A DNA stretch of 36,371 nt from Pirellulales bacterium. GTDB taxonomy: Bacteria > Planctomycetota > Planctomycetia > Pirellulales > Thermoguttaceae. This document shows positions 1 to 36,371 of the stretch, one piece after another. The notes beneath the pieces were generated by a model. The model did not search any database and was not told the origin of the DNA. It worked only from the letters and a program-made list of their open reading frames with translations. Location: assembly GCA_016935315.1 (NCBI GenBank), contig JAFGRD010000071.1:1-36371 (forward strand), in the 5' to 3' direction. Position numbers and translations under genes: made by a program. Position 1 is the first letter of the stretch, and each line of letters starts with the position of its first letter.

Positions 1-1
1 C

Positions 2-118
2 TCGGTCGGGCGGTTGGCCTGGCTCTACGAGTTCGAGGCGGCGGGCTTCCGGACGCGCTCGCCGGCAAAGGTCCGCCCGATTGCCGAAGCGGTGGATTGG
101 CTGTTGAAGGATCGTTGA
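2..118 (+). CDS. C-terminal end of a giant secreted protein (partial)
   Basis: The frame is open from base 2 to a TGA at 116-118 and encodes 38 residues; the rest lies outside the window. The fragment begins SVGRLAWLYEFE and ends AVDWLLKDR. The same pattern (WLYE, a spacer of about 20 residues, then a short acidic/Leu-Leu end) closes the two giant lamin-tail proteins further along (WLYEFD...AVDQLLATLY and WLYEIA...AADMLLADDAY). I therefore infer that this is the end of a third secreted protein of the same class. It is convergent with the FG-GAP gene at 142-1317. The 13 bases 121-133 right after its stop match the right end of the dispersed repeat found at 19248-19349. Its domain content cannot be known from here. 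Confidence 0.75.
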   Translation, partial: SVGRLAWLYEFEAAGFRTRSPAKVRPIAEAVDWLLKDR

Positions 119-141
119 GCCGAACATCAATAGGTGCCAAT

Positions 142-1317
142 CTAGGGGGATTTGTCCACCAGCAGGTTCTCCAGAAACAGGTGCAGATTGCCGTTCCAGG
201 GTTTGGAGCAAATGTCCACGTCGCCGTCGCCGTCCACGTCGGCGGCCACTCCCTCGTGGCACCGCGGACCTTCCAAAATCAGGTGCTCCTGCCAACTTCC
301 GCCCCGCCCGTCGCGGTTCTCCCAAATGAACCAGCGCCGCTTTTCCTGCGGCCCGGAGGCTCCCAACGGTCCTTCGCCCGAGAAGACATCCGGGTCGCCG
401 TCGCCGTCGAAATCGGCGACGCTTAACGTGTGCAAATCGCCCTTGTTCGAGGCGATTTCGTGCCGCGTCCAGTTTCCTCCCCGCCCATCCCTGTTCTCGA
501 ACCAATGGGCCCTTCCCGTATCGTTGCCGCCGGCGTCGGCGTCGCACATCACCACGTCGTTGTCGCCGTCGCCGTCGAGGTCGAGGATCCAGGATTTCGT
601 GGTGTTCTTAAATCGGCCCTGATGGCCGCCGGCGATGTTCTCGTGCCATTGCCAGCGGGTGCCTTTGCCGTCGGTGTTTTCGTACCATCCGGTCGAGCGG
701 ACGATATCGCAGTCGCCGTCGCCGTCGAGGTCGGCCACGCCGCGCGGGGCAATGCCGCCGTGGACGGCCGGGCCGACTTCGTGGCTCGGCCAAGGCCCGG
801 TGGGATCTTGCGGGATCTCATACCAGAAGACGCCGGCCGAGTCTCGCATCACGACCAGGTCACGCCGCCCGTCGCCGTTGACGTCGGCCATCACGTTGTC
901 GTGCGTCCCGGCCACGACACCGTTCTCGTGTCGGGTGAACGGTTTACTGCGGGGACGGCCGGAATTGCGGAACCACGTGGCGCCCGAGATCTGGTCGAGC
1001 CAGCCGTCGCCGTCCACGTCGAATGCCACGCCACCGACGTCCGTGCCCGCCCGGCCGCCGATCTCGTGGCGGATCCACTGCTCGGCGCCGCGATACTCGA
1101 ACCACCAGACGTCGCCGCGATTGCAGCCGGCAATCCAGTCCAAATCGCCGTCGCGATCGACGTCCGCCAGGGAGGTCTGCCCCATCTGGTTCCCGATGCG
1201 GGCGATTTCGTGAACTCTGAACTCCGGAAAGTCGGCCGCCGCCGCCCGACATACGGTCAGGCAAAGCCCGGCCGTCAGCACGGCACGCCCAAGGCTGTCT
1301 CGAAAAATCGTTGACAT
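142..1317 (-). CDS. Secreted seven-blade FG-GAP/VCBS propeller protein
   Basis: This encodes 391 residues. I chose the ATG at 1317 because a Shine-Dalgarno-like AGAAGGGAG lies just upstream and the protein then starts with a signal peptide (charged MSTIFRDSLGR, hydrophobic core, Ala-rich cleavage zone near residues 25-28). The longer upstream reading runs into a dispersed repeat. The mature part has seven repeats, each with a DxDGDGxxD calcium-binding loop (DVDRDGDLD, DVDGDGWLD, DVNGDGRRD, DLDGDGDCD, DLDGDGDND, DFDGDGDPD, DVDGDGDVD) followed by a W-F/Y-E-N strand. This matches an integrin-like seven-blade FG-GAP propeller. Such proteins are exported, and many planctomycete ones are of unknown function. 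No enzyme domain or sorting tail is visible. The gene is convergent with the partial gene at 2-118. Confidence 0.85.
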   Translation of the reverse strand: MSTIFRDSLGRAVLTAGLCLTVCRAAAADFPEFRVHEIARIGNQMGQTSLADVDRDGDLDWIAGCNRGDVWWFEYRGAEQWIRHEIGGRAGTDVGGVAFDVDGDGWLDQISGATWFRNSGRPRSKPFTRHENGVVAGTHDNVMADVNGDGRRDLVVMRDSAGVFWYEIPQDPTGPWPSHEVGPAVHGGIAPRGVADLDGDGDCDIVRSTGWYENTDGKGTRWQWHENIAGGHQGRFKNTTKSWILDLDGDGDNDVVMCDADAGGNDTGRAHWFENRDGRGGNWTRHEIASNKGDLHTLSVADFDGDGDPDVFSGEGPLGASGPQEKRRWFIWENRDGRGGSWQEHLILEGPRCHEGVAADVDGDGDVDICSKPWNGNLHLFLENLLVDKSP

Positions 1318-1352
1318 GCTAGGCTCCCTTCTGCGTTGCGAACTGTGGTTTG

Positions 1353-1454
1353 TTGACGCTTGCACACTCAATGCGCCAGGGTGGCCAACGGGAGCCCAAC
1401 CTGTCCGGCCTCCCGTTGGTCGGCCTGGATCATTCACAATGCGAACATCGATCG
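1353..1454 (+). repeat. Dispersed ~100-bp hairpin repeat, copy A
   Basis: This aligns along its whole length with copy C (19248-19349) and with the reverse complement of copy B (8468-8570). The shared order is a TTGACGCTTGCAC-like left end, an inverted repeat GGCCAACGGGA (1383-1393) / TCCCGTTGGTC (1411-1421) around a 17-nt loop, and a right end GCGAACATC. It lies just upstream of the FG-GAP gene start. No transposase is associated with it, so a REP/MITE-like or structural element is the best description. Confidence 0.8.
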
Positions 1455-1804
1455 CTGGACTTCCGTGGAGGTCCTGGTGGTAGCTCGTCTTCAGGACGCT
1501 CGTCGTTCTCACGAGGCTCGGCATGGCCGCCTTTGGACCAGCATACTGCGCGGATCACTGCGGGTACAAGCAACCCACCGGACTCGCGGCGGTCCGCAGC
1601 CCTGCCCGTATTCGTTGCGGCCACGGCCAAGTCGAGGAAGCGGGCCCCCAAGAAATGGGATTGCCCCCTCTGCGGATTTCGCAAGGATAGAAGTGTTGGA
1701 TCGTGAAGACGCAACACGATGGACTAGACGGCCGCGAGGTGGTCCGATCCGCTGGTCCGACCGAAGCGGTGGGCTCTTTGGGGAAGGAGGTGATCTAGTG
1801 ATAT

Positions 1805-1882
1805 ATGGTTGTACTAGCGGGCGAGGTGGCTCCGCCTGACGACAGTCGGCGGATTGTCTCAGCGACAGCCGCCCGCCCGTGA
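1805..1882 (+). CDS. Candidate 25-residue small protein
   Basis: An ATG at 1805 opens 25 codons ending in TGA at 1880-1882; the product starts MVVLAGEVAPPDD. AAGGAGGTGATC at 1784-1795 is an unusually complete match to the 16S 3' end, although its distance to the ATG (about 13 nt after GGAGG) is slightly long. A GTG at 1799 in another frame would give only a 13-codon ORF. A strong intrinsic terminator (1916-1958) follows 34 nt after the stop on the same strand. I see no homology and no clear -35/-10 pair upstream. The same segment could instead be a structured small RNA, because GCGGGC (1816-1821) can pair with GCCCGC (1871-1876). Confidence 0.4.
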   Translation: MVVLAGEVAPPDDSRRIVSATAARP

Positions 1883-1915
1883 GGGTCTGCCTCGATGCGG
1901 ACCCCGGTCAAGACA

Positions 1916-1958
1916 CGCAAGGCCCGATTCCTCCACGGGATCGGGCCTTGGCGTTTTT
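1916..1958 (+). terminator. Rho-independent terminator (plus strand)
   Basis: AAGGCCCGAT (1919-1928) pairs perfectly with ATCGGGCCTT (1940-1949) around a 10-nt loop. A T5 run at 1954-1958 follows. The complementary strand has no T-run after the stem, so this ends a plus-strand transcript. The flanking recognised genes are both on the minus strand, which implies a short plus-strand transcript upstream. Confidence 0.8.
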
Positions 1959-1998
1959 CTGGCCAGTACATGTCGGAGTGCGGCCGGACGTGAGGGCC

Positions 1999-2550
1999 TC
2001 AGCGCCGTGGAGTGCCTCGGCGGCCGGCCTCCATCGCCAGCAATCGCTGTTTCATGGCCGTGGAGCCGGGCGCGGAAAACGCGCCTGGGCGGCCGCTGGC
2101 CGGCAGCACGCGGTGGCAGGGAACGATCAGCGGAAAGCGGTTGGCGGCCATGCAGTTGCCCACGGCCCGCGCCGCCCGCGGAGAACCCGCCAGAGCCGCC
2201 AGTCGTCCATAAGTACGTACCTCGCCGTAGGCAATCTTCCGGCATTGGGCTGTTACGCGGCGTTGGAAAGCGGTGAGGCCCTGCGTGTCGATTCGCACGT
2301 CGCGGAAATCGACCGGTTGGCCCGATGCGTAATCTTGCAGCCGCCGAACGAGTTGCGCGTTCCAGTCGCCCGGCTCGGCCGCTGCCCGCAGTCCGGGGTC
2401 CAGGGCCCGGATCGCGGCGCGCGAGGACGCATGGCCGAAGGTGAGCTGCTTCAGGGTTTTCCCCGCACCGATCAGGGCGATCCAGCCCAAGCGACTGGGG
2501 GCAACGACCAGGATTGGAGGGGCCTCTTCTCGAAGCCGGGCGGTGCTCAT
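1999..2550 (-). CDS. ogt: Methylated-DNA--protein-cysteine methyltransferase
   Basis: This is a direct-reversal DNA repair protein. It transfers the alkyl group from O6-alkylguanine (or O4-alkylthymine) to its own cysteine. It encodes 183 residues, a normal length for an Ogt/MGMT with a short N-terminal domain. The active-site motif PCHRV is present with the acceptor Cys at about residue 145. It is preceded by the helix-turn-helix region YGEVRTYGRLAALAGSPRAA and the conserved AVGNCMAANRFPLIV, and followed by the loop containing FSAPGSTAMKQRLLAME. I chose the ATG at 2550 because AAAAGGA sits about 8 nt upstream; a TTG seven codons earlier is less likely. It is divergent from the 2715 gene and the two share a 164-bp intergenic region. 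No Ada-type regulatory domain is attached. Confidence 0.93.
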   Translation of the reverse strand: MSTARLREEAPPILVVAPSRLGWIALIGAGKTLKQLTFGHASSRAAIRALDPGLRAAAEPGDWNAQLVRRLQDYASGQPVDFRDVRIDTQGLTAFQRRVTAQCRKIAYGEVRTYGRLAALAGSPRAARAVGNCMAANRFPLIVPCHRVLPASGRPGAFSAPGSTAMKQRLLAMEAGRRGTPRR

Positions 2551-2603
2551 GGCGGATTCCTTTTCCGGCAAGGAAATCTTCAGAGGGGGCGCTGGGGCTG
2601 CCT

Positions 2604-2633
2604 TTGACAGTGCGGGTCGGATGGCCTTATACT
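2604..2633 (+). promoter_or_regulatory. Sigma70-type promoter for the 2715 gene
   Basis: A perfect -35 TTGACA (2604-2609) is followed after 18 bp by TATACT (2628-2633). Transcription would begin near 2640, giving a leader of about 75 nt before the ATG at 2715. It is one of the best consensus matches in the window. Confidence 0.75.
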
Positions 2634-2714
2634 ATAGGCGGCCTCGATGCCAATTGCAGCCCTCGCTGCGGCGCCCGGTTTCTCGTTTGGCGCAAACAAC
2701 AAGGAATGGGTCGG

Positions 2715-3458
2715 ATGAATCGCTACAGCTCCCTGTGTGACGACTTCTATGTGAACATGAATCTCGGGACGGAGATGGAGTTGCCGGCCAATCGTGAAAC
2801 CGTGCTGCACTTCTTCGAGAGGGTGCAGAAGACATACCCCACAATGAGGAATTTCTATTGCCGCGAACGTGGGGATTTCGTGCTTGAAGAGGACAAGGAC
2901 CAGGGGGCCTACCGGTGGTGCACGATCGAACCCCGCCGCGTCTGCTCCGGCCAGGTCAACCCGGAGTCGATCGAAGAGGCGATCCAGCAGCACCAACTCG
3001 TCCTGGAGCTTGCCCCCTATCTACTTTCGGTTAGCCCGCTCGACTGCGAGGCGCTTGATCTGCTGTTCGGCTTCGATTTCACTTACCGGGGCAACCACAA
3101 CCAGTTGGTGGCCGAGGCCCTGGGGGTCGGACCGGCGTGGGAGCGGATCGCCGACATCTCCGGCGTAACCATGATCAACTATGAACCGTCGTTGACGATC
3201 GCCCTGGACGAGGAGTGCCGGCAGCAGTTTCGTCTGAGTGTGGAGACTCGAACCAACGCGTACCAGGTCCGCACGGGTGACTATCCGGAAGAGCAACTCA
3301 GCGTCTACGCGACCGCCCGGCAGTACGGCAGCTTGGGCGCTGAAAAGACGTTCGTAGAGACGCTCGAGCGGCTGACCAAAGTCTGCCACGAGATGATCGA
3401 CAGCCACGTGATTGAGAACGTCCTTCACCCGTTGGCCCGGACGATCGCCTTGAAGTAG
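2715..3458 (+). CDS. Conserved planctomycete-type hypothetical protein
   Basis: This encodes 247 residues, starting MNRYSSLCDDFYVNMNLGTE. AAGGA at 2701-2705 places ribosome binding 9 nt before the ATG at 2715; an ATG three codons earlier overlaps that site. There is no signal peptide and no membrane segment, so it should be cytoplasmic. The sequence is well-ordered alpha/beta in character, with conserved-looking stretches such as RGNHNQLVAEALG and FRLSVETRTNAYQVRTGDYPEEQLSVY. I associate it with a family of similar proteins in planctomycetes, but I know no established function and assign none. It has its own strong promoter (2604-2633), which suggests a housekeeping level of expression. Confidence 0.85.
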   Translation: MNRYSSLCDDFYVNMNLGTEMELPANRETVLHFFERVQKTYPTMRNFYCRERGDFVLEEDKDQGAYRWCTIEPRRVCSGQVNPESIEEAIQQHQLVLELAPYLLSVSPLDCEALDLLFGFDFTYRGNHNQLVAEALGVGPAWERIADISGVTMINYEPSLTIALDEECRQQFRLSVETRTNAYQVRTGDYPEEQLSVYATARQYGSLGAEKTFVETLERLTKVCHEMIDSHVIENVLHPLARTIALK

Positions 3459-3718
3459 GCTTGGGGGCAGCCGGCCTTGGCCGCTCGGTACAGCCGGCAC
3501 GATCGCCATACCCCGTTTGATCCCCCAAAGCCGACTCTTCCTTGCGTACCCGACCGCTTGGTTCCGCCGCTACGGCCGCCTGTTTTCCGGCCGGCAAGCC
3601 TCGGTAAGCTATCCTAGTCTAGGTAGTGCGGAAGCTGTTTCCGGACAGGCAAGGTCGTTTTTCCTACAGCCACGGCCGAGTTCGAAGGGTGAGAATGCGG
3701 CCCGGAGGTATCGGTGCC

Positions 3719-4201
3719 ATGAAAGTGCAAGACAAGCGCTCGTTACGAAAGCATCTGTTCGTCGATCCCAAGGTTCAGGGGGCTTTGGTAGCTCGCGTGA
3801 TCCTCTATTGGCTGGTTTGCCTGATCACCATCGCCTTGATGCTGCTCTGTTGGCGGATCATGGTCAGCGGGCCGGCCCGCCTGCCGCACACCCACCTCGA
3901 TGAAATGTGGTTCTACTACGGCCCGGCGGTGATTGCCTCTTTCCTGCTGCTGCCGCTGGTGATCGTCGACATCGTTCGGCTGAGCAATCGCTTTGCCGGC
4001 CCGATGCTGCGTTTGCGCCGTTCGATTCGGGAACTGGCTCGGGGAGAGCACGTGGAGCCGATCGGCTTTCGCGACAACGACTTCTGGCAGGATTTCGCCG
4101 AGGAGTTCAACGCCCTGCTGGCCCGAGTTCAGCGCGAGACCCCATCCGCTGAGGCGAAACGTGACGAGCACGAAGAACCGGTGGGCGCCGGCGTCGAGTA
4201 G
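3719..4201 (+). CDS. Two-helix membrane protein with a HAMP-like region
   Basis: This encodes 160 residues. GGAGG at 3703-3707 supports the ATG at 3719. Two membrane segments are visible, at about residues 24-46 (VILYWLVCLITIALMLLCW) and 65-84 (AVIASFLLLPLVIVDIV). Between them is a short loop of about 20 residues. The second helix runs into a HAMP-like linker: RLSNRFAGPMLRLRRSIRELARGE, then IGFRDNDFWQDFAEEFNALLARVQ. In known families HAMP domains relay signals from a membrane sensor to a kinase or methyl-accepting domain. Here nothing follows except about 20 charged residues, so it may act as a free adaptor or partner of another protein. The gene is convergent with selD, 34 bp away. The 260 bp upstream have no convincing promoter. 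Confidence 0.8.
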   Translation: MKVQDKRSLRKHLFVDPKVQGALVARVILYWLVCLITIALMLLCWRIMVSGPARLPHTHLDEMWFYYGPAVIASFLLLPLVIVDIVRLSNRFAGPMLRLRRSIRELARGEHVEPIGFRDNDFWQDFAEEFNALLARVQRETPSAEAKRDEHEEPVGAGVE

Positions 4202-4235
4202 CGCCGACGGCGTCAAAGGTCCCAGCATCGACGGG

Positions 4236-5276
4236 CTACGGCCTCACATCGATCAAGCCGGTCTCATTGAAGACGCCGACCCGGACGGCCTTCACGCCGT
4301 TTTGGAACGCCTCCTGCTGAAAACGTTCGGCTGCCTCGGGGGCCATCGCAACCAATAGGCCCCCCGAGGTCTGAGGGTCGTAAAGAAGCATCTCGCAGCC
4401 ATCCCGCGCGGCATGCGAAAGCCGCACGCGCTCGGCGTAAGCATCGCGATTGCGATAGGTGCCGGCGGGAATCAGACCCATCTGCATGTGCCGCTCGACC
4501 CCGGGCAGCCAGGGCAAGGCTTCCACGTCGAGATCCGCTCCCAACGTGCCGGCCGGGCCGAGCATCTCCGACAAGTGCCCTGCCAGTCCAAAACCGGTTA
4601 CGTCGGTCAGTGCTCGGGCGCCGGCGGCGATCGCCGTTTCCGCGGCCGATCGGTTCAGCATGGCCATGGTTGCGGCGGCGGCCTTTGCCTCGTCGGGCGA
4701 GGCCAGCCCCGCCTTGATCGCGGTGCTCAGAATACCCGTCCCCAACGGCTTGGTCAGATACAGCAGGTCGCCCGGCCGGGCGCCCCGGTTGCGCAGGATC
4801 CGTTCGGGGCGGACGGTGCCGATCACGGCCAGGCCGTATTTGGGCTCGTTGTCCTGCACCGTGTGGCCACCGACGAGTAAGCAGCCGGCCTCCGCGGCGG
4901 CTCGGGCCCCGCCGCCAAGGATCTCTTGCAGCGTCTCCAAGGGCAGGCAGTCGGGCCAGCAGACCAGATTCAAGGCGGCCAACGGCTGGGCCCCCATGGC
5001 GTAGATGTCGGAAAGCGAATTGGCCGCCGCGATCTGTCCCCAGAGTCCCGGATCGTCGACCACCGGTGTGATGAAATCGGCCGAGAAGCAGACCGCCAAG
5101 TCGTCCGAGACGCTCAGCACGGCCGCGTCGTCGAGCGTTTCCGGCCCCACCAGGAGCCGCGGATCGACGGCGGGCATCAAGTTCCCGATCACCTTGGACA
5201 GGTCGCACGGACCCAACTTGGCAGCTCAGCCCGACGCACTGGTCATTTGCGTCAGCCGCTTCGGCTTCTCGGCCAT
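4236..5276 (-). CDS. selD: Selenide, water dikinase with in-frame UGA (Sec17)
   Basis: SelD makes selenophosphate from selenide and ATP, the selenium donor for selenocysteine and selenouridine. Reading from the ATG at 5276 gives MAEKPKRLTQMTSASG, then TGA (5226-5228), then AAKLGPCDLSKV and an unbroken SelD to 4236. With the TGA decoded the protein is 346 residues, essentially the length of E. coli SelD (347). The UGA falls at residue 17 and is followed by Lys20, the positions of the essential Cys17 and Lys20 in E. coli. Later family features are also present: DDAAV, a DFITPVVDDP metal/nucleotide site, NSLSDIYAMG, GGHTVQDNEPKYG, TKPLGTGI, DVTGFGLAGHL and PQTSGGLL. AGAAGGGG lies about 5 nt before the ATG, and the start is 20 nt after the stop of the upstream desulfurase gene. 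A start downstream of the UGA would remove the catalytic residue. Confidence 0.93.
5196..5228 (-). promoter_or_regulatory. Bacterial SECIS-like element in selD
   Basis: On the mRNA, 16 nt after the UGA (5226-5228), GGGUC (5214-5210) pairs with GACCU (5204-5200) to close a 5-nt loop CGUGC (5209-5205). A lower UUGG/CCAA pairing can extend it with a bulge. The UGA-to-loop distance, the small apical loop and the G in the first two loop positions fit what is known of bacterial SECIS elements recognised by SelB. The structure was folded by eye. Confidence 0.7.
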
Positions 5277-5296
5277 AAAAACCCCTTCTGGGTGGT

Positions 5297-6451
5297 TTAC
5301 GCCGACTTGGCGATTGCGTGGATGCCCCGTAGAGCAACTTCGACATCTTCGATGGTGTTTCTCCAGCCCGGCGAAAGACGGACGGTGCCGTCGGGAAACG
5401 TGCCCAAGTGACGATGGGCGGCCGGGGCACACTGTAGCCCGGGGCGGCAAAGGACCCGCCACCGCTCCTCGAGCAGGGCGGCCACCTTGTCCGGGCGGAC
5501 GCCGTCGACGGTCAGCGACGCGCAAAGCGCGGTGCCGTCCTGCGGCGAGTGGGGCCGGACGCCCGGAATCCTGCCGGCCTCGTCCAACAGCAGGCCTGCC
5601 AGTTGCCGCTTGTGGTCTCCGAGCAGTCCCCGTTCCGCGATTCCCAGCAGGGCGCCGTGCGTCCCGGCAATCCCGTGCAGGTTCAACGTGCCTGACTCGT
5701 ACCGGTCGGGTCGAAAATCTGGTTGCTCGAGCGATTCCGACCGGCTGCCGGTGCCGCCGTGCTGGAGGGGGCGGACCTCGAAACGCGGATTCAGGTAGCA
5801 GACACCCACGCCCGTCGGCCCCAGCAACCCCTTGTGGACCGAGCAGGCGAGAAAATCGATTCCCTCCGGCTCGACGTGGATCGGCAGCACGCCTGCCGTT
5901 TGCGCCGCGTCGACCAACAGCGGCGTTTCCGGAAACACGGCCCGCAATCCGCGGACGTCCTGAACCGCGCCGTTGACGTTCGAGGCGTGGCAAACGGCCA
6001 GCAGGGCGAGTTTCTTACGGCCGGCGACGCGTCGGGCGGCCTCAAGATCGATCCTCCCATAGGGATCGGCCGCCAGCGTTTCCACCACGACGCCCTGCTC
6101 GTGTGCCCATCGCCTCAGGGGCCGCATCACCGAGTTGTGTTCCATGGGAGAGACCGCCACGACGTTGCCCGGCTGAAGCAGTCCCCGGATCACCAGATTC
6201 AGCCCCTCCGTGCACCCCCGCACGAACACGAGGTTCTCCGAACGTGAGACTCGCAGCAACTGGGCCAGTTCCTCTCGCGTCTGAAAGACGGTTCGGGCCG
6301 ATTCGACCGAGGGTTGATGCCCGCTGCGGCCGGCATTGGCCGTGACGTCGGTCAAGGCGCGGAGCATCTCCCGAGCCACTTCGTCCGGCTTGGGCCAACT
6401 GGTGGCCGCATGGTCGAGATAGACGACGTTTTCCACGGCTTGTTCCGTCAT
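5297..6451 (-). CDS. Class-V aminotransferase / cysteine desulfurase family protein
   Basis: This is a PLP enzyme of the NifS/SufS-like type, 384 residues. It starts VVYLDHAATSWPKP, the usual N-terminus of the family often found next to selD. Lys207 in SVHKGLLGPTGVG is the predicted PLP-binding lysine. HASNVNGAVQD and DAAQTAGVLP contain the cofactor His and Asp. Cys341 in RPGLQCAPAAH is the predicted catalytic cysteine. In this context it probably mobilises selenium (or sulfur) from selenocysteine/cysteine for the SelD reaction; that role is inferred from location and family. It overlaps the upstream DUF3343 gene by 4 bp (ATGA) and is followed 20 bp later by selD, so the three are translationally coupled or co-transcribed. 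Confidence 0.9.
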   Translation of the reverse strand: MTEQAVENVVYLDHAATSWPKPDEVAREMLRALTDVTANAGRSGHQPSVESARTVFQTREELAQLLRVSRSENLVFVRGCTEGLNLVIRGLLQPGNVVAVSPMEHNSVMRPLRRWAHEQGVVVETLAADPYGRIDLEAARRVAGRKKLALLAVCHASNVNGAVQDVRGLRAVFPETPLLVDAAQTAGVLPIHVEPEGIDFLACSVHKGLLGPTGVGVCYLNPRFEVRPLQHGGTGSRSESLEQPDFRPDRYESGTLNLHGIAGTHGALLGIAERGLLGDHKRQLAGLLLDEAGRIPGVRPHSPQDGTALCASLTVDGVRPDKVAALLEERWRVLCRPGLQCAPAAHRHLGTFPDGTVRLSPGWRNTIEDVEVALRGIHAIAKSA

Positions 6452-6675
6452 TCGCTCAGCTCGTGTATGCCTGCGATTTCAAGGTCTCGTTCGGCGGCCA
6501 CGGCTTCGACGTCCGCACGGTGCTCCCAGGCGAATTGCAGCGCCGTGCCGCAATCGCTGGAGAGGTGCCGGGGCGTCGGGATCGGCTTGCTCGACAGCCC
6601 CCTTGCCTTCAGCGCCTTCTCCAACTGAAACACGCCGTGGATCGCGTAAAACAGAATCACCCCCTGGCGGCACAT
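6448..6675 (-). CDS. DUF3343 family putative Se/S carrier protein
   Basis: This is a 75-residue protein with the DUF3343 signature: an N-terminal GVILFYAIHGVFQLEKAL strand-helix, then IPTPRHLSSDCGTAL with the conserved Cys42, then a short alpha/beta end. In known genomes these small proteins sit beside selD, yedF and desulfurase genes and are regarded as possible selenium or sulfur carriers. The ATG at 6675 has AAAGGG a few bases upstream. An internal GTG at codon 6 would match the usual family start more closely but has poorer spacing. It begins 1 nt after the stop of the TusA-like gene and overlaps the next gene by 4 bp. Confidence 0.88.
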   Translation of the reverse strand: MCRQGVILFYAIHGVFQLEKALKARGLSSKPIPTPRHLSSDCGTALQFAWEHRADVEAVAAERDLEIAGIHELSE

Positions 6676-6676
6676 G

Positions 6677-6898
6677 TTAACCCTTTCGGATGTTCAAGAC
6701 AAAGTTGCCGTCGTCCGCCTCCTTGGCCTCGACTCGGCAGGAGAGGGCTTCGGCCATGCGGGTCACGTTTTCGCGGCTGGTCACCGTATCGACCGTCACC
6801 TCGACGGTCCCGCTGTCGAGACTCTCGATGGCCCTCTTCGATAACAGAACGGGCTCGGGACACGAGAGCCCTCGAGCGTCGACCGTCTTGTCTGCCAT
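6677..6898 (-). CDS. TusA/SirA-like (YedF-type) carrier protein
   Basis: This is a 73-residue single-domain protein, KTVDARGLSCPEPVLLSKRAI at the start, with Cys13 in the hallmark LxCPxPV motif. TusA-family proteins carry sulfur or selenium as a persulfide/perselenide on this cysteine. YedF of selenium clusters has this domain plus a second domain. Here the second function seems to be supplied by the separate DUF3343 gene immediately downstream. A GGGGG tract lies 5' of the ATG at 6898. It is 123 bp downstream of the transporter gene and on the same strand, so probably in the same operon. Confidence 0.9.
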   Translation of the reverse strand: MADKTVDARGLSCPEPVLLSKRAIESLDSGTVEVTVDTVTSRENVTRMAEALSCRVEAKEADDGNFVLNIRKG

Positions 6899-7021
6899 GA
6901 TCGATACCCCCTATGCTCGCGCTTCGTTCGCCCTTGCAGGGTGAGGCAAGGAACGAGTTCCACACAGACGTGCTTCTTGTATGCTCACGACATCCCCCAC
7001 GGGCACGATTCTCGTCTCCTG

Positions 7022-8134
7022 TTAGGCCTTCTGCGGACGGGCGGTCAACCCGAGAATGACGCAGAAGACCACTCCCACGATGACGGCGACCTGGCCGTAA
7101 TGGCCGGGACCGCCGACCCGGAGCACATCGTCCACCATTCTGTCGGGAACACCGGCCAGGAACCAGTTGTGGGTGATCCCCGCACCGACCACCATTCCGC
7201 AGCAGAAGACGGCCGCGTCGCCGTCGCCCTCGCCGGAGAGAAAGAACTGGCGTCCCGGGCACCCTCCGGCCAGCGCGAAACACAATCCGGCCAGCAGCAT
7301 GCCGAGGAAGTTCCAAAGGTGATTCGAGTGGGAGATGGGCATGGCCGCCCAGCCCGGCTTCACGCTACCCGTGCACAGGTTGACCACAAAGGCCGCAATC
7401 ACCAGGGCGATCACCCCGCTAAGCAGGTGGAAATCGCGGATGAGCATCGCGTCTCGCAAGGAGCCCATCGTGCAGAAGCGGGTGCGTTGCGCGAGCACTC
7501 CGATTGCCACCCCCAGCACGAGGCTGAGCCATACGGGGGCGTGCATTGCCCCGGGGCCGCTCTCCGAGAAAAAGATTGCCTGCCCCTCCTGAAACGACGT
7601 TTTCAACAACAGCAGGCCCAGCAACAGCCCCATCACGGCAGGAAAGAGCCAGCCGGCGATCTTCGCCGTGGGATAGCTGCGGCCAAGCGAGTACCCTCTC
7701 TTCAAGAAGACGCAGCCGATCCCCACTCCGAGCGCCAGTCCGGCGATGCCGGTCAGCGAGTTCCAGTCGCCGGCGGCCAATCGCAGCATCGCCCGCCAGG
7801 GGCAACCCAAGAACGCCAGGGCGCCAATCACGGCGAAGACTCCGAGCAGGAAGCGGACCAGCGGCGCCGAGCCGGCGCGAGGGCGCCATTCCTTGGCCGC
7901 CAGGGCCGCCACCAGCGCTCCGAACACAACGCCCATGATTTCCGGCCGCAGGTACTGCACGACCGCTGCCCGGTGCAGCCCAATCGCGCCGGCCATGTCT
8001 CGGGGAAAACAGACCATGCAGAGGCCCATGTTGGGAGGATTCCCCCAGTACTGCAACAGAGCCGCCATCGTGCCGATGGCCGCGCCTGCGGCCATCATCC
8101 CTTTCCGCGAGCCAAGAAACCTTGTCAGGTTCAC
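7022..8134 (-). CDS. yedE: YedE family putative selenium transporter
   Basis: This is an integral membrane protein of about 370 residues, usual for the selenium-associated YedE family, with around nine to ten hydrophobic segments. Conserved Cys/Gly motifs of the YeeE/YedE fold are present: NPPNMGLCMVCF near the start, FLGCPWRAMLRLAAGDWN, RTRFCTMGSLRDAML and LAGGCPGRQFFLSGEGD. I chose the GTG at 8134 because AGGAGGGAG lies about 6 nt upstream. The ATG at 8149 lies across that site, and the longer reading to 8359 has no family support. It is the first gene of the five-gene run ending in selD. The substrate (selenite, selenide or a selenium/sulfur compound) is inferred from genomic association only. 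Confidence 0.88.
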   Translation of the reverse strand: MNLTRFLGSRKGMMAAGAAIGTMAALLQYWGNPPNMGLCMVCFPRDMAGAIGLHRAAVVQYLRPEIMGVVFGALVAALAAKEWRPRAGSAPLVRFLLGVFAVIGALAFLGCPWRAMLRLAAGDWNSLTGIAGLALGVGIGCVFLKRGYSLGRSYPTAKIAGWLFPAVMGLLLGLLLLKTSFQEGQAIFFSESGPGAMHAPVWLSLVLGVAIGVLAQRTRFCTMGSLRDAMLIRDFHLLSGVIALVIAAFVVNLCTGSVKPGWAAMPISHSNHLWNFLGMLLAGLCFALAGGCPGRQFFLSGEGDGDAAVFCCGMVVGAGITHNWFLAGVPDRMVDDVLRVGGPGHYGQVAVIVGVVFCVILGLTARPQKA

Positions 8135-8373
8135 AATCTCCCTCCTCATTGGGCTGTTGCCTTGCAGAAGGCCGCGGAAGAACGGGGTCGCCCCCGCCTG
8201 CACGGCGCGCGGGACCAGCCTTCGAACAACCGATTCGGCAGTATCGGCAGCCAGCGAGAGAACCGCAGGAGAGAAGCAGTCGGGGCGGGAGTGCGCGGTG
8301 GATCGATCATGGTGGCTCGGGTGGGCTTTACGACGAACAGACCGCTCGTCGCCGGGCATGCCCGGAACTCGCC

Positions 8374-8430
8374 CTATCCGTGTTCGTTGGGGTCAGTCTG
8401 GGACGGCCAGATCGTCAGACGCGAGTTCAT
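8374..8430 (-). CDS. Candidate 18-residue leader peptide upstream of yedE
   Basis: The ATG at 8430 is preceded by GAGGAG (8443-8438) with a 7-nt spacer and encodes MNSRLTIWPSQTDPNEHG, then TAG. It lies between the minus-strand promoter at 8602-8630 and the yedE start. Ten bases after its stop is the perfect palindrome 8352-8365. It could be a translated leader affecting yedE expression. There is no run of one amino acid and no T-tract, so a classical attenuator is not shown. Confidence 0.3.
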   Translation of the reverse strand: MNSRLTIWPSQTDPNEHG

Positions 8431-8467
8431 GGCGCGGCTCCTCTTGCCTTGGCCCGCCGGGCGGGCT

Positions 8468-8570
8468 CGATGGATGTTCGCATGGAAAACGATCAAGGTC
8501 GACCAACGGGAGGCCGGAAAAATCGGGCTCCTGTTGGTCGCCCTCGCGCGTGGACCGTGCAAACGGCAAT
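8468..8570 (-). repeat. Dispersed ~100-bp hairpin repeat, copy B
   Basis: The reverse complement of this segment aligns with copies A and C. GACCAACGGGA (8501-8511) pairs with TCCTGTTGGTC (8529-8539, one G-U pair), flanked by the GCGAACATC end (8473-8481 on the minus strand) and the TTTGCAC end. It lies in the leader of the selenium cluster, more diverged from A and C than they are from each other. Confidence 0.75.
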
Positions 8571-8601
8571 AGGGAAAACAGCGATGGCACACACGCGGCG
8601 A

Positions 8602-8630
8602 AGTATGCAACGTCTCGGCCCTGCTGTCAA
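8602..8630 (-). promoter_or_regulatory. Sigma70-type promoter for the selenium cluster
   Basis: On the minus strand a perfect TTGACA (8630-8625) is followed after 17 bp by CATACT (8607-8602). Transcription would start near 8595, leaving a leader of about 460 nt before yedE that includes repeat copy B and a short ORF. No other convincing promoter is seen closer to yedE. Confidence 0.55.
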
Positions 8631-8692
8631 GGGACTTGGGGCAATCCGGTCCCGAACCGGCGGCACTTCTGCAATCCTCTTGCAGAAATGCT

Positions 8693-8721
8693 TTGCAGAC
8701 CCCCTGCGCAGCGAGTATCAT
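8693..8721 (+). promoter_or_regulatory. Sigma70-type promoter for the PEP-CTERM gene
   Basis: TTGCAG (8693-8698), a 17-bp spacer and TATCAT (8716-8721) lie about 90 bp upstream of the ATG at 8809. It is divergent from the selenium-cluster promoter, with about 60 bp between the two -35 boxes. Confidence 0.6.
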
Positions 8722-8808
8722 GACCGAAACGGGTTTGCCGAAACTCGCAGGTTTCGCGGATCCGATTCCCCGCTGCTGTGCTCTCCAGTCACCCGGAGGT
8801 TCCGATCC

Positions 8809-11784
8809 ATGAAGCATCGATCTCCCCCCCTCTGGATGGCCGCCGCCATCACCCTTGCCACCCTCGGGCTTGTCCCGACCGTTGCCTACGCCGTCGTTTG
8901 GGACGACGGCGATCCGACCGACAGCTACTGGAGCACACCGGGCAACTGGAACCCGGACGGCGTGCCTGATGGTCAGACGGCCGTTGCCGTCAGCGCGGGC
9001 ACGGCCTATGTCGTCGGCCCGGGCCAACAGGCGTTGACACTGAACGTCACATCGCCCGGCGCGGTCGACATCGCCAGCAGCGGGAACCTCTCGGTCGACA
9101 GCACCGTTGAGGTGGGGCTCGGCGCGACGCTGACCGTGGACGGTTCGCTCAGCGCCAACGAGCTGTACTCGGCCGGCACGACGACTTTCGGCGCCGGTTC
9201 GGGCGGAATCGTGGGCACGGTACGCGTCACCGACGGCACTACGACACTGGCCGGCTCGACGACCGTGGCCAGTGTGGACGTCCGTGGAGGCATTCTGACG
9301 ACGCCGCAGGACCTCGCGGTCGAGAGCTTCACCTTTGCCGGTGGGTTGTTTCAGCGGAGCGGTGTCGACGGCCAACGGGACGTCAGCGCAGCCACCCTGG
9401 TTCTTGGCGGGGGCAATCTGGCCATGCTCGACGGCGACGTGCTTACCGTTACGGCCCAGGCGACCATCCGCGGTGGGGCCGTGCTGTTGGTCGATACACC
9501 GATCGGCGGCGCCGGGCCGCACACCATCGAATCACTGGTGCTGCAAAACGGCAATCTCGCCCGAATCGGCGACACGCCCTCCCAGCGTGATATCACCGTC
9601 GGCACGTTGCTCTTTCGTAGCTTTGACGATGCCACCAATCTGACCCTCGACGTCGGCGAGACGTTGACGGCCGGGTCGATCCTGGGCGGTGATTCCGAGT
9701 ATCAGGGCGGCGTTCTCATGGTTAACGGCGGTGCCGTGGAAACCGCCGCCGACCTGACCCTGCAACACCAGAGCGTTGTGGACCAGAACGCCGGCACGGT
9801 CGACATCGCCGGCAACCTGTTTGTCCACACCGGGGAGCCGAAGTACTTCCTCAACGGCGGCGTCCTGGCGGTCTCCGGACAGATTGCCCTGGCCACCGAG
9901 CGCGCCGTAGGGGCGCCGCGGACCGGGCTGTATTGGGACGGCGGCACGTTGACTCCGGGAGCCAACGACAGCATCGGACTGTTGAATGTCGACGTGACCG
10001 AAATCCTCCACGACCCCGACGCAACCGTCCACGACTTTGCCCTGATGGACACCAACGGCGACGATGCCTCGACGCTGCTGCTCCAGCTTGGGCCGGACGC
10101 GGCCGGCGATGGTTTTGATCCGGGCATCGACCACGACCAACTCAGCGTGACGCACAGCCTGCTTCTGGACGGCCATGGCACCCTGGCCTTGGAACTGGTC
10201 AACGGCTACGTGCCCGTGCAAAACGATACGCTGACGATCGTGACGGCCGACCACATCCGCGGCACGTTCTCCAATACGTCCGAGATCAGCGTCGGCGAGC
10301 ACCGTTTCGAGGTGACCTACGTCGAGGGCATTGCCGGCAATCCCGAAGACAACGGTTCCATCGTGCTGACGGCAATCCTCCTGGGGCTGACCTGGGATGG
10401 GGCCGATTCCACTTGGAGTTTCCTCGACTCATCCGGCGGACACGACGACTCGCATTGGGACGGCGGGTTGCCCGAGGCCGTTCCGGATGAGACCGTCGCG
10501 GCAACCGTGCATTCCGGCCGTTGCACCGTGGACAACTCCGGAACCGCCCTGTCGCTGGATGTCGGCCAGACCGGTGTAGTCCAGATCGCGGATAGCGGCG
10601 GTCTGACCGTCACGAACGACGTCAACGTGGCTCCCGATGCCAGGCTTGTTGTCGACGGCACGCTGACCGCCGCCGAACTGAGCACCGCCGGTCGCTTGGC
10701 CGGCGGCGGTACCATTGAGGCCTTCGTTTCCGCCGCCGGCCAGGTTTCGCCGGACGGGACACTGGATGTCGATGGCGTACTTCAGCTCAACGAGAGCGCC
10801 GAATACGTGTGTGAACTCGGCGGCCCCCTGCTCGGGCCGGCCGACGACCTGATCGCCGTCAACGGCGACGTCTGGCTTCGGGGCACGCTGACGCTGGCAG
10901 CCGTCAGCCCCCTGGGGCTGTTCGGGGCACCGGGCCACGAGGTACCTTGGGGCGATACGACGCGAACGATCCTCCGCACGACCGGTGAAGGCTCCGTCAA
11001 CGGCGTGTTCGATCATGAACCCGGCGTGGGAACGCACCTTGGCTACGGTGCGTTCTTGACCGATCGAGGCGCCAACGGCCAAGGCGTCGGTTACCCGCTG
11101 GACGCCGTGACGGTCGATTTGTTGCAGGCCGCGCCCGGCGACACCGACGGCAATCGATTCGTCAACGGCACCGACATTCAGGATATCTTGGCTGCCAACA
11201 AATTCGGCCGGAACGTCGACGCCGATTGGACCGAAGGCGACTTTGACGCCGACCGGCGGGTCAACGGTATCGACATCCAGGCGATTCTGGCAGCCAATCT
11301 GTTCGGACGGCCGACGCCCTATGCCGCGACGGCTCCAGGCGAGCGCGACGACGGCATGGTGAAATTGGTCGTCGTCCCGGGCGAGGGCGTTTATATCGAC
11401 ACCGGCGAGACGACGATCAACAGCTACGTCATCACGTCGGCGGCAGGTCTGTTTACCGGAGATCCGGCAGAGAACCTGGGCCTGTTTCAGGAAGACACCG
11501 ACTCTCGTCTCAGCGGCAGTTTCGCCTACCTGCTTTCCGGCAGACACTTCCTGGGAAGCGTTCTCGGGCTCAACCGGCAATCCCTTGCCGGCAGCGGCGA
11601 CGGCCTGCTGGGCGACCTGGCGATGACCTACACGATTCAGAACGCGCCCGGAACCTACCAGGCCCGTCTGATCGTCGTTCCCGAGCCGCACGTGGTTATG
11701 ATGCTGCTCGTCGGTGCGATCGGTCTGCTGCCTTCGGTTCGGCGGCAGCGGCGTCGCCGCCTGCGGTTGCGCGAGCCCGCTTGA
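8809..11784 (+). CDS. Secreted PEP-CTERM protein with dockerin-type repeats
   Basis: This encodes 991 residues. GGAGG at 8795-8799 supports the ATG at 8809. A signal peptide runs to about residue 28 (TVAYA). The next ~500 residues are Gly/Thr/Val-rich beta-solenoid-like sequence opening with WDDGDPTDSYWSTPGNWNPD. A second, shorter copy of this opening module starts near residue 527 (WDGADSTWSFLDSSGGHDDS). Dockerin type I-like calcium repeats follow at about 778-835 (GDTDGNRFVNGTDIQDIL and GDFDADRRVNGIDIQAIL). Then comes a module (about 847-950) also present at the N-terminus of the 3692-residue protein. The end is a PEP-CTERM signal: VPEP at 957-960, a hydrophobic segment, and an Arg-rich tail. 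Such signals direct exosortase-dependent surface sorting. The ligand of the beta region is unknown. Confidence 0.9.
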   Translation: MKHRSPPLWMAAAITLATLGLVPTVAYAVVWDDGDPTDSYWSTPGNWNPDGVPDGQTAVAVSAGTAYVVGPGQQALTLNVTSPGAVDIASSGNLSVDSTVEVGLGATLTVDGSLSANELYSAGTTTFGAGSGGIVGTVRVTDGTTTLAGSTTVASVDVRGGILTTPQDLAVESFTFAGGLFQRSGVDGQRDVSAATLVLGGGNLAMLDGDVLTVTAQATIRGGAVLLVDTPIGGAGPHTIESLVLQNGNLARIGDTPSQRDITVGTLLFRSFDDATNLTLDVGETLTAGSILGGDSEYQGGVLMVNGGAVETAADLTLQHQSVVDQNAGTVDIAGNLFVHTGEPKYFLNGGVLAVSGQIALATERAVGAPRTGLYWDGGTLTPGANDSIGLLNVDVTEILHDPDATVHDFALMDTNGDDASTLLLQLGPDAAGDGFDPGIDHDQLSVTHSLLLDGHGTLALELVNGYVPVQNDTLTIVTADHIRGTFSNTSEISVGEHRFEVTYVEGIAGNPEDNGSIVLTAILLGLTWDGADSTWSFLDSSGGHDDSHWDGGLPEAVPDETVAATVHSGRCTVDNSGTALSLDVGQTGVVQIADSGGLTVTNDVNVAPDARLVVDGTLTAAELSTAGRLAGGGTIEAFVSAAGQVSPDGTLDVDGVLQLNESAEYVCELGGPLLGPADDLIAVNGDVWLRGTLTLAAVSPLGLFGAPGHEVPWGDTTRTILRTTGEGSVNGVFDHEPGVGTHLGYGAFLTDRGANGQGVGYPLDAVTVDLLQAAPGDTDGNRFVNGTDIQDILAANKFGRNVDADWTEGDFDADRRVNGIDIQAILAANLFGRPTPYAATAPGERDDGMVKLVVVPGEGVYIDTGETTINSYVITSAAGLFTGDPAENLGLFQEDTDSRLSGSFAYLLSGRHFLGSVLGLNRQSLAGSGDGLLGDLAMTYTIQNAPGTYQARLIVVPEPHVVMMLLVGAIGLLPSVRRQRRRRLRLREPA

Positions 11785-12123
11785 GTTGTTCTTCTACCGG
11801 TCCTTGGCGAGGCCCCGGCTTGCCGGCGAGCAGGGGCGGTCGCGCGCGATCTGCGCTGGCCACAGCACCCAGCCGTGGAACACCAAGACAACCCGTTGGC
11901 GAGCCCTCGTCTCAGGTCACCGGGGCACTGCCTGCCCTCCTGGACCCGACGGGAGCGTGAAGGGCGGTCTTTGGCCACCCGATGAGCCAGCCGAACCGCT
12001 CCAATCCCTTGATCTCCTGCGCCGAAAAACTTGCATAACCTGGACAATTCCGTCATAATGAACGGTCAGACTGGGGTACACATCCGGGCCAGTCGACGGG
12101 ACAAATTCTGGAGGGAAGCCGTT
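11785..12123. other. 339-bp intergenic region
   Basis: This gap between two plus-strand genes holds the promoter at 12031-12059 and a GGAGGG ribosome binding site at 12110-12115 for the next gene. I see no intrinsic terminator for the preceding gene and no other coding region. Confidence 0.6.
12031..12059 (+). promoter_or_regulatory. Sigma70-type promoter for the 2375-residue protein
   Basis: TTGCAT (12031-12036), a 17-bp spacer and CATAAT (12054-12059) are followed by a leader of about 58 nt to the ATG at 12124. Confidence 0.65.
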
Positions 12124-15100
12124 ATGCTCCGTACACTGAGAGACCGTATTGCCATCGCGTCGGGCAGGCTGCGCCGGGGCGCGCCCCGCCGGGGTGGAAA
12201 CGACTCCAACCGCTTCCACCGGATGTCATTCGAGACGTTGGAGGACCGGCGGGTCCTGGACTGTACGGCGGTCTTCAACGAGATCATGTACAATCCGGCC
12301 GGCGACACCGACGATACCCTGGAGTGGATCGAGCTCTACAACCAGATGGCCGTCGACATGGACCTCGAGGGATGGTCGATCGAAGGCGGCATCGACTTCA
12401 CCTTCCCGGACAGAACCTATATCCCCGGACATGGCTTCCTGGTCGTGGCCGCCTCGCCCGCGGCGCTGCAGGCGGAGACCGGCTATGCGGGCGCGCTGGG
12501 GCCGTTCACGGGCCGGCTTTCGAACTCCGGCGAGGAATTGCGGCTGGTCAACATCGACGGACGGCAGATGAACGTCCTCGATTACGGCGACGAGGGGGAC
12601 TGGCCGGTGGGGCCGGACGGTTCCGGCGTCACCTTGGCGAAGATCGATCCCGATACGGCGACGGCCCCGGCAGAGAATTGGGGCTTCAGCGCCGACATCA
12701 ACGGCACGCCCGGGGCACCCAACGTGCTGTCCTCCGACTCGGGCAGCGGCGGTGGCCTCGTCGAATCGACGCTCATTCCGGCGGGGGCCACGTGGAGCTA
12801 TCTCGACGACGGTTCCAACCAGGGCACCGCCTGGTACGCACCGGGCTTCAACGACGCGGGATGGGAATCGGGCCGCGCGCAACTCGGCTACGGCGACGGC
12901 GATGAGGTTACGGTGATTGACTCCGGCCCCAGCAGCGACAAGTACATTACCTCCTATTTTCGGCACTCGTTTCAGGTGTCCGGGGCCGACGGCGTCATTC
13001 AGTTGGATCTTGGGTTGCTCCGCGACGACGGGGCCGTGGTGCATCTCAACGGCCAGGAGGTGGGCCGCAGCAACATGCCGGAGGGCGAGATCGGTTATCT
13101 GACCACTGCGGGGCCCGACACCGGCTCCGAGACCACGTTCTATCCCTTGTCCGCGGATCCTGCCTTGCTGGTCGACGGCGAGAACGTTCTTGCCGTCGAG
13201 GTCCATCAGCGGAGTCATACGAGTACGGACGTCAGTTTCGACTTGTTCCTCAATGCCACTCGGCCGGAGACTCCTCCGCCGGTGTTGAGAATCAACGAGG
13301 TGGCTCCCGCCGACAGCGGCGATTTCTGGGTCGAAATTCTCAACACGGGCGGTGAGGATATGCAGCTTGGCGGATTCGTGCTCGCCGGAACCGGCCTGAC
13401 CGGGGGCGAACACGTCTTGGCGTCCAGAACGCTATCCCCCGGCGAGATGCTGCTGCTTTCGCAGGCGCAACTCGGCTTTCGCCCCGAGGCCGACGAACGG
13501 CTGTTCCTCTACGCACCCGGCAAGACACAACTGGTCGACGCCCGCGAGGTCACCAATCGCCTTCGGGGACGGTCGCCGGACCACGGCGGCCAATGGTTGT
13601 ATCCCAGCGCACCGACGCCCGGCTCGGAGAATACGTTCGATTTCCACGACGAGATCGTGATCAACGAGATCATGTATCACGCGTATCCCCAACTGGCCAC
13701 CGACAGCCAGCCGTTTGAGGAATCGAACGAGGAATGGATCGAGCTCTACAACCGGGGAGCGACGACAGTCGATCTGGGCGGGTGGAAGTTCGAGGATGCC
13801 GTCGAGTACGAATTCGAGCCGGGAACCTCGCTGGCGCCGGGCGAGTACCTCGTCGTGGCACGCGATGCCGGCGCCTTGCGCGCCAAGCATCCGACGATCG
13901 AGATCGTGGGCGAGTTCTCCGGGACTCTCAGTAACAACAACGACCGGATTCTGTTGATCGACGACGCCAAGAACCCGGCCGACGAGGTCCATTACTACGA
14001 GGGCGGCCGGTGGCCGCTGTATGCTGACGGAGGCGGCTCGACCCTGGAGTTGCGCGATCCCGATGCGGACAACTCGCAGGCCGAGGCCTGGGCCGCCAGC
14101 AACGAGCGCGACAAGTCGACCTGGACCACGTACACCTACGACAAGGTCTCCCGCGAGCCGATGGGGATCTCGGCCCTGTACAACGAGTTCATTTGCGGGT
14201 TGCTCGACTCCGGGGAGATTCTGATCGACGACGTCAGCGTGATCCGCAATCCGGGGGGCAGCGGCGTCGAGATGATGCAGAACGGCTCGTTCGAGGGCGA
14301 CGCGATCGGCACGTCGCCCAGCCACTGGCGGATCATCGGCAACCACTCCGGCATCGTCGACACCGATCCCCTCGATGACACAAACAAGGTCTTGCACCTG
14401 ACGGCCGACGGCCCGCAATGGTTCGTCCACGACCATGCCGAAACGACTTTCGTGGGCAATACGCCGATCAGCGACGGCACCGAGTACCGGATCTCGTTTC
14501 GCGCCAAGTGGGTGGCCGGCAACAGCCAGCTCAACACGCGACTCTACTTCACCCGGGCCGGATCGACGACCAACATCAGCGTCCCCCCCAAACTGGGAAC
14601 GCCCGGGGCCCAAAACTCGACCTACGTGGCGAACGTCGGGCCGACCTACAGCGACTTCGGCCACACGCCGGTGCTTCCCAGCGCGGGCCAGCCGGTGACG
14701 GTGTCGGTCCGCGCAGAAGACCCCGATGGCCTGGCCGCGGTGAATCCGATGATCTTGCGGTGGACCATCAACGGGACCTCGCCGGCCAGCGCGGTGATGA
14801 CGCACCAGGGCAACGGGCTCTACACGGGCACGATTCCCGGCCAATCTTCCGGAACGATCATCCAGTTCTTCGTGCAGGGCACGGACACCCGGGACGGCGT
14901 CTCGACGTACCCCGCCGGCGGCTTCGAATCCCGGGCTCTGTACCAGGTGGCCAACGAGGCCTCGCGGCCGATCGACACGGTGCGCATCGTGATGCTCGCT
15001 TCCGACTACAATCGTCTGTTTGCAGGCTCGACCAGCCGGATGAGCAACCAGTTCGTCGGTGCGACCCTGATCCACACCTGGGCGAACGGCCAGGAAGCCT

Positions 15101-18100
15101 TCTACAACGCGAGCGTGCGACAGACGGGCAGCCGCTTCACGCGTCCCAGCGGCTTCAAGGTCTCTCTGGGGCCCGACCAGTTGTTCCGGGGTGTCCACGA
15201 CTCCATTCGTCTGGATTGGACCAACTCGGAAGAGATCTTGATGAAGCACATGATCAGCTCCGCCGGGGGAACCGTCAGCTTGTACGACGACTTCGGATAC
15301 CTCGTTTCCCAGCGGCACACCGGCCTGGTCCTGCTGCAACTGGCCCGCTTCAGCGACCAGTATCTCGACGAAGCGTACGAAAACGGCGGGGACGGCACGC
15401 TCTACGAGATGGACGACATTACGTATCCCACCAACCCGCAACCCTCTCCCGAAGGCCTGAAGACCGATACCGGCTACATCTCCTCCGATATCTTCAACCG
15501 CGGCGACAGCGAGGAAGACTACCGAGGCCACTATCTGATAAAGAACAACCGGGCGCGCGACGATTTCAGCCAACTGGTCCAGATGTCGCAGGCGTTCAGC
15601 CTCAGCGGGACGGCCCTGGACGAAGCCACGCAAGCGGTGATGGATCTCGACGTGTGGATGCGCCACTACGCCATCCAGTCGTTCCTGGGCAACTGGGATA
15701 CCTACGGCTTCAGCCGGCACAAGAACCTGCGGCTTTACGTTCGTCCCGAGGACAACAAGGTGATCCCCCTGCCCTGGGACCAGGACCTTGCCAACTATAC
15801 CGAGAACCTGATCTACAACGGGTCCAACTTGTCGAGGATTCGAGACCTGCCTGCCAACTTGCGGCGATTCTACGGGAACATGTGGGACCTGATGGACCGA
15901 TCGTTCAACGGCGACTACATGCAGCGCTGGTCCGACCACTACAGCCAACTGGCCGGCGTGAACTACGGCGGAGAGCTCAACGCGATCCGCAACCGCGTCA
16001 ACTCCGCCCGCAGCCACATCCTCTCGGCCATCCCGCAGACCAGTTTCCGCGTAACCACCAATGGCGGAAACAACTTCTCGGTCCACGACGTGGTGGTGAC
16101 GATTGAAGGCCAAGGATGGATCGACGTCCGCCAAGTCCGTTTGGCCGGCAGCGAGGAACCGTTGGACGTAAGCTGGACGGACCGCACGACCTGGCAGGTA
16201 AGCTTTCCGATCGCCCCGGGGCCCAACGCGCTGACGTTCGAGGCGATCGACTACGAGGGCGAGATTGCCGCAACCGATTCGATCACGGTCACCAGTACCG
16301 TCCCGAACCGTCCCTTGCAGGAGCACCTGCGGATTGCCGAGTTGAACTACAACCCGGCCGATCCTGCGCCGGAAGAGGGGGCTTTCAATAACGACGACTT
16401 CGAGTTCGTCGAATTGCTGAACACCGGCGACCAGACGCTTGACCTCAACGGTGTGCGGTTTGCCGACGGTATCGAAATCGAGCTGACGGGCAGCTATCAG
16501 GGGCCTCCCGTGCTCATCACCGAAGCAGGAACCGCCGACGATTTCGTCGAGATTCAAAACATCTCCGGCCAGACCATCGACACATCGGGCTGGGTCGTAG
16601 CGGTCAACTTGCCCCAGGGAACGTCTCCTGTGATCAACAACCGGAACACGATCCTCTGGGCCCTGCCCGATGCGATGGCACCCGATGAGATACTCTACCG
16701 ACACGACGACCCCGATGAGCCCAGCCACTACTGGGGAGAGGGCATCGCCTGGCAGACGTCAGGGAACGGCTGGGTGATGATCGTCGACAACGTCGGCCAG
16801 GTCGTCGATTTTCTCGCCTGGGGTTACTTGGCCGCGGATATCGCCGCGATGACGGTCGACATCAACGGGCACCAGGTCACCGTGACCGATGTCTGGCAGG
16901 GCGATGGGGCGGCGCGCGCCGCGGCTCCCAGCGTCTCGCTCCAACGCAGCGGCGAAGGAGATCACGACGACGCCTCCGATTTCGCCTTCGTCGGGCCGAT
17001 CACCGAGGGCGAACCGAACGCCGCGCTGACCGTTCCCTTCGCGGCCGGCCCCATCGAGCTGGAACCCGGTGAGTATCTGGTCATCGCCGCCAATCTGTCG
17101 GCGTTTCGCGCACGCTACGGGACCGGCGTCCACGCCGTAGGCCCCTATACGGGAAGTCTGCGAAACAGTGGAGAACACCTCCTGCTGCTCGACGGGGCGG
17201 GCGGCGTGATCGCCGACTTCGAATACGGCGACTCGGACGCACCCAACTGGCCCGACCGGGCCGACGGCAAGGGCTCGTCGTTAGAGCTGATCGACCCGGC
17301 GGCTGTGCCGCAGAACGGCTTGGAACGAATCACCTATCTCAACGACGGCAACAACTGGCGTTCCAGCAACGAGTTCAACGGCAGCCCGGGGACAGGGGGG
17401 ACGGGGCTCGTTGTCGACGTGGTAGTCAACGAAGTTCTTTCCCACACCGACCCGCCGTTGACCGATGCCATCGAGCTGCATAACACGACCGATGCTCCCG
17501 TCGATGTCGGCGGCTGGTACCTGAGCGATTCGTGGGGATTCGGCGGCAGCGACGACTACAGGAAGTTTCGTATTCCCGACGACACCGTGATCCCCGCCGG
17601 CGGTTACGTCGTCTTCGATGAAGACGACTTCAACCCCACGCCGTGGACGCCGCTGCCGAACCACTTCGCGCTCAACGGCGCCCACGGCGACGATGTCTGG
17701 CTGATGGAGGCCGACCCGAACGGCGGGCTGCTCCGGTTTGCCGATCACGTCGAGTTCATGGCCGCTGCCAACGGCGAATCGTTCGGCCGTTGGCCGAACG
17801 GCTCGGGCGAGCTGGTTCCCATGATCAGCCGCACGCTGGATCCCGGACGGGAAAACAGCGCCCCCCGTGTCGGCCCGGTAATCATCAGTGAGGTGCAGTA
17901 CAACCCCGGCGCAATGGTCAACGCCGACGACCTGGAGTACATCGAAATCTACAATCCGACCGGGATTCCGGTCGACCTGACCAACTGGCGGATCCGCCAG
18001 GGGGTCGATTTCGATTTTGCCCCCGGCACGACGCTCGCCTCCGGAGCCGCGCTGGTCGTGGTGCCATTCAATCCCGCCGACACGGCAAAACTCTCTGCCT

Positions 18101-19251
18101 TCCGCGATCATTACGGGATCAGCACGTCGGTGCAGATCGTGGGGGGGTATGCCGACGTGCTGGACAACGGCGGCGAGACCGTACAGTTGCAGCGGCCCGA
18201 CCTGCCGCCGGTCGACGAGCCCGACTTCATCCCGCGGCTGCTGGAGGACGAGGTCCGCTACGACGACGATTTGCCGTGGCCGGTGGAGGCCGACGGCGGC
18301 GGGCTGTCGCTGAACCGGCTGACGACGACAGCCTGGGGCAACGAGAGTCGCAGTTGGGACACCGCGGTACCCACGCCCGGTTCGGCATCGCCGGAATCGA
18401 CGGCCACGGTCGTCGGCCGCCACGTCTTCTACAACGCCTCGGTGTTCGACGGCAACAACGCGGCGGCCAACTCGCTGGACGACAGCGCCATTGCCGCCGA
18501 CAAGACCGCCTTGCTGCCCGGCGGGACGGCCAGCTTCGCCAACTACACCAGCTACAGCCGGGGCATCAACGGCCTGATGATCGACGTTGCGGGTTTGCCG
18601 GACGGGGCCGTGCTCAGTGCGAACGACTTCCAGTTCCGTACTGGCAACAGCAACACACCGGCGTCTTGGGGCGCGGCGGCGGCTCCGATTGCCGTCACCG
18701 TCCGCCCGGGCGCCGGAGATGCCGGCTCCGACCGGGTGACGCTGATCTGGCCCGACTTCACCATTTCGAGAGCCTGGCTACAGGTGACCGTGCTGCCCAC
18801 GCCCCAAACCGGTCTGGTGTCGGCGGACGTGTTCTACTTCGGCAACGCGATCGGCGAGGCAGGCGACTCGGTCGCCGACGCCAAGGTCAACGCCACCGAC
18901 ATGCTCTTGGCACGAAACAACCCTCGCAACTTCCTCAATCCCGCGCCGATCGACTTCGTCTTCGACTTTAATCGCGACGCGCGGGTCAACGCCACCGACA
19001 TGCTCCTGGCGCGGAACAACCAGACGCACTTCCTTAACGCCTTGCGGCTGATCGTGGTGCCGGCGGCCAAGACGGCGGAAGAGAAGGAGGCGGCCGTTTC
19101 AGCCGACAAGGTGGTCGGTAGCGAGAACTTGGCCGCGGACGCGGCCTGGCTCTACGAAATCGCGGCGCTCGACACACAACGACAACCGTCCGGTGAAAAG
19201 ATCGGGGCCGAGGCGGCCGCCGACATGCTGCTGGCCGACGATGCCTATTGA
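12124..19251 (+). CDS. Giant secreted lamin-tail / CotH-kinase protein
   Basis: This encodes 2375 residues. GGAGGG 8 nt upstream supports the ATG at 12124. Domains in order: basic N-terminus with an LEPR-XLL-like motif (FETLEDRRVLD, about 36-46); lamin tail domain (LTD) 47-200; galactose-binding-like beta domain 212-376; LTDs 387-506 and 510-663; a carbohydrate-binding-like segment to about 826; Ig-like 836-936; CotH-like kinase region about 948-1300, with GNWDTYGFSRHKNLRLY and IPLPWDQDL; a beta domain to 1393; an LTD at 1400-1756 interrupted by another LTD-like segment (1455-1638); two more LTDs (1762-1909, 1918-2088); a C-terminal module 2093-2313 whose end has two dockerin-like repeats (DAKVNATDMLLARNN, DFNRDARVNATDMLLARNN); and a tail WLYEIA. 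Known CotH proteins phosphorylate spore-coat proteins. The role of this extracellular version is unknown. The stop codon lies in repeat copy C. Confidence 0.9.
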   Translation: MLRTLRDRIAIASGRLRRGAPRRGGNDSNRFHRMSFETLEDRRVLDCTAVFNEIMYNPAGDTDDTLEWIELYNQMAVDMDLEGWSIEGGIDFTFPDRTYIPGHGFLVVAASPAALQAETGYAGALGPFTGRLSNSGEELRLVNIDGRQMNVLDYGDEGDWPVGPDGSGVTLAKIDPDTATAPAENWGFSADINGTPGAPNVLSSDSGSGGGLVESTLIPAGATWSYLDDGSNQGTAWYAPGFNDAGWESGRAQLGYGDGDEVTVIDSGPSSDKYITSYFRHSFQVSGADGVIQLDLGLLRDDGAVVHLNGQEVGRSNMPEGEIGYLTTAGPDTGSETTFYPLSADPALLVDGENVLAVEVHQRSHTSTDVSFDLFLNATRPETPPPVLRINEVAPADSGDFWVEILNTGGEDMQLGGFVLAGTGLTGGEHVLASRTLSPGEMLLLSQAQLGFRPEADERLFLYAPGKTQLVDAREVTNRLRGRSPDHGGQWLYPSAPTPGSENTFDFHDEIVINEIMYHAYPQLATDSQPFEESNEEWIELYNRGATTVDLGGWKFEDAVEYEFEPGTSLAPGEYLVVARDAGALRAKHPTIEIVGEFSGTLSNNNDRILLIDDAKNPADEVHYYEGGRWPLYADGGGSTLELRDPDADNSQAEAWAASNERDKSTWTTYTYDKVSREPMGISALYNEFICGLLDSGEILIDDVSVIRNPGGSGVEMMQNGSFEGDAIGTSPSHWRIIGNHSGIVDTDPLDDTNKVLHLTADGPQWFVHDHAETTFVGNTPISDGTEYRISFRAKWVAGNSQLNTRLYFTRAGSTTNISVPPKLGTPGAQNSTYVANVGPTYSDFGHTPVLPSAGQPVTVSVRAEDPDGLAAVNPMILRWTINGTSPASAVMTHQGNGLYTGTIPGQSSGTIIQFFVQGTDTRDGVSTYPAGGFESRALYQVANEASRPIDTVRIVMLASDYNRLFAGSTSRMSNQFVGATLIHTWANGQEAFYNASVRQTGSRFTRPSGFKVSLGPDQLFRGVHDSIRLDWTNSEEILMKHMISSAGGTVSLYDDFGYLVSQRHTGLVLLQLARFSDQYLDEAYENGGDGTLYEMDDITYPTNPQPSPEGLKTDTGYISSDIFNRGDSEEDYRGHYLIKNNRARDDFSQLVQMSQAFSLSGTALDEATQAVMDLDVWMRHYAIQSFLGNWDTYGFSRHKNLRLYVRPEDNKVIPLPWDQDLANYTENLIYNGSNLSRIRDLPANLRRFYGNMWDLMDRSFNGDYMQRWSDHYSQLAGVNYGGELNAIRNRVNSARSHILSAIPQTSFRVTTNGGNNFSVHDVVVTIEGQGWIDVRQVRLAGSEEPLDVSWTDRTTWQVSFPIAPGPNALTFEAIDYEGEIAATDSITVTSTVPNRPLQEHLRIAELNYNPADPAPEEGAFNNDDFEFVELLNTGDQTLDLNGVRFADGIEIELTGSYQGPPVLITEAGTADDFVEIQNISGQTIDTSGWVVAVNLPQGTSPVINNRNTILWALPDAMAPDEILYRHDDPDEPSHYWGEGIAWQTSGNGWVMIVDNVGQVVDFLAWGYLAADIAAMTVDINGHQVTVTDVWQGDGAARAAAPSVSLQRSGEGDHDDASDFAFVGPITEGEPNAALTVPFAAGPIELEPGEYLVIAANLSAFRARYGTGVHAVGPYTGSLRNSGEHLLLLDGAGGVIADFEYGDSDAPNWPDRADGKGSSLELIDPAAVPQNGLERITYLNDGNNWRSSNEFNGSPGTGGTGLVVDVVVNEVLSHTDPPLTDAIELHNTTDAPVDVGGWYLSDSWGFGGSDDYRKFRIPDDTVIPAGGYVVFDEDDFNPTPWTPLPNHFALNGAHGDDVWLMEADPNGGLLRFADHVEFMAAANGESFGRWPNGSGELVPMISRTLDPGRENSAPRVGPVIISEVQYNPGAMVNADDLEYIEIYNPTGIPVDLTNWRIRQGVDFDFAPGTTLASGAALVVVPFNPADTAKLSAFRDHYGISTSVQIVGGYADVLDNGGETVQLQRPDLPPVDEPDFIPRLLEDEVRYDDDLPWPVEADGGGLSLNRLTTTAWGNESRSWDTAVPTPGSASPESTATVVGRHVFYNASVFDGNNAAANSLDDSAIAADKTALLPGGTASFANYTSYSRGINGLMIDVAGLPDGAVLSANDFQFRTGNSNTPASWGAAAAPIAVTVRPGAGDAGSDRVTLIWPDFTISRAWLQVTVLPTPQTGLVSADVFYFGNAIGEAGDSVADAKVNATDMLLARNNPRNFLNPAPIDFVFDFNRDARVNATDMLLARNNQTHFLNALRLIVVPAAKTAEEKEAAVSADKVVGSENLAADAAWLYEIAALDTQRQPSGEKIGAEAAADMLLADDAY

Positions 19252-19349
19252 CGCTTGCACACTCAATGTGCGAGGGCGACCAACGGGATCCCGACTTGTC
19301 CGGCCTCCCGTTGGTCGGCCTAGATCATTCACAATGCAAACATCAATAG
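19248..19349 (+). repeat. Dispersed ~100-bp hairpin repeat, copy C
   Basis: This fills the whole gap between the two convergent giant genes. The stop of the plus-strand gene (19249-19251) and the stop of the minus-strand gene (19343-19345) both lie inside it. GACCAACGGGA (19278-19288) pairs perfectly over 11 bp with TCCCGTTGGTC (19306-19316) around a 17-nt loop. No T-run follows directly, so it is not a textbook terminator, but its place suggests a role at gene ends. Confidence 0.82.
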
Positions 19350-22300
19350 AGGGTGGCCAGTAACTGATCCACCGCGTCCCAGGCCGATTTGTCCCGGGCC
19401 ACCGAGGAGTGCTGGATGCTGGCTCGGTCGAACTCGTAGAGCCAGTCCGCCTTCGCCCAAAGGGTCCCGTCGGTGGTTGTGGCCGGCGCCGAGTCCCCTC
19501 CCAGTACGGCGTCGTGCAGCGACGCCGGACCGCCGTCGGCCGGTGGTCCCGCCTTGGCTCCCTGCGCTAGCGGGGCGGTAATCAGCCGCAAGGCGTTAAG
19601 GAAGTGCGTCTGGTTGTTCCGCGCCAAGAGTGTGTCGGTGGCGTTGACCCGCGCGTCGCGATTGAAGTCGAAGGCGAAGTCGATCGGCGCCGGGCTGAGG
19701 AAGCTACGGGGGTTGTTCCGCGCCAAGAGCATGTCACTGGCGTTGACCTTGGCATCGACGGTTGAATTGCCCGCCTCGCCTACGGCGTTGCCGAAATAGA
19801 ACACGTCGGCCTCGGCCAGCCCCGTCGTGGGACCGGGCAGCACGGTCACTTGCAGCCATCGACCGGTCAGCACGTAGTCGGGCCAGATCAGCGTCACTCG
19901 ATCGGAGCCTGACACACCGTCTCCGGGCCGCACCGAGACGACCGTCGGCTGGGGCGCGGCCGACCACGCTTCCGGGTCGTTGCTGTTGCCGGCGCGGAAC
20001 TGGAAATCGTCCGCACCGAGCAGGGCCCCATCCGGCAGGCCGACCATGTCGACCATGACGCCGTTGATGCCCCGAACGTAGCTGGTGTAGTTGGCAAAGG
20101 TGGCCGTCTCGCCCGGCAGAAGCGCTTTCTTATCCGGCGCGACGGCTGCGTTGTCCTGTGCATTGGCCACGGGGTTGTAACCGTCGAAGATCGAGTTGTT
20201 GTAGAAGACGTGACGGCCGACGACCTGGGACGCCATGGCAAACGGAATGGAACCGGGGCTCGGCGCAGCATGTCTCCAGCTATCCGCGTCGGCGCCCCAG
20301 AACCCCACTCCCAGCCGGTGAAGCGAAGCGCCGCGGCCGTCGGCCTGGATCGGCCACGGGGCGCGATCGTCGTAGACCACGACGTCTTCGATCAGTCCCA
20401 GGTCGGGATGTTCGGGAGAAGCCGGCCGGATCAGCAGCAACTCTTCCCCGCCGTTGCTGAGCTTGCCGCCATAGCCGCCGACAAGAACTGCGGATTCGTC
20501 GATGCCGTGCACGATCCGGAAAGTCGCCAGACGATCCGCGTTGTTGGCGTTCTGCGTGTTGAAGGAAACGACGACAACCGTGCCATGCGGCGCGATCTCC
20601 GTGCCGACGGGGAACCAATAGTCGACACCGCCGCGGAGTTGCCAGTTCGTCAGGTTGACGGTCTGGATGGTCGGATTGTAGATCTCGACGAACTCCAGGT
20701 CGTCGGAATCGCCTTCCTCGTCCGAATGGTAATGCAGTTCGCTGATGAACAACGGGCCGATGCGCGGGCCGCTGTTCTCGCCCTCCTCGGAGTCAAACGT
20801 CGGCACCAGCATCGGATAGAATTCGCCCTCGCCGTCGGGCCAGCGGCCGAACGACTCGCCAGGCGCCGCCGGGCCGAATCGGGCCTGATCGACGATTTGC
20901 AGCATCTCGCCGTCCGCGCCGGTCGCCATCAGCCAAACGTTGTCGCCCCGCGTGCCGTCCAGCGCGAAATGGTTCTCCCCGGGGGTCAGCGGCGTGGGGT
21001 TGAAGTCGCTTTCGTCGAACACCAGGTAGCCGCCGGCCGGAATGACGGTCCCGTCGGGAATCCGGAACTTGCGGACCTCGTAGCTGGAGTCGCTCAAATA
21101 CCAGCCGCCGACGTCGACCGGCTGCCCGGACCGGTTGAACAGCTCGATGGCATCGGTCAGCGGCGGGTCGGTGTGGGAAAGAACTTCGTTGATTACCACG
21201 TCGGTTCGCGGCGTCGTGCCCGCGCGACCGGGCGAGCCGCCGTACTCCCCGCTGGCGCACCAATGGGCGGGATCGTTGAGGAACGCCGTTCGCTGCGGCT
21301 CGGTCTCAGGAACGGCGGTCGGGGCGACCAGTTGCAGCGAGGCCCCGTCGCCATCGGCCCATGCCGGCCAGCCCTCGTCGTCATCGTCGTCGTACCCGAA
21401 ACGGAGCACAATCTGGCCCGACCGGTCCGCCAACTCAAGCCACCCGCCGCCGTTGGAGAGGAACCCGTTGCAGACTCCCGCCACGGGCACCTCGGCCCCG
21501 TAGCGGGCCCGGAACGCGTCCGCGTCGGAGACTACGACGGCAAACTGCCCCGGACCCAACACCACGATGTCCCCGCCCGTGAACTCGAACTCAACGCTGC
21601 CGCCAAGGCGGAAGCCCGTCAGGTCGAGGGACAACGGACCCGTGTTTTGCAGCTCGATGAACTCGAAGTCATCGGCGTCGAAGAACCCCAAGGCGATCTC
21701 TTCCGAGGTCGGCTCCAGGGGATGGTAGTTCAACTCGCTGACGACCAGCAAGGCACTCAGTTGGGCCTCGGCGTTTTCCTCGCCAAGGGTCGGCGCCACC
21801 ATCGGATTCACCGCGCCGGTGCCGTCCGGCCAGCGTCCGAACGAGCCGCCCGCGACGGCCATCCCGTACTGTACCTCATCGGCAAACCGCACCAGCTTGT
21901 CGTTCTCGGCCTCGGTCAACCAGACCTGTCCGCCTGCGTCGTCCAGAGAGAACTCGTCGTCGTGTCGCGTTCCGGGATTCGGGTTCCACGGGCCGTTGGG
22001 GTTGAAGTCTTGCTCGTCGAACACCACGTACCGCCCGGGCTCGACCACCGTGCCGTCGGGAATCCGGAACTTGCGATAGTCGTCGCCGGAACTGCTCAGG
22101 TACCACCCGCCGACGTCGATCGGTCGCGTGGTCGTGTTGACCAGCTCGATGGCGTCGACCTGGGGGAGCTCCGTATGGGCGAGCACCTCGTTGATCAGCA
22201 CGTTGCGGGCGGCTGTGCCGCCCAGGACTCCGGGCGAGCCGCCATATTCGGTGCTGCTGCGCCAGTTATCCGGGTCGTTGTAGTATCCGGCCAGATCGAG

Positions 22301-25300
22301 GATTTCCAATGAACTGCCTTTGCCGTTCGCCCGAACCGGCCAGTCGCCCGAATTGCCGTAGGTGAAGCTCAGGATCACCGTGCCGGTGCCGTCGATCAGC
22401 GTAACCTGCTCGCCGTTGTCATCGAGCGAGTCGTCGTATTGTCCCACGACCAAGACTCCGGTGGTGTCGTAGCGTGTCGCAAACGCCGCCGCGTTGCCGG
22501 CGACCACAACGCGTTGAGCCGGCTGGAGCGTCAGATCGGGGAAGGCCAGCGACACACCCTCGATCAACCGCATCCCGCTCAGTTGAATCGGATGACCGGC
22601 CACGTTGAGCAATTCGATGAACTCGAAGTCGTCGCGCGTGAACTCGGGGTCGACGGCCAGCTCGGCCGGTGTGGGGTCGTGCGGGTGGTAGTTCAGCTCG
22701 GTGACAGCCAGGATCTCGACCTGCCGGGCGACCATGCCGGGCGAGGCCGGCGCGGCGATCCAACTCGTTGCCGCATTGCCCCACTGGTCGATGCCGCGGC
22801 GGTGCAACGAGTGGCCGAACCCGTCCGCCATGGTCGGCCAAGGGGCCTCGTCATCGAAGACCACCTCGTCTTCCAGCAGCATCGGCACGAAGTCGGGTTC
22901 GTCGGGCGGCGCCTGGCCGGCCCGCATCAGCCGAACGCTGTCGCCGCGATTGCTCAGGCTGCCGCCGTAACCACCGACGATGTCGACCCACGGCTTGACG
23001 CCGTAATGGGCCTCGAACGTCTCCAGCAGTTCGGCGTCGGCGGGGTCGAATCGCACTACGGCCAGCGCCTCGCGCGGGGCCAACACGGTGTTCGCTTCGA
23101 AGTCGAACTCGACGCCGCCGCGAAGCTGCCAGCCGGCCAGATCGACCGTCTCGGCCATGGGATTGTAGATCTCGATGTACTCCAGATCGCTGGGGTTGAC
23201 GAGATCACCCGGATCGCGCGGATGGTACATCACCTCGTTGATGATCAGCGGCCCGATTCGCGGGCCGCTGTTTTCGCCGGCCCCGGGCGTCAATGTCGGC
23301 GCGGCCATGGGATAGAAACCGCCTTCGCCGTTGGGCCACCGCCCGGACGATTCGCCGTCGGCCACGGCACCGTAGTCGGCCTGGTTGGCGAAATGCGTCA
23401 CGTTGCCGGTCGTATCGGTCATCAGGAGAAACACCTGCCCGCCCTCGAGTGCATTGAGCAGGAAGCCCGGGCGGTCCAGCGCGGGATTGAAGTCCGCGCC
23501 GGTAAACACGACGTATCCATGCGCCTCGATGACCGTGCCGTCCGGAATCTGGAATCTCCTCGGGTCGCTGCCGGTGTCGCTAAGATACCAACCGCCCACG
23601 TCGATGGGTCCCCGGGCCGAGTTGTAGAGCTCGATCTGGTCGTTCAACGGGTCGTCGGCATGGGCCAGCACTTCGTTGATCACCACTTCGGCAACTCCTC
23701 CGGTATCCGCCTCGCCCGGCGACCCGCCGTACCGCGTGCTGGGGCGCCAGCTCGCGGCCTCGGCGTAGTTGCTGTAGATGTCGATCAACTCCAGCGAGCT
23801 CCCGTCGCCGTCGGCCCGCTCGGGCCAGGGCTGATCATCGCCGTAGCTGAACGAGAGAACCCGCTGCCCTGACGCACCGGTTAGCGTGATCCGCTCGCCG
23901 CTGTTGAGCAGGCTGCCGACGTACTCACCGCCAACGGAAACCGTGGTTCCGTAGCGGATCTCGAAGGCCGCGCGGTCATTGACAATCACCATCCGCTGGC
24001 CGGCGGCCAGGGTAACGGCCGGAAAGTCGAAGAGCACGCCCTCGGTCAGCCGCATCCCGCTCAGGTCGACGTCATCGCCGGCGATGTTCAGCAGCTCGAT
24101 GAACTCGAACGAGTCGTCGGCCAATGCGGGGTCCGCGGCCAACTCGGCCGCGGTCGGTGGATGCGGGTGATAGTTGATCTCGGTCACGGCCAACTTACCG
24201 ACTTGCAGGTCGACCGTTCCCGGCGAGGGCGCGGCAGCGGTCCAGCTTGCAGGGTCGTTGCCCCACAGGCCGACCGCGCGCCGATGCAGCGAGTGACCAT
24301 CGCCCGCGGCCGTGGCCGGCCAGGGCTCCTCGTCGTCGTAGCGGACTTCGTCCTCCAAGGGGTGCGGAATCACATCAGGTTCCCACCAGGCGGGGGCGTC
24401 GGCCCGGAGCAACCGCACCACGTCGCCCTCGTCGGTCAGGTTTCCGCTGAAAGGGCCGAACATGGCCACCGGATCGGCCAGCCCGTAGTAGTCGTTGAAC
24501 GCATCCAGCCTGGTGGCGTCGGCCTTCGGGTCGAAAGAAACGACCAGGAGCGTTTCACCCGGCGGGAACCAGACCGGATTGGGAGACTTGGAGTTGGGAA
24601 AGTTGTAGTCGATCACTCCGCGGATCCGCCAGTTGCGCAAATCGATCGTCTCGGTCGTGGGGTTGTAGATTTCGACAAACTCGAACAGGTCGGGATCGAC
24701 GTCATCGCCCGGCGCCGGCGGATCGTACATGACCTCGCTGATGAGGAACGGGCCCACGCGCGGACCGGAGTTGTCGCTGCCGAACGTGCGGCTGCGCATC
24801 GGATAGAGATCTCCTTCCGCGTTCGGCCAGCGGCCAAAGGACTCGCCGTTTAGCGCCGCGCCGAACTCCACGTGGTCGGCAAAGTGCGTCAGGTTGCCCT
24901 CGGCATCGGCCTGCATCAGCCACACGTCGTCGCCGAACGCGCTGTCGAAGGCGAATCCGCCCGCCCCGGGGTCCCAGCGGCCCGGGTTGAAGTCGCGCTC
25001 GTCAAACAGCACGTACTGACCCGCCGGGATGACCGTGCCATCGGGAATGCGGAACTTCTTCAGATCGTGCGCCGACTCGCTGAGATACCATCCACTGATA
25101 TCGACGTCCTGGTCGGTCGTGTTGTAGAGCTCAATCGTATCGGTCAGCGGCAGGTTGCTGTGCGAAAGCACCTCGTTGATCACGACGCTGCCGACCGCGC
25201 TGCCCGCCCGCCCCGGCGAACCCCCGTACTCGACACTGGCTCGCCAGTTCCAGCCGCCCGCATAGCTGTCGCCCGGGTCCACGATCTCCAGACTGCTGCC

Positions 25301-28300
25301 GAAGCCGTCGGCCCATTGCGGCCAATCGCCGTCGTCGTCGTAGAAGAAGTCGAGGACGACCAGGTCGAAGGGGTCGCGGACGATCAGTTGCCCCCCGCTG
25401 TTGTGCAAGTCTCCCTTGTATTGGCCGACGACGTTCACTGCGGTTCCATACCGGGCGGCAAAGGCCGCCGGATCGCGGACCACCACGGCGTATCCACCCG
25501 GCTGAAGGATGGTCTCGGTCAGGAGCTGAAACTGCACGGTCCCGTCCAGTTGCACGCCGGCCAGATCGAGCGGCTGGTCGCTCAGATTCGTCAGCTCGAT
25601 AAACTCAAAACCCTCGCGGTCGTCGAAGCCGGCCGCGCGTTCCTCCGCGGTGGGCGGAAAGGGATTGTAGTTGAGCTCCGTCAGCCGCAGATAGTCTTTC
25701 AGTGCGTCAAACGTGTTGATGCTGACGGTGATGTGCACCGTGGCCAGGCTGGAATCGAGCGTCCCGTCGCTGGCCCGATAGGTAAAGCTGTCGGGCCCCG
25801 CGTAATCCGGATCCGGCTGATAGACGAACGAACCGTCCGCTTCAAGCGTCAGAGACCCGAACGACGGCAGACTGGCCAGGGCAGCCGTCAGGTCGTCGCC
25901 ATCGGCGTCGAAGTCGTCGGCCAGCACGCCCGGCGCCGCAATCCGGCGTTCGGTGTTCAGCGCCACCCAAACGCTGTCGTCGCAAGCCACCGGAGCGTCG
26001 TTGACCGGTGTGATCGTGATCGTCACCGTGGCGAGGTTCGAGTCGCCGAGTCCGTCGTTGGCCCGGTATGTGAAGCTGTCGGAACCATAGAAGTCGGGAT
26101 CGGGTGTATAGCCAAAAGACCCGTCGGGCAGCAACCGGAGCGTGCCGTGGGGCGGCGCGTTGACTACCGCGGCGGAGATCGGGTCGCCGTCCGCGTCGTG
26201 GTCGTTGGCCAACACGCCCTCGGGCGCCGAGATTTCCAGCAGTTGGTCTTCCTCGGTCTGGTACACGTCGTCGCCCGCCGTCGGCAACTCGTCTTGTGCA
26301 TTGCCGAAATCAAGATTGGAGAAGACTTCATCGCTCTCGATCTCGATCGTGTAGGTCCCCGGCGCGGCGGGGTACGTCTGCACGTACCCCTCGCGAGACG
26401 CCTGCCGAATGCGATAGGTGCCGGTTGGCAGGTCGGAGAAGCTGTAATGGCCCTCCGCGTCGGTTTGCACGACGGGCGAATCGCCCATGGCCTCGAACAA
26501 ATAGGCCGCGTTGCCAGTCTGGGTTCCCACAAGGACCCGATCGCCCAGCGCGGCCACGGAGATGCCGAACGCATCCCATGCCCCGGGCGAGGGATTGGCG
26601 AAGGTTTGCAGCAGTTGCCCGGTCGAGCCGTCGAACAGATAGGCGGCCCCGCCGCTGCCCTGTCCGAGATCGTCCCAGCGGTTGTCCCACATGGCGCCGA
26701 CCAGGGCGTCGTCGCCCAATGCCGCCACGCAGAATCCGAATTGCTCGCCGCGAAACGGTGTGGGGCTGGTCAGTACGTGCAGCAACTCGCCGGAAGCCCC
26801 GTCGAACAGGAAGGCGGCTCCCGCGCCGTCCACGCCCGAATCGTCCCAGCGGGCGCCCACCAGCACGTTGCTGCCCACGGCCACCACGCTGCGGCCGAAA
26901 CCGCTGGGCTCGTCGGTGGCGGCCTGCGTGGGATTCACGAAGCTCTGCAGCAAGTTGCCGGTGGCGCCCTCGAAAAGGTAAACCGCACCGATTCCCTCGG
27001 CGCCCGTCTCGTCCCATCGGGCACCGACCAGCACGTTCTCGCCCATGGACGCCACGCAGTAGCCGAACTGGGCGTTTTCCGACGGCGTGGGGCTGACGTA
27101 CGTTTGCAGCAACTCGCCCGTCTGACCGTCGAAAAGATACGCGGCGCCGGCGTCTTCAAACTCGACGGTCACCCCATCGGCGGCCAGAATGTCGGCGAAG
27201 CGGGCCCCGACCAGCACGTGGTTGCCCACCGCCGCCACAGCCCGACCGAACTGGTCGTTCTCCCGGGGCGCCGGACTGTAGAACGTCTGCAGCAGTTCGC
27301 CCGTCTCGCTGTCGAGCAGGAACACGGCGCCGGCGTCTTCCGCCATCGTGTTGTCCAACGGCGTCCCGATCAACACGTTGTTGCCCAACGCCGCCACCGC
27401 GCGGCCGAACTTGTCTTCCTCGGCCGATGCCGGGCTCGTGAACGTGCGCAACAACTCGCCGGTCGTTCCGTGGAACAAATAGGCGGCGCCGGCGTCCGGC
27501 TCGCCGCCCACCTCGTCGTAGTGACTCGCTACCAGGACGTTGTCGCCGACCGCCGTCACGAAACGCCCGAACTGGCTCCATTCGTCGGGAGTCGGGTTCT
27601 CGAAGGTCACCAGCGGAACGTCGGTGGCACCGATCGGCTGCAATTGCAGGCTCCAATCCGCCAGCCCCGGTTCGTCGGCATCGCGGACATGGTCCCGATC
27701 GAGATCGTCGAACACCATTCCGCTCAGACTGCCTTCATAAACCGGTTCGACCGTGATCGTAACCGTGGCCACCGGGGAGGCGGCCGTGCCGTCGCGGGCG
27801 CCATAGGTGAACCTGTCGGTGCCGAAGAAATCCGCCTCGGGCGTGTACGTGAACGAGCCGTCCGGTTCGAGCTGTACGCTTCCGTGCTGCGGCGGGTCGA
27901 CCAGTTCGGCCGTCAACTCATCGCCGTCGGCATCCTGGTCGTTGGCCAGCACTCCGTCGGCCACGGCCACCACCAGCGTCGTATCCTCGTTGACGCAATA
28001 ACTGTCGGCGGCCGCCACCGGCGCCCAGTTGCCCGCGTTGCCGAAATCGAAGCCCGAAAGATGCTCGTTGCCACCCAGCTCGATGGTGTAGGGTTGGCTG
28101 CCGGTCGGCAGTGTTTGCGTGAAGCCTTCCGGCACGACCTGGCGGACGCGATAGGTGCCCGGCTCGAGGTTTGCGAAGCCGTATTGGCCGTTGGAGTCGG
28201 TCACCGTGGCACCGCGCAGCAGAGCACCTTCGAAGAGGTACACCGACCCGGTGCCGCTGTTTTGGCGATAGGCTCCCACGGCCACGCTGTCGCCCACCGC

Positions 28301-30421
28301 GGCCAGGCAATAGCCGAACTCGTCACTTTCGGCCGGTGCGGGATTCTCGAAGGTCTGCAGCAGGTCACCCGTTGCCGAATCGAACAGATAGGCGTTGCCG
28401 GCATTGGCACCTCCGGCGAGATCCAGACAGGCCCCCACCAGCACGTCGTCGCCCATCGACGCCACGGAGCACCCGAACTGGCCGAGCAGGGAGGGGGTGG
28501 GGTCGATGAAGGTTTGCAGCAGTTGTCCCGAGGTGGCGTCGAACAGATAGGCGGCCCCGGCGTCTTCGGCCCCTCCGGGATCGAAAGGCGCTCCGATCAG
28601 TACGTTCCCACCCACCGCCGCAACGCTCTGGCCGAACTGGAAGGTCGGCGTCGGGCTGACAAACGTTTGGAGCAATTCGCCGCTGTCGCCGTCGAACAGA
28701 TAGGCGGCGCCCGTGTCGCGGCCGGCCGTGTCGTCCAGATGAGCACCGATAAGCACGTTCCCACCCACTGCGGCCAATGCCGCGCCAAACTGGTCGTCTT
28801 CCTCCGGCGTGGGATTGGCGAAGGTCCGCAGCAACTCTCCGGTGACGGCGTCGAACAGGTAGACGGCGCCGGCGTTGGCGGCACCGGCGTCGTCGCGCGG
28901 CGCACCGACCAGCACCTTGTCGCCCATGGCCGCCACGCAATAGCCGAACCCCTCGTCGAGTCCCGGCGAGGGCTTTCGATACGTCTGCAGCACGTCGCCG
29001 GTGGTCACGTCAAAACGATAGGCCGTTTCGGCCCGAGCGGCCCCGACCAGGGCGTCGCTGCCCAGGGCGTCGCTGCCCAGGGCCGCCACGGCGCAAGCGA
29101 ATCCCCCGGAACCGCCCGTGGGCATGCGAAACTCCTGCAACACGTCGCCGGTGGCCCCGTCGATCAGGTAAGCTTCGCCCGCCGTTGCATCACCCAGGGC
29201 CCCGACCAGGAGGTCGTCGCCCAGCGCCGCTACGCTGAACCCGAAGAAGTCGTTGCTCTGGCCGGAAGGACTCGACAGAACGCGCTGCAGTCTGGCCTGG
29301 CCGCCGACGCCGCGGACTTCGACCGACCAGCCCTCCAGAGGCGGCTCGCCGGCGTCACGGGCACCGTTGGCGTCGAGGTCGTCGAACACGGCCCCGCCGA
29401 TCGAGCCGAAGGCCAGTGTGTGCAGCGTGGCTTCGCCGAGAATCACGTTCTCCCACGATACCTCGCCAAGCCCGGAGCGCTGGAAAGGCGTATCGCCCGG
29501 CGAAAGTCCGAACGTCACGTCGCCAGGGCCGGTGCAGACCAGCTCGACGTAGGCCAGCCGCGCCCAATCGGGAAACATACCCGCGTTCGCCGTCGTCGTC
29601 TCTCCGCCCAACTCGTCGACGGATCCGCCGGGGTCGTCGATGCCGCCCGAGGCGGCCGCGTCAAAATCGAGACTCACCACCTCCGTCACGTCGGCCAAGG
29701 CGGTCGTATAGTGCAAGTCTAGCGTGCCGCTGCGGATGCCGCCGGTGGGCATCCCGATATCTTGGACCCAGACCTCCAGGTAGCAGGTGTCGCCCACCGC
29801 AACGCTTTCAATCGACGCCGGCAAGGAGGAGCCTGGCAACGACGACGGCGACGGTGCCAGTCGTGGAATCAGGGCCACGTTGATCTCGGGCCGCGGTGTG
29901 AATGGATCGATCAGAGTGCCCAGGTGAGTTCCCGCTTCGCCCTGGATCGTGTAGCTCAGCGTCAAATCCCCGAACAGATCGACTCCGGCGTGCTCGTCTC
30001 CGATCACGTCTCCCAAGGAGTGCGTGCCGTTGAGTTGGTAGCCGAATTGGCCGGCGACCCGGAGATCGGTGTCTTCCTGAAACACTCCCAGATTCTGGGC
30101 CGGGTCGCCGGTGAAGATGCCCTGCTCGGAATAGAGGATGTATCCGTTGATGGTCACCCCGTCGGTATCGACCACCAGACCACCCGGCTCGACGACCAGA
30201 TCCACGATTCCATCGCCCGGCTGACCGGGGAGTATCCCCATGTCGCTCTTGTCCGGCGCGGCGCCGTAGGGATGGACCGACAGGAGCTGCCGCTCTTCGA
30301 GCAGTTCGACCTGCAGCCGGCGGCGACACCGGGAAACGCTATGTCTTTGTCTGCCGGAAGAGGCCTTCGGCCTCCAGGACTTCCGGCCACCGGTTCCGCG
30401 GGAGAAATGTCGAGGCTTCAT
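19343..30421 (-). CDS. Giant secreted protein: nested propellers plus lamin-tail array
   Basis: This encodes 3692 residues. The ATG at 30421 follows AGGA by 9 nt. Order: basic N-terminus with an LEPR-XLL-like motif (VELLEERQLLS); a module shared with the PEP-CTERM protein; an SdrD-B-like domain (about 338-795) split by a seven-repeat propeller (about 378-735, repeats of the form FGxxVAAxGxxVLVGA...AYLFDxxTGxLLQTF); a cadherin-like/Big_9 domain (about 800-894); a second SdrD-B-like domain (about 897-1374) also split by seven propeller repeats; two more cadherin-like domains (to about 1570) with DxDGDxL-type motifs; eleven lamin tail domains (about 1577-3390); the C-terminal module with two dockerin-like repeats (about 3394-3614); and the tail WLYEFD...AVDQLLATLY. 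It is surely exported and probably a cell-surface or matrix protein; the binding partner is unknown. Its last ~650 bp mirror the end of the convergent 2375-residue gene. Confidence 0.92.
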   Translation of the reverse strand: MKPRHFSRGTGGRKSWRPKASSGRQRHSVSRCRRRLQVELLEERQLLSVHPYGAAPDKSDMGILPGQPGDGIVDLVVEPGGLVVDTDGVTINGYILYSEQGIFTGDPAQNLGVFQEDTDLRVAGQFGYQLNGTHSLGDVIGDEHAGVDLFGDLTLSYTIQGEAGTHLGTLIDPFTPRPEINVALIPRLAPSPSSLPGSSLPASIESVAVGDTCYLEVWVQDIGMPTGGIRSGTLDLHYTTALADVTEVVSLDFDAAASGGIDDPGGSVDELGGETTTANAGMFPDWARLAYVELVCTGPGDVTFGLSPGDTPFQRSGLGEVSWENVILGEATLHTLAFGSIGGAVFDDLDANGARDAGEPPLEGWSVEVRGVGGQARLQRVLSSPSGQSNDFFGFSVAALGDDLLVGALGDATAGEAYLIDGATGDVLQEFRMPTGGSGGFACAVAALGSDALGSDALVGAARAETAYRFDVTTGDVLQTYRKPSPGLDEGFGYCVAAMGDKVLVGAPRDDAGAANAGAVYLFDAVTGELLRTFANPTPEEDDQFGAALAAVGGNVLIGAHLDDTAGRDTGAAYLFDGDSGELLQTFVSPTPTFQFGQSVAAVGGNVLIGAPFDPGGAEDAGAAYLFDATSGQLLQTFIDPTPSLLGQFGCSVASMGDDVLVGACLDLAGGANAGNAYLFDSATGDLLQTFENPAPAESDEFGYCLAAVGDSVAVGAYRQNSGTGSVYLFEGALLRGATVTDSNGQYGFANLEPGTYRVRQVVPEGFTQTLPTGSQPYTIELGGNEHLSGFDFGNAGNWAPVAAADSYCVNEDTTLVVAVADGVLANDQDADGDELTAELVDPPQHGSVQLEPDGSFTYTPEADFFGTDRFTYGARDGTAASPVATVTITVEPVYEGSLSGMVFDDLDRDHVRDADEPGLADWSLQLQPIGATDVPLVTFENPTPDEWSQFGRFVTAVGDNVLVASHYDEVGGEPDAGAAYLFHGTTGELLRTFTSPASAEEDKFGRAVAALGNNVLIGTPLDNTMAEDAGAVFLLDSETGELLQTFYSPAPRENDQFGRAVAAVGNHVLVGARFADILAADGVTVEFEDAGAAYLFDGQTGELLQTYVSPTPSENAQFGYCVASMGENVLVGARWDETGAEGIGAVYLFEGATGNLLQSFVNPTQAATDEPSGFGRSVVAVGSNVLVGARWDDSGVDGAGAAFLFDGASGELLHVLTSPTPFRGEQFGFCVAALGDDALVGAMWDNRWDDLGQGSGGAAYLFDGSTGQLLQTFANPSPGAWDAFGISVAALGDRVLVGTQTGNAAYLFEAMGDSPVVQTDAEGHYSFSDLPTGTYRIRQASREGYVQTYPAAPGTYTIEIESDEVFSNLDFGNAQDELPTAGDDVYQTEEDQLLEISAPEGVLANDHDADGDPISAAVVNAPPHGTLRLLPDGSFGYTPDPDFYGSDSFTYRANDGLGDSNLATVTITITPVNDAPVACDDSVWVALNTERRIAAPGVLADDFDADGDDLTAALASLPSFGSLTLEADGSFVYQPDPDYAGPDSFTYRASDGTLDSSLATVHITVSINTFDALKDYLRLTELNYNPFPPTAEERAAGFDDREGFEFIELTNLSDQPLDLAGVQLDGTVQFQLLTETILQPGGYAVVVRDPAAFAARYGTAVNVVGQYKGDLHNSGGQLIVRDPFDLVVLDFFYDDDGDWPQWADGFGSSLEIVDPGDSYAGGWNWRASVEYGGSPGRAGSAVGSVVINEVLSHSNLPLTDTIELYNTTDQDVDISGWYLSESAHDLKKFRIPDGTVIPAGQYVLFDERDFNPGRWDPGAGGFAFDSAFGDDVWLMQADAEGNLTHFADHVEFGAALNGESFGRWPNAEGDLYPMRSRTFGSDNSGPRVGPFLISEVMYDPPAPGDDVDPDLFEFVEIYNPTTETIDLRNWRIRGVIDYNFPNSKSPNPVWFPPGETLLVVSFDPKADATRLDAFNDYYGLADPVAMFGPFSGNLTDEGDVVRLLRADAPAWWEPDVIPHPLEDEVRYDDEEPWPATAAGDGHSLHRRAVGLWGNDPASWTAAAPSPGTVDLQVGKLAVTEINYHPHPPTAAELAADPALADDSFEFIELLNIAGDDVDLSGMRLTEGVLFDFPAVTLAAGQRMVIVNDRAAFEIRYGTTVSVGGEYVGSLLNSGERITLTGASGQRVLSFSYGDDQPWPERADGDGSSLELIDIYSNYAEAASWRPSTRYGGSPGEADTGGVAEVVINEVLAHADDPLNDQIELYNSARGPIDVGGWYLSDTGSDPRRFQIPDGTVIEAHGYVVFTGADFNPALDRPGFLLNALEGGQVFLLMTDTTGNVTHFANQADYGAVADGESSGRWPNGEGGFYPMAAPTLTPGAGENSGPRIGPLIINEVMYHPRDPGDLVNPSDLEYIEIYNPMAETVDLAGWQLRGGVEFDFEANTVLAPREALAVVRFDPADAELLETFEAHYGVKPWVDIVGGYGGSLSNRGDSVRLMRAGQAPPDEPDFVPMLLEDEVVFDDEAPWPTMADGFGHSLHRRGIDQWGNAATSWIAAPASPGMVARQVEILAVTELNYHPHDPTPAELAVDPEFTRDDFEFIELLNVAGHPIQLSGMRLIEGVSLAFPDLTLQPAQRVVVAGNAAAFATRYDTTGVLVVGQYDDSLDDNGEQVTLIDGTGTVILSFTYGNSGDWPVRANGKGSSLEILDLAGYYNDPDNWRSSTEYGGSPGVLGGTAARNVLINEVLAHTELPQVDAIELVNTTTRPIDVGGWYLSSSGDDYRKFRIPDGTVVEPGRYVVFDEQDFNPNGPWNPNPGTRHDDEFSLDDAGGQVWLTEAENDKLVRFADEVQYGMAVAGGSFGRWPDGTGAVNPMVAPTLGEENAEAQLSALLVVSELNYHPLEPTSEEIALGFFDADDFEFIELQNTGPLSLDLTGFRLGGSVEFEFTGGDIVVLGPGQFAVVVSDADAFRARYGAEVPVAGVCNGFLSNGGGWLELADRSGQIVLRFGYDDDDDEGWPAWADGDGASLQLVAPTAVPETEPQRTAFLNDPAHWCASGEYGGSPGRAGTTPRTDVVINEVLSHTDPPLTDAIELFNRSGQPVDVGGWYLSDSSYEVRKFRIPDGTVIPAGGYLVFDESDFNPTPLTPGENHFALDGTRGDNVWLMATGADGEMLQIVDQARFGPAAPGESFGRWPDGEGEFYPMLVPTFDSEEGENSGPRIGPLFISELHYHSDEEGDSDDLEFVEIYNPTIQTVNLTNWQLRGGVDYWFPVGTEIAPHGTVVVVSFNTQNANNADRLATFRIVHGIDESAVLVGGYGGKLSNGGEELLLIRPASPEHPDLGLIEDVVVYDDRAPWPIQADGRGASLHRLGVGFWGADADSWRHAAPSPGSIPFAMASQVVGRHVFYNNSIFDGYNPVANAQDNAAVAPDKKALLPGETATFANYTSYVRGINGVMVDMVGLPDGALLGADDFQFRAGNSNDPEAWSAAPQPTVVSVRPGDGVSGSDRVTLIWPDYVLTGRWLQVTVLPGPTTGLAEADVFYFGNAVGEAGNSTVDAKVNASDMLLARNNPRSFLSPAPIDFAFDFNRDARVNATDTLLARNNQTHFLNALRLITAPLAQGAKAGPPADGGPASLHDAVLGGDSAPATTTDGTLWAKADWLYEFDRASIQHSSVARDKSAWDAVDQLLATLY

Positions 30422-30755
30422 GGGTCCATGTCCTGCCAATAGGGAAGCGATCCGCGTGTGGGGTTGCGGCAGAGCAATCCATCATGTCCACCGCGCCAAG
30501 GAACATCAAGGGCCCGGCCTGCTCGTGCCTGCGCCTGGATTTCCCTCTACTATGGAAACCGACGTTTCGCCGCAAGACCCGCCAGCGAACCCCGGTGAAC
30601 GTTCGAGGGGGGGCCCGGAAGGCGAAACGATCCACCCCGAATGCGGGTCGGACCGCAATTGCGATGGCCATTCTGCCGGACTACACTGGTGGGCAATCGG
30701 CGGCATTCGGACCGCCTTCGACCGAGAAAGCCCCCGTGCCACGCGAGGAATCACC
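30422..30755. other. 334-bp divergent intergenic region
   Basis: This lies between the start of the minus-strand giant gene and the start of the secreted protein at 30756. It holds a plus-strand promoter candidate (30659-30687). For the giant gene I see only a weak minus-strand pair around 30550-30580 (TTGCGG and ATAGTA-like), not strong enough to call. Confidence 0.5.
30659..30687 (+). promoter_or_regulatory. Candidate promoter for the 30756 gene
   Basis: TTGCGA (30659-30664), a 17-bp spacer and TACACT (30682-30687) lie about 70 bp upstream of the start codon at 30756. Confidence 0.45.
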
Positions 30756-32180
30756 ATGCTCAGCTTCTGCCCGGCTCTGACCCTGTTCGCCACGCTACTG
30801 GCTGCGCAAGCGGAAAGCGGCCTCTCCGCCCGGTCCTTCTACGTCGCGGAGAATCCCGACTACACGATCACCGAGTCCGCGATCGATTCGATCCGTTTCA
30901 CGCTGGGCAAGACGTTGCGGCGCGATGAACGGGGCCATCTGGTTTCGATATCCAGCTTCGTCGATCCAGAGGGCGAGATCATGGGCTGGCACGATTTTGG
31001 CAACCTCGAGGGCCCCGGATGGGCCGCCAACGCCGTGGGCGGGGCCTGCGAGATCTACACGCTGGGCCGCCTCCTCGGCAAGCCCGACTGGCAAACCAAG
31101 GCACTGGCCATCCTCGATCACGTTCTCGAAGGCGGCTTTCTCGACGAGCAGACCGGCTTCATCCACGGCTACCGCGAGACCACGACCGGCAAACTCTGCC
31201 TCAACTACAAGCACAACTCCGACTGGTTCTGTCCGGGTTCCATGGCCAAAGTGGCCTTTCAGTTGCTGGTTTTTGCCGACCAGTTGGGCGACGACCCGCG
31301 GGCGAAACGCATGCGGAGTGCGGCGGTCCGTTGCGCGGCCTGGATTCGCGATCACGTCGATCCAGTTCCCAACGGCTGGTTCCCCCGCCGCACAACCCCC
31401 GCCGGCAGACTCTACCGCAAGTCGCCCGACGGCGGCAACGATCCCTTCTGGCAGACCTCGGCCGACGGCTTGTTCATCCTGCAACTCCAGGCGGCGCTGA
31501 CCCAGCGCGGGCTGGCCGACTATCGCGAGTCGCTGAGGCAGAAGACCGCGACCTTTATTCGCGCCGGCGGCATCTTCGGCAGCATCAATCACGACACCTA
31601 CGATCCGCACGAAAACGTCGCCTATTCCGTGGCCTTCCGGACCTTGCTGGTTGTTTCCAGGGTGCTCGACGACGGGGAGATTCGAGGATTCGCGTACCAA
31701 AAGTGTCTGGCGGGGCTCGACCAGTTCAAAATGCACGAGGACCGCAACGGCGTGGCCACCAAGGGGTTGTTGTACATGGAAAAAACGTGGGACACGTCCT
31801 ATCTCTGGGAAAACGCCGAAGCGGCGCTGGCCTGTTTCGAGGCGGCGGTCGATTCCCGCCGCGAAGATCCCGACCGGAGTCGCCGGTGCGAAATCGACGG
31901 CCTCGTGATCCTTCGGGCGGCAGCCAAGCATCATCACGGGCCGCACGGCTTTCTCACCGAAGGCGTCGACTGGAACAACCACGTGGGCCAGCAGCACCAT
32001 ATCGGCCAGGCACGGTACGCCGCCATCCGCTACACCGAGCCGTTCCTGAACAACCAGCACATCGCCGAGCCCACGCTCTACTATCTGATGCATCTTGCCC
32101 GTAAGTCGACCGCCGCGGACAAGACCCAGTGGCGCGACCTGGAAGGCAACTTGGTTCTGACGCTGCCGGCTCAACAGTAG
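30756..32180 (+). CDS. Secreted alpha-helical protein of unknown function
   Basis: This encodes 474 residues. GAGGAA about 6 nt upstream supports the ATG at 30756, and the protein then begins with a signal peptide (MLSFCPALTLFATLLAAQA, cleavage near residue 19). The body is a series of amphipathic helices with many Trp, His and Gly residues between them, for example GWHDFGNLEGPGWAANAVGG, HNSDWFCPGSMAKVAFQLL and HHIGQARYAAIRYTEPFLNN. This resembles the alpha/alpha toroid seen in six-hairpin glycosidases, glycan lyases and epimerases, so a periplasmic carbohydrate-active role is possible, but no family-defining catalytic motif was recognised. It is followed 171 bp later by a DUF1080 gene in the same direction, which fits a sugar-degrading context. 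Confidence 0.75.
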   Translation: MLSFCPALTLFATLLAAQAESGLSARSFYVAENPDYTITESAIDSIRFTLGKTLRRDERGHLVSISSFVDPEGEIMGWHDFGNLEGPGWAANAVGGACEIYTLGRLLGKPDWQTKALAILDHVLEGGFLDEQTGFIHGYRETTTGKLCLNYKHNSDWFCPGSMAKVAFQLLVFADQLGDDPRAKRMRSAAVRCAAWIRDHVDPVPNGWFPRRTTPAGRLYRKSPDGGNDPFWQTSADGLFILQLQAALTQRGLADYRESLRQKTATFIRAGGIFGSINHDTYDPHENVAYSVAFRTLLVVSRVLDDGEIRGFAYQKCLAGLDQFKMHEDRNGVATKGLLYMEKTWDTSYLWENAEAALACFEAAVDSRREDPDRSRRCEIDGLVILRAAAKHHHGPHGFLTEGVDWNNHVGQQHHIGQARYAAIRYTEPFLNNQHIAEPTLYYLMHLARKSTAADKTQWRDLEGNLVLTLPAQQ

Positions 32181-32351
32181 GGCCGTTCAGCGCGCCTGTG
32201 CTTCGTGGTTGCCCGGCGATACGGCGCGACCGACAGTTTGCACACGGCCTCCGCCTGGGCTATGGTAGCAACGTTGGGCTCGGGCTTGCCCTTGCCGGCT
32301 CGTCGGCCCGGGAATTGCACAAGTGAATCTCAAGCAAAGAGGAGTCTTTCC

Positions 32352-33161
32352 GTGAAACAACTCAGTACTCCGCCGCGACGGCGGCATCTTCGGGGCTGGA
32401 CAGCGACGGCGATTGTCCTGGGCGTGATTTCGATGGCGGGGACACCCACCGCCGAATCGGCTGAATGGAAGAGCGGCATCCCCTGGCAAGAGCCGAAGAC
32501 CATCGACCCCGGGCCGCCGGGCGGTCCGCCCGCCGACGCCATCGTGTTGTTCGACGGCAAAGACCTCTCACAATTCGAAGGCGGCCAGCAGTGGCTCATC
32601 CGAGACGGTTGCGCGGTCTGCCAGGGCGGCGGCATCACCACCAAGCAGGCCTTCGGCGATTGCCAATTGCACGTCGAATGGGCCTCGCCCTCGGAGGTCA
32701 AGGGCAGCGGGCAAGGACGCGGCAACAGTGGCGTCTATCTGATGGGCCGGTACGAAGTGCAGATTCTCGATTCGTACGACAACCCAACCTATTTCGACGG
32801 ACAGTGTGGTTCGATCTACAAACAGAGTCCGCCGCTGGTCAACGTCTGTCGCAAACCGGGGGAGTGGCAGACGTTCGACGTCATCTTCGAGGCCCCCCGC
32901 TTCGACGACCAGGGGCAGCTCACCCAGCCGGCTACGATGACGGTGCTGCACAACGGTTTGCTGATTCAGAACCATTTCGAACTGCTGGGCAGCACGGCGT
33001 GGCACGAACCGCCGAAGTATCATGCCCATCCGCCGAAGCTGCCGCTGCACCTCCAGAACCACGGCAACCCTGTGCGATTCCGCAACATCTGGATTCGTGA
33101 GCTCAAGCAGCGCGTCACGCCAAAGACGGAAGAAATCGCCGAAGAGGGCGAGGACGAATAA
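32352..33161 (+). CDS. DUF1080 (3-keto-disaccharide hydrolase family) secreted protein
   Basis: This encodes 269 residues. I chose the GTG at 32352 because AGAGGAG ends 7 nt upstream and a signal peptide follows directly (basic RRRHLRGW, hydrophobic core, AESA cleavage near residue 37). Longer upstream readings lack a signal. The mature part has the LamG-like DUF1080 pattern: IVLFDGKDLSQFEGGQQWLI, the middle GRGNSGVYLMGRYEVQILDS with the conserved NSG and EVQILDS, YDNPTYFDGQCGSIYKQSPP, GEWQTFDVIFEAPRFD, and a C-terminal LHLQNHGNPVRFRNIWIREL. Members of the family hydrolyse 3-keto-glycosides, and planctomycetes carry many copies. The acidic tail EEIAEEGEDE is specific to this protein. Confidence 0.93.
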   Translation: MKQLSTPPRRRHLRGWTATAIVLGVISMAGTPTAESAEWKSGIPWQEPKTIDPGPPGGPPADAIVLFDGKDLSQFEGGQQWLIRDGCAVCQGGGITTKQAFGDCQLHVEWASPSEVKGSGQGRGNSGVYLMGRYEVQILDSYDNPTYFDGQCGSIYKQSPPLVNVCRKPGEWQTFDVIFEAPRFDDQGQLTQPATMTVLHNGLLIQNHFELLGSTAWHEPPKYHAHPPKLPLHLQNHGNPVRFRNIWIRELKQRVTPKTEEIAEEGEDE

Positions 33162-33232
33162 GGGCCTGTCAGAGAAACACGAGTGGGGGCATTCTTGGAG
33201 GCATTCTTGCTGATCGAAAGGCTGACCCCAAC

Positions 33233-33261
33233 AAAAAGCCGGACCTGCGGACAGGTCCGGC
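33233..33261 (-). terminator. Rho-independent terminator of the Cys-rich gene
   Basis: On the minus strand GCCGGACCTG (33261-33252) pairs perfectly with CAGGTCCGGC (33247-33238) around the 4-nt loop TCCG, followed directly by T5 (33237-33233). This ends transcripts of the 34048-33395 gene after a 3' UTR of about 135 nt. On the plus strand the stem is followed only by CTGGGTTCTC, so it may stop the DUF1080 transcript less efficiently. Confidence 0.85.
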
Positions 33262-33394
33262 TGGGTTCTCTCAGACTGCAACGTTAGGGCCAACAGGGCA
33301 GGCCCCGAAGTGCCAGGGTGGGATCCGATCCGTCGCGTGTGCCGCCAGCCGGCGCAACGCTTCGCCGGCACGATCCCACCCCAGTCCGGGATGG

Positions 33395-34048
33395 TTAGGT
33401 GGTGGGCTCTGGCGCGGCCGCCGGCGCTTCCGCGGGGGCTGCTTCCTCTGCGGCCGGGGCGCAAGTCTCCGGCTCACAAGTCTTCGGGCAGCACGTCTTC
33501 GGACGGCACGTCCGCAGGCAACCCAGCAGCTTGGGGCGGCAGGTCTTCGGCGCGCACGTGTCTACCGGTTCGCAAGCCTTCGGGCAGCACGTCTTCGGAC
33601 GGCAGGTCCGCAGGCAACCCAGCAGCTTGGGGCGGCAGGTCTTCGGCGCGCACGTGTCGACCGGCTCGCAAGCTGCCGGTTCGCAAGCCGCCGGCTCGCA
33701 GGTCTTCGGCTCGCAGGTCTTCGGGCAGCACGTCTTCGGACGGCATGTCCGCAGACAATCCAACAACCTGGGGCGGCAGGTCTTCGGCGCGCAGGTGTCT
33801 ACCGGCTCGCAGGCCGCTGGCTCGCAGGTCGTCGGGCAGCACGTCTTCGGACGGCACGTCCGCAGGCAATCCAACAGCCTGGGGCGGCAGGTCTTCGGCG
33901 CGCAAGTGTCGACCGGCTCACAGGTCGCGGGCTCGCAGGCCGTTGGGCAGCACGTCTTCGGACGGCAGGTCAAGGCGGCATCTGCCGTCATGACGATCCC
34001 CAACACCACCAACATGGCGGCGACGCCAATCACAACAAAACGATTCAT
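33395..34048 (-). CDS. Secreted Cys/Pro-rich tandem-repeat protein
   Basis: This encodes 217 residues. GGAGGG 7 nt upstream supports the ATG at 34048. A signal peptide covers about residues 1-24 (MNRFVVIGVAAMLVVLGIVM, then TADA). The mature chain is four full units and one partial unit. Each unit begins TCRPKTCCP, has one to four CEPxx blocks, and continues to CEPVDTCAPKTCRP followed by a LLDCLR/LLGCLR end. I count 38 cysteines, none in the signal peptide, and very many prolines. An Ala/Pro/Glu-rich tail of about 20 residues closes it. The units differ mainly by the number of 5-residue CEPxx blocks (2, 2, 4, 1), a sign of minisatellite-type expansion. Planctomycete cell walls have been described as rich in cystine and proline; a disulfide-linked wall or surface protein is therefore a reasonable inference, not shown. 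It has its own promoter and terminator. Confidence 0.88.
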   Translation of the reverse strand: MNRFVVIGVAAMLVVLGIVMTADAALTCRPKTCCPTACEPATCEPVDTCAPKTCRPRLLDCLRTCRPKTCCPTTCEPAACEPVDTCAPKTCRPRLLDCLRTCRPKTCCPKTCEPKTCEPAACEPAACEPVDTCAPKTCRPKLLGCLRTCRPKTCCPKACEPVDTCAPKTCRPKLLGCLRTCRPKTCCPKTCEPETCAPAAEEAAPAEAPAAAPEPTT

Positions 34049-34565
34049 TCGAAACCCTCCTACTTAAAGGTACCGTAGCGTTAAGGGACTCGCTCTAATC
34101 GCCGTCACTCATTTCCTTCTCCCCAACCCTGACGGCTTTCGATCGGGGAGAACTTCAAACTACGTGGCTACCGCACTGCCGGTCGTGTTGCTGCCCTGCT
34201 AAAGCTCGACGACCGGGGTCATGTGGTAACGAGTGCATAGCATTGGACGCTAGGCTAGCATAGTCGCACCGCTTGTCAACCAGGGGTAGAGAATTTATAT
34301 GCCCTGGGACGCCACGGCGTTTTGGGAGCTATGCGTCAAATATCGAAAAAATACTAGGCTCAGACAGATTGCACCAGGGGGTGACGCCGAGCCAAGGCCG
34401 GATTCCAGAAAAACCGACCCCGCGAGTAGCGCCACAAATCATTGACACAAAGAGACTTGTGGCGTCTCACCCCATCCGCTGACTCGTTGCTGACGCACGA
34501 CACCGACAACGGCCGGATGGCCCCTGGAAACGTGAAAAGCCTGCAAATGACCGGAAAATGCCGTT
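34049..34565. other. 517-bp intergenic region
   Basis: This gap between two minus-strand genes includes the promoter (34252-34279) and a leader of about 200 nt of the Cys-rich gene. Bases 34290-34370 are more AT-rich than the surroundings. I see no convincing terminator for the lipoprotein gene and no supported coding region. Confidence 0.5.
34252..34279 (-). promoter_or_regulatory. Promoter candidate for the Cys-rich gene
   Basis: On the minus strand a perfect TTGACA (34279-34274), a 16-bp spacer and TAGCCT (34257-34252) give a start near 34245 and a leader of about 200 nt. Confidence 0.5.
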
Positions 34566-35186
34566 TCAGCGGCGGACGGAATTCTGGGAATTTTCCGGCG
34601 TGCGAGCCTGAGAAGCCCCCTGAGATGCCCGACGAAGCCGCTCCTGCTGGGCCCACTGCAGCTTTTCCTGCATCTGCTGAAGGTTCTCGAAGTCCAGTTG
34701 CAGCGGTGGCTCGCCATCGAGAAACGGAACGGCCACACCGGCGATACGCCATCCCTCCGGCTCCCGGCGGAGCATCCACAGGTATTCGACCGTGCGCATC
34801 TGCATCTGTCCATCGATCTCGGCCAGATCCGTCCATTCGCAGTCGACCGCAGCTCGGTCGCCGGGCAAATACGCGACCCGCCCCAGTTTGAACTTGGCCG
34901 TATCCGTGCCGGGAGGAGCCACCTGCAGACTCATCGCTGCCGCTTGTTCGCGCGCTGTTTGCGTCAGCATCTGTTCGGTCGTCTGGTCGTCGCCGGCGCG
35001 AAAGGCGTTGAGGAATCTGTCGACCGACGCGGCCGGTCCATCGGGATCGCTCGCGACGGCTTGCGTGACACGCGTGCCGCCGTCCGATCTCTCGGCCGGG
35101 GGCTGGGGCGAATCGTCGGATGGACCGCAGCCGATCACGGAAGAGCAGAGAATGGCCGACATGGCCGTCCAGAGTTTGCGCGACAT
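34566..35186 (-). CDS. Predicted lipoprotein with an NTF2-like region
   Basis: This encodes 206 residues. AGGAGA 8 nt upstream supports the ATG at 35186. The N-terminus is a lipoprotein signal: MSRKLWTAMSAILCSSVIGC with lipidation expected at Cys20, followed by a Ser/Asp/Pro-rich linker. From about residue 53 there is a small alpha/beta domain, SVDRFLNAFRAGDDQTTEQML ahead of strands ending VEYLWMLRREPEGWRIAGVAV. The order helix, helix, then curved sheet with a final W-R-I-A-G-V strand resembles NTF2-like/SnoaL-type folds, used for binding small ligands or for protein contact. A Gln/Arg-rich coiled-coil-like segment (about 170-195) ends it. Its cellular task is unknown. It is divergent from nrdR. 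Confidence 0.8.
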   Translation of the reverse strand: MSRKLWTAMSAILCSSVIGCGPSDDSPQPPAERSDGGTRVTQAVASDPDGPAASVDRFLNAFRAGDDQTTEQMLTQTAREQAAAMSLQVAPPGTDTAKFKLGRVAYLPGDRAAVDCEWTDLAEIDGQMQMRTVEYLWMLRREPEGWRIAGVAVPFLDGEPPLQLDFENLQQMQEKLQWAQQERLRRASQGASQARTPENSQNSVRR

Positions 35187-35245
35187 CCGTGACGTCTCCT
35201 GGTAAACAATCGAGAAGGTACGTAGTCCCTTGTTGGGGGTGGCGG

Positions 35246-35274
35246 AGTGTCGCAGGAACCGGCATCCGCGTCAA
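35246..35274 (-). promoter_or_regulatory. Promoter candidate for the lipoprotein gene
   Basis: On the minus strand TTGACG (35274-35269), a 17-bp spacer and GACACT (35251-35246) lie about 60 bp before the ATG at 35186. Confidence 0.4.
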
Positions 35275-35481
35275 GACGAGAAACTGCGTGTCCCCACGGG
35301 GACGCCCCAGACCTTTTCCCAACACGTTTTCAACACGAGCCCCCCTCTGCATAACTAAATCCAGCCACCCTTGCGGCGAGAGCCCCCCTCATCGAGCATG
35401 CGCCCGGAATCCGCAACGGTCAGGACGGCCAAACCCTTGCCGGGCAACATTCCGACAGCGACCCTCTCGCTCGGGTAAGAG

Positions 35482-35510
35482 TTGTTGTATAGTGGGGTGG
35501 TAGTTATACA
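35482..35510 (+). promoter_or_regulatory. Weak promoter candidate for nrdR
   Basis: TTGTTG (35482-35487) and TATACA (35505-35510) are 17 bp apart. The segment TATAGTG within the spacer resembles half of an NrdR box, but the other half is not visible, so autoregulation is only a possibility. Confidence 0.3.
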
Positions 35511-35514
35511 GGTT

Positions 35515-35536
35515 CACGATGAGACCACGATGAGAC
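35515..35536 (+). repeat. 11-bp perfect tandem repeat before nrdR
   Basis: CACGATGAGAC occurs twice in direct succession (35515-35525, 35526-35536), ending 6 bp before the nrdR start. It occupies the place where a ribosome binding site should be; the nearest purine-rich core is GATGAGA. Confidence 0.7.
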
Positions 35537-35542
35537 GCGGTC

Positions 35543-36010
35543 ATGAAGTGTCCTTTTTGCCAGAGCGACAACGATCGGGTGATCGACTCACGAGCTAGCG
35601 AAGACGGCTCCGCAATCCGTCGACGGCGCCAGTGCCTGGCGTGCAAGCGCCGGTATACGACCTACGAACGCATCGAGGGGACCAGCGTCAAGATCATTAA
35701 GAAGGACGGTACACGGGAGCCGTTCGATCACGGGAAGATCAAGCGTGGATTGGAGAAGGCTTGCTGGAAACGGCCTATCACCGACGCGCAAATCGAAGCG
35801 GTTATCGTCTCGGCAGAGAACGATCTGGAGACCAATTTCGAGTCGGAAGCAGCAAGTCACCACGTGGGCGAGTTGGTGATGCAGCATCTCCGCGAGTTGG
35901 ATCAGGTTGCCTACGTACGCTTCGCCAGCGTGTATCGAGAGTTCAAAGACGTCCACGATTTCGTCAATGAACTGGAACCCATGCTGGACAGAGCCCGCCA
36001 CGACCAGTAG
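35543..36010 (+). CDS. nrdR: Transcriptional repressor NrdR
   Basis: This encodes 155 residues, the usual NrdR size. The N-terminal zinc ribbon has Cys3, Cys6, Cys31 and Cys34 (MKCPFCQSDNDRVIDSR and RRRRQCLACKRRYTTYE), the usual DNA-binding part. An ATP-cone domain follows from about residue 49 (VKIIKKDGTREPFDHGKIKRGLEKAC). NrdR senses ATP/dATP and represses ribonucleotide reductase genes by binding NrdR boxes. The ATG at 35543 gives the standard start MKCPFC even though the ribosome binding site is weak. No nrd structural gene is in the window. A short inverted repeat (36011-36017 with 36027-36033) follows the stop directly but lacks a T-run. Confidence 0.96.
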   Translation: MKCPFCQSDNDRVIDSRASEDGSAIRRRRQCLACKRRYTTYERIEGTSVKIIKKDGTREPFDHGKIKRGLEKACWKRPITDAQIEAVIVSAENDLETNFESEAASHHVGELVMQHLRELDQVAYVRFASVYREFKDVHDFVNELEPMLDRARHDQ

Positions 36011-36158
36011 CACCAGACGATCTGCCTCTGGTGACCCATTGTGCACGACGGGGGTATCGACTCACTGTGGGCCGCGTCGGCTGGCGGGGTGGCAGGGTGG
36101 CGGTTCAAAAGGGACTCTCGTGGCCGACCAAGAACGCACGGCCACCCGAAAGCTGGGT

Positions 36159-36187
36159 TTGCCTGTGTCACTCGCAAGCGTTATGAT
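36159..36187 (+). promoter_or_regulatory. Sigma70-type promoter for the gene at the right edge
   Basis: TTGCCT (36159-36164), a 17-bp spacer and TATGAT (36182-36187) are followed by a leader of about 85 nt to the ATG at 36278. Confidence 0.6.
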
Positions 36188-36277
36188 CAACGGGGGCAGT
36201 ACGTTTGCCCATGGCGACCAGTCTTGTGGAAGGAGAAGGGGCGCGGGAACGATTGTGCTGAGATTGAGGCGAGCGAG

Positions 36278-36371
36278 ATGCCCTATCCGACGGTGAGCGC
36301 GGCGGCAATGCGGGTGATGAAGCTGTTGGTGGGCAATCCGCCACAGACCGTTTCGGATCTGGTCGACGCCA
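36278..36371 (+). CDS. Start of a probable regulator (partial)
   Basis: The ATG at 36278 follows GAGGCGAGCGAG and opens a frame that is still open at the window edge (31 complete codons). The residues MPYPTVSAAAMRVMKLLVGN, followed by PPQTVSDLVDA, look like the first two helices of a winged helix-turn-helix (a short helix ending MRVMKLLVG, then a turn and the helix TVSDLVDA). This is common in MarR- or ArsR-like regulators. The call rests on 31 residues only. A good promoter lies 90 bp upstream. Confidence 0.5.
   Translation, partial: MPYPTVSAAAMRVMKLLVGNPPQTVSDLVDA

Follow-up and report, generated by a model that had tools for sequence, protein, structure and literature searches.

A cysteine-rich repeat protein gene behind a pseudoknot leader RNA in an order-wide Pirellulales locus: a candidate envelope component

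A locus consisting of a lipoprotein gene, a promoter, a pseudoknot leader and a gene for a Cys-rich protein is conserved across the order Pirellulales, apparently in one copy per genome; this order-wide locus with its pseudoknot leader is the strongest result of the analysis. In the window, that is, the whole analyzed stretch of 36,371 nt (contig C112 of the own genome G000, 7.1 Mb, 95% complete), the Cys-rich reading frame (Table 1) is a real gene and belongs to such a two-gene locus, with a folded RNA ahead of the gene. Family, order and class below are the GTDB ranks around the source genome, with 119, 396 and 197 genomes searched, respectively. The product may be a component of a thiol-cross-linked envelope matrix, with YTV proteins and peptidoglycan beside it, a proposal for which we see the chances as evenly balanced.

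Table 1. Features of the locus in the window.
Feature	Position	Strand	Remarks
Cys-rich repeat protein gene	33395..34048	–	ATG start, 217 aa, 38 Cys, 33 Pro; probably exported
Putative Sec-type signal peptide MNRFVVIGVAAMLVVLGIVMTADA	33977..34048	–	read by eye; related MNR leader peptides order-wide
Cys/Pro repeat array (TCRPKTCCP, CEPxx, CAPKTCRP, LLxCLR blocks)	33455..33970	–	
C-terminal tail, Ala/Pro/Glu-rich	33398..33454	–	of a type common to many relatives
Structured 5' leader, ~200 nt	34049..34245	–	start inferred from the –10 box
Leader 3' part (pseudoknot and tail), covariance models R1/R2	34056..34166	–	96.4 bits with R1, whose training set includes the window sequence
Pseudoknot stem A	34117..34152	–	TTCTCCCCGATC (34152-34141) with GGTTGGGGAGAA (34128-34117)
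Pseudoknot stem B	34101..34136	–	GCCGTCA (34136-34130) with TGACGGC (34107-34101)
Shine-Dalgarno GGAGG	34056..34060	–	invariant in 27/27 aligned family leaders
Promoter TTGACA-16 nt-TAGCCT	34252..34279	–	conserved in comparison
Intrinsic terminator	33237..33262	–	11-pair stem, then TTTTGTT
NTF2-like lipoprotein gene	34566..35186	–	206 aa; lipobox ..SSVIGC by eye; upstream locus partner

The cysteine-rich gene and its repeats

The composition given in a preliminary description of this DNA, which called the chain Pro-rich with 38 Cys in 217 residues and built of TCRPKTCCP-type blocks, is correct. TCRPKTCCP occurs five times, at residue offsets 26, 63, 100, 147 and 179, and the numbers of CEPxx blocks along the protein (2, 2, 4 and 1, counted by eye) are as stated there. 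Tandem DNA repeats of 96, 111, 141 and 237 bp with 85–93% matches cover positions 33460–33971. The N-terminus is hydrophobic and ends in TADA, and this signal-peptide-like start makes the earlier claim of export probable. In the AlphaFold model (mean pLDDT 55) the leader helix (residues 1–20, pLDDT 94) is the sole confident helix, and beyond it the model contains no fold.

Neither Pfam (E up to 1) nor NCBIfam assigned a family to the window protein, and it was matched neither by the YTV profile PF07639 nor by Keratin_B2_2 (PF13885). A PDB sequence search with it produced one match, a NodT-family lipoprotein at E 0.039, which gives no family, and searches of titles and starts of abstracts in the published literature found no description of the protein or of its leader.

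An antisense reading frame of 222 aa (33399–34067, plus strand) has its wobble position in common with the Cys-rich gene, similar antisense frames exist in relatives, and the differences by codon position (7, 8 and 16) do not tell the two frames apart. The Cys-rich frame is favored since its start, ribosome-binding site, leader peptide and leader RNA are conserved, the promoter and GGAGG also being conserved in its orientation; moreover, dozens of genomes have proteins with a similar leader peptide and Cys content, which makes it more than a chance reading frame. We give negligible probability to a low-complexity artefact and to another gene being read here in antisense.

The gene had also been credited with a ribosome-binding site, a terminator and a promoter of its own. 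The first two are present (Table 1), the terminator coming from a scan that returned three terminator-like sites vs. 1.3 expected in shuffles. For the promoter the outcome is mixed: a consensus scan found none and missed the TTGACA/TAGCCT promoter, but TTGACA is conserved in comparison of loci. The terminator region may be common to the Cys-rich gene and its convergent neighbor at 32205–33161 (plus strand), encoding a 3-keto-disaccharide hydrolase family protein (PF06439, E 1.6e-41). On the other side of the locus, a gene for an NrdR-type regulator (PF22811 and ATP-cone; 35543–36010, plus strand) adjoins the lipoprotein gene. The window also contains a giant ORF of 3698 aa (19343–30439, minus strand) with repeated stretches, which we take to be cadherin-like, FG-GAP-like and lamin-tail-like, and with a presumably dockerin-like end.

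The leader RNA and the spread of the locus

Twelve aligned loci have in common TTGACA, a –10-like box and the leader up to GGAGG and ATG, with TTGACA invariant. The distance from TTGACA to ATG is 215–248 nt in 29 family loci, the exception being L023 with 306 nt. Thirty leaders were collected, 29 by pattern and one (L050) placed by hand; alignment A4 comprises 27 of them (without L023, L033 and L055), A5, 26 (also without L039), and A6 further leaves out L024, L026, L036, L042 and L198, as well as the near-duplicates L190, L193, L196, L206, L210 and L213.

The 3' part of the leader contains two interleaved stems, the arrangement of an H-type pseudoknot. Of the seven stem B pairs in alignment A5 (n = 26), five are standard throughout the 26 sequences, with hardly any variation, while stem A has standard pairs in 75% of cells and changes on both sides in all ten pairs. 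The overall covariation score is 0.351 vs. 0.238 in shuffles (none of 500 reaches 0.351) and at most 0.171 for slid partners, all these values being inflated by the relatedness of the sequences; two of the five covariation measures are less clear, namely both-side changes (a value that 21/500 shuffles reach) and further pair types (reached by 146/500). In a set of 48 family and non-family leaders, with stem B sites picked by a motif rule, stem A scores on average 19.7 with its own partner and 14.8 with swapped ones, the best of 2000 permutations reaching 16.4; in 11 leaders the own partner outscores every other, and the median share of swaps that are equal or better is 0.15. RNAalifold applied to A4 yields stem B only, and a 5' leader domain with a AACAGGGC loop is seen by eye.

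With a conserved structure, compensatory changes and a constant place upstream of one gene type, the leader has the features of a cis-acting leader RNA, and it may regulate the output of the gene. At the gathering score, Rfam release 15 has no match in the window or in eight loci, and with E up to 5 the region 33900–34600 matches only ncS16 (E 3.6), upstream of the leader. A possible relative is the Rhodopirellula-1 motif, listed by Weinberg et al. (2010; PMC2864571): its entry there marks it as probably cis-regulatory, from Planctomycetes (and Proteobacteria) and lacking an Rfam accession, but ambiguous as an RNA.

To trace the locus we used covariance models of the last ~110 nt of the leader (R1, 111 nt, and the wider R2). 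R1 matches once in each of 36 of the 119 family genomes, training sequences included; 35 of these matches lie at most 160 nt from a CxPxx protein match (24 of them within 15 nt), and the 36th (L177 in G030) also precedes a Cys-rich protein starting with MNR. Order-wide, R1 matches once each in 63 of 396 genomes, including 29 outside the family (E 5e-9 to 7e-3). At 28 of these 29, GGAGG is followed after 7–8 nt by the ATG of an MNR protein containing 13–27 Cys, a TTGAC(A/T) box lies 227–294 nt ahead of the ATG, also in 28, and a lipoprotein gene is upstream, again in 28. As R1 includes neither gene, the adjacent Cys-rich and lipoprotein genes are independent support for the matches. The locus that has no lipoprotein gene in the 4.1 kb read is L198 (G675, 405–2069, minus strand), where a weak match (E 5e-5) precedes a gene for a 555-aa beta-helix-like protein with an MNR leader and 6 Cys; this match is perhaps due to chance, or the leader was captured. 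R2 matches in 15 of 197 class genomes, all of them in the order, and the four new matches carry both genes; these four are outside the training set, in genera represented there.

The family, order and class searches scored no more than the best 32, 9 and 19 candidates per genome, respectively, under strict filters, and a second copy may be missed, so leader absences and the single copy per genome are soft. Among these candidates no genome yields a second leader match, and no broad riboswitch regulon is seen.

Same-strand upstream homologues of the lipoprotein gene are present in 13 relative loci, and a profile detects the gene at all 16 family leader loci tested. Residues 19–20, the GC of the lipobox, are invariant in the 14 lipoprotein sequences. 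The predicted structure (mean pLDDT 82) resembles NTF2-like folds (best Foldseek E 1.9e-4, TM 0.36 by query length), and there are weak SnoaL and DUF4440 matches under the Pfam cut-offs. The upstream protein differs from NTF2-like and SnoaL-like proteins in being probably lipid-anchored and in staying under the Pfam cut-offs.

Relatives, thiol density and YTV proteins

The paralogs that the preliminary description had suggested looking for exist in the own genome, which contains three more genes with the CxPxx grammar: C78 (164 aa, 30 Cys), C44 (237 aa, 54 Cys; both lengths run from stop to stop) and C106, in which TCAPATC blocks are joined to a YTV match barely over the cut-off of 21 bits (21.6). 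When one genome per species was scanned, 18 loci were obtained, 16 in genomes titled planctomycete MAGs and two in genomes titled "Nealsonbacteria" with the same gene type. CxPxx proteins are matched in 45 of 119 family genomes at E 1e-3. Across 31 distinct chains, the window gene and the YTV hybrid among them, a spacing of exactly five residues is found for 601 of 963 neighboring Cys pairs; past residue 24, eight amino acids (A, P, C, T, R, K, E and V) account for 92% of all residues.

The TTGACA leader pattern is absent from MNRR-type genes (e.g., C44), from C78 (L002) and C106 (L005), and from L032 and L038; similarly, no lipoprotein gene was found beside L032, L038 (flanks of only ~1.5 kb), C44 or C78. 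The C78 paralog holds a partial leader match (L002, 1433–1493, plus strand; 24.4 bits over 61 nt), and with this apparent leader remnant and no upstream lipoprotein gene it looks as if it had been duplicated from the main locus.

Outside the family the leader peptide is alike (MNRxLxFGIAIFFAVVGIALxGGE), and the repeats are mostly of Gly/His/Cys types (HGCHGC, CHGR, CDGGC) or CCAPEPT. The share of Cys pairs with spacing five falls from 73% in the family to 11% outside, but the median Cys fraction after residue 24 is similar, 0.166 in 22 family proteins (from 25 loci, without L047, L051 and L142, and with L119 cut at a contig end) vs. 0.172 in 32 outside ones, excluding L198. Since the Cys fraction is similar while the repeats differ, we infer that thiol density (~17% Cys), not sequence, is under selection. 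A point against the envelope matrix reading is that some relatives swap repeat Cys for Ala or other residues (L033, L044 and L047). In one genome outside the family (G470; L097/L178) the leader-borne gene has a CHGRDRC core, the leader and leader peptide outlasting the repeat type.

A profile search of 392 phylum genomes matched the repeat family in 21. Its extension beyond the GTDB family was rejected on this evidence, as the out-of-family loci that were read consisted for the most part of 15-nt simple repeats or of wrong frames; a few plausible Cys-rich proteins (L097, L099) were among them. With the C44 protein as query, 57 of 396 order genomes gave a match, 19 of them outside the family, and the CxPxx grammar may reach further than the family.

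The repeat number differs between genomes, as the claim of active expansion would have it: in G020 and G021, from one genus, the flanks are ~94% identical over ~1.6 kb on each side and the chains are 278 and 173 aa long. This difference is consistent with repeat expansion or contraction, but mis-assembly could also explain it.

YTV profile matches are found in 113 of the 119 family genomes, and the CxPxx module is common to the window protein type and YTV proteins. Among 26 YTV-type ORFs (from 28 loci, picked by a motif rule, several of them cut or interrupted), tandem CxPxx units number at least two in 11 (shuffles predict 0.6) and at least four in four (none in 200 shuffles). Against a link, the module could be convergent in YTV proteins. 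Among the loci checked, only genome G042 places a CxPxx gene beside a YTV gene: there, a 747-aa YTV ORF is followed ~375 bp downstream by a CxPxx gene of the MNRR type, both on one strand (L076, 1686–5144, minus strand).

Envelope role, alternatives and known systems

Under the proposed mechanism, the promoter and pseudoknot leader RNA lie ahead of the gene, and its product would be exported and mostly unstructured, conserved in thiol density rather than in sequence; the thiols may cross-link via cystine bonds in the envelope matrix, where the protein would work beside YTV proteins and peptidoglycan, with the NTF2-like lipoprotein as its probable partner or anchor. Published data on planctomycete walls provide the chemical setting. 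According to PMC3035269, SDS-resistant envelopes are rich in proline and cysteine and stabilized by disulfides, as described for envelopes without peptidoglycan. When walls of Tuwongella were prepared, the highest scores reportedly went to Cys-rich YTV proteins, which were confined to the SDS fraction (PMC8567305). In Planctopirus limnophila, a YTV protein counts among the essential proteins restricted to planctomycetes, and a role in wall rigidity has been suggested for it (PMC10632474).

The idea of a disulfide-linked wall, put forward in the preliminary description, is plausible as judged from sequence: the Cys/Pro-rich composition, the signal-peptide-like start, the CxPxx module in YTV proteins and the wall chemistry fit it. 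On the other side, of the known oxidation routes DsbA is not found in the own genome (at 95% completeness; it is found in 3 of 19 genomes searched), nor is VKOR (found in 3 of 119 family genomes), and the own genome has MurC (380 bits). A strong MurC match (best E below 1e-40) occurs in 28 of 119 family genomes, 22 being over the curated cut-off, the others having at best a distant Mur-ligase-like match. The leader locus is present in 26 of the 28 MurC-bearing genomes vs. 10 of the 91 others (p 6e-16, ancestry uncontrolled), and by genus the repeat family is found in 21 of 21 genera with MurC vs. 8 of 19 without it. Because MurC is kept in the own genome and the locus occurs mainly in MurC-bearing genomes, the protein is not a simple replacement of peptidoglycan.

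The same counts favor a thiol protein associated with peptidoglycan, a periplasmic filler or linker that would work only in the presence of a sacculus, perhaps via the Ala/Pro-rich tail, and forming no wall itself. However, no tree stands behind the MurC table and a single loss in one clade could yield the same counts, the locus is kept in ten MurC-less genomes, and Pfam finds no peptidoglycan-binding domain in the window protein; we regard this reading as unlikely. We attach the same low probability to an exported binder of metals or metalloids, in which surface thiols would bind Cu, Zn, Fe or similar and the leader would sense the need. The out-of-family repeats, consisting mostly of Cys, His and Gly, agree with it, CxC and CxxC making up 120 of 601 Cys pairs in 32 proteins, and the His-rich CHGR versions there look equally suited to metal; the failure to find DsbA and VKOR in the own genome points the same way, as does a separate metallothionein-like Cys protein, under the Pfam cut-off, near one leader locus (L022, 7311–8117, minus strand). 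The latter (269 aa, 40 Cys, CxC/CxxC repeats) is encoded ~0.5 kb downstream of the leader-borne gene and convergently with it. In the family, on the contrary, His accounts for 0.2% of mature residues and CxC and CxxC for 8 of 640 Cys pairs (22 proteins), which is not metallothionein-like spacing, and the window protein and nine leader-associated outside proteins match no Pfam family above cut-off (seven of the nine, no NCBIfam family either).

A conserved N-terminus followed by differing Cys-rich cores would also suit a RiPP-like modified peptide, with a conserved leader and a hypervariable core, and one protein (L206) weakly matches the family of Cys-Xaa-Xaa-Xaa repeat radical SAM targets (E 0.011, 15.8 of 50 bits). 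But the N-terminus resembles a signal peptide, the recurrent neighbor is a lipoprotein gene, and the chains, which reach 278 aa, would be long for a RiPP precursor, all of which makes this reading very improbable.

In an extended form of the envelope matrix reading, which we consider rather doubtful, a pseudoknot RNA that is riboswitch-like, specific to the order and outside Rfam would determine how much each genome makes of a single envelope matrix protein. The repeat grammar of this protein (CxPxx, HGC, CHGR, CCAPEPT) would be exchanged while selection keeps Cys at ~17%, thiol density being the conserved function, and in a planctomycete that has peptidoglycan it would be the bacterial counterpart of keratin-associated proteins. 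For the proteins behind the cystine- and proline-rich envelopes of planctomycetes, for which YTV proteins are the candidates named in the papers cited here, the Cys-rich locus would add a second candidate and a clean genetic handle, its conserved structured RNA being easier to trace across the order than the protein repeats. The locus also amounts to a natural experiment on divergent repeats at similar thiol density, with a possible link to the retention of peptidoglycan.

Of the known systems, YTV proteins (PF07639) resemble the window protein in being Cys-rich, repetitive and planctomycete, several with CxPxx linker or tail arrays, but most of those read exceed it in length (up to 885 aa) and carry aromatic repeats; YTV-type genes with examined starts have no TTGACA-type leader pattern upstream, whereas the leader matches followed up precede MNR proteins. 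Vertebrate high-sulphur keratin-associated proteins (PF13885) have a similar CCxPx pentapeptide-like grammar, and among eight proteins scanned three relatives (L003, L020 and L009) pass the cut-off of this family, a likeness that is likelier to reflect convergence than common descent. Chlamydial OmcA and OmcB, from the same superphylum, are exported Cys-rich envelope proteins, disulfide-linked in chlamydiae.
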